This document shows, one piece after another, positions 1 to 64,000 of a stretch of DNA of 64,000 bases. The position numbers and the translations under genes are program-made. Every line of letters starts with the position of its first letter. Position 1 is the stretch's first letter. This DNA is from Ischnura elegans (lineage: Eukaryota; Arthropoda; Insecta; Odonata; Coenagrionidae): positions 41,459,812-41,523,811 of the forward strand of contig NC_060259.1 in NCBI RefSeq assembly GCF_921293095.1, in the 5' to 3' direction. The notes under the pieces are model-generated. The model saw only the letters and a program-made list of their open reading frames with translations. It was not told where the DNA came from and searched no databases.

Positions 1-3000
1 GGAGTATATCTAATCTTTCATTTTTCATTACTTTTCGAAAATGGAATGGTTACAAATAAAAACAACCTGCAGAGTAATCTTGACTAGTAATTTGATTAAT
101 TTTACTTCATTACTGGCCATCGATACATACATAGAATCATAAGCTACTCTTTAGCCAGTATCTCCACCTTGCCACGATGAGACAGCCAGCATGCCTGAAT
201 ATTGAGCTTGCACGTCCTCAGTAGGGTTGCCCAAGCGAGACACGTCAAGGGGGATAGGCCAGTAGAAAGGGTTTACCCTGGTCCTCTAGACTGGGATTGA
301 GGATAGGGCTAACAACCTTTAATTCTACAAGTACAAACTTAAAAAAAGTACAATCCTGGACAGGCAAAAACGAAAAGTGAAACATGAACATGAGACAAAA
401 AAAAGGAAAATGGATAATCAGACAGCAACATGGAATGTTTGAACCCAGAATGAAACAAGCATTTCATAAGATCTCAAGGATGGAAAAATACATTATAGAG
501 AAATCCAGATATCAAGAAATATGAAGAAGAGAGGAAAGTTTAAGTGTTGCAAAAATTTTATCACATAGATTGGAGGAATCAGCAGTGCAACAGGAGGTTC
601 AAGATGCTTTATGATACTGCCATTTGGAGGAGGCAACCAACAGCCAAGGTCATTTGTTGCATTAGGATGGGCACAGGGAGAAGGGTGGAAAGAGACCCAG
701 AGTCAGCATTTGCCATCTCTTGATGCGCTCACATGTGTATGCTACTCCTGTTATAAATGCCAGGTCTCTCGAGGTAACATAAATAAAAAGTCACACAAGT
801 TTGCAAATGCCCAAAGCCTGTCTCATGGAAGTAGTGCAACATTGGCAACACCATTTTGATGTTATTACTGGAAACAAAATGCTTGCCTGCTAAGATTTTG
901 TCATTGGCCCCAAAAGATTTGTCTTACAGTTACATATCTTCATAATATGACCCATGTTGGAGTTGTTGACACTGTTTGAGGGCTGTAACATCGCATCTGT
1001 CTCCTCCCCTATGTCAGAGTTCAGGGAACATCTACTGTAAACTCACTCTGCAGGATTATTATATGGTGAATTATGTCTTCCGTCAACCAGGTGAGTGGTC
1101 CTATTGGTCAGTATATGCTTAACATTGCTTATGTCAGTTCACAGGTCTTGCCTTGTCAAAGGCTGTCACAATTTGTATACTAGATGCCAGGCACTACACA
1201 AATCATTCAGAGTTGCATGGCTCTCTGTGAGGACCTGAGAACTGATTGGATCCTGGAAGCATCATCATGAGTTTTAAGCATAGAAAAGTTTTCCACGTTA
1301 TCTCTCTTCACTTTCCTCAGCATCTCACTAGTTTTTTACTTTTCCCCGCAAAAAAATAGAATTCTCTGCACTTATCACACTCATGATTTAGGCTACAGTC
1401 TGTTGTTGTTCCTAAGTTCACTGCTCACTGGGTGTACTCCTAAAACAAAAATAGCTAACCACAGGAAAAACTTCGAACTATATTTTTCATAAACACGTTT
1501 GACACAAAATCTGAATTTCTGAATTCTATGGCTTTCCCCAGTTTTCTAAACCTCGGGCAACTTTTTTCCTGGCCTTTTAAATAATATTGGGACTGTGAGA
1601 TGTCAAAACTCAACAGTAATTGTGTTTCAGCAGATAAGATTTTTTAATGCAAGACATCTTTCCTCCACAAAAAAAGTTACTGCATTACTATTCAAAATTG
1701 AATCAACGTTTTCCCTTTGTATTCTCCATAAATCAAGAAAAAAAACCATGTACTTTGATACACTGCAATAAGGTCCCATCCATGAATTCAGTGGCCACGC
1801 CACACTATGCAATTGGATGCAGACTTTCCCGGCGAAATGGCTGATTTGGTCATTTGATGCACAGCAATGCAATTTTGCTTACATGCCTTTCACTTAAATG
1901 AGAAAGCAGTATTATTCAGGCTCGATCCATATTCATTGGATATGAAACTCTGCACTCTAGTTTTTAACTGAAGAAAAATTGTAACGTAAATAATGGAATG
2001 GTAAAAATGAAGCCCATACATGTGGTTGAAAATTGAAAAAATTCCTAGGTTGCGTTGAAAAATTCCCTAATTTTTCCAGGTCTTCCAAGATAATTTTCAA
2101 ATTCCTTACTTTTCCACGTTCATGGCAGCCTTGATAAGGGCATAAAAATTCAGACTCTGCTTTAAAACTGTGTTAAATTGATGATAAAAAACTTCATAAT
2201 TAATTTCAGGCTTTTTTTGGTGACACACTTTCCATGTTTCACTGCCCTTTCAAAATGAACGTAGTTACATGGATAATCAATAATCTCTGAAAACTAGTGT
2301 AAATAACTGAAAACTTATATATGTACATAGGCAAAGCTGTAAGTGCTGAATCAAAAACCACATAATTTCGCATAAATAACTTTAATATCAACTAGGTTCT
2401 TCGCTCTGAGGTATCGCACAGCAATGAAACTGGTCTATATTAAAATTATTGATGTGAAATTTAAAAGAATTTTTGATTCAGCGTGAAGTAATTTCACGAA
2501 GCCACACCCCAAACTATCCCTTTTATCTGCAAGGGCCTAATTCCATCTCATGTACATGCTGATATTGTTAGAGCCAAGAGAGTGATTGAATTCAGCCGTA
2601 AGGAGCACATGGCCAAACATGTTAAGTCCCAAAATCTCCAACCATTCTAAGATGTACAACTAGTGATCAGTTCCTGCTGGTATGAGTGAGTAGATGCTGA
2701 TAATAATACATATACCAGTTGTCAGCCAGCCTGTCTTAGTAAGTCTCCTTCAGTATGCATTGATTTCAATAATAATGCAGAAAACGTAAAAACAATGGCA
2801 GATAGAGACAAGGTAGAACTAGGATTCCTGCATTAGACAATAAATACAATATTTATCCCACAATTTATCAGGGTCAACCAGTATATGAAGGGAATGTGAA
2901 GTGGAAGACACAAACAGGTAGTAGAGAGCACATGAATCACAGCCAGGCATTCACCTGTATTGAGGGGAATAGCAGGAATATGCATTAATATAAGTAATAA

Positions 3001-6000
3001 TGTTATCATTTCTATTTGCATATTTGAGCTGCATTCATTTGATAAATGCAAGGCATGGTGTTGAAACCAGTCATATTTATATAAATTGAATGAGGAATAC
3101 AACAATTATGTTTACTCATCATCGTAATGCCTACTGTAAACCTGAAACCTTTTGAATATATGTATCTAGTTTGATTATTCCTCTGCTAAAATTTATACAT
3201 GCAAAAGAGGCAAGAAAGTGTTTTCTTTTTCTAAGAGAACATGCATGTCTCAATCATATGGACTGCATCAAAACTGATCATAATTGAGCCTTTTCTATGA
3301 AAAATTTCTATTCTGTTGAATAAATGGTGACTCGCATTAAGAAAAAAATCACCTGAATTATCTGAATATTTCTCAGATTTATTGCCAGGTTAGAGTGCAA
3401 GTCATTTCATTGCAGTTATTATTAACATTTACACATGGGTAGGACACAATGGAAAAGTATAGCTAAAAAAAATGAAAAAAAGAGACCTCTATCAGGAAAA
3501 TAAACCCTAATGAATCACCACTTTTGGGCATCACAACTTCATGAGGATCTTCTGGGCATAACAACTTCATAAAGCCGGAATCACAAGATCATTTTTTCCA
3601 TCCATTTTGAACAATAGCTCCAATGATGACAGAAAAATGACCATTTCACACAATCATTTTCCGCTATGGCCCCAGGGGTCACTTGGCACATCCTTTTTTT
3701 CTTACTGAAACCACCACTAGCAATGTCTTTCAGCCAACCAAAATATACTGCTGCTGACAGCAACTGTAACCCCACAGTTGGCTTCTAATGGAATGACAGT
3801 TGTAAATACAGAAAGCAAGACAGAAGAGGCAATGGAAAAAGGGATAGCGGAAATGAACCTGTGATTCATACCATTATGATGGAAAGAAAAAATGATCATA
3901 TGATTCAGGCTTAAGAAATATAGAAGAAGGGAAATTCAAACAAAGAAGAAAAATGAAGCAAGTACATTAGCCTCGTAGATTAAAATGAGGAGCAAAATAG
4001 CATTCATGGAATCTGAGTGAAAAAGGCAAAATTGATGATAGCAATCGACCAGTACGAAGGCCTGGTTACAAGATACATTTACTCGTACAAGTTACTGAAT
4101 GAATGCATGAACAATTACGGTAGACCAGAAAGGAATAAATGTCAATGCATGCACACAGTGAATTTTTGCATTCATTCTCATATTATTGCATTGACACATT
4201 ATCTCTTTTGTGTTAATGTACTACGTAACCAGGCCTTTTAGACTTTATGAAATAATGTGTATAGTTACAGCCATGATGATATTAATGCATAGAACTCTAG
4301 TGAATATGCTTCAAATGAAAAAATTGCCACTGGAAATAAAACGATATCCTGGCATATACTATTTGATCGTCAGAACATCATGAATTATTTAAGGGTTCAC
4401 ACAACATAAGGTTAAGAGTGAAACAAGCATTTAATGCTGGAAGGCAGGAAGGCATCAACATACAGATAAATTTGTAATTGAAACCTGTGAACATTTTCAT
4501 AGCGTGATGTATTTCACATTCATTGCATGCACAATTATTGACTTGCAATGAAATTTCCATCAATACACACACTGAGGAAACACATTCAACCAAGGTAAAG
4601 TACATACAGTCATTTACTAAATCTGTAGTGAACAAAAATGTGAAGCTAGGCCAGGAAATTTAATTAGAAACTTCAATTAAATTGAAATTGAAAGTAATAC
4701 AGACAGAATGACAGGTAACACAGATTGGCTCAGAAGTTATTCATTCGAGTATGGAAGAGTTACCTATGACCTTGATGGAATCTTGTTCCTTATTCACTAA
4801 GCATATAAAAATGAGACATGGTTAAAAATTGATTGAACCACCAACCCCACCTCACGACATAAATACAATCCAAAACAAAAAAATTAGATCCTTAACCTCA
4901 TAAGGGCATATTTCTACCCACTGAAAAACATCAGCAACAAATTTCATATTTCTATTCTTACAGTCATACCCTTTTCACAAAAATAAATATCTTTCACCAA
5001 GATGATTATCAAAAATGGACCTAACTACAATTTGTCAAGTCAAAAGAAAAAGCATACCTGCAAACTTATTTCATAATTCATTGACAAACTTAGGAAAATT
5101 AAATGTTCCCTTAATACCAAGGAGAGGGGCAATATCTCAATGGAGACTGACTAGTATAGATGGCAGTCAATTTTCAAAAACGCCAATCAGTCATATGGAA
5201 TCCTAAGGCTTTGATGTCCAAAGAAAAAGCAAGACAAATATAATGATTGGCAACATAAAATAAAGCAAACCCAAGAGAAACAACTGAAGAGAAAGGAAAC
5301 CAACACTAACGATAATTAATCATCCAAGTATTTTCCATAACAATCAGAACATCATTTTCTACTTTGAATTTAAGAATGTCCTAATAATAGGAAAAAATAG
5401 TAGCCATAAATATATGAAGTCATGTTATGTGAACTCCATCACAAATAATGAATGAAATATTTTGCAGTGCCAGTTCAAAGCACTTTTCCGAAACAAATTA
5501 GAAAATAATAGGCGTGTCTCCACAAAAAAACCTTAAAATTTTGTGTCGCAAGGAACCTGGTATCTAACTGACTACATCTTAAATAGCCCCATTCTTTTCG
5601 TGAGGGAACTGTAAATATCATGTCTTTCAAACTCCATTACAGCAAATAAATTAAATGTTTTTACGAACTATTCCACGCATTTAAATGAGACAGCATCAGA
5701 AAATTTGAGGCATTTCTCCACAAATTCTATGACAATTGTGTCCTGAGCAACCTGTAATCCAATCAACTCCATTTTACATATTCCAGTACTATTCTTAGGA
5801 GATTATGTTATTAGTATAAAACAAGAAGATATACTTCGGAGGACAATGAGTATTTGCTTCCACATTGATTTCATGAAACTTAACAGGTGATTCCATAAGG
5901 ATAAAGAATCACTATTTTTCAAAGGAAGAAATATAATCCTGATGAGATACAAAGAATATGGTTGAAATGAGCAAAGAAACGTTATTTACATGAGAGTCCA

Positions 6001-6909
6001 TGAAAAAAATGCTAGAAATGAAATGGAAATCCCTCAATATGAAAAAGTAGGAATTCCAGCACGTATCACAATGATTTGGGTAAAATAATATGAATGAAAA
6101 ATTTATAAGAAAAGACATATTGTACATGGCTATATACAGCATCCTTCTAAAGGAATTTCTTTCAGCAATTATTTCCATCCTGCTAAATAATCAATACCTT
6201 GTTTTAGTTACTCCCTAGATTCTTTCACACACAATCTTTTCATGGCAGCTTGCTAATTCGGAATGAACTTTTAATTGATTTTCAGATATTAAAAATATGA
6301 ATAAAACATGATCAATGAACATAAAAGGTCACATTAATGAACCTATACAATCTACAAGTAAGACACATTTACTTTATATTACAACATCAAAAACACTGGA
6401 AAATTGCATTTAACACCACCATGAGCTAGTTATGAACTTCCAATATGATAAGCTTCATGACAGCCATTGGTAATTGGTAAATTCATAATTCAACATGAAT
6501 TGTCAATCATAAAGAGTGCCACTTGATTCAGGATAAATTATCAAAAAAATTTCACGCAATCACTACATCTGGGAGCAACATCTGTTCCTATACACAAAAT
6601 TTTTAATTTGATCCAACAACTCAGGATCTTATATTCATCTATAACCATAAATACCAAACATAAACATTTTGATTTATAATTTACAAGTGCTCTTTCAATA
6701 ATTACAAGGCAAATAAATTTACAGTTCACGTTGGCATGCACACATTCAGGCACACTTTCAAACATACATACATACATGCACACCCTCTCTAAATATTACA
6801 CACGTTCTAAGACAGCAAACTGCATCTGCTAGGAGGTAACGTAGGAAGGTCATTTAAATATACAATTAATGGTATTATTTCCTGAGATCTGTCGTCCAAG
6901 GTGTTCTGG
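1..6909. other. Region downstream of the ataxin-7-like gene, no gene seen
   Basis: AT-rich sequence with only short chance ORFs (none with a recognisable domain or good splice context). Its right end, next to 6910, should hold the 3' UTR. I saw no intact transposon ends. Microsatellite-like CATA repeats occur near 6760-6785. Confidence 0.5.
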
Positions 6910-7047
6910 TCAAGACTCATCTTTTTCCTGCTGCAATAACATAGTCCGAGGGGCTGCTAAACTGACTGTTTGAGGTGGACCAATCAGCTTCAAAGGTGCT
7001 GCAGATGGATGTTTTGATTTTGGTTGAAGTTGTATTTGGCTGATCAT
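6910..7047 (-). CDS. ATXN7-like: Ataxin-7-like exon 8 (terminal coding exon)
   Basis: The acceptor is TTTTTTCTCTTGGTAG|AT, phase 0. It encodes 45 residues, Gln/Pro-rich at the start (MISQIQLQPKSKHP), and ends LLQQEKDES before TGA at 6912-6910. The 3' UTR must lie below 6910. An ATTAAA-type signal on the minus strand at 6607-6602 is a weak candidate for polyadenylation, about 300 nt past the stop. Confidence 0.72.
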   Translation of the reverse strand: MISQIQLQPKSKHPSAAPLKLIGPPQTVSLAAPRTMLLQQEKDES

Positions 7048-10000
7048 CTACCAAGAGAAAAAATATAGGCACAATTATTGCGATGACAACTGTCAATAAA
7101 AACTGTGAATTACAAGAAATTAAAATGCCTTACGTATTTCACAATTACATAAAATACAATAGAGCAGGTCAACTTTTTTGTGCCACCCAACAAATCCACA
7201 TTATACAATTCCGATTCCCAGAGATACGATAGGAATACCTCTACTGGCTGGGAGGCTGTCTCTAGGAAGCCAAGTAGAGTTTATTGTGACCAACATGGTT
7301 AGCGAGACATAACATGGGCCAAAAGTGCAATGAGGTGATGTAGTGCAAGATGCGGCAAAACTCTGTGGGAATGACACTGCAATGGCACATGGAATGCAAA
7401 GCCATTCTGTTCCAGTAGAGAAAATGCAACATGAGAGGGAAAGCCTCCCTTAGTGGCTGGTGCAGTTTTATTCTGAACTAGGATGACTAGTTTCTCTGAA
7501 AAGAGGCTCATAACCTGGAAGACAATGCCATCCTGGAAGTAGCCACGTGGAGAAACAGGTCACCTGGCTGGAATGGAACACCTATCCTAGCATGAGCTGC
7601 AGGGATTGCAAATGGAACTCAGCTGTATCCATTAGTTCCTCGATTTTCAATTTTTGCCAAACATCAGCAATCGTAAGAAATTCCTCTAAAAATGGCTTGA
7701 ATTTAACATCTTACATCCACTGTATATCAGGCATAACTTTGTCGTAAGAGTAATGCATGATACTCCTACTAATACACAGGGCAAGAAGCATTTATCTTAT
7801 ACTTATCATTTCGGGAGTAGACACTTCCACTGGGCGTCCGGAACAGTGTATATTGTTTTTGGATGTGCGGCCACGTTTAAATTCATTTACAGCAGACTCC
7901 CTATCATCCGGCTGCAGTTTATCCTGGTTGTGGATTATCCGTGCATGATTTTCACTCTCGCTCAGTTTTTTACGCGATATTTATTTTTAAAAAATCAGAT
8001 GCAAAATTGTCGGAATTTGGGCATTAATACTAGGATACACCGGGCTTATTATTTCCGGTAGAATCCCTTTCGTAAAACAGAAGCGATCACGTGCTAGCTG
8101 CATTCACGGGAGCTCTGTGTTCCTGTTTTCCAAGCCTCGCAGTGCACAACCGCACTCCTTGATCACGGATACACGACGCGTAGCAGTTGCAACCAGGGCA
8201 ACTTGTACAAGACGCGACTACGCGGCGTGGTGCCTGACAATGTAGTTCATGATGACGTTTGGCAGCGGTTTTGAAGCATTCCTGCAAACCACTTTTCTGT
8301 ATCTGTGATCACACAGCTACGGATGTGTGGTTTTCGAAACCAGGCCTTACATGGAGCATTAATAATACGAGTGCAACCATGTTATCGCCACTAAAAAGAT
8401 TGCGAACTGGTGAAGAAAGCTCTCAATGAGTCCGGAAGCTCTCTTAAATAACAGAATAACTGCATGAGTAAAAACATATTTTTTGTGCAACGTAAATTAT
8501 GAACATTACAAGACATTAAAGTAAAAGTTTGGATTATCCATGTTTTCCGATTATCCGTGCCGTCTCTCCCCGTGATTAGCCCAAATAATCAGGAGTGTAC
8601 TGTATTTATTTTTTATTTTATTTATTCTCATTGCCCCGAAAACAGCTCATTTAAGGCCTTTTACATCGGGGATATAACATGAAACAAGGACTATCACATA
8701 CAACCATTCCCTGAGTATGGGCTACCTACCCAGGCGGGACTTGAACCCGTGACCTTCGGTTTGGCAGGCGAGAACTTATCCCCACCGCCTCCAAGGCCAG
8801 CAATTAACCCAATTGTAAATAGTTGCAAGCACAAGAGAAGATGTGACATGAAAATCATACAGTTCAGCTTGTTGTCTTTCCGTGTTAACCCTTTGAAAAA
8901 CAAGTGTTTATTCACCTCACGAAACTCACTGTTATAGAATTTTACAAACAAATGAAAGTTGCTCACTACAATCGGCCACAACAATTAAACTACAGCATTG
9001 ATACAGCTGAAACTTGGACAGCTGACTAGTCAAGAGTGCTGCTTACTGGGAGAAGTTAATTTTGTGATATAGTGCAATCTCTTGGAAATTCTAAGTATGT
9101 ACTTATTGAATGACCCTCGTAGCATCACAAGCTCAAGCCAATCATGTTACTGCTTCTCAGCTTGGTACTCATTGGCCTTGTGCATGGGCCTCGTGAGGCC
9201 CATTGTTGTTAACACTCCTGCACGCAATGCCTTCCCTCAACGAAATGATTTCTCTGAACATGTAAATGAACCATAACTCTTACAATGTCATTAACTCAGA
9301 AGAAATGGGCAGCAACATTTGCATTTTATATTTAGAACTTAAGAGAGAGTTTTAAGTAGGTATACTGGGACTAGCCACGGTGATAACTTTACGGGAATCA
9401 CCCGCAATGCACAAATTGTGCTAAAAATCCACCGAGAAAAAATCATTTGTCTTGAATGGGATTGGAACCAGGACTCGAATGTCCAGGTCCCGGTCAGGTC
9501 GGACTTGGTGGATTTTTTGGTCTATGTGTTCTAAGTTTGGGCCTTGCTCTCTGTGGTGCTGTGCACATGATTTGGACTGCTTGTGGCATCATATGCTCAG
9601 CAGTTCATACCACCTTGTCTGGTAGTGCCCACAAACATCCTCAGGGAGGAATGACGCCTTGGTAATCCCGGTCAAGGCGAATGATTTTTTTCTCTGTGGA
9701 TTTATCGTACGATTTATGAGAGAATTGCTGAAAGGGTAAGATTAATTTTGACGTAGCTTACATTTCTCTTTCATCAATGGAATTCTTACAGCGAATTGCT
9801 GTTTTAGATCTCAGTGAATGACCCCATTGCATATTGGGCCGTGTATTGTAGTGACTGCAAAAAATGGTGGAAATGAGGAGACCTCACTGCTACTAAGCAC
9901 AAAATAGCACTCGGAATTTGTGTAAAAATGTGTTCCTCCTGGTCATGCTTTATAGAATTATGCAATAGAAAGGGAATCAACTTTACAAGCTACTCTCCTC

Positions 10001-13000
10001 CTCCTTTTCCAGCCTAGTTACAATTTCATTCCAAATACAGCCTCAATGCCATGCCTCAAACAGCCTCAATTCTCAATGATAGGCTGGCATTTCTTGGCTC
10101 TTACTACGTATAAAAATGTGCCCATTGAATGAGCTGGTATTCAATTTTATAGTTACATCATCAATGACTTTCTCAATATTAGATAGACAGACTGGTTTGA
10201 AAAATCGTTAACTGCCGGCAATGCATTACGAACCCCTGAGATAGCAGATGTTAGCCCACCCGCACGACAGGAGGGAATTTCAAAAGCACGTATGAATTTT
10301 TTCAAACGTGAATAGAAGTCTTTGAATGCGTGCCTACTATCTTTAAAGATATTTTAACCCTTTCGCTGCTACAAGCGGGAATACCCGCAAAAAACATTAT
10401 GGTTATTGCCTGCAACATGCGGGGATATTCCACGACTTTCAAAAAACTTTTCCTTTCAACACGACATGCAGGTAAATATCTATGTTTTCGAAAAACCCTC
10501 CCTTCGATCGTAGGTGCTGTCATCTGCTCGAAATTCTAGCGGAACTACATCCATTCGTGCGGCGACATTCAGCGACGTCAAATGAATGATTCAATTCATT
10601 TTTTTCTGGATAATAGGCAAAATAATGGAACCGATGAAAAATCTATTGAAGCAGCAAAAGGGTTAAACTATGAACATTTATATAAATAAGGTTTTCTAAG
10701 GCTATTTATAGAAAAATATATGGTTAAGAGGAAATTCGATACCCACCACCTGTGCTACCAGGAACACATCCATATCTTCCCAATGTTAAAATGCTCTCGT
10801 ATTACGCAAATTCGTATAGTGCAAAGACCCCAAGGAACGCATCCCTTGCGCTATACAAGGCATGGGTGTAGGCAATTTCAACAACAGCCTAGGAAAATAT
10901 TTTCTTAATAATAGCAATACCACACCTGTGGACTGATTTGCTGAAATGTCACCGGCCCAGTTGCTAGGTAAGTGATTTGAGGCTTGCTGACTTGCACAGT
11001 TCCAGTTGCAGAGGATATTCTCACATTTGGACATTGGGTAGTAGTAACTACAAGATAAAAAATAACATGCAGAAAAATAGATGAACTTTCAATCATGTAA
11101 TAGGAAGGCAAGAAAATCTAATCATTAAACTAACAAGAAAGAATGATTTCAACTACCCACGTTAGACCTAAGATGTACATTGGACCTAAGATGTACATCA
11201 CTGAGAGGTATTGCATTCCACCAAGGCACAGCGGAGCATAATGAATCGTCCCGCCAAGACGACAACCTTAATCTGCCTCTGGATAACTTACAATGGCAAA
11301 CGGCCAACAAAAGTAATACCCTCTTATCCAAGTATAAATAAAACCAGATTCTGCTACATCAAACATTAATAAGCCACACCATTTCACCAATCACCACAAA
11401 AGTTGGCAAATATATGTAGTGTTTCAAGGAGAAGTTTTTAACACTATATATTTTGTTGCAATTGGCCCTCAGGACGCCCAAATGACCTCCACCTGCAGGC
11501 CCACTTGTTAAGCAATGAGTCAAGTGCAGCAGTTTTACGTTTTAGTTTCTAAAAGTACTTCCGATCAACAGAGTGCTGGGAATTTTCATCAGATGGCTAA
11601 ATGAATGAAGTACCACTTTACTCCAATAAAGTTTCTTTCACCCTTTGCAGTTTTCATAAAATCATGTTTACAGTTGAAAAATCCCATATTTTCCCCTGAA
11701 ATCAGCTTCAGCATATTTCCTTGACAACCAGTGATGATAATAATGCTACTTTGATTAGAAGTTGGTAAGTTAGTTGGACATGTAATACCAAATCAAATAT
11801 TTACCCATGTTTCTTGACATGCAGGAGAAAGTTTATAGATAAGCTGTATGCATATATTGAACTTTATTTCAATAAGACACTAACTTAAATTGCATTGGAA
11901 TAACTACCACAGAGAGCCAATAAATTTGGCCTTAAGCAATCAATTTTGCTATTTTAAACTACTTCCACTTTAGGGAGAGGATTGTTTCTTTCACTTTCAG
12001 TCTGAAAAATTAATCTTGCTTCCAAAGCTTCCATTCAATTGCTACCCACACATAGATATTCTCAGAAAATTCAGGTTCATACTACTTATTATGTTATCGT
12101 AGTCCTTGAAAGCAGGCTTCTAGCCCTAGGAAAAAAACACAGATTTGGTGTATTAATGGGACTATTACTTTCACCAATTCAACATGCTGAGTGCTAAGAC
12201 AAGAAATAAGGCTAAGACCTAATGAGGCATATCCTGCCACACTAAATCAGCACACAGAACTTTCAAAGGTGCCTTATTATCAAGTAAAAGTGAACTGATA
12301 CTATTCAAGCTTAGCTACATGGCCAGGCATTAAGTTGAGATAATACCAGACAATTTTCATAGAGGAATCAAACCAATAAATGGCCAAGTTTTGCTTGTCA
12401 ATTAATAATGATTTCAAAGGGTAGTCCAAATTTTTTCCTGTGATACAAGTTAGAGATAAATTGATAGAAATGTATTTCCTCCTTGATGTTCAATGTTAAG
12501 GGCAACATTATAATCACCCAGACATGGAGTAGAAAAAGATAAGTCTATTATGCATGATTTTCAATAAAAAATTTTGCAATCCCCAACGCGAGAGGAAATT
12601 ATGACACAAATGGAGGGTGGAGATCAACTGGCCAAGTGTCTTGCACTAGTATTTGGAATCTATTAATAAGAATGACACTTCAGATGGCAGCATTATGTTC
12701 ACAAATATGAAACTAGATTATATAGCATTATTTTTCATCCATCATTCCCAAGATACAGCATTCTCACAATACATCAGTAGTTTAATTCTAGAGGTTGACA
12801 GGGAAAAAGGATGAATAAATTATTTAAATTAAAATGAATGAATAATTTATGCATGATAATATTTATTAAGATCTTAAATTATATTCATGCAACTTCAATG
12901 TACAAGCAAAGTGCATAATAATATGCAAAAATATTCCTGGATTTGTCCCACCTGAATAATGAGATGGTCATTTATAGCCTCTTAATTACACAATTTCCTG

Positions 13001-16000
13001 TTTAAGGACACCCACGCTACTTTTGAGTCAAGGAAATCTTTCCTAAATATTCATGTAAATGACACTAACACCAGGTGAGTAAGCTATACCACACAGTAAC
13101 AATCACACAGTGATGAGATGTAAACTTCCAGTCCCATACTCATTACAAGCGTTAGAGATTGACATAATTGCACAGAACAACCTTAGACATGATTCAAGAA
13201 TGGATTGGGACAATAGCACTCGTCACTCAGAAGCTAGAAATTAAAAAAAAATTTTACTTGCTGCAAATCCTTACCTTTCCTAAGGGTTGATTTGTTGGTA
13301 GTATCCATAATCTGTGATGTACTCTTCATGGTGTGAAAACTTGATATTAGATCATTCTTAATCTGGTCAAGACTAGGCAATCTTCCAGTAGGCTCAATTA
13401 AAGACTCTCCATTAGTAGTAATCAACCCTATTGAGTTCACGTCCACCTCCAACTCACTCTGAGTAGCCACTTGTTTAAATCCTTCCTCAGGATATGACGT
13501 GAAGTTATTCACTGGCTCTGAGAGCCCATTTGAAGCAGGAAATTGCATGAGCGGTACACATTTTGGCAAGTTATACTCCTCATGGTATACCATATTTTCT
13601 AATTTTTCTCCCGCATCACTTTCCTTCTGCTTTTTCACAACATTATTGACGACTGGCATCGGTTTTCTCCTCTTCAAGCTGATTCTGAAATGTCTTGGAA
13701 ATACGTGCTGCCCATTTTTGAGAAAAATGCCAGGGTAAGGTTGCGTAGTGGTAGTGGTAGTAGTACATGGAGGATTATGTTTGATTATAGGACTGACTTT
13801 AGTCACTTGTGAAATAAAGGAGTTATTTTTAGATAAAGCTTTAGAGTTATTTGAACTGATGAGTAAAACTGAGGGTGGTACATCAATAACACCTCTTAAA
13901 GATGCACTATAGGATTTTTCACTGTATGCGTTTAGAGGAAACTGCCTCAAACCCATATTGGAAGGCTTGCAAACAGAATTTCTAGAATAATTGTTAGATG
14001 ATAAGTTAGCTAATATAGTTTTGATGGATGACTTATGATTTTGGTGAAAATCAGGTTGTGACGATGGAGAGCTACACAGCACCGTAGTTTGATAAGCTTC
14101 TTGTTCCAATAATGCAGATTTCATATATTGCCAAAAGCAGTCCAGTCGTCTATCACTAGTAATCATTCCACCAACTTTCCTTATCTGCAGTGGGCATACC
14201 TTCAATAAAAAAGAAACTGGATTACAAAAAGGCTTAACAATTATATGCTATTAAATTAGTTCTCCCTGATCCCTATGCCATCCAACAACAACAACACAAT
14301 CCATTTCAAGATTCATTTACGTTTTCCTGGATATTAGACAATTACATATACCACTTATTTTTTATCAGAGCGCGACCCGGGTTTTAATGAATTATCATCA
14401 TCTTCAGGCGCTAATTAATTAATTGAAACCCAGGTCGCACTCTGATAAAAAATAAGTGGTATAATATAAGTAATTGTCTGATATCCAGGAAAACTTATGA
14501 TATAAATCTCCATTAAATTATGAACAAAGAAAAGCAAAAATTCTCCAACACATTTCATGTTCAATCCACCTGACTAGCCTTCCCCTCTAACCCGTTAAAA
14601 AATCAAATATGTCCAATGACAAATTAAAAAATAGAAGATATCTTTGAGGCATAGGCACTGAGAGGATACTCAAAGAGTAAAGATGTTGGACCTGGAGAGT
14701 TAAAGAGGTGGACCACTCAAAAGTAACTGGAGTGTGCAACCACTGCAACCATTCTAAATTCATAGAACAAAAAATGAATCATACGATAAATAGATGAAAG
14801 GGACGGTGATAAAAGGAAGACAGGAAACACGTGAAGAAATAACTTGAAATTATGAATTACCATGAGCAGGGCATCCCTATTAGGAAGTAGCATGCATTTA
14901 TAGGAGATTGGGGTCACCAAATCTTTGGCAATTGCATTGAATCATGAGCACATACAACTTCAGAAGACAAAAGGAAAAGGTCATTTACCGGAAGATGACA
15001 AATAATGAAAACCAAGTGATGAAAAATAGTATTTACAAGAATAACTACATATTAAATTATTTTTACAAATTTCCCAAGTTTTTTCCTTACTATCATGAGG
15101 AAATTTTTGCATATTCACCCCATATATAAGGTACAATTTGTGCAACATAGTTAAGTAAAAATCCTTTATTCTGGATAATTCTGCGAATGAGGTCATTCCA
15201 TAGTTAACAGTCATCCATTGCTTTTCAACAATTCATTGTCAGTCAAATTTGGTATATTTGAAAGCTAGAGGTAGACACTCATATAGGCTACTGGGTAATG
15301 GTAGTCAATGCTGATGACATTGTTGCCAGGCCAGAACCTTAAAAGCCTTCACAAGAGTAATTTGACAAGAAAGAGATAATTCATTTTTCAGAAGGCAAAT
15401 AAAAAAAATTACTTGAATTCTGTGCGAGTGAGAGAGGTTGTGACAAACTGAATTGCTGTCTTTCTATCAGAAATGCTTCCTCAACGATAGAATTGGATGC
15501 AAGCAATTACAATGCAGCCTTTTGGTGTGTTGAACTAGATTTGGCAAAGCAAGAATGAAAAATAAGGCATGCCAGGTGGGAACCTGCCAACTTCCACAAA
15601 TAGCTTGTTAGGGCCACTAAAGGATTAGAAAAGAGAAAAATCTATGCATTCCTCAAAAAAATTACATTACATTACAAACCTTACTTTATTCAACACACAC
15701 AGAAAACACTCGCTAGTTCGAAGTCAACCCACCCTGGAAAGTACGGAACCACTCGTGCGAGGTGAAGTTCGGAACTGATGCTATTGCGCATGTCTTACAC
15801 AGAACATACTGCAGAGGGTGAAGCATTAACATATGATTGCGCCATGAAATTTTTTGTCCTGAAGAGAAGGCAACTTACACATTCTTTTCTAATTAACGTA
15901 GCGCTCTCCGGCTGTGGTGCCGTGCGCACAACTTGGACTGCTAGTCGCATAATATGCTCTGCAGTCCATACCACCCCCTCCGGTATAGTCCACAAATTTC

Positions 16001-19000
16001 CACAGGGGAGAATGACACCTCGGTAGCTTAACTGGCTGAAGCACTTAGCCGGAAATCGAGGGATCCGGGTTCGAATCCCAGTCAAGGCGAATGATTTTTC
16101 CTCTGTGGATTTTTCGCAGAAATTGTTTGTGATGGTTTTATTCTTCTTATTCTTGGTGTTGAGTTGATTTTCTTTGTTATGTTTAAAGGACTCACTATTT
16201 TGACCTGATTGTGTTTAGAATGCCCATGTCTGTAAATTTTAAATTTTTGGGGGGGAATGGATGTAATGTAACATTCCAGATCCTACTATGCACCCGAGAA
16301 AATAATGGAAACGCTGACCAGAGGAGTTAGTATGCTGGGCAGTCGGTGTGTGTACACAAATGAAGCAAGAATAAAGGGTGATTGTTGCCGACATGAGTTC
16401 TTTCCTTTTTCTGTGCGATTTTCCCGGATGTAAGGGGGGACTGTCGCCTGCCTCATTTCCTCTAGTTTCCATTCCATCCAAAGTCAGCGATTACTAATTT
16501 CCTTTTTCTTTCCTTTTTCTGTGCAATTTTCCCGATCAATCCCCGGGCGATGACAACGAGAGGGTCTTGGTGACCTACACAGTTACATAATGAATTTGTG
16601 CATGCATGACATGTCGTTTGATGACTTCAACATAGCACAACCAGCAAGCATCCTAAAAGCTATATGGCAGGGAGACCATTTAGTATCCCCTTAGCTAGAA
16701 ATATATTCAACCAAAAAAATATTCCCTATGATTGATAAGAATTTCCATTCCAAAATGGACCACAGTCTAATTGCTATAAATTTATATAAAAAATAACTAT
16801 GAACAGCCAAAAATAATACTAACTGCTAGCTAAAGGAGCTTAATTTAACCAACAATTAGCCTTTTAATTGTTAGCTAAGAGTAGTGCAGTGAGCCATTAG
16901 CTATCATTTTAAACTTAACATGACAATATTATCTACATCCATAAAAACTGTACATACATACAGAAAATCTTTGAATCAAAAAAGATATAAGACTGACAAG
17001 ATATTTATGAGATAAAATGATGATTACAAATAATTCTATCAAATTAAGCCATTCACCACACTATCAAAGCAAGTTTCTTCACAAGCAGATCAAATCAAGA
17101 TGCCACAAGACCAGCTCACACCGATTCATTCATCAACTGCATCCCATATGCACTAAGGACATGGGCAAACAATGACTACACAGAGCACTAACATAGAAAT
17201 CTATTGGGGGTGTTATTTCAAATAGAGAACTAAATAATGTTAAGGAGATGTTAACATTCTGAATAAAACATTAGATGCATTCAATCACTTCAGACAAATA
17301 CAAGCATTAGTCCCACCACTTATAAAAAAATACAATTATTAATTTACCCCAAGAGACTTAGGATGCCCCGAAGACCAGGAAATATCAGGTACACGGATTG
17401 GTGCCTGCGGCATTAGAGCTGGAACCAGCATGCTATTCCCTGGCAAATAGCTGTGACTCATCCTACTATCTAGGTGGTTCCTCATCAGTCCATGAGGTTT
17501 GCACGACAAAATAGGGGGCCTTAGCTCTGATTTCACCATATGGTTATGGGCCGTATCAACAGTCAACATTTGCAACACTCCATCACTAGCCTTGGAAACA
17601 GGGACAAGAGACCCTGCATGGAAACCACTGGGATGAGATGAAAATGAAGGCTGAAAAAGGAGAAATTTCAAGAATTTGAAAAATAACAGGACATTTCAAA
17701 AATTGAAGACCCAAGTAAGTCATTACAACTTAGAATTTATCAACCATTTAGCAATGTGGTTACATTTGCAACTTGATAATAATGTGTGCAAGAATATAAA
17801 ACCAGCAATGAGTAATTTGAAAATTTCAAAAAAATTTTATAACCATGAAAAAATAACTTTTGCAATTTTTGACAACATTTTAAAACTTTTTTGTAATACC
17901 CATGAAAACATTATAGAGAGAAGTTTGAGTAATGCATTTCATTAATACTATGATGTATAGTAAAATGCGGCTGCTCAAGAGTTACAAGAAAAAGTAAACC
18001 CAAGAAAATAAAATAAACCATTTACCTTTAAATGAGATGGTATTCCTTCTACATTATTGTTCCACTTCAGAGTTTTCAATGGTGTTAGTGCCACATAGGG
18101 TGAGGGCGCCAATGAGGGAGAGGGAGCAATGATAGGGGAATAATGAGAGCTCTTCACAACAATGGGCAAAATCCTCTTTGAAGTTTTAATTTTTGATCTC
18201 GATCTATGAGATCGACTCCTTCTATGCCTTCTCCTATGTCTAACTTTAAGTTCTGATGCAGCAGCCAGAACAGCCCTGGAGTTCCTTTTGAACAAAAGAA
18301 GGTTTGTAGTACCAACAAGCTGCAACCGCAGCCCAGATTTAATGGGAACTGTCCTGTGGCCAGATTTTGACTGTTTTACACTATCTACATAATGTGAGCT
18401 GGAACTCCGTGAAGATTTCACTGATGGCAGCTTTGCATTCACAGTATTACTTAACTTGGCAATAACATCTTGGGAGTTGTATTGCTTGCTGTGATTTTTA
18501 CTAGAACTGGAATGCTTATTGATCTTTTCAGCTTCCACCTTCAATAATTTGGAATTACTGGGAGGCCTTATCTGAGGTGGCTCTTGATGATGCTCCGCTT
18601 TCACAACACTAACTGATGTTGATTCCGGAGTAAATACTTTCTGTGGGGGTCCAACTCCGTGTCCAAAGTCTGCCACAATACTAGCTGTAGAAACATGCTT
18701 CTTGTTCTTTGGTTTAACATCACATTCTTTAATATTGTTCTTAATAATTGGAGTAGTTTTAGATGATTCTTCCCCTTTGCTGTGCCTAAGGTCTGTAGAA
18801 AAAAAAAGATTTCAAATGCTAGTCTCACATGCTATACAAACCAGCAACTTTTCTTTATATTCATCATGAGATAGTAAAAATAAACTTTTAAACTCAAGAA
18901 CCAAGATGATATTCACAGCAACAACATCAAGACAAACATTACGCATTAACCTTTCAGCCACCCCAAGGGAAGTTCAAATCACAAATTTCATTAAAATTAC

Positions 19001-22000
19001 CAGTCATCATAAGAGCCTTTTATGCAACAACTAGGCCTCATGAAAATATGCAAATACTGCCTTTTACCTCAAAATGTCATAAGTTATTGGCATATGAAAG
19101 TTATTCATCATTGCACAATAAATCAAGATACCATAAAAATCTAGTAATAGGAGAACAAAGCCAAAATTTTCTAAAGACATACCCAAGGATTGATTAAAGT
19201 ATGATAATTAAGAGTATCATCAACCCTCTGAATTTTGCATTTTCAATGCAAAAAATGGATAATATCTCAGACTGAAACTAAAAATATTCCACAATGAATG
19301 CATCAAAAATAGCAGGTAGAGAAGTATACATTACTGGGAAAGAAGAATATTAACAGGCTGGGAGGTATGAACTGGAGGTCATATAAAAATTATAAGAAAA
19401 GTAAAGATTTCAAATGCAGCTCACAAAGGTAAAATTCCTTTCAAATCCATTTGTCATAATAATACAAAATCAATGTCACCACAGCCATAATTAAAGCCAT
19501 TTTTTGCAACACTTTCATTACAAGTTCCCACGAGCCCAGATTAAGTACACTTAGGGAGTAAAAAAGACATCAAAGTCATGAAAACTTTTTTTATACTGTT
19601 GTCACTTAGTCCACCTTTACAAATTTTGTAGCTTAGCTACATGCCACTACCTGCATAAGTGAATTGTTTTTGTCAAATAATTCTATGTTCTTTAGCATAT
19701 CAACTCCCCAGCCGTATGATTTTTCTTTATTCACTGGTGAAAACATTTATTTCATGTTGTTAATGAATTATTGGGAAGAGAATATATGCAGTCCTTGAAA
19801 AAGTGACTGCACCTGTCATTCACTGTTAAAAAAAGGTAACAAATGCCACCATTGAAGCCATGCTTTTGGTACTACGGACAGGGAAATTTGGATGGATTGG
19901 ACAGGGAATTCACAGCAAAGAAGTAAAGAAAAACCTTTAGCCTACAAAGGGATAGACAAAATGGATGGCTGCATAACCCATGAAAACTGAAGGATACACA
20001 GTGCTTTGGTTAACTAAGGGTTGGGCAGAGTGTGAACATATCTTTAAGTAATAATATCTATTTCTAAGGAAAAAATAATATCAAGAGAAACTTCAAAGTC
20101 ACTGCAGCGGCACATTGGAAAATCATGTATTACATATACAAATACTCTCTGAATGTCGCTAAAAGGGCATATGCATAAAGGTATTGAAGCACCTACCATA
20201 CTGTAAGTATGTGTAATATTACCACCTATAAATCATAGAAAGGGACATTTTCTAAGAAAATGATGAATAGATAATGCATAAGCTTGAACAGTTCCCATCG
20301 CATGTTATGATTCTGTATCACACTTAGGTTGATAATACACCATCTCCTCATAATCACAGAGTTTAAGTCCTTATTTCAAACTGCTGCACACATTCTGGAG
20401 GCAATTTTTCCTATCAAGCCAGTTACCTAAAATTGGGGAGTGTATCTAGTAGTGATGGGTCGATCATGAACGATTCGATCAAAAAGATTGAATCACTAGG
20501 TGAATCAAATGACTCATGATTCATTTCGTTAAACAAGTCGATCATCAATCATCAATCACTCCGACGTCCGGTTTCATACCAATCATCCCGGTTTATTTCA
20601 AAATTTGGAACGATCGATGCTTGATCTCTTTTCGTCAGGGCAGAAATAGTTGTGCGAAAATTAAATACTATGTTATGAAGAACTGAATACTTGTGTTATC
20701 ATTTTCTTATATGTTTTCCAGCAGTTATCAGTATTTATAACACCGATACACGTAAAAGGAAAATATTAAGATGACTCTTGTAGGAGAACATTAAGAAGTA
20801 AAGTTAAAGCTGGTTACATTTTATTGTGCCGTTCATAAAATTATCCTGCAGATCAGATTCATGCATAGCGTGTGGTGTATTTTGTGTTATATTTTGAGAT
20901 ATATAGTTAGAAATTATTCTATTAGTGTTAAGAAACTGTGGCAGTTTTGCCTTCCCAAATATTTTCATGACACTACTTCCTTCATTTTTGCAATCTAATT
21001 TACTCATCTAGGAATTCACAATCAAAATAGTAAATGAAATGATAATATGGATAGCAATCAGCGTTACCAATGCTCTTCGCAGATGAGGCAGTATTTATTC
21101 GATTATTCAAAGTGATTTATTACATCCATAGATTGAGTCTTTTCGATCTTGATTCCTTTTGAGTCTTTTCGATCTTGATTCCTTTGAGTCTTTTCAATCA
21201 TGATTCCTTTGAGTCTTTTCGATCATAATGATTGAATCAATTGATGGAATCATTTATGTGACTCGAGTCAAAATGATTGAATCACTAAAATGATCGACTT
21301 TGCCCATCAGTAGTATCTAGCTCATATATCCACCAATCGATCAACAAAATAAAATAAGTCAAAGCAGACAGGGGTGTATAAGCTTCCCAATTGAAGGCAT
21401 GATTTCCAAAAAAGTGTCCATTGAGCAAATTTTTAAGACAAACCACTTATTTTGCATATTTTATTGAATATCTTCAAAACTTTCAAAGCCACCACTTCCA
21501 TTTTCCCCATGAATTGATAAATTACTACAGATAAAATCAACTCATGGTTTTAAAAATCAAAGCAACAACAAAAGTAGCCCCAGCAATATAGATAAAAACT
21601 GTTTACACAAAATTCTTGGAAAGTGAGAGAGGCTAGTCCTTTAGTTCATTTGAGTGACTAATGGGATCCAAGTAGAGACAAAAGAGAAAAAGCTGAGAAA
21701 AATAAGAACTCTATCAACCTTGAAAGCTTTTCACCTTGGGATTGATCAAAAGAGATTTCTTGACAGTTCACTGCGATCCACCCCACCTCCGCCCCCAGTG
21801 TGGGGTAATTTATGATAAGACCCTCAAAAGGTGGTGAATATCTCAGAAATTGGTTGTACTGATGCCCGTCAGTGGGCTTGCCTGGTGCACACTATGTACT
21901 ATTGCAGGAGGCTCAAGTGGTGGCAGTCTTGCATTCCTCCATCTCCCCTCTCCCATTGGCAGGAGGCCACTGCCCAAAGTGCAGCACCACCTCCCGGCAG

Positions 22001-25000
22001 CGGCAAGAGATAAGACCCACCGGTGGGTCACGCCATGCAAACTGAAGTCTGCCCGTGACCCACAGGTGGCTCCCATCACTGTCTGCACCAGGCAACGCAG
22101 ATTCAGGTCTACAGTAAATGTGTTAAAACAAAATAACTACCGCTATAACAATATGATTAATACTCCTACAGAGGCAGATATAATTAGCCATATATCTTTC
22201 ATACATATAATTAATAGTGCATTGTGCATATCCTACAAAAACTACCAAATCCCGGTCCTAAGAGGGGCTTGCGAAAAATATATAAATACAAAAAAAAATT
22301 AAAAAGCACAGCTTTTCTGGACAGGAATATCACATACACTATGCGGTGAAAACACTAAACCTTAAATGCAGCAACTGCTGTGAAATTTCTATTTTTCTGA
22401 TACAAATGTTTTAATAGATTTATAAACTGTTATCAGGATTAACCCTTTAACTGCCACCGGGCTGACATATCAGCCCATGCTGGTTGAGCGAAAACTGCCA
22501 GGGGCCGATATTAATAGTGCATTGTGCATATCCTACAAAAACTACCAAATCCCGGTCCTAAGAAGGGCTTGCGAGAAATATATGAATACAAAAAAAATTA
22601 AAAAGCACAGCTTTTCTGGACAGGAATATCACATACACCATGCGGTGAAAACACTAAACCTTAAATGCAGCATTGCTGGTTGAGCGAAAACTGCCAGGGG
22701 CCGATTTATTGGCCCGAATTATTTCACTTTTTTCGTGATTGTGGCCTTTTCAACGGCTGTAATTTATGTAAACCCCCATAATGTATCTATGGTTACAAGA
22801 TGTAAATATATCTTGGGAATTGGGAAAAAATTTAGACTTATTAAACAAAATTAAGTAGCTGAAAAATTTTTAAATCTGAAATGTTGCTAATTTCGGAAAA
22901 TAGCCGTGGCAGTCTTCATACATCCCACCTAAAATGGAATGGCAGTATAAGGGTTAAATTAGTTGTGGAAACTAACCAGGAAAATATGCCTTAGCATATT
23001 GTGTGTTTTAATTTAATAATTTAACATATTGTGTAAGCTTCTATGATGACCATGACCATGACCAAACCCATATTTCAAAATTAAATGAATACATCAGCAA
23101 TGGGAGACATACCTAACTCATGGCACACACAGAGTCATAATATTTAGGCCACTTTCTCAGGAGAAAATAAATAAAAATTTGAAGTTTTTTTACAGCTCAT
23201 ATACATTTACACAAAGTAAATTTGGGATGAAGATTTGAAGTCATTAATATGCAAGAGTTAACTAGTCGGATACATTTGACTTTTCACATAGGGGCAGTGA
23301 AACTTGAATGTTACACCACAGGAAAACTAAGAAACTTTTAGAACTCCACTTTCCACAAATTGATGTAATGCAATCGCAGATTGCTTTCTCTGGAACACAG
23401 AAGATAGAACGCTTTACAAAACATAACAATTCTACAAAACTTCCATTGACTAACTATGCTCGGATCTAAAAATTACAATGCGGTCATTCACTTGGACCCA
23501 AAATCCCATTTCATTTAAAGAATACGGTAGTTGGAAGGAAAATATAGATTACAATGAAAAAATAATCTTCTCCATTCAACCATTCCTTAGAAGTTAAAAA
23601 TGAAGAATGAGATAACTGCCACCCACTTTTAATGAGCTGGTTACATCATTCCAGCACCACTTCATTCATTCATCCCAGGAAAATCAATCATTAAGGCAGG
23701 AATCACTCACAAGAGTGTAATCAATAAAGAACCACGTGATTCTGATTAGTGAAATGTATTGCAGGGAAGATGCAGTTATTCACATGGCACTACTCAATGA
23801 CATCATCATCATATCTGGGTAATGAATAAGGCAATTGCTTTTTGCCAATTATAGCCTGATATGTATGCAAAAAATCGAAAAATTGGAAAAAAATGGATCT
23901 TTCAAATTTTTAAACCATTACACAACTTGTACAAAAAAGGTAGTGCACACACTTTTAAAGAATTAATTTCCTTCAAAGAATTCAGCAGATGGATGGGAAA
24001 GATAAGTAGCATTTTTTTAAATCTTCATATTCATGAGTTGACAATACGAAAACTTGAAAGTTGCTGCCCACTAACCATTTACTTTATCTTTCATTTAATC
24101 ATTGAGAGTGAATTTTTCATAGGCTGATGGCATTGCTCCCAAGAGTGTAAACACAGCAAACTTCCAAAGGCCAAAGACAGGCTGAGGAGCAATTGAGAGG
24201 ATATAAAGCACTCGGCACGAGTTTGTTATATCATTAACTTATCTACAAAAGGGTTAAGGCAGTCAAATTTTATCTGGGAACAGAGCAAGAGGTAAGTAGG
24301 TGACCGATCAAAAAAACAGGAAGAAATGGGTGTCTTTATTTTTCAAACACTATAATCTATTCACTTTATATTTACCGGGTGAGATTTCTTGAGAGCCGGG
24401 ACAATCCTGGAGGGCTTTGCCGATGGGGGAGGGGTCGTACCGAGAGGAGGAGTAAACTTAACCTTGCCAAGTGTACATAGCCACCTTGTTGTGTGTGAGT
24501 CATGGTTGGCCAGTGCTGAGACAATATACCTACTCATTTTGAAGGTGTTGAGGATAATCCTTTCACAGAAGCCCATGACATTGTCAACTACCATGCTGAA
24601 TGAGGCACCATTAGTGAAAGGCATACTAAGAGACATACAAGGAGAACGTTTGAGGTTTGGCAACACTGCTCCACAAGCACATGCACGATTAAACTCGACG
24701 GAGGTCTGAGAGTGACTGACTGAAGTCACCCCTATTGTTTGCCGATTGGCAAAGGGAAAGTCACATGTCGAGAAACTTTCCCTCCTCTCAACTCCACTTG
24801 CTTGAGCCACAAAAGCTCACCCGCAATGATAAAATTAATAGAGTATACAACAATCTATCTAAATAAAAAATTAGTCAACTTGGCTATTCTGCAGCCTGAG
24901 TTCACCCACTTTCTATTACACCTATTAAATATCTCCAGAGAGACTGTGCACAAAGATTGATCACTATTTCTAAGAACAGGCCGACTACTATTTTTATATA

Positions 25001-28000
25001 AATACGGTACATATAAATAAGGCCATGAATATGCACATAAATAACTAATTAATTAGACTTCCTTGATTTCATATACATACAGTACATGATGGCATGTAAT
25101 ATGTACTTACCATTCACTTTCTCAACATGACTTGTCAGGGGGAACATTATTAAAAAAGTGTATGCCAAAGAAAGATCCATACACATTCTGACTGGAGCTA
25201 AAGAAACATCTACAACAATGATTCTGCTATGTAAGAGTTAGGCCCGTATCATAAAAGTCCCCTCGAAGTTGAAGTTGAGGATGGCCTCGTTTGAAGCCGG
25301 CCTAGCTCGACGAGGAGATCCCTCGACCGCGTCGTATCATATAAGTCTCCTCCAGCTCGGCTCATAGGAGGAGGGGTTTGAGCCAGCGGAAATGACGCAT
25401 TGTTGAGGACGATGTTTCTGGTTTCAGAGTTGACAGTCTTCCAGCATTGTTCCATGTTCATTTTTTCGAATCGTATTTGCGCAGACATGCGCAGTAGCGA
25501 TATACCGAATGCGGCCGGGGATATACCCGCCAATATCAACAATAGAAACAGAAATGGCTAACAAGGGGAATACACGACCTGACGACTGGGGTGGCCGATT
25601 GAGCTCAAATTTTCTGAATCGGTAGATCACGGCTATCAACTAAATATGCCGAAGCAAGGCGACGCACTTCTCAAAACTTTTCGAGAAAAAAGCAATTAAA
25701 AATCGTAAAAAACGGGTCTAAGGTATATATCCGGTATTTTCTTACATTTACTTAAAGACAGCGGTGGCCCAGTGGTAACGGTGGTTGACTGTGGATGTAA
25801 AAGGATGGCGAATTCGATCCTCACTCACGGTCCTTTTTTTTAATTTTATTATTCAAGGTTTTTATTGTTTGCATTTTTAAATATTGTTTTCTTACCTTCG
25901 TTAGCTCAATGAAAATATTTTTAATTTATTTTTTTAAGCAATAATAAGTGCTGAAAGGGGTAGGAAATGAAGCAAGGGCTATATAATAGCCTTACCTAGG
26001 GCGATTTTGTCTTTATTTGTTCTCTCTAGGTATATTAGGGTATTGCGAGTGTAAATTGTCTTCTGTAGGGGTGGGGTCAGAATAATGACATTTAAATTAT
26101 TAATTGGGAGGGAAATCTACCCTATCGACGGATTATGCTTTCATTGGGAGTTTAATTGAGAAAATTATTCGTAAGCATGTATGACACGTGTATACCGTCA
26201 AAAATACAGGGCAGTCGATGCGGCGGAGAAATGAACACGTTCTCCGTTTGTTCGAGTAGTATCCCGAAACTTACAAACGAAGAATTTAGTAAAATAAAAG
26301 AAGTACCGTGAGTGAGGATCGAACTCCCAATCCTTACATCCACAGTCAACCACCGTTACCACTGGGCCACCGCTGTTTTGAAGTAAACGTAAGGAAATAC
26401 CGGATATATACCGTAGACCCGTTTTTTAAGATTTTAATTGCTTTTTTCTCGAAAAGTTTTGAGAAGTGCGTCGTCTTGCTTCGGCATATTTAATTGATAG
26501 CCGTGATCTGCCGAATCAGAAAATTTGAGCTCAATCGGCCACCCGAAGGTCGTGTATTCCCCTTGTAAGTCGGAGCGCATGGCCAGGCAGGAGCAGGAAA
26601 TTTTGTGCGATTTGGTGGTCAAGTACAAGGACGTAATTGAGTGTAAGCGCTCGGATGCGGAGTCCGTTTTAAGCAAGGCAAGATGCTGGCACAAAATAAC
26701 GGAAGAGTTTAATAATCGTGGATGAATAATCATCATCTTCTCGCAATGGCGGAAGTCACCTCAAACGCTTTGAGCCGACAATAATCTAACCTCAAAGTTT
26801 GAGCTGAGGCTGGCCTCAAAATTCGACGTTTTTGAGGTTGAGGTCGGTTTTATGATATCGTATCTCCTCCTCCTGACGACAATGAGGTGGAGGCCGGCTT
26901 CGAGGGGACTTTTATGATACGGGCCTTAGTATTGTGATGAGGACTGCTCTCTTCCATTTCCCTACTCCAGTAGAAATCATACAGTAAAGAAGCTGCAAAA
27001 AACACATGGTTTTCCACATGCATACAATCATTACTCTTATTTTTCCAGACCATGAGGAAATCTTTGTATATGCCCCATTCTTCACAAATCTCAAAATACA
27101 AATATTATACTTCATACTGGAGGCATACAATACGCAATTTTACTGTGTCAATTGCAGAAAAATCAAACTGAGTTGCAGAGAAAAATCTGAGAGATTTTTT
27201 CATTTTCCATATCAGAAAGTTTTATGGTGCTTTCTCAACAAACCACTATATCATTTTAGTCAGGTTTCCAGGTTACTTGTTTCTTAATTTTTGGGTGAGA
27301 TAATCCAATACAGCTTAAGTATAGAGGTTCTCATTCATCGTCATCAGGGAATCCATTCATATCATTCCCTAATGACAAGCCTTGAAAATTTAGCCCCAAT
27401 TGATAGTAAAACTTGGCTAGAAACTCGAGAAAACTTTATTTCACGTAAATGCTTCACATTTACATTGGCACAGCGAGAGGTTTATCCCACATTATAAACA
27501 AACACGGCTCATTATGCAATGCATGCAACTTGGGTTTTGCTTGATACAATATTGTAATATACTCTTTTCCTTCAAGTTTCCAACATCTGATGTACTATAT
27601 AGTCTCAAAATTAGGACAGATGCCTAGCCAATATATTTGCTGCACTTGCACTAATGCCATTTCTGAATTGCACAGGATGCTACTTTGGAAGTTTGCAATA
27701 TTACACACTTTTTGTGATTACACACTATGACTTCAAAGATTGGATGTTTACAATGATTTCCTCACCGAAAATTGTCAACATGAAAAAAATTGTGGACTAC
27801 TTATTCTCTCAATAATTTATATTTTAATCAATTTGTGCATTTTGGGCACAATCTGAACTAACTATCATTTTATCCGGTGTGAATTTAGGAACTGTTCAGC
27901 ATTTCGCCCATTCTTCCTTACCGCGGGGAGCTACTTTTTTCGGCTCCGGATGTGTCGCACACCCAGCTAGATCAGTTCATCACAATCGTAAGTTAGAGCA

Positions 28001-31000
28001 CAATTGTGATACAGTGTTGCATTCTGCAGGATAACCGTATTCCTCGATTCCTTGCATGCAGTTCAGCTGGCGAGAGTTGTCCAATGTCAGCACAATAGGA
28101 GGGGCGGAAAACCCTGCGCCAGCATTGTTTGCAGCCAATCGCTGTCCCCCAAATGCAACTCACACCCTTGCCTAGTCCTAGTCATACAATGTTGTAACAT
28201 GCATATGGAGCACCGAAATAAGCATGATCCACCAAAAAAAGCCCTTTCTTCGAATCAACAAAACAAGTGATTCTCCCTTCGCATCCTTCACTCTCCCTTC
28301 ACGCCTTCCAGCTCCTTTCTTCACAGAACCCTTTTGTTTACAAGTGACGTAAGCATTTCCCTTTCTTACCTGGCTACCTTGCCCCCTACCTCGACCCAGA
28401 CCATTCTGCCAGTCATCGGACAACTCTCGGTGGCTGGACTGTAGGTTTATCAACTTACGAACAAGGTCTTGGAACGCATCTAGTTCATATATCAAGGACT
28501 TACTGCATTCTGGAAGATATCAACCCTCACTTGCATCATGCTGCATTCTTCTATTCAAAAACTGAAACGAATTTTCCTATTTATATATATTTGTCCGTAA
28601 TTTAACTGTGTTCAATAATAGTTTTTTTTTATGATTCCTAAAAGAAACATTCATACGAACCTCGTCGTTACAAACCTCTGGTTTTTCGGTCCCGTGAACT
28701 TCTTAATAATGAGAGTCTACTGTATATACAATCAAAATTCTTTTGAAAATGTAACTAATGTTTTTCTAACTTGTGCCTTAACTTTGGACACAGAAACAAA
28801 ATAACTTGTAACCTTAATTGCAGTCAAATACAAGTAAAATATGATTTAAAATTAAAATTGACAGATCAAACAAAAGAGGTACGAAAGCATAATAAATAAT
28901 TTACAATGAAGAATAAGCAATGCTAAGTGTAGCTGGCGGCTAGCCTCTCGTCGCACAGAGCCCCGAGTCCACAAGTTGGAAGAGCTTGGAGGTGGGGGCG
29001 TGAAGGCCCTTTGCAAAGGATGGGGAGAACGGCCTTGGCCCCATGTAAAATGGTACATAATAGAGGGTAGTTGAGTTTGGGCCTGAAAATGAGTGTGTCG
29101 TGATTCCTCTCTGCCCTTCTCCCAAGGGAACAGCTGCCACATTGGCGCAGTTTGGTAGGATTGTCCTTCAATCTGGGGTTTTAGCATGCAGATAAACGGC
29201 AACTATCATGAGTATGGTGATGCCAGAGAAGTTTGATGGGAGATTGGGAGGACTGGGTCTTCCAATTTGAGGCTGTAGCCAACTTAAGTGCCCTAGGGAG
29301 CAGAGAATGATCTACCTTAGAATATGTTTCACAGGCAATGCTCTCACCGCATACTGCAATCTTCCTGAGGAATGTAGGAAGAGTTATCCAAGACGCTGGA
29401 GGCTGGGGCTGCATTTTCACCCAAAGTAAGCGAGTGAGAGGGAAAAGAACCGGTTAGTCTAAAGCATATGGAATCCCAGGGAAGAGATCGCTACCTTCAC
29501 AAAGGACCTGGGGAGCCTTGCTCGGCGGGTGTATCCCGCATGGCCGGAGGAGGTGAGAAATGCCGTGGTGCACAACCACTTCTTGGAAAGACTCGATGGG
29601 AGCATTAGGCTATGGGTCAAGCAAGCAAGACCATCGAGCTTTGAGATGCAATTGGTGTGGCAATGGAGAAGCAATCCATATCACCAAGTCACATACCAGA
29701 GAAGACAACTTGCTGGCACCAGCAAGTATCGGCAAAGAGCCGCGAGAAGTCAGTCAGAGAAAGAGGGTGCAATTTTGATGATAAAGTGGAGGTCACCTTA
29801 AAACAAAATTCAGACACGTTGACGGAGGTTATGGGGTTCTTGTGGGCAAAAGCTATCTCAGGTGGTGAAGCTTGGGGTCTGGCAGTTAATTTGTGGAGGT
29901 CAACTGCTGGTGCGAACCATAGTTTTTGGTTGTTGTTGGATGTGCGGCGAGATTGGGCATCTTAGAGCCCAATGTCCTCAGCCTTCCTCCAAGGGAAACG
30001 GGGCCAAGGGAAGAGACCGAAATGGTGGTAACTTCCTCAGCCGGCATTGGAGGAAGAGCCAGAAATGAGAGCAGCGAGGCTGAGGCATCTCAGCTTCTTC
30101 ATTTGTGAGATGCAGACTCAGTGAAGGAGAACGTCCGCTGGGGATGTTCTCGGATGGAAATGTGGACAATATGGTCGGAATCAGTGCCTCTTGTGCGTGA
30201 TATTGCAGTAGGAATGTATATCGAGATTCTAATCAACACTGGTGCAGCCATGTCTTTGATATCAAAGACATGGTGCTGTACCGAAAAGCCAGGGGACATT
30301 CAATGTGATGAGCTGGAACTTGTCATGGAAAATGGTTCATATTCTCACGAGAGGAGAATTTGTGATTTGCAATGGAGAAGATTTTGTTCATGAATTGGTT
30401 ATTGACCCTCGTTTAATGAAAGGTTGTCTCTTGGGTGCAGATTTTCTGAAAAAGCATCAATGTGATGCGTCTTTCTCACGGAATTGCCTCCTCTTTTGTG
30501 AGAGAAGTGTGTGTTTCGGGCCAGGTGTAAAAATTGGAGAATTAGTGAGTGCAGTGACTCTTCATGACAATGTTTTTCTCCCTCGTGGCCATAAAATAAT
30601 CTAGGGAGTGCTTGATAAATATTGATACGACCCTCTGGGGGAAGTTAACTCTAGATCCAAACCAAAGAGTATCACAGAAGTACGGAGTGTACGGTACTCG
30701 AATTTTATTTCCAATGAAAGATGACTAACAAGGGGAGACCACGAAAGTTGCTCCGCCTTTTTCAATGCCGTATTTTTTATGGCCTTCGGAATGGTGAACA
30801 CATCCCTGAACTAGTAGTGGTTCCGTTGAATGGGCCTTAGTTTGGCTGTAATTAATTAATTTTCATGCGGTACTTTTCACAAGCCGCTTATAGTTTCATG
30901 ATATCGCACCCTTCGCCAGGTGGGTCAGGTGGGGTAGTGGTTAGCGTTTACGACTACCACCCGGGGTACCAGGGTTCAAGCCTCCGTGATGTCTTTTTGT

Positions 31001-34000
31001 TTTCTTGTCTCCATTGTGATCAAACGGCGTCAACTTTTTCATTAATTTTAATTGCGACAAGCATAGACATGAGACTACTTTTTTATCACCATAATGACGT
31101 TTAGGTATTTAAGCAGTGTCATTTCAAACACGGAGATACGACGACTACACTAGCAAGGGTTGGTGTGAGCCAAATTGTTAATTTCTTCATTGCTTATACT
31201 GATCAACTTCCACATTAAAAATGGAAACCACTCTTGCAAGAGCACATGGCATTATAGGCTCGCGGCGACCAACAACATGCGTACAGACATAATTAATAAG
31301 AACACAAAACGAATATAAAATGCCATATCTCTCGAACACTTGTAATTCGCTTTACTCCAAAGGGAGTTTACTTACACAGTACCTATGTGCTAAAAGAACC
31401 ATTCCGAAATATAATTTCCATTAATAAATAGGATGAAATAAAAGTTTATGACCCTGGACCGGACGTGGTGGCATATAAAATACGTCAATCTTCGAAAGCC
31501 AAGGATTTCAACATCGTACGTACATTCTGGGTTAGAATGGTCTCGTGTATTCCTACAATGTACTTTGACTGTCTATATTGCGAGTTTTCAAAGTTCGAGG
31601 TATTGTAGCTAAATTTTTTTAGATCAGCAAGAGGAACCCGTCACACGTGGCGTATAAATTACGCCGGGCGACCGGCCGTATACCACCTTTGTACCTTTAT
31701 ATCTGTATCACCTATAAATGTACAAGATTTTACTAATTTCTACAAATAAAGATTAATTTTAACAAAAATCGAGTATTATCATATATGCACATAACATGGG
31801 AAAAGTACGCCATTCGCCCGGTTGTGAAGAAATAACAGTCGCGCCCGCTAGAGGGTTAAAAGCAACAATTACACCAAATGTGTCTTGTGCTCGCCGCTTC
31901 CCAAAATCTTCCGTAGCCCTTCCAATATAATAACAAGATATGCACCAACAAATGTCATTTCTTCCAAAAAAAAAGCCACTGCTTTAGCCCCCCATTAATC
32001 TTTCGTTATGTTTTTGAGTAGAAAGTGGAGCCGTCACTTCTCCGCGTTGAAAATGACACTGCTTAAATACCTAAACGTCATTATGGTGATAAAAAAGTAG
32101 TCTCATGTCTATGCTTGTCGCAATTAAAATTAACGAAAAAGTTGATGCCGTGTGATCACAATGGAGACAAGAAAACAAAAAGCCATCACGGAGGCTTGAA
32201 CCCTGGTACCCCGGGTGGTAGTCGTAAACGCTAACCACTACCCCACCTGACCCTCCTGGCGATGGGTGTGATATCATGAAACTATAAGCGGCTTGTGAAA
32301 AGTACCGCATGAAAATTAATTAATTACAGCCAAACTAAGGCCCATTCAACGGAACCACTACTAGTTCAGGGATGTGTTCACCATTCCGAAGCCCATAAAA
32401 AATACGGCATTGAAAAAGGCGGAGCAACTTTCGTGGTCTCCCCTTGTAAGTGCCGATGATATTATTCAATCCCTCAGCCGACCCGGTTACAATGTATAAA
32501 AATATCAAAGTGGGCGTGGTCTTTGAGTGCATGGAACAAAGAGTGGAAGGAAATTACGCCCCTGTTTCCTGCGTTGAAAGTGCAAACTTTAACCCCCGTA
32601 ACCTCTTTTTCAGACGTGGACAGTGCAGAAATAAGTGACACAGAAAATTAGGAAATCAAAGTACATAGTGCTGAATGAGTTTTTGAATGTATGCTCTTGA
32701 GGACTGTACAACTTAGGCCCCATGAGCATCCTTAAACATCAGATAGAGACGAGAGGTGTGTCCCCCATTCATCAACCTCCAAGGAGAATGCCCATTTATA
32801 AGAGTGAGGAAGTGCGGGGCCCTATTACGGAGTTGATGAGGGGCAATATTACCAAGGAATCATCATCTCTGTGGAGTTCACCGAAAGTGCTGGTGAGGGA
32901 GGGGTCCGCACGGTTTTGTGACGATTATAGGCATCCGAATGTAGTGACGCTTACCTCCTCCCATGTATGGAAGACATTCTAGACACAATATCCAGTGCCT
33001 AACCTTTTCAACAATAGACATGGCATCAGGGTACTGGCAGTGCAAAGTCATGGAAAGTGACAGGGAGAATACTCCCTTTATCATTGGTGACAGTCTATAC
33101 CAATTTAAAATGTTGCCTTTTGTGTAGTGCAATGAAACCAGTACCTTCCAAAGACTAATGGACCTAGTGCTTGCAGGTGCCCTGTGGAAGTCTTGTTTGG
33201 TGTACTTAGATGATATCATTATTTTCAGTAGTGATTTTGGGAGCACATAGGAAGGTTAATAGATGTGTTGATGTGTGTGGACGTGAAGAGAACTTTTGGC
33301 GTCGAGGCATTTGGCGTAGGATTTGATGAGTCACTATAGACAATATTTGTTGGGTAAACATTTTGAGGTGTGCACTGACCACAATTCACAGCAATGGCTA
33401 CGATCATTTCAAGAGCCAGAGGGACAAGTCGCTTGATGGCTTGAGTAGCTGTCGGAATATGATTTATCAGTGGTGCATTGGCCGGGTAACACACACAGGA
33501 ATGCTGAATGATTATGTAGCATGTAAGCAACGCGGTAGGAGCAATGATAAACATGAAGTTGTGGAGATCATCGCTGTTTTAGAGGCTCCAATTAAAAGTG
33601 TGAGAGCAAGGCAGAGGAAGGACCCCGTGCTGAGAAGTGTAGTGGATGCACTCGAGGCCGGAATTCGGCCACCTGAAGGAGAGAGGAGGGATGACTGTCT
33701 GGGGGCAGAAGTGTTGTGGACACAAATGGGATAAGCTTGTGTTTGAGGATGGGGTTCTCTTTCGAATGAAGGAGGGAGACAGACGAGATGCCAACTGTCT
33801 ACAGATAATTGTGCCAACGCTTTGTCCAGATACATTAAAGATGTGGAAGTGTGGTGCCTCACGTGCGAAGGTTGTTCGCATCGGAAAGCCCCACCCCATC
33901 AGCTAAGAGCACCATTGGGTCACTGCCTTACCGGAGGACTGATGGAAGAATTTCCGTTGACATTTTAGGAGCACTTCCACAAACAAAGACAGGTAATAAA

Positions 34001-37000
34001 TATATATTTTGGTGGTCGCCGACAAGTTCACCAAGTGGATCGAGGCGTACGCCATGAGAAATCAAGAGGCAGAACCAGTGGTGCATCAAATTAAGGGTTT
34101 TGTGTATAGGTGGGGAGTGCCTCGGGAAATACACTGGGATCAAGGATGCCAATTTGAATCCCACCTCTTCCAAGAGATGTGAAAATTGATGGGGGTAGTA
34201 AAAACAATAACATCCCCCTCCACCAGCAGTCTGATATCCAGGTAGAGCTCTTTAACAGAACTTAATCAGCAATGCTGAGCCAGTGGACAGAGAATGAAGT
34301 TGAATGGGATGATCATTTAAATTCCATCATATTGGCCTATCGTTTGGCCAAACATAGCAGCACAGGATTCACACCCTGTTTCCTTATGTTTGGAAGGGAA
34401 GTGCACCTCCCAATTGAGTTGGAGTGGGGGGTCCCTGATGAGCAGATAGGGGTAGGTCAGCAGAGAGAAGGCAACTACGTAAGATGTTTACAAGAGGGCC
34501 AGGAGAAAGCCCATGATCTCACTTGACAGAGGCTGGGATCGGCTCACTTCCGACAAAAAGAACAATATGACCACCAGTGTCACGGTGCACCCTTTGAGGA
34601 AGGGGGGAGGGTGTGGCTCCACGTACCAGCCACAAAAAGGGGCAAATGCAGGAAGTTTCATCGCAACTGGGTTTGCCCCTACCCAGGCATTTTGGGACTC
34701 TCCAATGTCACCTATAGGGTGAGAAACACTGATAATCCTCAACGTCACGTAGTGGTGCATTTTAACCTCTTTACGAAGTGGGAGGAAAGCCAGAAGAATA
34801 TCTGGGCAAGGAATATGAGACTATGGATGGAGTGGAAGTAAAAAAAGCTGGGCTGAGGGAAGCCGAGACAGTATCGCACAGAGCCCCGAAGGTGGAGGAG
34901 CTTGGGGGTGGGGCCGTGAAGGCCCTCTACAAAGAGATGGGGTGAAGGGCCTTGACCCCATGTAAAATGGCACATAATAAAGGTCAGTTGAGTTTGGACC
35001 TGAAACTGTGTATGTCATGATTCCTCCCTACCCTTCTCCCAAGCGAACACTACACTATGCAATTAGATTCAATAAGAAATTAAATTTTCCTAAAATAACG
35101 AGTCAACTGGTTTAATTGAATTTAAGTACTTTCAGGATAATTTTACTGCATATTCCTGTGCCCAAGACACAAGGTCTCAGACAGGTGACAGTGTGACGGC
35201 TCTTTAGATTTGGGAATCAAATTGCCAAGATATAAAGAGCCTTCACACTATTGATGAGATTCCCTCACTTTTCTCTTATATCCCTGACCCATACCCAATT
35301 TTTCCCCCATCTCCTGTGCTTTCACAATCAGAGATTGGATATGTAGCAAGGTTTTCCGGTTGACCTATGCATCGATTCATCTTCGAGGCGACAGTTTCAC
35401 CGGCGTTGCAGCTGGCATCTTCAGGTTTGAAGCAACGCCTGCGAAACTTGTCATGAAGATGAATCGACACGGAGGTCAACCCGAAAACCTTGCTACGCAT
35501 GCTGCACCACTCCATGAAAGTCTCCATCAACAAATCCCAGGTAGGCTATGAAACCAAGTTAGGCAGTGATGATAAGATATCATAGGGCCATAACGAGGGA
35601 GATGGTAAAACCACGTGAGCAGGATATGAACAGAACTAAGCTGAGCAAAAGGGGCAGAAAATATAGGTTTTTCTCCTCTCTCAAAATTGAATAAAAATAT
35701 GTAGCATGAAGTTTCCAGGTTTTAATTCTCAGGATTCTTCTCAAATTATAAAAATAGTGAGTCAACTATTTCCATATTTCTTTAATTTGATTCAGGTCCT
35801 GCATTACAGTATTAGTACTAAATAGTGTTTCTCCACATAAAAACCGTACCCATTTGGAATCTCAGACACGAAAAAATCAGAAGTTAAGCGATAATTTAAG
35901 TGATAGCCTATTAATCATCCCATGAGACTGTATACTGAGAGGACCTTTCTTATGCCATCATTGTTACTAACTGCTTAAGCCATTCAGATCTCAACAAAGT
36001 TACTCCCAAGTACCCTGTCAAATTTGCGCACATTTGCTGTGGAGTCAGCTTATTTATCTGATTGGAGAAAAATTCCAGTTGAGTAGTATACCAGGACTAG
36101 CCACGGTGATAACTTACATGGGAGTCACCTGCAATGCACAATTGTGCGAAAGATCCACAGAGAAAAAAATCCTCCGCCTTGACCGGGATTCAAACCCAGA
36201 TCCTCCGATTTTCGGTCGAGTGCTTTAGCCAGTTAAGCTACCGAGGCATCATTCTTCCCTGTGGATATTTTTGGACACTACCGGACAAGGTGTTGTTGGA
36301 CTGCTGAGCATATGATGCCAAAAACAGTCCAAATTGTGCACACAGCGCCACAGCCGGAGAGCAGGCCCAGACATAGAACACATAGAGGTGTTTGCTCTTG
36401 ACTAGCTTTAATTATACCGGGACTAGCCACGGTGATAACTTATACGGGAGTCACCCGTATCTGCAGCCCGGATAAACCACAGCCGGATAATCGGGAGTCT
36501 GCTGTACTTGTATGTAGCAAACATTTTTTGAGAACCCTGTTTCATTCTTAGCGTACACACTTCCGGAAAGTTATGATGACTCTGGAGCAATATAAGATTA
36601 ACATTGATTTTTTACTCCATATATGTACTCACCTATTTAGCTCACAGGAATCCGAATGGTCCCCTGCAGAGCTTTCCCGAAACAATGAACGAGGTTGCAT
36701 GTGCTATGAATTATGTAGGCTTAAATACTCAATGTGTAGATTATCAATTTCATATAAGACCCACAAGAAATAAAAATATCGTGAAGATTTTATACTGATA
36801 TTTTTAGGTTGGGCACTCATACTCTCTGCGGAAAACACAAAAATGGCATCTTCAAATCCACTGACTGAACTTGAGCATTAAAGATGGAGGCAATTTCTGC
36901 TTTTGCCCTGTGAAAACCTTATCCAATTCTACAATTCACTAAACTAATTTTCATAAATCTAATCTCAGGCCAATACCTAACACAACAGAGAATACACCTC

Positions 37001-40000
37001 CTTTCAGGCCTTAGTTCTACGTATTCAGTTAATAAAACTTAACGGATGATGTATTAATGAAAGTTGACATGTGTTTCCATCCAATTTCTCAAGCTATCCA
37101 CAGAAGGTGCGGAGCTCGGGCATGAAGTGTACCATTAATTTGATGAATATAATGAAAATAATTGAGGGTAGAACAGAAATAATGGATGTAAATAAATTAC
37201 TGCTTAAGATGGTGTCTTCCATTAATAGCAACCCATTACAACATGAACTTGCAGTAGAAAATTATTTCCCTCAACTCGCACAGCTGTATGAAAAGGAGTA
37301 TTCAGGGAAACGCCCTGGAATATCACGGAAAGTAATGCAGTAAAATCTTCATATAACGAATTCAATAGGACCAGGAAAGTGGAGACTTTGCCGCAAGGGG
37401 GTTCCCTATAGGAAAGTGAAATAGAGCAGACTCCCGATTATCCGGCTGCGGTTTATCCGGGTAGCGGATTATTCATGCATGATTTTCACTCTCGCTCAAT
37501 TTTTTCCACGATCTTAAAAAAAATAAAATAAAATCGAACGCAAAATCATCGGAATTACTGTTTCAATGCGAGGATACACCGGGCTTATTATTTCCGTTAG
37601 AATCCCCTTAGTAAAACGGAAGCGATCGTGCGCTAGCTGCATACAGGGGAGTACCGTGTTCCTCCCTTTCTAAGCCTCGCAGTGCGCGACTGCGCTCTAT
37701 GATCACGGATACGCGTCCCGCAGCAGTTGCAACCTGGGCAACTTGTGCGAGACACGACTACGTGGCGTGGTCCCTGTCAGTGTAGTTTCCGACGTCGAGC
37801 AGTGGTTTTGGAGCATTCGTGCATACCACTTTTCTGTATCCATGATCACACAGCCACGGATGTGTGGTTTTCAAAACCAGGCCTTACATGGAGCGTTAAT
37901 AATACTAGTGCAACCATGTGTCGCCGCTAAAGATATCGTGAACTGGCAAAAAAAGCTCTCATTGAGTCCGGGAGGCACTCTTAAATAACAGAATACCTGC
38001 ATGAATTATTATATATTGTTTGTTATAGGTAATTAAGAACATTGCAAGACATTTAAGTGAAAGTGTGGGTTATCCGAGTTTTCCGATTATTCGTGCCGTC
38101 TCTCCCCATCATTAGCCCGGATAATCGGGAGTGTACTGTATTGGTTGTGTTGCTGCAGGGTGATTAAGAGTTCATCTAGATCGAAGAGGTGAGTTACAAA
38201 TACAGGAGCTGCGCTGAACTCATGCTAAGATGCTTTTTGAAGGAATGAAAAAATTCATTCCCGGTCACAAATAACCATGCCCATAACATATGATGCCCAT
38301 TGTGAGACTGATTGGCTCACAAATGGATAAGAATTCCCGACCACTTCGAGAAGACTTGGAGAACAGAAATACTGCGTGGAGGTTGGGGACTAGAAGTGAA
38401 TTGGAGGAAAATTCCAAAAACCCTGACCTGCCTCACCCTTTAATGTACTGTACTGTAAAATTGTCCAAATAGCAAGAGTATCCAGGTTTCAAATCATGAT
38501 TGTTGAGAACAGTTCTGAGAACATATCAAGGGATTGTGCTTAAGAAGTACGTGTTCTTCACATAGCAAATCTGCATCAGTCAGCAAAGCAAAGCTTCAGG
38601 CTAGATTTTGGCTCGTAGATGATTAACAGCATTCTATGTCATTTCTAACTAACAGCCAATTTGACCTACCACCAAGTACCCAGACCACATCCTGTAAGTC
38701 GAAGAGTACCTGTATTTGGATTACATGAAAACGATAACTATCAACTTTTACTATTATTTAAAGTTATCTACATCTATAGTTTAATATGTTCCTTCTTTTC
38801 ATTCTTAACCAGAAAATAAAAACTTGGTGCTCCTTTAACACTATTGGCTAATCAATATTCATTTGTTTCACTCATGGCAGCTACTAATTTAAAAAATATG
38901 CAGACAATATAATACATTGAATAAAGGAAATATTAAATAATTTCTATTCCTGTCCCTTGGTTGATCCTTCATTTCCTTTTGGCAGAAGATTGTCACTTAA
39001 TGATGTAAAATGACAATAACACAACCACATTCATCATATCCTCAATTAACTATTTTTTTGATTATTCAGGAGCCGCCCCACATGCTTTAGTACAGACAAT
39101 CATGATTTGACAGAGTTAAAATGATGAAAAAGTTGTTTTAAATTTCTAACAGCTGATACTGAATACCAAAAAATCGTTAAAAAAAACTAAAATATAAGAA
39201 TAGACTGTTATGACCATTGAGTTATGTCTTCTTGAGAACCTTTTTTGGATCCAACCATCCTTTTTAAATACACCTAATGCCTGGTCTACAATGAATGAAA
39301 GCTAAGAACAAGGCCACAAGAAATTTCTATTAGCAACCTAAATCTAATTATGGGAGGCATTAGCCACAACATGGTAGCAGCAGATGGAAACAGTCAAATT
39401 CCAAATTAATGCCTCAGTACTGTGATGTTTTAATTTGAATTTTTCATGAGAAATTTTAAAGGCTGTTTTTCAAACTACTTTTGTTCAACTCCTCAATGAC
39501 TTTATAGTATGCTTTCGATAACTCTACTCCACCAATGTTTTAAACCAGATTGAGTAACTTGAAGCATAACTATTTTCAGTAATACCTCCTTGAAAACTTC
39601 TTGAAAAAAAGGAAATGTTCTTCACCCTTCGGCACTAGTTACTGCCAAGCTTTAACAATAATGAATAATAAATGTTGAAATATTTGAATGGCACTAAATA
39701 CTTTCATTTAATTTTCTCTCTACTGTCGATTTATACGAGCCATGGCTTACACAAAGTTTGCACTGCTTGAATACCTGACTATAGTAATTTGGATTATAAG
39801 TAGCATCCATGGCTGGGATGACAAGATACTCCACTGACACCAGTCACAGTAACAACATACTCTTGATTGGCAAGATGTAACCCACAAGCAGTAAGAATAG
39901 GACTTGACCATCATTTTATGATCAACACCCATTGTAAACCATGTATAGCTCTCATGAACAAAAGCAAACGATGCTGGAGACAACACCTCAGAAAAAATCC

Positions 40001-43000
40001 AATGCATCATAAATAAATCAATTTCATTTATCAGCCCCAAAAGAAAAATATCCCACCCCATTCTTAGTACAAACTACCTTAGTTTTGCCTAACTGACTCT
40101 CACAAAAAAGTTTTCCTCGAAAATGAAGTTTACCTGTAAAATGACTACAACAAGATACCCATAGGTTTAGAGGTATAGGAATAGTCCCATCAGCCAGTTG
40201 TAAAAAGTATTTATGAGCAATAAGACTAATTGACAACATTAGACCGAGACGATCAAACATGTGAAGGGAGTTCTTAAATATCATAACATTAATTTTTACA
40301 AATCAATTACTTTTATTGCTTTATATAATACAGCATATTTTTAAATAAAATTGAATATGCCAGAGATACTAGATTTTTTCAATAAAATTTGACTTTCTCG
40401 GCAAAGGCAGTAAGCATATGTAAATTAATATTTTAAACAATGGAATATTTACATTGAAGATATCACAAAATATAGTGTCTCACTGTAATAATACTCCCAG
40501 GTGGATGGTCCATTATGAACAAGCACAAGGTCGTAAAATTCTCACATGTAAATTTCAATTCATTTAACCCATACAGCATTTCATTTATAAAGGACTTACT
40601 CATGTGGTGATTCATTCCCATTGGTTTAATTCCCAGCCCACACAGTTCGCAGATGACAATGTAGAAGTCATCTTGCTCCGGACAGAATCCAAAGAGTGTC
40701 ATGTCTAATATCAAGAAAGAAAAAATAAACTGAGCAATTATTGTTTATAATTTCCAGCAACAATAACTTTAAGTAGGATTAAATTAATACATAGATAAGA
40801 CAAATTTTTCTGTTAATACAACAAAAAATGAACATGTGAAAAATAAAATAGTACCATACATCACTCGTACATACAACACCTAATGACTTCTACGATGAGA
40901 GAGATTGTAGAAAACACAATAAAGTTAATGTGGCTCTCAAAACACACCTTTCTTTACAATGGAATAGTCCACATTCAACACCAATTGAATTAGAAATTCT
41001 TCACTTACAACAGTAATAATAGTTTTCAAACTCCCAACACAATTTAAAATGTAAGATGCAACATGGTATGTTCCTTCAAAATGCTTTAAACAACATATTT
41101 TTCCATCTAGGGCTTCTGAGAAGTTTCAGGGTTTGTCATCATTAGTGCAGGTAGCCACAGTCACCCATTATTAGCTACTGAAGAGGCAGCTGACTGGGGG
41201 CAGACCAAGATAGTATGAGAGTAACATATTGGCATGGATGAGGCAGTAGTATCTAGGACACCATTGTAAGAGATAGCCATTCAAGATTGGTTGAGTATGG
41301 AGTTACCCGAACTCATCACTCAGGAAATCATGTCATTTAAATTAGTCTGTAAATACATTGATTAATCCTACGTACCAATAATTTCTCTATCATATACTCC
41401 ATAGAGATGGGCGTTGAAAACATAACCACAAAATCTGACCACATGAGCAAAGGCTGTAGTGAGCAATGGCGGCCTGGAGCTCCCAATAATCCCCTTCAAA
41501 CTACTCAAAATATACTGCCAATAATGTTCCTCTTCCATCTAATCCTTCCTAATCCACCTTGGCCAGGTCACTGGGAAAGACCGCTTACAGTGCACTGAAG
41601 AGGTTGTTTCCTATTATTTTTTTTATTGCCTAAATCGAAAGATTATTATCCCAGGAATAATTATTTCTTGCTTGTAGATTTTTAAATGACGACATCTGTT
41701 TTTCGCAATTTAATGAAAAGTGAAAATTTTCAAGCTCATGCGGAGGCTAAGTATGAATGCTGGGAAAAGCCCGTGTGACGTCATTCTGGCTCAGCCTACC
41801 ACTGCGTGAGGCCACCTTGGTGCTAGGCTATGAGCACCAATACAATGCAGGCTGCTAGCAGGTAGCGCTTGGCTTCAATAAGGATAATTAATACCCTGTC
41901 AAACAAAGGAAACTTTCCCACCATAGGCAATTTAAATACATGATTTTTTAAGAAATGTTTCCCTGAGCTCTGTGCCTCAACCGTGCATTGGTAATCTCAG
42001 ACAGGGGCGCAGCTAGGAATTATGGTTGGGGGGGGGGGGGGGGGTTTAGGTGCAACTAATACCAGGGTGTGTGTGGGTATGGAATACCCACCAGGATAAG
42101 CGGTTGGTGCTAAATTAATAAATTGCGGAATTTTAAGATAAACGGTAAGTTTAACAGCTTTCACTTTATTAATCCTTAAACTATTCTATTAGTAATATCA
42201 ATCCAATTAAGTAAAATGGATTAAACTAAATAATTTCTGAGCTCTAGGGTGGTTTTACCCACCAAAACCCCCACTCGCTGCGCCACTGATCTCAGACGAC
42301 TACTCGCATAACATCTAGGTTCCTGTGACGTCACATGGGTGCCAAACTGGCCTTTTTCAAATGAGGTTAAACTTGACCATTAACATTCCTCTAAACTGGG
42401 ATTTCTAAAACCAAATAATTTGTATATTATGAATACACTAATGGTGGATAACGAATCGCAATCAATGCCTTTCATTTTCTTTGATGAAGGAAACTACCCT
42501 ATTGGTATACAGGGACCAAAAGCATCTTCCAGATCCTTACACCTTTCCCTAGCCACACTCTTGGGTAACAAACTATGTAGTTACTTGGTCCAACTAGTCC
42601 AACATCAGTTTTCAGTGTTTTCCAATAGGCCGTGGATGATGCTAAGCTCCACTATCACCTTCAACTCCATTGAATGTTTCACCCACATGCAACGCTTGTG
42701 TTATATTAATCTAGTTTCAGTTCTTACAGATTATCGATTATACTTTTCTTGAGACTCGAATTACTCCATACATCCCCACAGCAGCTTCCAGCAGACTTCA
42801 TATGGCTTCTATTTAATACATAACCTATTAATATGAAATCAATTTCTACAAATAAAATTAACACAAAGAAAATATATTTCCCATTACATTTCCTGTCCAC
42901 CACCCACGTTAATTTCAGCGAAGAAGGGCAAAATCACTTTTCTTTATTCTCAAGGAATGTCAGAAAATGAAAGATTATTACAAAAATGAATAAATTTCAA

Positions 43001-46000
43001 ATGATCATCCAGTAATTCCCCAACAATTTCTATCAGAATAAAGACATTTTAATCACTATGAAAGCAACTTTTTCCTCCTGGTTCTGCAGCCAGTGATATG
43101 AATTCACATATGATTTCTTTCATTTTGGAGCTTGTGGAGTACCTGCAGCATTATTCTTGAAATATGCACACCGTACACAGTTGCATCATCAAAAGTGTTT
43201 GTCATTCAAATTTTGTACTTAGGCTGCTATTCTGGATAAGCGTTGCAAAAAATAGCATACGCTATTCTGCGGGTCATTATTGCAACGACCCCGTATTCAG
43301 AATGACGTGTAGTAATAATTTTGTTCGGAATAGCATCATGCTATTTCTTGCGCGAGCTATTTGGAAGCTCCGCCCCTTCCCGTATGAAAAACTTTCTGAA
43401 CAGTTTGCGCAACCAATGAGGGAGAAGATATTTTATATATTTTTCAATATTTTATGGAATATTGACTTGCAATTACAAATAATTGCTTCCTTTGCATTTA
43501 AATATTATATAAAACCGTGGATTTATATAATACGCTTTGAAAATCTCGTTTAGGAAATCAGCTGTTTGTTGTTGTTTTGATAATATCACAATGGCTTCAG
43601 ACAGGTGGGTTAGGTCATAATTTTACTATTATAATGATGATTTATCGGGCATAAATATTGAATCATTTACCCATATCCGATCGGTCCTTTATCGTGAGAT
43701 ATATGTTATGCGAAATAATCATTGAAAGCTAAATATGTTTGATTTTCTTCGTAATTGTCTTAGGCTTCGAAGTCTATCTGTTCGTTGCATGTCAAAATAA
43801 ATATGTACCAACTTTTATTGCGTTGATCGTGACGATATAGCTTTACTGTATGGACTAGAAGCTTTCGTTTTTAATACTAATTTTATATTATATGACTCCC
43901 TAATTTCAGTATTCAATCTCTGTTTAGGAACTGAAGTAGGTGGCAACGTCACAGCTGTGCTTTCATGTATTACGCTGGAATAGTATAGATATTTCAGCTG
44001 CAGATTTGGAAAAAGCAGAGGGAGGTGATGGTGAATTTGAGGATGATGGAACAGCTGTGAAAAAGTGAATCTAGCAATAGTGAATCGTGTGGAAAGTGCT
44101 GTTGTGTCAGTTATCATTGTTTTCGTATCAGCTGATTTTATTACGTGCTCACTGAAATTTTTGATAGACCCTGAACTGTGCCGATATACTGAAAATTAAT
44201 TGTGTGAATAACTTGCCTGGCTATAGAGGAAACAATTTGTATTGAATTCCACATGATATATATTGCGTTTATGATGTACGTAACTATTCCATTAAACGTT
44301 TGTGGTGAATCATGTTTGTTCGGAAACTTTATTGGTGTTCGGAGAAATCCTTTGTTTTCAAGCAAGTAATGCAAGTCGACTGCCCCTGTTATAATTTAGT
44401 AAATTTTAAGTTTTAATTGCAGAAGGTAGCGAATAGTGGGGGAAATAATTTCGACTCGTTGCATGTATTTGTATATACTGTCCAATTGAGGAAATGAACG
44501 GCTGATCAAAGTACATATATAGTATTATTATGGTAATATATGGTTTTCATTGATAGCTATAACTATTATTATATTTGGCGAGTTAGTGTGTTAACACAAG
44601 CATGAAATTTTTCAAGAATCGACCTCATAGCCTACATTGAGGATATTTTTAGTAGCAAGTCAAGTGATGAAATAAAATTATGAGTTGTAAATATGAATAA
44701 AACACGGAAAATTTGGGCTTATCGTAGTAATTCTTTGCATTAATTGTTATTGTTTTCGTACTGTCGATGAAGCAAGCTTGTGCTTCATATATTAAGCTCG
44801 AATGTTAATTTCTAACCAATTCACCTAACGAGTTAAATATTCATCACTTATGCTTATATTTTTTAATTAAAATAAAGCAGGTATCATTTTATTTTTGGCT
44901 ATTATTCCATTTTTCAATACTTGATTATGTTACTTTAGCCTCAGAAAAACAATTCGACATCGCAATGCGCACGTTTTCTGGGTTGCAATACCGAATAGCT
45001 CGGCCTCAAAGACCGCGTAATATTATAGCAAGCCTACCGGTTGCAATTCGCCGTTCAGAATAGTGAATTGCTACGGGCCTATGCTATTCTGAGAATTACG
45101 TCTTCCGGTGTAGTAAAAACACGAATTGCAACCGTTCTGAATACCAAATAGCATAGGCGTTGCAATACGCTATATTATAGCAACATCGGTTGCAATAACG
45201 GAGAATAGCATAATGCTATTCCATCCAGAATAGCAGCCTTAGTATCACAATAGCAAAAAAATTAAGAGCCATAGCAGAATAGACATTTAGCACAAGAAGA
45301 TCACTTTAACTTTCATATAAATTTATGTGTTTGTCATCAATCACCTCACCAAATGAATAATATTTCCGACAGAAGCTTATAGAATATATGGGCATGGTGG
45401 CAGTGGAGGAGACACCAAACATCACACATGATTCATAAGTCACCAAAATGAAAGCAAGACTTATACATAGATGAACACTGGCTGCAGGAAAACCTGGGTG
45501 AGCAAACTGTAGTAATTCAGTACATATCAACAAGATCAGTCTCGGAATAGCAGAGAGATGGATTACAGTAGTTAGGAGTGTGGGAAAGGGAGAAGAGGAA
45601 GGGTGGGCAGGAGACTGTTTATCAGGTAATTCACAGTCTAAAGTAGTAAATGTTTCATATCATTCAATGGCATCTTTTGGAAAAATCATTTTGTTTCCAA
45701 TTATCCTAATTTTTTTTCTCTGCCTAATGGTTACCTCAAAATTTTGTACATAAAATACTCATCAAGAGCATCAAGGAATGGAAATTTAGCATTTTTTCAA
45801 TATTTTCATGACACTTATGCAACCATCATTACAACAGCATAAGTTTTGGGCCAGGGCACATACCTTACTTTAAATTCTCTATGGCTATACCTCATACCTG
45901 TTCAATGCAGATCCAATCAGGTTCCTAGGAATAAATCATACTTTCAGGACTAACTTAACTTTTTTCATAAATCTTACCTAACATCATTGCAATACATTAT

Positions 46001-47496
46001 TAATATCATAATGTCACACCTCAAGAAATGGCTATCAGCACCAAAATATTTCCATTACAGTCAGTAATTTGAAATAGAACAAATGATGCATTAATGAATA
46101 CTTATGGGAACGTTCCATAAATGATTTGTTTAGCTATTCAGATGTATACAATAAGTCAATAAAACTGGATATATATTTTTTCACCATAATAGCTTGAAAT
46201 AATCTACAGCCTGCATAAAATAGACTTTTAGCTTAGCAGTAAGACTAATTCCCAATGGAGCATTACAAGACAATTGGACAATTCTTTGAGACCTTTGACC
46301 CTTTACAAGCAGGTCGCTTACATACTTGTCAACTATGACTCTAATAATTCCTATGGTTAATCGTTACGGCCGCATTGATACATCAATAGATTTGATGCCT
46401 ATGACATATGCAGATTTGACCTGCAGGATCCATTTAACATTCGAAAAAAATTAAGAGATTTTTTGGCAAATATTAAAGGATTTGCCTGTTGTGTGATTAA
46501 AAAACAGGCGGGAGGGTTCAATTACTATGGGAGAGGAAAAATGTGACGTTTCATAGCCTTGACAGCTAGACCAATGCGTGCAAAGGTTAACTGCAGGCAA
46601 GACGTAGATTCCCTTCTCATTTGACAAGAGAATAATAAGACAATGATGCTAAGTCTATCAGCCACAAGGTAGCATTTCAAAAAAACTGTCACTTCCCTGA
46701 AAGCAATGTAGGATTAACAGTCTCCCTCTGAAAGACCTTGGGGGAACTTACCTTCATCATCTGATGATTTGATTTCCACATCGTATTTATTTCACTTTGA
46801 CTACATAAAATCTCTAACACGGTAGTTGGAAAACACTGGATCATAAAACCCAATTTAAGTGAGCATTCACATGAACCACCGTCATTCAACTGAGGTGGGA
46901 TGACATTTTCCGGGTAAGAATCTTACATGACAGCAAAATGTCAATAACAAGAGCTGGCATTTGAAGGAATCTTTTCATACCAAAAGCCTGTGATAGAAAA
47001 AGCCGTCACGGTGAGTGAACAGATATACACCACCACCATGACAGAATTTCTGAAGAATAAGCGTACACCCTTGTCAAATCATTATTTAGCAAATTATGTA
47101 CAAAAACTAAAAAAAACTGACAATTTCCTAATCAGACCCTTCCATTACAGTCCCATAAAACTAACAGTTGGACCCTTGAAATTTATCTTCTGAAATAGTC
47201 ACCTTCTTTGGGAAGTCTCATCACGTCAGCCGCCGGTTGGCTTTTCTCGCGCTCTGGGGCTTCCTCTTCGCCTATTTGAAATTAGCAGCAAAATAAATTG
47301 AAAGGATATGAAGAAAGGGCACGTCAGGTCCAAGACTTCCATCCAAATTTATCATTTAATGAGCTCATATGGTCATTATCGAAGCTTGACAAATATTCGT
47401 AATTTCATTCATCTTACTTTCCAGCTCCTTCGAAGTGCACCAGCTGGTCCATGGTTGTCCATAAAGGCTACGGGAAATTCCACACAAACTATCCAT
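6910..47496 (-). CDS. ATXN7-like: Ataxin-7-like protein (SAGA deubiquitinase-module anchor), whole gene, 8 coding exons
   Basis: Join, minus strand: 47496-47418, 47271-47203, 40704-40600, 18792-18026, 17650-17348, 14199-13275, 11047-10926, 7047-6910. The phases fit at all seven junctions and the sum is 2508 nt, giving 835 residues. Residues 1-49 carry GQPWTSW, a Glu-rich stretch and VMRLPKED. Residues 50-88 form a zinc finger with C68, C71, H83 and H88. Residues 124-340 are Ser/Lys-rich with a basic Arg-Ser run near 268-292. Residues 341-835 are low-complexity, Pro/Ser-rich, with a conserved-looking block around 442-470. In known family members the N-terminal finger docks the Ubp8/USP22 deubiquitinase module to SAGA in the nucleus. 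The family's second domain, SCA7, is not visible, and there is no polyglutamine tract. The family call is firm from the N-terminus. The exact paralog and the completeness of the exon set are inferred; a small in-phase exon could be missing. Confidence 0.85.
7890..8602. mobile_element. pogo/Tigger-type MITE, copy 1
   Basis: A 713-bp non-autonomous element in the last intron. The ends read CAGCAGACTCCCTATCATCC and GGAGTGTACTG, imperfect inverted repeats of the CAGTNNACTCCCGATTATCC type, flanked by the TA target duplication (7888-7889 and 8603-8604). It has no transposase. A second copy of nearly identical length is at 37424-38138, and a fragment lies at 36465-36504. Confidence 0.8.
8605..8815 (-). 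repeat. tRNA-derived SINE, minus orientation
   Basis: Read on the minus strand it has a tRNA-like head with B box GGTTCAAGTCC (8747-8737) followed by a body and an A/T-rich tail next to the pogo element. It shares its head with the SINE at 50413, including the CTGCCAA...GGGTTC segment. Boundaries are approximate. Confidence 0.65.
9361..9715. repeat. Fold-back SINE-related repeat
   Basis: The left half is a minus-oriented SINE tail plus degraded tRNA-like head (GGACTAGCCACGGTGATAAC to the GGATTGGAACC region). The right half is the plus-oriented body and tail (CCGGTCAAGGCGAATGATTT). It is the same family as 15895-16125 and 36086-36460. The tRNA head of the right half is largely deleted. Confidence 0.6.
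10358..10662. mobile_element. piggyBac-type MITE, copy 1
   Basis: A 305-bp element with ends CCCTTTCGCTGCT and AGCAGCAAAAGGG (12 of 13 bases pair), flanked on both sides by TTAA (10354-10357, 10663-10666), the hallmark of piggyBac. Open frames on both strands inside it are by-products, and no transposase is present. Confidence 0.85.
10926..11047 (-). CDS. ATXN7-like: Ataxin-7-like exon 7
   Basis: The acceptor is TTATCTTGTAG|TT and the donor is CCACAG|GTGTGG. It is 122 nt, phase 1 in and phase 0 out. It encodes a Thr/Gln/Val-rich stretch including TGTVQVSKPQITYLATGPV. It has no known domain. It is placed by strand, order and exact phase continuity with exons 6 and 8. Confidence 0.75.
11048..13274. 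other. Intron 6 of the ataxin-7-like gene
   Basis: 2.2 kb between exons 6 and 7. AT-rich, without ORFs or repeat ends that I can support. Confidence 0.7.
13275..14199 (-). CDS. ATXN7-like: Ataxin-7-like exon 6, large C-terminal exon
   Basis: The longest exon, 925 nt, phase 0 in and phase 1 out, donor GGAAAG|GTAAGG. The acceptor TTTTTTATTGAAG|GT is weaker than the others. It starts VCPLQIRKVGG and continues with SDRRLDCFWQYMKSALLEQ, an amphipathic-looking segment that I suspect is the conserved C-terminal block of the ataxin-7 family (from memory, low certainty). The rest is low-complexity Ser/Asn/Thr-rich with a Thr run near the middle, from GTGGTAGTGGTAG-type codon repeats at 13747-13765. 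Confidence 0.78.
14321..14494. repeat. 174-bp hairpin (fold-back) element in intron 5
   Basis: The arms start GTTTTCCTGGATATTAGACA and end with the inverse TGTCTGATATCCAGGAAAAC. Pairing continues through the ATACCACTTATTTTTTATCA segment almost to a short loop holding CATCTTCAGG. It is near-perfect over about 65 bp per arm and encodes nothing. Confidence 0.8.
15895..16125 (+). repeat. tRNA-derived SINE
   Basis: Contains A box TAGCTTAACTGG (16024-16035) and B box GGTTCGAATCC (16068-16078) spaced as in a tRNA, followed by CCAGTCAAGGCGAATGATTT and a CTCTGTGGATTTT tail. An upstream non-tRNA segment is shared with the 9.4-kb and 36.1-kb copies. Cloverleaf pairing is too poor for a functional tRNA gene. 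Confidence 0.7.
17348..17650 (-). CDS. ATXN7-like: Ataxin-7-like exon 5
   Basis: The acceptor is GGAGAAAAAG read as CCTTTTTCAG|CC on the minus strand; the donor is CTTGGG|GTAAAT. It is 303 nt, phase 0 at both ends, 101 residues. The sequence is Pro/Met/Ser-rich without a recognisable fold. It contains LSCKPHGL, which superficially recalls the LTCKTH core of SCA7 but lacks the preceding cysteine, so I do not call that domain. Confidence 0.75.
18026..18792 (-). CDS. ATXN7-like: Ataxin-7-like exon 4: Ser/Lys-rich and RS-like region
   Basis: The acceptor is a long T tract ending TTTTCTACAG|AC and the donor is TTTAAAG|GTAAAT. It is 767 nt, phase 1 in and phase 0 out. It completes the zinc finger (N-LRH) and encodes residues 85-340, rich in Ser, Lys and Pro. 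A basic block, VRHRRRHRRSRSHRSRSK, sits near residues 268-285 and could be a nuclear-localisation or nucleic-acid-binding segment (inference). In ATXN7 a similar Ser-rich linker precedes the SCA7 domain, but no CxR-SLTCKxH motif is present here. Confidence 0.85.
20450..21312. mobile_element. hAT-type MITE with internal 25-bp tandem repeats
   Basis: 863 bp, ends TAGTGATGGG and CCCATCAGTA, flanked by the 8-bp duplication GTATCTAG (20442-20449, 21313-21320). The 8-bp duplication and the (C/T)A(G)TGATGGG terminus fit hAT. Sub-terminal regions are rich in GATTGAATCA/CGATCATGA motifs in both orientations. No transposase was recognised. Confidence 0.85.
21136..21232. repeat. Tandem repeat inside the hAT MITE
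   Basis: Four units of about 25 bp built on GAGTCTTTTCGATCTTGATT followed by CCTTT; the later units drift to CAATCATGATT and CGATCATAATG. Confidence 0.75.
22207..22674. repeat. Direct duplication of about 165 bp
   Basis: 22207-22371 and 22509-22674 are about 95% alike (both start TTAATAGTGCATTGTGCATA). The phrase GGTTGAGCGAAAACTGCCAG also occurs twice (22482, 22677). The second unit lies inside the piggyBac MITE and the first just outside it. Confidence 0.8.
22443..22953. mobile_element. piggyBac-type MITE, copy 2
   Basis: 511 bp with ends CCCTTTAACTGCCA and TGGCAGTATAAGGG, flanked by TTAA at 22439-22442 and 22954-22957. It contains GGGCTGACATATCAGCCC, a short palindrome near the left end. 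Non-coding. Confidence 0.82.
24361..24830 (-). other. Unrecognised open region, 149-codon minus-strand ORF
   Basis: A frame of 149 codons is open on minus and an overlapping 106-codon frame on plus, in a patch of higher GC than its surroundings. The minus frame ends near a donor-like CCCG|GTAAAT, but it lacks a convincing acceptor and its phase does not fit the flanking ataxin-7-like exons. No domain recognised; it may be a relic of an inserted sequence. Confidence 0.3.
25561..26566. mobile_element. Palindromic element with tRNA-like modules in both arms, copy 1
   Basis: The ends are CTAACAAGGGGAATACACGA and its inverse TCGTGTATTCCCCTTGTAAG. Arms of about 260 bp (25561-25830 and 26305-26566) pair over TTGAGCTCAAATTTTCTGAA and beyond. 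Each arm holds a tRNA-like module: left, plus, TGGCCCAGTGG plus B box GAATTCGATCC (25810-25820); right, minus, B box at 26326-26316. The centre (25840-26300) is AT-rich and non-coding. No clear target duplication, superfamily unassigned. Confidence 0.75.
26572..26725 (+). pseudogene. Harbinger Myb/SANT-like DNA-binding protein, fragment
   Basis: The frame reads RMARQEQEILCDLVVKYKDV and then ARCWHKITEEFNNRG before the stop. It resembles the start of the Myb/SANT-like domain of Harbinger accessory proteins (LLxLVxKYKDxIExKKxD...WxxIxxEFN). The frame upstream runs into the nested element, so the original N-terminus is interrupted and the rest of the protein is missing. Confidence 0.6.
27890..28722. 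mobile_element. Possible pogo/Tigger relic
   Basis: The right end resembles a pogo terminus (GAGAGTCTACTG followed by TA at 28723-28724) preceded by TACGAACCTCGTCGTTACAA-like sequence. The interior shares the flavour of the 8-kb and 37-kb MITEs (GCATGCAGTTCAGCTGG). I could not find a matching left end. Confidence 0.3.
28928..29141 (+). repeat. Gypsy 5' LTR
   Basis: Starts TGTAGC and shares long blocks with 34854-35054, for example CGCACAGAGCCCCGA and CCCCATGTAAAATGG. It is followed at 29142-29150 by TTGGCGCAG, a plausible primer-binding site start. Exact ends are approximate. Confidence 0.7.
29440..30075 (+). pseudogene. Gypsy gag relic
   Basis: Frame pieces resemble gag of Gypsy elements (MYPAWPEEVRNAVVHNHFLE, then LWVKQARPSSFEMQL). 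A CCHC zinc knuckle, CWMCGEIGHLRAQC, is encoded at 29934-29975. At least two frameshifts separate the pieces. Confidence 0.65.
30121..30600 (+). pseudogene. Gypsy aspartic protease relic
   Basis: The active-site loop appears at 30235-30246 as NTGA instead of the expected DTGA, followed by AMSLISKTW. It continues in another frame with LLGADFLKKH, the usual second conserved segment. The catalytic Asp-to-Asn change and the frameshift make it inactive. Confidence 0.65.
30728..32447. mobile_element. Palindromic element with tRNA-like modules in both arms, copy 2
   Basis: 1720 bp. The arms 30728-31128 and 32040-32447 are inverted copies, about 95% identical by eye, beginning CTAACAAGGGGAGACCACGA. 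Each holds a tRNA-like module with B box GGTTCAAGCCT (30973-30983 on plus; 32202-32192 on minus). The matching 79-codon frames found in the two arms are by-products. The 0.9-kb spacer is non-coding. It sits inside the Gypsy element and must be younger than it. Confidence 0.8.
32722..33240 (+). pseudogene. Gypsy reverse transcriptase relic
   Basis: Recognisable RT segments occur in broken frames: an N-terminal HQPPRRMP region, the LVREGSARFCDDYRHPN region, SGYWQCKV, and the polymerase signature YLDDIIIFS (33203-33229) with both catalytic Asp residues. An in-frame stop follows the KMLPF block. Confidence 0.75.
33590..34830 (+). pseudogene. Gypsy integrase relic
   Basis: Pieces in order: a zinc-binding-like CLTCEGCSHRKAP, the core strand ISVDILGALPQTKTGNKY, WGVPREIHWDQGCQFES, and then the C-terminal part (GRVWLHVPATKRGK..., LSNVTYRVRN) typical of Gypsy integrases. 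Several frameshifts occur. Before it, at 33361-33385, CTDHNS marks what is left of RNase H. Confidence 0.7.
34854..35054 (+). repeat. Gypsy 3' LTR
   Basis: About 80-85% similar by eye to the 5' LTR, including GTTGAGTTTGGACCTGAAA and ATGATTCCTCC. The visible divergence means an old insertion. Confidence 0.7.
35346..35493. repeat. 148-bp hairpin MITE
   Basis: Ends GCAAGGTTTTCCGGTTGACC and GGTCAACCCGAAAACCTTGC pair, and the stem continues through CGATTCATCTTC. TA occurs on both sides (35344-35345, 35494-35495). The loop holds GGCATCTTCAGG. Confidence 0.75.
36086..36460 (-). repeat. tRNA-derived SINE, minus, plus a partial second head
   Basis: On minus: A box TAGCTTAACTGG (36240-36229) and B box GGTTTGAATCC (36196-36186) as in the 15.9-kb copy. 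A short repeat of the outer end (GGGACTAGCCACGGTGATAA) recurs at 36418-36460. Confidence 0.7.
36465..36504. mobile_element. pogo MITE terminal fragment
   Basis: GCCGGATAATCGGGAGTCTG followed by CTG and TA is the inverted left end of the family at 37424. Only about 40 bp remain. Confidence 0.6.
37424..38138. mobile_element. pogo/Tigger-type MITE, copy 2
   Basis: 715 bp with ends GAGCAGACTCCCGATTATCC and GGATAATCGGGAGTGTACTG, flanked by TA (37422-37423, 38139-38140). The interior is colinear with 7890-8602, e.g. CACACAGCCACGGATGTGTG and TTCAAAACCAGGCCTTACAT. Non-coding. Confidence 0.82.
40600..40704 (-). CDS. ATXN7-like: Ataxin-7-like exon 3: N-terminal zinc finger
   Basis: The acceptor is TTGATATTAG|AC and the donor is CATGA|GTAAGT, 105 nt, phase 1 at both ends. 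The translation holds FGFCPEQDDFYIVICELCG, very close to the family's CPAHDDFYLVVC.xC. Cys68 and Cys71 are encoded here with His82/83. The last zinc ligand, His88, comes from the next exon (NLRH). This finger packs against the deubiquitinase in yeast Sgf73 and human ATXN7. Confidence 0.93.
41601..42499. mobile_element. Tc/mariner-like MITE, copy A
   Basis: Ends TTGTTTCCTATTATTTTTT and GATGAAGGAAACTACCC with TA at the right. Interior colinear with 58282-58929 (TAAATCGAAAGATTATTA, GTGACGTCA, ATGAATACACTAATGGTGG). It carries the 287-bp hAT MITE at 42002-42288; without that the lengths agree. Confidence 0.7.
42002..42288. mobile_element. hAT-type MITE with a 17-G run
   Basis: 287 bp, ends CAGGGGCGCAGC and GCTGCGCCACTG, with exact 8-bp duplication ATCTCAGA (41994-42001, 42289-42296). 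A run of 17 G occupies 42028-42044. Confidence 0.88.
43222..45238. mobile_element. PIF-Harbinger-type non-autonomous element
   Basis: 2017 bp. Ends GGCTGCTATTCTGGAT and ATCCAGAATAGCAGCC are a perfect 16-bp inverted repeat with TTA duplications (43219-43221, 45239-45241). Sub-terminal regions repeat variants of GTTGCAATA and AATAGCAT(A/T)(A/C)GCTATT. No transposase frame recognised. Confidence 0.82.
47203..47271 (-). CDS. ATXN7-like: Ataxin-7-like exon 2
   Basis: The acceptor is TTTCAAATAG|GC and the donor is AAGAAG|GTGACT. The 69-nt exon is phase 1 at both ends. It encodes an acidic stretch followed by PAADVMRLPKE. Spliced to exon 3 it reads RLPKEDMTLFGFCP, colinear with the RLNKEDMHLFG...CP segment known from ATXN7/ATXN7L1. 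This junction match is the best single proof of the gene model. Confidence 0.88.
47418..47496 (-). CDS. ATXN7-like: Ataxin-7-like exon 1 (start codon exon)
   Basis: The ATG at 47496-47494 has G at -3 and G at +4, and an in-frame TAA two codons upstream rules out an earlier start in this exon. The 26 codons contain LYGQPWTSW, which matches the (L)G(K/Q)PWSSW block at the N-terminus of ataxin-7 proteins. The exon ends in phase 1 at the donor GAAA|GTAAGA. A 5' untranslated exon further upstream is possible but not visible. Confidence 0.75.
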
Positions 47497-47599
47497 TACT
47501 TAAGACTACTTAGTTTCACCGACTTAACATTGGAGGACATCATCTCAGATAATAAGCCATTTTTGTGCGTTTGATGTCCATTTTGTAGGTGTACGACTC

Positions 47600-47720
47600 A
47601 AGTTTATAGGCATTGGATAATGAAAGCGCCGCCAGCGCCAAGTAAGGTGAATTAGAGTGTTGCCATCGGCGGCCATTTTAGAGGTATTTCTACCGGGAAA
47701 TTAAATCCTATTGTTGCTCG
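47600..47720 (-). promoter_or_regulatory. Possible promoter / 5' UTR region of the ataxin-7-like gene
   Basis: A locally CpG-rich patch 100-220 nt upstream of the start codon in an otherwise AT-rich setting. On the minus strand it contains AAAATGGCCGCCGATGGC, which includes the GCCGCCAT/ATGGC core bound by YY1/Pho-type factors often found near housekeeping transcription starts. No TATA box is evident. The ATG inside this motif opens a short frame that is not continuous with exon 1. Confidence 0.3.
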
Positions 47721-49129
47721 CTTATTTTGCACTAAATACACTTGACAGTTTATCCATGTTTATTTTAACGATTAATGTATGCCATTATGTGCTTAATAAA
47801 CTATGATAATCTTACTCAATGCCCATAATAAAGAATCAAAAAATATTTATCAGCTATTATCTTGTAATCATTAATCCTTGTTAACTTCCACTCCTTTTAC
47901 TCCCTTTCATCCTTCATCCCCATTTTCCCAAATATATGTTCAATGATACTATTGCACAGAATATACTATAGTTATTATATAGCAATCGCCTCATATTGTT
48001 TTAAATGAATCATTTAATAAAATTTAGTAAAAGTTATGAATAATATCGTTAAAAACGTCGCATTTTCCCAACGTTACTAAGTAGTATCTTGATTATGGAA
48101 TGCCCGCTAAAATTGATCGACGCGTCCTAAAAAAAGCTTGAAATCATGCATACATAAATGGTTGTTTTAAATTTGCCAAGTTTTATTATTAATTATACAA
48201 TCCATGCGACAGCTTTTACAGGATTTAATTTGAAAACTTTTAGACAGAGACAACTAACAAGTGGGGAAAATTTTGATTAGCTTCAATTTTTTGGAAATAT
48301 AACCAAATTTAAGGCAAATTAAACCGCTTCAATGAATAATCGATATTACGTACTCAACTGATGACGAAGACAAAATTCATAAACAGTTGCCGACGTACAT
48401 TTTGCTCGCTCATAAGGGTTAATGTTTGCATGCATTTCGTAATTACATACCATTGTAATGAGGTAACACATGTAAATAAATTGGCTAATGTGCAAGTCGG
48501 GGACATGAAATAGGCCTCATGAAATATCTGAAGCAAACGCAAGGTGCAGGAAATGTGGTGGTCGTGGCGCGAACTATTGCGCTAAGCTCGAGAGAAGCAA
48601 TTTGCCCGCCATTTCCAATCTTACATGATAGATTCGTACTGTAATGCGTAGGATCTCTTGCAATTTGACTAGGACTTTGAAATTCGCATGTAATTGGTAA
48701 AATGGAATGTCCAGTCCTTAAACGTTTTAGACCACAAACAACTGCCAACCTGGAGGAAGACTAATGAGAAATATTTAAAATGAGGAGTCGAACTGCAGGG
48801 CTATTCTGTATCTTGAGGGTGTAAAATTCCGCCGCCGTTATTTCCCAAATGCCCCGCTGACACGATTGATATGAGGCTAGTGACAGACGTCGGAACGTCA
48901 GCAGTCCATCTCATTTGCCTGGCGGAGAACCTAATTCTTGTATTTTACCAGATTAAAAAATAATTGATTCGAAATTTAAGTAATAAGAAGTGCTTGAGTT
49001 CACGGCTGCTAGCAAGAATCATGTGAATTTATGATATGCATTATTGATGGAAGTTTTAAAAGATACAGGTAACCCTTCCGGGCATGCCCCATTTATCTCC
49101 ACCATCATGAATACAGCACAGTAAGGTCT

Positions 49130-49300
49130 TTTCCACTAGTGGTAACTAACCAACTAGGTACCCACATCAGACTATCACCGACTCTATGCCCTGGATGGAG
49201 GCAACCTGCACAGGGAACACTCAAACCCCTGACCCCGAGTTTAGCAGGCGAGGGCCCCACCAGCCTCCTTGACAATGGGGTCCCCCATACACCCTCCACT
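49130..49300 (-). repeat. Degenerate tRNA-derived SINE
   Basis: The segment around CTCAAACCCCTGACCCCGAG and TTTAGCAGGCGAGGGCCCCA matches, in the same order, the minus-strand SINE at 8.7 kb. The B box is mutated. Confidence 0.5.
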
Positions 49301-50412
49301 TTATGGTACACATGTGCGCTCACATTGCATTAACTCTGGCAATGTGGTAGTACCCGACAGCAAAAAAACGTTTAAGTGGAAAGATTGATACAAATATTAC
49401 TCTAGAGAATGTGTACTTCATCATCATTCCTCATGAATCCTTGCTTAAAATAAAAGCACCCTTGACTCCTGACATGCAAATTGTACACTGAAACAATTGT
49501 TGAGTTTACAGGGAGAGAGATGACAATTTCAACAAATTTTTGGCACCAACTTCCAGCTGTTCAGTTAATTGTAGAAAAATAAGAAATTAAAAAGAAGATG
49601 GTGATAAACTGTCAGGGTTGCAGGTGGGTCAGGCTCTCTATTGTTGGCAACATTGCTATGGTCAAGTCATCTATCATTTACAGGGCTGGACGGATGTCTG
49701 CAACTAGAGAGCCTCACCAGATATGCCTTCAACAACATTCAGTTAATTGAGGGGAGGCCTCTAATAAACTGAATTTTTCAAATATTCAAACCTCTGAAAC
49801 TCATTACATAATATTTTCATAGTTTAAATTACGTATTCAGATCATACCAACTGATAAGGGAGATTTTTGCTTTCTTTATCCCATTCCCCTTGGGAAACTT
49901 CCATCTTTGCTGTTGCTGCTGATGCCATTGTCAGTGAACATTGATTGAAGGCTCTCATTGTATGGAGTTTCAGATTCATTTTAGATAAGTTAAATTCCAC
50001 AAAGGGATTACATAGTAGTTCATGTCCTCCATTAAATGCATTCAAATTAATAACTTTCCTGTGGATTTTCCTATTTAAGACCTATTCCTATCCTTAAATG
50101 AACTACTAGAAATATCAGAAGCATGGCAACCTGATAACACCTTATCGATGTTGAAAAATTGGAACTGTCATTCCCAGACATGACAATTGATTATGACGTT
50201 CTAAGGTTATTGTTCATACCAAAAACCTGCCTTGAAAATATGAAGGAAAAAATCAATGCAGTCACAAACAATATACAGGTATCAGATCTTCCTATAGAAA
50301 AAAATAGTTTCCTATGGAATAATTATTTTCCAAATATTCCTCTGTAAATTTATTTTATCATGCAGGATAAGAAATTTAATTCCCCTACTAAGACTTCTCC
50401 CTTACACCTTTT

Positions 50413-50604
50413 GCCGGCCTCGGTGGCGCCGGGGTAAAGTCCCCGACTGCCAACCTAGAGGTCGCGGGTTCGAATCCCGCCTGGGTGGCTTGACTACCAT
50501 CCAGGGCATGGATGTTTATGAATGTCTAACAAGTTAATTGTAAGAGAGGACAACTCTGTCCTAAATTCGCTTGTATAATAAAGACAAATTATTATTATTA
50601 TTAT
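50413..50604 (+). repeat. tRNA-derived SINE with (ATT)n tail
   Basis: Begins GCCGGCCTCGGTGGCGCCGG, has B box GGTTCGAATCC (50467-50477), a body ending TTCGCTTGTATAATAAAGAC, and an (ATT)n tail at 50588-50604. It is the best preserved of its family here (others near 8.7 and 49.2 kb). Confidence 0.8.
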
Positions 50605-51213
50605 GGATTCCCATACCTAATCACAGAGGTAAATGGCATATAAGATCAGCCTGTGTCCCATCATCTCTTCCCACCCACTGAAATGTGTGGAAATGAGTTT
50701 CATGTCAGTTTTGTTTCTCCTTAGTTATGACAGAGAATGAACTACTCATTAGATTTTCAACAGAATTACCAACTGGAACTAAATACATTGAACACAATCC
50801 TCAAACATCGAACTCAATCCATCATGCACATAGTACATACAGAACTGGATCACAGTTAGCCCCAATTACCGAACACATCAAGAGAACAATTACATAACAA
50901 CAAAATATACTTAAAAGTTTAAAGAATGCTGTTACCCTGCAGCCAAAATTAACATACACCCTCCGCTAGGGTGTTATGGAGGGGTAGAGGGGTTTGTTAC
51001 GCAGTACATGGCACATCTATGGGCAAAATCACATACTCCACCAAATGAGAATTGCTTGCTGGCTGCGCATTTTTCCATCTGCTTTCAATTGGTAATTTTA
51101 ATCAAATTGAGGGACCTAAATTATGTCATAGGCTATCGTCTTCTTCATTGATACACATGAAATATTTAGAAACAAAAATACAAAAAAACAGTCAATGAGC
51201 TGTCCCAAAGCCA

Positions 51214-51219
51214 TTTATT
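51214..51219 (-). promoter_or_regulatory. Polyadenylation signal of transketolase
   Basis: AATAAA on the minus strand (TTTATT on plus), 92 nt after the transketolase stop codon. Hexamer and distance are both typical, giving a short 3' UTR. Confidence 0.6.
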
Positions 51220-51310
51220 CACCACAAAAACAGATAATCAAGGAATGTTGAAATTTAAATGCTTTGCTCAGTAATGTGCAATAATTAACTATGCTCTTGG
51301 GTCAATTTCT

Positions 51311-51486
51311 TCAGGCAGGTTGAAGAAATCCATTAACGGCCTCCACAATGCATTTAGCACTTATTCCAAACTTCTCCATAAGTACATCAGGGGGACCAGA
51401 GCGTGGGAGATCCCGAACAGCCAACTTTCTCATAATTACAAACTGCTCCTCAGCAATCGCAGACAGCACAGCTTCCCCAATACCTC
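51311..51486 (-). CDS. tkt: Transketolase last exon
   Basis: The acceptor is CCCTTCTTGCAG|GA. It is 176 nt, phase 1 in, with stop TGA at 51313-51311. It encodes [16 protein letters not shown], then [20 protein letters not shown] and [18 protein letters not shown]. The gap to the previous exon is a 9.95-kb intron. The apparent plus-strand open frames over this exon are shadows. Confidence 0.95.
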
Positions 51487-54400
51487 CTGCAAGAAGGGAA
51501 AGACATTTAGCAACAGATACTTGGGCTGCTATACTGACAGAGAGTACGATCCAGCTTAAAAAGGGTGAAAGTCACTATTTTCAGGATTGTCATGACCAAT
51601 TCACAATTTGGTACATATCCTGAATATAAATCACTGCTGAAATTGCATCATATTTTACATTAAGCAATCCTGATACCCCAGTTCTAAGACCAAGCTATCA
51701 GAATTGCTCAACAAGTAATACGAGAGTCTCAGTCAGGGGTGATTGGGGGCCCTCTGCTAGACCTAATGATGGGGCCCTTCTTGCCAAGGAATTCGGGGAT
51801 CCTATCCAGGAAAATCTTAGGAAATTTCATGCTCTGAAACTGATTTTAAAAGCTGTATGAAAGTTACAAAATAGCAATTTTTAAGAAAAATATGTCACGG
51901 TAGTACGTATATTTTGTGGTCTTCATTTCGATCATACGGCAACTAGTATTTTATTAATTTTAATTGCAGCAAGCATAGCCATGGGAGAAATTTTTTTTAT
52001 GGCATTCGGAATGGTGGTTCAATGGTGGTTCCATTGAATGGGCCTTAGTTTGGCTGTAATTAATTAACTTTCATGCAGTACTTTTGACAAGCCCCATTAA
52101 ATTCCAAAATAGCGCAGCTCTTACAGATGGGTTAGTAGGTGCAGTGGTTAGCATCGTCAAATCTCACCCAGGGGTCCATGGATCGGGTCTTCCTGATGGT
52201 CGTACATTTTTTAGTCTTCATTTTGATCATACGGCAATAAGTATTTCATTCATTTTAATTGCAGCAAGCATAAGCTATGCCAAGCTAGGATCCCTGGGTG
52301 AGAGCAGACGACACTTCCCACTACACCAATTGACCCATCTGTATAGATGCACTATTTTGGAATTATATAAGGCCTGTTAAAAGTACTGCATGAATATTAA
52401 TTAATTACATCCAAACTAAGGCCCATTCAATGGAACCACTACCAGTTCAGAGATGTGTTCACCATTCGAAATGCCATAAAAAATATGGCATTGAAAAAGG
52501 TGGAGCGAGGTATGTGACCTCTCCCTGTTAGCATGTTGTAAATAAAGTAGAGATGGGTCGAATAGCAGATTTCTCGATTTCGAATATCGAATTCGAATAT
52601 TAAATCATTGCTCGAATATTCGAATACCTCGAATTTCGAATACTAAATGATGAATGCTGGAATGTTTGACTTGGTTGCCTATGCAGCAGGCAACACAAGA
52701 TTTTGGGGAGTAATTTTGATTTCCTTTAAATGATTCGAACAGGAATTTAGCTGATTAATGAATATTTTAATTTTATGGAAACAATTGGGCATATAATTAA
52801 TTCAACAAACATCGCTTTACCCCCACTCCTGCTGCCAAGTACCAGCTGACAATCTGAGGCATTTTGCAAAATACAAGCTCTTTTCCACCGGATTTTCTTC
52901 AATTATTTTCAGTCCATCTTTGGGAGTTCTCACGAAATAAGAAGATGAATTGGAATAGCTATCAGGGAGAAACCAAATATTCTGAGAAAATATCCCTTAG
53001 TGTGGGACTGTAACAATAAAGATTTATAGCACCACTCATAAATTGTAACTTGATATATGTTTTCGGAAAAAAATACCGCATCAACTTCAGAGAAGCTCTG
53101 CTGCTCATATCGAGTTTCGCCAGAATGCTAAGTCTCAGTCGTATTTTGACATTTATTTCTTTGCGTAAATGCTTAAATAAACTCAGAAATACGTCGTGTT
53201 TGGACTTGCTCTTTTTGAAATTTCGCGCACATTACTAATATTTCAATTCAATAAAGGTGTAACAAAAATTGACGAAAGTCATTTTTAGACACCTTTTGTG
53301 CTAATAGATGACTCATGCAGCGGTTGACCTCCACAGAAATGGGGAACTTCCAAGCTGGTAGGAAAAAAAAGGTCAGTGGGGGAAAAAAGGAGGGCCCGAA
53401 GCACGTTTCTATTGTTCTCGAGTAACTTGGTATTTTTTCGAAGCTAAGGTCTTCGTAATATGATACCTGGGCGAGCTGTGGCCTTTTTTTATTTCGAAGA
53501 AGAGGAAAGCCTCAGAGGAGGGGCTAGTGCTGAATGGAGAGGGATACCGTATCTTGGGAAATGCGCTAATGTAAGTATCCCACGGTACTCACACAGCAGT
53601 TGACCTCCAGAAATGGGGAACTTCGAAGCAGGTAGCTAGAAAAAGGTCAGTGGGCGAGAAAAGGGGGGAGGGCGTGAAACACGTTTTTATTGTTCTCGTA
53701 ACTCAATATTTTTTTCGAAGCAAGGGTCTTCGTAATGCGATCCCTGCGCGAGCTGGGACCTTTTGTTTGATTTCGGAGAAGAGGAAAGCGTCAGAGTGGG
53801 TGAGGCGAGTGCTGAATGGAGGGGGATAGCGGATCGTGGGAAATGCCCTAAGGTTGCTATCCCATGGCACTGAGGTTCTCCTGGTGGGGGGAATCGGGGA
53901 TTTTCGGATTTTTTCACCCGACCATTTTCGGTTCCCCTCGTCGAACTCTTTTCACCGCTAAAATCCACGAATTTGATGTAATTCGTCAACTTGCGTAAAA
54001 CGGCGCTGCGAGCACTAAATGACTACAGTTCTCTAAATTTTTCCGAGTCAACTACCAACGACGTGCGTGCGACAATGTATGACGCGAAATTCAAAGTATT
54101 CGAGGTGGTACTTTTCGCATAACTATTCGAAATCTCGAATATCGAATACTTTCTAGTATTCGAGGTATTCGAGTATTCGCGGATACTATTCGCACATCTC
54201 TAAAATAAAGTAATGAAAATGTATTATTTTCTAATTGCAAAAAAACTTTTGTTCAAGTAATAAGTCTTTTTTTATTACACCTTTAATATACGCTTCATGA
54301 TAAAGGCAAGCACTGTAGGGGACCTCCTATGTTCGGGGTCCTCTGTGATTGCCGACCAGCCGATCTGGCTAGAATGCCCCTGGTCGCAGTATCACAAGTT

Positions 54401-57400
54401 GCAGATTTCGCATGATTAGAGCCCCGAGGACCTTGCCAACCTCATTGCCACCTATGCACCCACCAAGGGTCCCACAATTCCATCTGAGCTCATTTGTTCA
54501 AACTCCGTGTTTTCAGGGAAGAGATAGTTGGTAGGGTTTCCCACTTCCATTCCAACAGTGTTTTTTATATGACACCATCACATGGACTACCTTTCATCTG
54601 ACTCCTACCCTTCGACCTATCTGGCATGGTTGGCCCTACCGGGAATAATTGGGAATTAACCCTACCAGCTAGAGGTCATAGAAACACGTGAGCCTTTCCC
54701 CCAAGACAAGGTTGTAGCCCAAAGGAAAGGATTAATGGGCATTAGTGTTTAAAATTTAAAAATGAATGTCTACAGTTATTTCCATATTTGCAATACTTTA
54801 CACCACAAAGAGCGAAGTTTGTACGTATAGTAGTATATACAGCCCTTGGACCATGAGTGGAAAAAATTTAAGTTTCATGCATCTCCTTTTGACTTGATTA
54901 ATTGTAGATAATTAAACAATTTAATAAGAACTCTCATAATGCAGGTTTTTTTTAGATTAGCCTATTTTTACAATCCTCTTTGAACAGGGCAATCGATGTG
55001 GAAATTAAAACTAGATACCACCATGAAGCTTAGTGCACCATGAAGCTCCCTCAAGACAATGATAAATTTTTATGACCTTCATTAATATCACTTTACATGA
55101 ATTTAAGAATGAGTTGATTAGCAAAAACTGCATTTACTGATACAACATAGTTACTGCCAATATCATTTTGAATAGGAGGAATATATTTTACTACACCTTG
55201 TTTTATCTAACATGCAGATGTTTTATGTAAAAAAATTTCTAGTAACAAATTAGTTTTACTAAGATGACATACTATAAATGAAAAAGATAACCAATAAGTG
55301 AAATTTTAGGGGGTCACACAATAATAAAGCTTGCATAGTGATTTTCCACACAACATACACCAACTTGTTTCGATGCTATACCCACATCCTTGCAGCTTCA
55401 ATGCTGTGCAGCTGTGATGATTATGTATTACATTGAAAAGTTAAATACAATATAGGCATTACAAGGACAAATTATAGTTGTCTCATTCATTATCTTATCA
55501 AGACTTTACTGAGTTAAAATGCATTTGACAACTGAAGCGAATTCTGGTTTCTTGCCAGGCAATCAGTGTCACAGTTGCAGGCATAAATTCGTTTTTCATC
55601 CTTACTGATGATGTCCACAAAATGAAATGTACCGTATATCTCCGAATATAGTCCCCCCTTTTTTTCCAAAAATGGCCACGGAAAAGTAAGGGGGGGGGAC
55701 TATAATCGAGTGTAATCCAATTTAGCATACTAAAGGTGACCATAAAGTAATAAATAACGGCATAATGGCTAATGTTCTCGTAGTCTTTCTATTTGAGTAT
55801 ATTTATGAGGATTATAATCGGAGATATTAGTAAATACTGCCACGTTTTACCGGAAATTAAGACAATTTTTACCACAAATGTTGTACAGATACGATTATTC
55901 CGATTCAAATAGCATATCGAATATGCGTTTTCACGGAATCCATCGGGTAGCCGCTAATTTTTCTTGGAAAAGTATTGTTAGAATAATTCAATCGACACTG
56001 ATCACTTAATGACGCAAAACAGTAAATAATTAAAATGAAAACTAAACACACACTATCATTACATTAATCGAACACTAGAATTGAATCAATAGTATATGTA
56101 CCCGTCGCTCATTTAATAACTACACGATTTAAATAATTGCGAAAAATAAACAGATAAAGTGAACCTTTCGTGACGATTTAGCATTTCATTGCGTCCGTAG
56201 CTACTATACGTCCATGCGGTTCGTGTTTACAACCACCGCCTTCACAGAACAAGAATGCGCAATAGGTGATGCATTTGTTTCTGAAAAGGCGCAATAATCG
56301 ACGACTTTAAACCAGAAGCGCCGGCATTACTGCATTTGATCGAAATACAGCGACTCAGCATCGAAAGTGTAATCAATTTATTGAGGAATATCTTCAATTC
56401 GTCAGGGTAAATAGGATCGATAAATTACGTCGCATAACGTTTTGCAATTATTTCCGCGATATTTTCTTTATTAAAAATAATTTTACGTTCAACAGTGAGG
56501 TGATGGATCAAGTAGAAAGATGAGGATCAATCCTGCCGCAGATTAGAGGCCTTCAAAGACGGAGTTTCGATGCCAATTTAAAAATAGCCGTTGCAGAATA
56601 CGCCGTAAATCATAGTATTTACAGCGCTAGCAAAGCGCTAATACATCGCGGAAGTCATTTCGGGGGTCTCGATGCGGCAGATTCAAAGAATTAGAGGAAA
56701 ATATCGTCGAATTTGTGCGCAAATGCAGAGCAGAAGCTCTTTGTGTAACTTATGCAATGATTCGCGACGAGGCATTGAAAATTTATATAATTTTTTTTCA
56801 GTTTTAATGTTTGTTGGAAAAAGTTTATTTCTTAATTTTATTACTTTGATATTTGTAAGTCCTGTAGTTTAATTGTTTTGCTTAGCAGGCATTTGATAGC
56901 AATATTTTTATAATATTTATAATTTATTTAACACAATTTTATTTAGATTTCCTAAATTCTTCAGGTCACTTGGATTTGTGATGACTTGATGGGTGTGTTA
57001 CACTGGATCTAAGGAAGTTTCAGGGCCAAATGCAATACTGTGTATGGGCTTTAAGTTAAAGCTTATATATTGACATTGTCTGTAGTCATTTGGAAATCAA
57101 AAATATTAATAATTTGTGAAGGTTTAAAAAATACAATAGCCTTGGATACTTAAAAAAATTTCTCATTTCTTCATTACATCTGGTTAAGGAACTATAAATT
57201 ACTGATACATGCAATGGATCACAACATGTTTTAGGTATAGTTATTTTGTTGTGATGGAAAATATGTGAACAGATTTGTTCTTAATCTTCACAGAAAATAA
57301 TAGTTTTTATCGAATCTAGAATCTTAACTTGCTAACCACAGAAAAATTGCCTTCCTTTACATTTTAAAATTTTTCCCAAAACTGAGGTCTCAAAATTGGG

Positions 57401-60400
57401 GGGGGGGGACTATATTCGGGGGGGGACTATATTCGGAGATATACGGTATATGTAATTTGAGTCAGTATTAGGCATCAAGTCCTGGCTTCAGTCTGGTCAG
57501 CTGCAACTAGTTGGCCAATCTGATGGTTGGTGTTGGCTTCCACAGGATCAAATCAGCCGATATGTGGGATACAACTGGCCAATCAGAAAGAAACTGATGC
57601 CCTGGACTGACAAGTCAATAACTTTAAATTACACTGGCACATCATCAGCTCTGAAGATGAAACAAATAACTAATTTTTAAATTCCCGCAAATATGACACC
57701 AATCACTTGGTAAGGAACCCAAATAGCCTTCATAGATTCAATGTCAGGAAAACACCAGAAAATGGTTCACCTTCTGTCATGTTATCATTACACTGCAGAG
57801 CAAGTTAAGCGAACCAATCCTGTGGTAAACTCAAAGTAAAGAAGAGCAACAAAGTATCCTTGAAACTAGAAATGGGTCGAATAGCAGATATCTCAAACTA
57901 TAATTTTCAATTTGAATATTAAATCATAGCTCGAATATCTCGAATTTCGAATACCTCGAATACTAGAACTGTGCAAAGCATATTAAACGTTATTATTCTA
58001 CTTCACTTAATGAATGAACAAATAAAAAAGTATATGTCAAATACATTTTAAAAATCTACTTTTTTATTTTGAATAAATACCTCACATTGATTGCTGTTGC
58101 TTTACATCAGCTATTTTCGGTTGCACTTCTCCTAAGGTATCTGTTTTTGTTGGGTGACTTTATTTAGACAGACTTGTCATCTCCTAAGCTAATTTATTTT
58201 TTATCATCTCAACTGTATTTGAATCTTGGAAATCACTGATTTTGAATCATACATAAAGAATTGTGGCAAAAGTGAATAATAGGGTGGTTTCCTATTATTT
58301 TTTATTGCCTAAATCGAAAGATTATTACTCCTGGAGTACGTATTTCGCGCTTTTAGATTTTTAAATGACGATATCTATTTTTCGCGATTAAATGAAAAGT
58401 GAAAAATTTCAAGCGCGCAAAAACGCGACGCGTAAGTAGGAAAGTCCGTGCGCCGCATTTCTGGTTCCCCCTCTCTCCTTGTGAAGTGACCTTGATCGAG
58501 GCTCTGAGCGCTGATAGGACGCAGGATGCTAGCGGATAGCTGAGTACCTTCCTGTCTGGTAGCGCATGGCTTAAAAAAGGTTTATTAATACCTTATCAAG
58601 CGAAGAAAACTTTCCGACCTTAGCCAGTTTTAATAGGTGATTATTAAGACATGTTTCCCTGAGCTCTGTGCCTCATGCATGCATTGGTAACCTCAGACGA
58701 TGTATAACTCCTATCCTCTCGTGTAGAAACTAGGTCCCTGTGACGTCACGCGGAGCGGATCGCATGGGCGCCAATCTGGCCTTTTTCAAATGAGGATAAA
58801 ATTTGACCCTTGCCATTCGTTTAAAACGGTATTTCAAAAACCAAATAATTTGTGTATTATGAATACACTAATGGTGGGCAACGAATCGCAATCAATGCCT
58901 ATCGTTTTCTTTGATGAAGGAAACTACCCTATTGTTCTTTTTCTAGAAATTCATACCAACTTTTACTGGAAAACATCAAATCATCGACGAAACCTTGTAT
59001 GACTATGCGAAAACTTCTTAGTTTCTAGGAAATTAATAATGCTATTCAAAAGGGAGATAACTAAAACTGTGACTGCACTTCGACTAGCAAGAAATGTAGC
59101 TCCTTTAAAAACATCCAGAACATCAATCAATGGCTTGATAGCTTCGCACTGTGTTGGAGTTATGTCTACATTAAAACTCACATTAGAGGCAGCTAATGTT
59201 ATTGCTTGCTTATGTTCCAGAATATGCCTTATCATTTAAAAAAGGGAGTTCCATCTTCTGGGTTCATCCAGGATGATCTTAGAATGAGGAGAGGTGAAAA
59301 TAATTTTTTAAATGTTGGTGTATTGATGTATTCAGCCAGGGGCCCACGCATATGCCGTTTTTATTATTATTATTATGAAAATTTCGATCCTTTGTCAAAT
59401 TTTAAGCGTCAATGTGGAGCCTCCGTTCGGCATAAAGAATCAAAATTTACGTCAGGGGAAGCCTGCATCCTTGCAGTCTTCGAATTCGTGATGATCTTCC
59501 CGATGAGTGGAACAGTTTGGGAGCAGCAGCAGAATGTGTAATGGAAGGTACCCCACAAGTCTATTTCCCTCATTTTTATTTTTGAGGGGTTTCATGGGGA
59601 CACCAGGGATTTTCAGATTTTTTTCCCCCGATCATTTGCAGTTCCCCAAGTCAAATGATATATTTTCACCACTCTTATCCGCAAATTTGATGTAGTTCGT
59701 CAACTTGCCAAAAATGGCACTGCATGCACTAAACAACTAGAGTCCTATATGATTTTAAAAGTCAACTACCAACGACGTACGTGCGACAGTGTATGGCACT
59801 AAATTCAAAGTATTCGGGATCATACTTTTAGCATAATTATTCGTGATCTCAAATATCAAATACAATGCAACCTCGATATAACGACACCCCACGGTGCACT
59901 AATAAACACTCGCTATAGCGAATTGTCGCTTTACCGGAGGTGAAGCAAATAATAGCCAATATACCTGTTGCGAACAGATACACAGGAACAGGAGTGGTGC
60001 GGCGACAGATAAACATCTATCCGATAAACGTAAGCATAAATCCAGACGAAAGGCGATGTTTTTTTGCATCACTAAATATTCTTACTCAAATAACGACTAA
60101 CTATTCAAACAATTTATAAGCGCCGCACTGAATAAAAATCATGCAAAGCATTGTTTCGTCAATCATTATATTTATTGAACGACAGTTTACCACATAAATT
60201 TGAGACTGAGCACTCCATTAACTTCATTTCCAACAGATCGCTAGCAGTTACAGAGGTTAAGGAGTCTTGATGAAAGTCTTCCGGCAGTGAAACCCTCGCT
60301 ATGGCGAGAGCCAACGCCGAAAGGGTCTCGTAAAAACGAATTTTTCAACACGCTTATTATAGGGTCAGTTGACGGTGCATCGACTATCTCTCGTAAAAGC

Positions 60401-62494
60401 GGGGGTGTCGCTATAGCCCGTACTCGCTTTAACGAGGTTCCACTGTACTTCCTATTATTTGAGTATTCACAGATACTATTTGTGCATCTCTACTTGAAAC
60501 CTAACAGTCACAGTTCTAATATCAGTCAAATTTTGATGGTGAAAAAAATGAATTTCATAAATTCCCCACAAGAATAAGTTATTATTCCTAACTCCCAACT
60601 TGATGGTGTGTATTTAAGAGCTGTTTAGGCTTGCAATGTTGGGGGATCAGACAAGCAATGTGAAGTTAAATAAAAATTGTTAAAAATGAATAGTGGGTTT
60701 ATAAAAGTAAAATTTTACATGAAAATATCATAATCAAAATTAGATTTCATTGATCCAAAAGCATTTGAAAATACAAAGGAAATTTTAGACTTCAAGAGAA
60801 AATCATATACGTAGACTGACATCTGCTCAACTCCACCTTTAGAGGGCAAAGAACCTAACTTTTGGGGTATAAACCCATCAAATGCATCCTCCCATACTTT
60901 TGAAGTGGACCAGTGTATTCAATGAGTTAATGCACATACCCATTTCACATGAGATCATTATCTACCAAGGAGAATGAACAGCCGATGTTTACCCTCCTAC
61001 ACAGAGCAGATACAATAAGAGACACCTTTTCCAGTCCCTAATATGCAGTACATAATGGAAAGGCAAATTTGTCTACAATCCATATCTCAACCACTAACAG
61101 GGGGGTTAAATTCCATCTATCCATGGAAGCATTGCCACACCCTCAGGGACGCCGACTTGCAAAAAATATTGGGGGGGCCCAAACCGGGGACTTGCCCCGG
61201 GAAATTTTCTAAGTAGTGAGTTTTAAGTTTTTTAAGCATTTTAGAAGAGTCATATGATCAACATTATAACCCTTATAACTCGAATGTCGATATCTGGACA
61301 CTCCGGGGAAAATCGACAAGCCTGGCACATTTTTTCCTCACACCCATTACGGATTTTTGAGGGGGCTCGGGCCCCCTCAAGCCCCATGGAGTCGGCGCCT
61401 ATGCACACCCTGACGTAAGCTAATATAACACCCATTTACCTTCTGGATAGTGGTCCTCAATTGTCAACACTCTCCCTTCACACTCTCTTGCATTCTTGCG
61501 GATGGCCTCGGCATCAATTGGTTTGATGGTGAATAAATCCATGACTCTCACGTTGATTCCACTTTCAGCTAATGTGGCAGCGGCTTTCATAGCTTCATGC
61601 AGGGTGACACCAGCACCTATCAGCAACATTTTATCCTTTGGATGTTGCACCACTATTTTGGCCTTTCCAACCTGTAAAAAGTATTACATACAAGAGTGAC
61701 TTCACACATTCAAACATTCAAATTAATGTGCCCGTTCGGAGTGCAAACATAATGCTAAGCAGTTCACATCAAGCTTGAAAACAATATTCCCTTCTCTTTA
61801 CTGTTACAAGACAAGGTTTAGATACTAACAAGAAAATACAATGCATTGTTTCCTGTATTTCTTTGGAAAGCATAGAGGTAGGGTTAAATGATTTACAATT
61901 TATGGCTCTCCAAACAAATGAGCATGAGGAGATTGTGAAGGGGAGGAGCAACTCACTGTGACAAGTCATATGAGCAACTCTCACTATAGTAAATGCTCTG
62001 CCGAGCAGTATGGAAGAGGTTGGCCATACAATGCAAGTAAGATTTAAAGAATTAAGAATCTGAATAAGGACAAAAATAAAAAAATTAACCTGTAAAATTG
62101 TTTCTGGCTTGATTTGGTGGAAGTTCCATACATCCATGATGAAAAAAAAACAAATGATAATTTTCACACTTTTTAATTCCAAACCTTAACCACCAACCAG
62201 GTTTCAAAACATTGAAAATGACACAATCTATTGAAACCTGGATCGTTTGAGTTTTGGAATAAAAAAGTGTGGAAATTACCATTTGTGTTCCTTCATCATG
62301 GATATAATAATTAATTTACTGGGGCTCTTCAGGTAATATCTATTACGGACTCACCTCAAAAACTTCTTCATTCTTGTAAATTACTGGTGTATTAGGACGT
62401 GATGTTCTAATAAAACAAATTCCCTTGGTATTGGCAGCAATCTGAACAGCATTTTCACAGCTAACAGCATCACTTGGATAAAATACAGTACTTC
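51311..62494 (-). CDS. tkt: Transketolase, C-terminal part (gene continues past 64000)
   Basis: Join, minus strand: 62494-62355, 61671-61440, 51486-51311. It encodes the last ~182 residues of transketolase, the thiamine-diphosphate enzyme that moves two-carbon units between sugars in the non-oxidative pentose phosphate pathway (cytosolic homodimer). Exon junctions join in frame and the product is colinear with animal transketolases: STVFYPSDA...[13 protein letters not shown], then [40 protein letters not shown] and [12 protein letters not shown]. The part seen covers the end of the pyrimidine-binding domain and the whole C-terminal domain. The ThDP-binding GDG motif and catalytic residues belong to upstream exons outside the window. 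Nothing suggests a pseudogene: splice sites are intact, there is no internal stop, and an AATAAA follows the stop codon. Confidence 0.95.
51990..52531. mobile_element. Palindromic tRNA-armed element, copy 3 (remnant)
   Basis: Colinear with both arms of 30728-32447: the left part has GGGCCTTAGTTTGGCTGTAA and the right part its inverse, ending CTCTCCCTGTTAG. The left terminus is lost, replaced by a partial repeat of the arm (51905-51990). tRNA-like modules are decayed (GTGCAGTGGTTAGCATCGTC remains). Confidence 0.65.
52548..54202. mobile_element. hAT-type element, copy 1
   Basis: 1655 bp. Ends TAGAGATGGGTCGAATAG and CTATTCGCACATCTCTA, with 8-bp duplication AAATAAAG (52540-52547, 54203-54210). 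Ends are dense in TCGAATATTCGAA motifs. The interior includes a tandem duplication of about 285 bp (53300-53580, 53590-53870). No intact transposase. Confidence 0.87.
53300..53870. repeat. Tandem duplication within the hAT element
   Basis: Two units of about 285 bp, starting near TGACCTCCACAGAAATGGGG and TGACCTCCAGAAATGGGGAA, with GGGAAATGCGCTAA/GGGAAATGCCCTAA near their ends. Confidence 0.75.
55632..57446. mobile_element. Tigger/pogo-like element with DNA-binding relic
   Basis: 1815 bp, perfect 27-bp inverted ends beginning CCGTATATCTCCGAATATAG, flanked by TA (55630-55631, 57447-57448). The G-rich end is locally duplicated. A short plus-strand relic of a helix-turn-helix ORF lies inside, but the DDE domain is gone. 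Confidence 0.83.
56564..56760 (+). pseudogene. Tigger-like transposase N-terminal relic
   Basis: The frame reads [20 protein letters not shown] and then IYSASKAL, resembling the YDxxFKLKVxxYAxxxxNxxAAR start of Tigger-type transposase DNA-binding domains. It runs into stops within about 40 codons. Confidence 0.5.
58282..58929. mobile_element. Tc/mariner-like MITE, copy B
   Basis: 648 bp. Ends GGGTGGTTTCCT and AGGAAACTACCC with TA on each side (58280-58281, 58930-58931). Same family as 41601-42499. Nested in the hAT element at 57867. Confidence 0.78.
58981..59235 (-). pseudogene. hAT transposase fragment
   Basis: An 84-codon frame containing [20 protein letters not shown] and [20 protein letters not shown], matching the part of hAT (ZBED-like) transposases just before the dimerisation region. 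The remainder of the gene is absent or scrambled. Confidence 0.6.
59863..60445. mobile_element. pogo-type MITE, nested
   Basis: 583 bp. Ends CAATGCAACCTCGATATAAC and AACGAGGTTCCACTG, the CAGTNNAACCTCGTTATAACGA type, with TA flanks (59861-59862, 60446-60447). It interrupts the right arm of the hAT element; joining the flanks restores colinearity with copy 1. Confidence 0.85.
61144..61403. mobile_element. hAT-type MITE next to a transketolase splice donor
   Basis: 260 bp. Ends CAGGGACGCCGACTTG and GAGTCGGCGCCTATG, 8-bp duplication CACACCCT (61136-61143, 61404-61411). Contains G/C-rich GGGGGCTCGGGCCCCCTCAA. Confidence 0.87.
61440..61671 (-). CDS. tkt: Transketolase exon (C-terminal domain, first part)
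   Basis: The acceptor is TTTTTACAG|GT and the donor is CCAGAAG|GTAAAT. It is 232 nt, phase 0 in and phase 1 out. It encodes [57 protein letters not shown] and [14 protein letters not shown] 260-bp hAT MITE begins only about 30 nt into the downstream intron. Confidence 0.95.
62132..62303. repeat. 172-bp hairpin element in a transketolase intron
   Basis: Arms start ATCCATGATGAA and end TTCATCATGGAT, pairing on through CACACTTTTTAATTCCAAA to a short loop near 62215. Overlapping ORFs are by-products. Confidence 0.75.
62355..62494 (-). CDS. tkt: Transketolase exon (end of pyrimidine-binding domain)
   Basis: The acceptor is TCTCTTTTAG|GA and the donor is TTTGAG|GTGAGT. It is 140 nt, phase 1 in and phase 0 out. 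It contains [20 protein letters not shown] and [10 protein letters not shown], classic transketolase blocks. The preceding exon, expected to carry the GEDGPSQ-type substrate motif, was not found between 62495 and 64000. Confidence 0.94.
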
Positions 62495-64000
62495 CTAAAA
62501 GAGATTAAATTAAAAAATAATTAAGTTTGAATCCCATTTCATCAAAAGGGATATTCCATGGTCATTCCTTGATTTAATTTCACAAAAACCTACACCACTT
62601 GCACATGGAAAAGAGAAGCATTCCAAGAAGCACTGAAATCAAGTCAACTATCTAGCTTGATATTTCAAGGCAGTTTATGACATTTGAAATATAAATCCAA
62701 ATGAATAATTAATTACTTGGAGTCTTTGTTTAAAGTCTAAAGCTAGCTTGAAGCGTTGGCCACTAGGCCTCTGCAGTCACCAAATTGAGATACATATTTA
62801 TAATAAGTATAATAAAAACTAAGGGTGAAAACCAGTGCAAGTGTGCAGTAAATGAATACAAAATAATCATTACATTCTACATTAATAGAAGGGGAATAAA
62901 TTTGCAGTTATAAAATAATTTATCCTTTTGAGGGCATATATTATATTCACTCAAAAGCCGAATGTTGTTGGAGCACAGCAAAAAAAGGAGTAAAGAATAC
63001 TAAGTTTCCTTGAGAAGAAGAAGTGGTGCCACAAACTTTGTCATGATACTTTTGAAAGTTATTGTACGTGTAACACTGACGTAAATATAAGGGACCTTAT
63101 GGATATTTTCATATAAATATCCCCGTCTCAGAGTTATTCTTCCATTTTGATGACACTTATTTGTTATTGTACAAAACTGACTTGAAGAATTACCAGGAAC
63201 TTAGGTTGACCAAAGCGAAGCCTCTGCTCAAATAATACCGTGCACATGAAATATAAATGCCAATCCTGAAAGAAACAGAGAGCCCCGAATTTTCTCCATT
63301 CAATGAGCATGAAAACAGATAGTAGGGGAAAGATATGGATTGTGATGATTTGTTCTTTTATTTTTTAATTCATATTCCGAAGCTAGTAGGCAGTAATAAA
63401 CAAAGGATTTTTTGATGGTATGTTCACAAATTATATCATCCACGATAATTACCGTGGTGTTACTGTCTTGCTCAAAACCATAACATTGCATCTTGTAAAA
63501 CTTTCATTACAATGAAATGATTAATTTTGAGACAAAAAAATGTCTTGCGCCTCCGTTGATAATGTCAATACATTCAGGAATAATCCAAAACAAAATTAAT
63601 GTTTTGTTTCAGCTTGATGATACACTGCCGGCCACTATTTCCACAAACCCAATGCCTTTACAGCTTCTTCAAGCATTTCTCACGTGACACTCATGATGTT
63701 CAAACGTCACAAAGTGTCATCCAATAGAAATACATATTGCCTCATGGGCATGGCCGAAGCCCCAAGCTGACTTTTAAAGCTACTTACCTCGGTTAAAAAT
63801 TGAATTTTAGTTCTGTAAATTGGCCTGTGTGCTTTTCATTCATATCTTTTTGGTTTTAAATAAAGAAAACCAATTTTTAATTTCAAGTGTTCTCTTCTAT
63901 TGACGCGATAGAAGGGAACACCCAAAATTTAAAAAAAAAATTAAAAAATGCATATGGGCTGTTTTCATACAAATGTAACAATAGTAAACTAGGGTTGCTC
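62495..64000. other. Transketolase intron, left part (continues beyond window)
   Basis: AT-rich, no exon found. A near-perfect 35-nt hairpin, GTGTTCTCTTCTATTGACGC and its complement, lies at 63888-63922. Confidence 0.6.

Follow-up and report, generated by a model that had tools for sequence, protein, structure and literature searches.

Copies 1 and 2, two palindromic elements in the window (the whole stretch of 64,000 nt that was analyzed, from whose first letter all coordinates are counted), are genuine members of the Tc4/Tc5 type of fold-back DNA transposons. In family 1, to which copy 1 belongs, and in the related families 2 and 4, the former including copy 2, an inward-pointing motif composed of an A box, a B box, and a T run lies roughly 200 bp from the arm end. 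Taken as a whole and with its inferred steps included, the explanation that we favor and hold to be highly probable is that these are non-autonomous Tc4/Tc5 fold-back palindromes with an inherited A/B-box motif. The features on which this reading is based are collected in Table 1.

Table 1. Elements, arms, and modules located in the window
Feature	Positions	Strand	Length	Termini and duplication	Remarks
Carrier of copy 1	25241..26925		1685 bp	TIR GGCCCGTATCATAAAAGTCCCC; TTA at 25238-25240 and 26926-26928	looks Harbinger-like, non-autonomous
Carrier ORF fragment	26567..26719	+			Myb_DNA-bind_5, E=6.4e-12; start codon region broken by copy 1
Copy 1 (family 1)	25562..26565		1004 bp	TAA at 25559-25561 and 26566-26568	palindromic, Tc4/Tc5 type; nested in carrier
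Copy 1, left arm	25562..25848	+			inverted match to 26287-26566, ~90%
Copy 1, left module	25761..25841	+			A box 25765-25775, B box 25811-25821, T run 25834-25841; read from sequence
Copy 1, right arm	26287..26565	-			inverted match to left arm
Copy 1, right module	26304..26376	-			A box 26359-26369; Rfam tRNA 20.6 bits
Copy 2 (family 2)	30729..32446		1718 bp	TAA at 30726-30728 and 32447-32449	palindromic, Tc4/Tc5 type
Copy 2, left arm	30729..31151	+			inverted-repeat comparison
Copy 2, left module	30920..31000	+			A box 30930-30940, B box 30973-30983; read from sequence
Copy 2, right arm	32024..32446	-			inverted-repeat comparison
Copy 2, right module	32175..32255	-			A box 32235-32245, B box 32192-32202; read from sequence
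Inner-arm fragment, family 2-like	51912..51996	+			adjoins copy 3; 78% to 31000-31084
Copy 3	51988..52527			right terminus TCTCCCTG, then TTA (52528-52530); left terminus absent	decayed family 2 relative

Ends and arms of the palindromes

The elements begin and end with CAAGGGGA...TCCCCTTG, and the 12-mer CTWACAAGGGGA occurs in the window with zero mismatches at four places only, the two ends of copy 1 and the two of copy 2. The initial annotation had described two elements and a remnant with shared ends, which is correct for these two, whereas copy 3 has a single end with two mismatches to the 12-mer, and matches at that level number 13 in the window against 8.8 expected. Since such ends are found at close to their expected number, the assignment of copy 3 relies on its arms (79-88% complementary) and not on its end. 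The arms of copy 2 comprise 428 nt that are 96% complementary (428 of 859 nt per half), while those of copy 1 take up about 290 of 502 nt per half, with complementarity in blocks of 88-96%; unique centers of several hundred bases remain between the arms of both. The constant TIR ends of the palindromes read CAAGGGGARWMCACG. The TIRs of families 1 and 2 show a one-base length difference after CACG, and their first 15 bases agree at 12 positions. A Gypsy-like reading of the surroundings of copy 2 (29463-33734) was dropped; Pfam gave 0 families in the three ORFs tested.

Target site, duplication, and empty sites

The expectation that genomic copies would have constant ends and a duplication of fixed length was borne out in family 2, which is a large family. 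The same ends, with single-base changes in some, were present in all 30 fetched loci, and a 3-base duplication was equal in 27 of the 30 when compared by script. L058 becomes a 28th case once its end is read as carrying a 1-base deletion, while the duplications of L040 and L043 differ at N. The 30 loci represent 28 distinct genomic contexts, with one flank common to L052, L054, and L055. Across these contexts, the T and the A of the right-hand duplicate are invariant (28/28 each), the base that follows is G in 28/28, and C precedes the left duplicate in 26/28. When facing pairs of exact termini were inspected by eye, TNA matched in 9/9 pairs among the matches listed (of 241), three of these pairs being L048, L049, and L059, and in 19/19 pairs of a second set, again among the matches listed (of 215). 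The target of the palindromes is ACTNAGT, of which the three bases TNA are duplicated; a TNA duplication within CTNAG is found in the Tc4/Tc5 group.

Empty sites were retrieved for copy 1: all 40 scored matches (of 219 candidates) cross the joined flanks, 39 of them spanning all 115 bases and one 113, with 96-97% identity. The flanks of copy 2, when joined into a query, overlap by exactly the 3 duplicated bases; no empty site was found for this copy, whose flanks are unique in the genome (2/2 candidates are the window itself).

Copy 1 as a passenger of a second transposon

Copy 1 is a passenger of a Harbinger-like carrier, within which it occupies one identical place in 28/28 fetched loci. The ends of the carrier are constant in the same 28/28, its outer flanks are distinct (n=28), and its 3-base duplication is equal in 19/28. 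An empty carrier site would give ATG GCT AAG TCG (junction by eye). It is the carrier, rather than the palindrome, that looks Harbinger-like, judging from its TIR, its duplication, and its Myb-like ORF. The nesting of copy 1 inside another transposon had been missed in the earlier reading, made from the letters alone.

Transposase-bearing relatives

A Tc5-type transposase, as found in the Tc4/Tc5 group, is encoded by longer relatives (4.8-6.7 kb) that share the terminus and have long arms. Near-identical copies of this transposase account for 10 matches at 97% or more in 9 elements, 8 of which have facing arms; other transposase subfamilies stand at about 57, 50, and 47% identity. In the element on C6, where the transposase copy is frameshifted, the protein matches HTH_Tnp_Tc5 over the cut-off (9.2e-5), Transp_Tc5_C below the cut-off (2.8e-4), and DDE_1 weakly (0.069). 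The transposase is 33% identical (E ~1e-31) to a 537-aa frame at C9:5836207, which itself matches Transp_Tc5_C over the cut-off; the C6 element is absent among the 27 matches of a Transp_Tc5_C profile search of the genome. The motifs INTDQTG, IIDSWG, and CQPCD, the last of them in another frame, were picked out by eye in the transposase ORFs as candidates for the DDD catalytic triad. The linkage to a transposase covers family 4; on positional grounds it extends to one family 1-type element of 5.0 kb, in which the module region aligns. None of the elements identified is a transposase-bearing copy of family 2 itself. The existence of family 4, which is related to family 2, and of this diverged family 1 relative supports the earlier proposal that the shared termini reflect a maintained architecture.

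The TNA duplication had first suggested that the palindromes be filed as PIF/Harbinger MITEs, allowing a TNA-type duplication in a palindromic target, and the Harbinger-like carrier around copy 1 would agree with this. That filing was dropped on the Tc5-type domains of the C6 element, which bears the termini of the palindromes. Moreover, 0/150 scored DDE_Tnp_4 matches (of 2144 candidates) fall inside the C6 element (C6:2511626-2519687), and the TIRs of the carrier differ from those of the palindromes. We regard a Harbinger origin of the palindromes as very improbable and keep them in the Tc4/Tc5 group.

The A/B-box motif in the arms

Internal Pol III promoters characterize SINEs and tRNA genes. 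In copies 1 and 2, an A box, a B box, and a T run are present in both arms and oriented inward. The motif was scored out of 15 positions, with an A-box maximum of 6, and with or without a terminator requirement (T4). The consensus arms of families 1 and 2 and the family 4 arm match 13/15 positions plus T4, with the best motif at arm positions 198, 202, and 201, respectively. Of 3000 shuffles, 24 (family 1), 70 (family 2), and 91 (family 4) reached this score with T4, and 113, 190, and 269 did so without it; in each family alone, the motif is modestly above chance, and without T4 the excess is weak. When score and shared position were required jointly, 0/3000 shuffles sufficed for families 1 and 2 and 0/3000 for families 1 and 4, while at a looser score of 11 the shared position was met in 21 and 37 of 3000. 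The module had been attributed to every intact arm, and this is upheld for both arms of copies 1 and 2; in copy 3, the arms match 11/15 positions, a score reached by 2590 and 2428 of 3000 shuffles, and the motif there is therefore unsupported.

The likeness to a tRNA, also part of the initial annotation, extends to the boxes and the T run and falls short at the level of structure. Against an Rfam cut-off of 29 bits, the right arm of copy 1 spans the whole tRNA model at 20.6 bits and that of L009, the highest in family 1, scores 27.0 bits, both below the cut-off, as are the only 2/20 family 1 loci with E<=1. No Rfam tRNA match was obtained in copies 2 and 3, in any arm of the 14 family 2 loci covered by the scan (a subset of the 30), or in L068; the module of copy 2 folds no better than shuffles (z 0.51), and ARAGORN detected no tRNA in any arm of 23 loci. 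Thus, a tRNA secondary structure is absent from families 2 and 4 and stays under the cut-off in family 1. In family 4, the B box is without the A that usually follows GTTCG, and the B box of the family 1-type transposase-bearing relative is poorer. Separately, ARAGORN reported one tRNA in the flank of L059.

These data have to be weighed against the possibility that the arms descend from one ancestor and match A and B boxes by chance, with neither tRNA ancestry nor a Pol III role. Such a reading is consistent with the modest excess over shuffles in each single family and with the absence of a tRNA fold in families 2 and 4. It also agrees with the comparison between families, in which the module is no better conserved than the outer arm (0.68 vs 0.79), the A-box block reaching 0.75 against 0.80, yet exceeding its neighboring blocks (0.67, 0.55, and 0.65). 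Furthermore, families 1 and 2 may share a distant ancestry, which would make the shared motif position less surprising. What speaks against chance is the joint agreement of score and position, which no shuffle reproduced, together with the whole-model tRNA alignments in the right arms of copy 1 and L009. We consider a chance origin a real but lesser possibility and retain an inherited motif as the preferred reading.

Because a tRNA-like motif followed by a T run is also what a SINE would offer, the palindromes could be head-to-head SINE pairs, or a SINE moving as a palindrome by reverse transcription, the latter having been one of the two origins initially proposed. It is contradicted by ends that are constant TIRs with a TNA duplication (families 2 and 4) and have no poly-A/T tail, as well as by the clean empty site of copy 1. 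In addition, all 30 matches of the family 4 module, in a search that reached close relatives only, lie within transposon arms, and 11 facing pairs account for 22 of these. A tRNA-derived SINE would be scattered as solitary units with a 3' tail and target duplications of varying length; among the copies covered, none of this kind was found. We give this origin virtually no credence. The other proposal, a DNA transposon that captured Pol III promoters, is confirmed as to the transposon by the ends, the TNA duplication, the empty sites, and the linked transposase; as to the promoters, the motifs fit and make them candidates.

Similarity between arms and a variable block

In family 2, the two arms of one element are more alike than arms of different elements. 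In every segment across columns 21 to 395, the distance between arms of one element is 0.33 to 0.68 of that between arms of different elements, and 0/1000 arm permutations were as low, in a test that ignores kinship between loci. Subfamily structure alone, with no exchange between arms, might generate this pattern, given the clear subfamilies among the 30 loci and the flank common to L052, L054, and L055. However, the left arms are no closer to left than to right arms of other elements (same side 0.289, cross 0.292; columns 166-194), which indicates that new variants reached both arms, and the family 1 passengers behave in the opposite way (within 0.048, left-left 0.017; columns 1-100). An effect of subfamilies alone seems unlikely to us, and repair or conversion between the arms would explain their likeness within a family 2 element.

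A hypervariable block is located at the expected transcription start, at arm positions 181-192. With L054 and L055 left out, private changes amount to 0.0061 per site in the flank (9 events) vs 0.0038 in the outer arm (28 events), while shared variants amount to 0.194 vs 0.014. Since private changes are little raised and shared ones are raised, the block changes in source lineages and not in dead copies. Private changes are higher in the module itself (0.0128, 45 events), and the family 2 A box has few shared variants (0.011) relative to private ones (0.0124, 9 events). Selection on the module might produce such a deficit, but the comparison between families shows no conservation beyond that of the outer arm. 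Transcription-associated mutagenesis was considered as the cause of the block and rejected, as private changes are barely elevated while shared variants are raised.

Proposed history and significance

We propose that an ancestor shared by these families took up a tRNA gene or tRNA-derived promoter in its arm, from which the motif would descend and with whose arms it would have been inherited. Cut-and-paste movement of the short palindromes would be due to the Tc5-type transposase of the longer elements or to a close relative of it. Copy 2 probably came to its present place by its own transposition, while copy 1 would stem from a single insertion into the Harbinger-like element, followed by multiplication as its passenger. 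Judged by its letters, the motif might drive, or might once have driven, inward transcription by Pol III or the binding of TFIIIC at each of the two ends. That a working Pol III/TFIIIC promoter is kept in each arm as part of the life cycle is doubtful. If it were true, the promoter might open chromatin, pair the ends, or yield converging RNAs from the arms that either supply silencing or evade it, and the hypervariable block could be a scar of transcription in active source copies.

If the motif is kept at a fixed place in the arm across families and transposase-bearing relatives, the layout would be an unusual regulatory one, and the palindromes would offer a natural way of asking whether a DNA transposon benefits from TFIIIC sites. 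The arm similarity and the hypervariable block together make a useful system for studying the homogenization of long palindromes.

Comparison with known systems

Among the titles and abstracts of open-access literature, none was found that describes tRNA-like modules within the TIRs of a DNA transposon; one paper on a Harbinger-derived protein and 7SL reportedly names TFIIIC (PMC11893794). The palindromes share the A box, B box, and T run with tRNA-derived SINEs, from which they differ in being bounded by TIRs, in their TNA duplication, in the lack of a 3' end tail, and in their link to a transposase. With PIF/Harbinger MITEs they have in common a 3-base duplication and a palindromic target, whereas TIR and transposase are different. 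Tc5 also uses a TNA target, and the relatives of the palindromes show the HTH_Tnp_Tc5 match and the weak Transp_Tc5_C match; their arms, of about 660-700 bp and with the motif, presumably differ from those of Tc5 in length and sequence. In Tc4 proper, the fold-back arms make up nearly the whole element, and its ends are presumably resembled by the CAAGGG ends found here; an earlier study of Tc4 is said to be that of Yuan et al. 1991. Tc4 of Caenorhabditis elegans, which has relatives in nematodes, arthropods, and tardigrades, is reported to agree with the palindromes in its fold-back layout, in its CTNAG target, and in duplicating TNA (PMC11071193). The initial view that no named family has this layout consequently holds only for the module, of which we found no report: layout, target, and duplication are known and Tc4-like. 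Unlike Tc4, the palindromes described here carry this motif, measure 1.0 and 1.7 kb, and enclose unique centers of several hundred bases.

Palindromic elements and other repeats in the window

Within the window, CTWACAAGGGGA was found as an exact match at both ends of copy 1 and both ends of copy 2 and nowhere else, and with up to two mismatches it gave 13 matches vs 8.8 expected. The palindromic elements with common ends described in the initial annotation, and their arms, were borne out in their main points. Its third copy, a remnant with a single terminus, is related to copy 2. We refer to elements of the copy 1 and copy 2 types as families 1 and 2, of which copy 3 is a decayed family 2 relative; family 4 is defined by a transposase-bearing element on contig C6 of the source genome and its near copies. 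A family 2-like inner-arm fragment immediately precedes copy 3 and suggests nested or rearranged copies. The window also holds a separate repeat family with a tRNA core, in which ARAGORN called a Phe tRNA (36174) and a Ser tRNA (16016) and Rfam gave 47 bits at 36175; direct repeats TATACCRGGACTAGCCACGGTGATAACTT frame it at 36087 and 36413.

Positions of the elements and repeats (window coordinates unless a genomic contig, C2, C6 or C8, is named)
Feature	Position	Flanking bases	Remarks
Copy 1	25562-26565	TAA on each side	target duplication excluded from limits
Copy 2	30729-32446	TAA on each side	target duplication excluded from limits
Copy 3	51988-52527		decayed remnant
Inner-arm fragment	51912-51996		family 2-like
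Carrier of copy 1	25241-26925		ends GGCCCGTATCATAAAAGTCCCC
Hypervariable block	30909-30920		12 bp; family 2 arm positions 181-192, directly before the motif
tRNA-core repeat	36087-36455, 9361-9714, 15903-16099
Repeat of ~730 bp	7879-8606, 37413-38142		two copies; ends like CAGCAGACTCCCGATTATCCGG; we take it to be possibly a pogo/Tigger-like MITE
Short near-perfect hairpin	14347-14463		48-nt arms, 92% complementary, 21 nt between
Tandem duplication	22210-22672		~300 bp, 95-99% alike
C6 element	C6:2511626-2519687	TCA at both sides	facing termini 8.06 kb apart
Insertion in C6 left arm	C6:2511765-2515053		~3.3 kb
C2 element	C2:60493519-60498538		family 1-type pair 5.0 kb apart
C8 element	C8:15388896-15395580		6.7-kb element with facing arms

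A Harbinger-like element carries copy 1

The source genome (1.72 Gb, 110 contigs) was searched with copy 1, yielding 591 candidates; the best 40 were scored, nearly all of them full length, and 28 of these loci were fetched, the window's own included. The sequence adjoining copy 1 was identical on both sides in all 28, minor differences aside, and copy 1 is a passenger. The repeated unit around it had a distinct outer flank in each of the 28 loci, with a 3-base duplication that was equal in 19 and unequal in L007, L010, L012, L015, L016, L018, L019, L020 and L023. In the carrier, copy 1 interrupts the start of an ORF that matches Myb_DNA-bind_5 (E=6.4e-12), and the TIR, the duplication and this Myb-like ORF together suggest that the carrier belongs to PIF/Harbinger. 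The flanks of copy 1, joined with one TAA, were used as an empty-site query (219 candidates, best 40 scored) and matched at 96-97%, 39 of the 40 spanning all 115 bases and the remaining one 113. Since the joined query matches through, carriers free of copy 1 are present in the genome, and copy 1 duplicated three bases when it inserted.

Copy 2 transposes on its own

With copy 2, 3489 candidates were obtained, of which the best 40 were scored and 30 loci fetched. Constant ends and a fixed duplication length, which the initial annotation had proposed as checks, were both found: the ends were the same in 30/30 loci, some with single-base changes, and the duplication was a 3-base TNA, equal in 27/30 by script. 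In L058, a 1-base deletion in the terminus shifts the script's count, and in L040 and L043 the two duplication copies differ at N. The flanks of the 30 loci fall into 28 contexts, one of them common to L052, L054 and L055, the target is ACTNAGT, and copy 2 transposes on its own. Genome-wide, the family 2-type terminus had 135 forward and 106 reverse exact matches, and the family 1-type terminus had 107 and 108 outside the carrier context (control 0 for each). Where termini faced each other at most 10 kb apart, TNA matched in 9/9 family 2-type and 19/19 family 1-type pairs, counted by eye among the matches listed; family 1-type ends therefore move independently of the carrier.

In family 2, the distance between the arms of one element was 0.33-0.68 of that between elements in every segment of columns 21-395, in a set that took in the three same-flank loci, and 0/1000 permutations were as low, in a test that ignores relatedness between loci. 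Between different elements, left and right arms were as distant as same-side arms. Family 1 copies, multiplied within the carrier, had no such within-element likeness. The likeness in family 2 is most simply explained by exchange between arms in source elements. Arm diversity, computed without CpG sites, was 0.028 in the outer arm and 0.415 in the hypervariable block; the A box had 0.043, the B box 0.098 and the sequence beyond it 0.047. The variants of the block were common to several copies rather than private, and arms of the same element differed at 0.175 of its sites vs 0.43 between elements.

Relatives that carry a transposase

The C6 element, described from its portions L067, L068 and L069, has a right arm of ~690 bp and a left arm whose inner piece (98.9% alike over 524 bases) is separated by ~3.3 kb from the outer 140 bp; the ORFs tested from the L067 portion of this insertion had no Pfam match. 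The transposase gene of the C6 element is fragmented and has HTH_Tnp_Tc5 over the cut-off (9.2e-5), a weak DDE_1 (0.069) and Transp_Tc5_C below the cut-off (2.8e-4). When the genome was searched with the Tc5_C profile (178 candidates, best 150 scored), 27 matches passed the cut-off; the C6 element was absent from these, and a 537-aa frame among them had 33% identity to the C6 transposase (E about 1e-31). The C6 protein itself gave 127 matches (best 126 scored of 1042 candidates); among those listed, 10, in nine elements, were at least 97% identical to it, five with an unbroken 545-aa frame. According to a right-arm query (1345 candidates, best 40 scored), facing arms flank eight of these nine elements, spanning 4.76-6.69 kb, the split C6 element aside; the ninth, C3:131829812, had one arm among the 40 scored. 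The C2 element encloses a transposase match (53%). The C8 element contains two transposase copies in opposite orientation, and its interior looks as though it had also turned palindromic.

The A-box/B-box motif of the arms

To score the inward-pointing motif (A box, B box and T4), a consensus arm was used for each of families 1 and 2, and the C6 arm for family 4. The best arrangement reached 13/15 in all three, starting at arm positions 198, 202 and 201, respectively, and shuffles attained it in 24, 70 and 91 of 3000 (113, 190 and 269 without T4). Joint score and same position occurred in 0/3000 shuffles for families 1-2 and 0/3000 for 1-4, counts that rise to 21 and 37 of 3000 at score 11; in copy 3, the score was not above chance vs shuffles. 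Families 2 and 4 are related (outer arm 80%), and families 1 and 2 had no convincing likeness past the first ~20 bases (best local scores 10-11, no shuffle comparison). The module region of the C2 element can be aligned with that of family 1, though it is diverged. The family 4 module had 30 genome matches (30/30 candidates scored), every one within arms found by the right-arm query, and 22 of them form 11 inward-facing pairs by eye; this search reached close relatives and not family 2, and is compatible with diverged copies elsewhere. Between families, the module was no more conserved than the outer arm. A working tRNA is disfavoured because Rfam and ARAGORN found nothing in the scanned family 2 or family 4 arms, family 1 arms gave sub-threshold tRNA matches only, and the module of copy 2 folds the same as its shuffle. 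We read the motif as an inherited, tRNA-derived, putative promoter motif.

Relation to known transposons

The first reading of the initial annotation was right as regards a DNA transposon, given the target duplications, the empty carrier sites and the transposase between facing arms; the Pol III promoters of that reading are putative. This kind of element is already known, and the arm motif makes the present ones a variant, of which we found no description in the open-access literature. A CTNAG target, a TNA duplication and a fold-back form are reported as hallmarks of Tc4 in PMC11071193 and are common to Tc4 and the palindromes of the window, and the transposase domains of the C6 element are of the Tc5 type; because of these features, the palindromes are filed as probable fold-back, non-autonomous members of the Tc4/Tc5 group.
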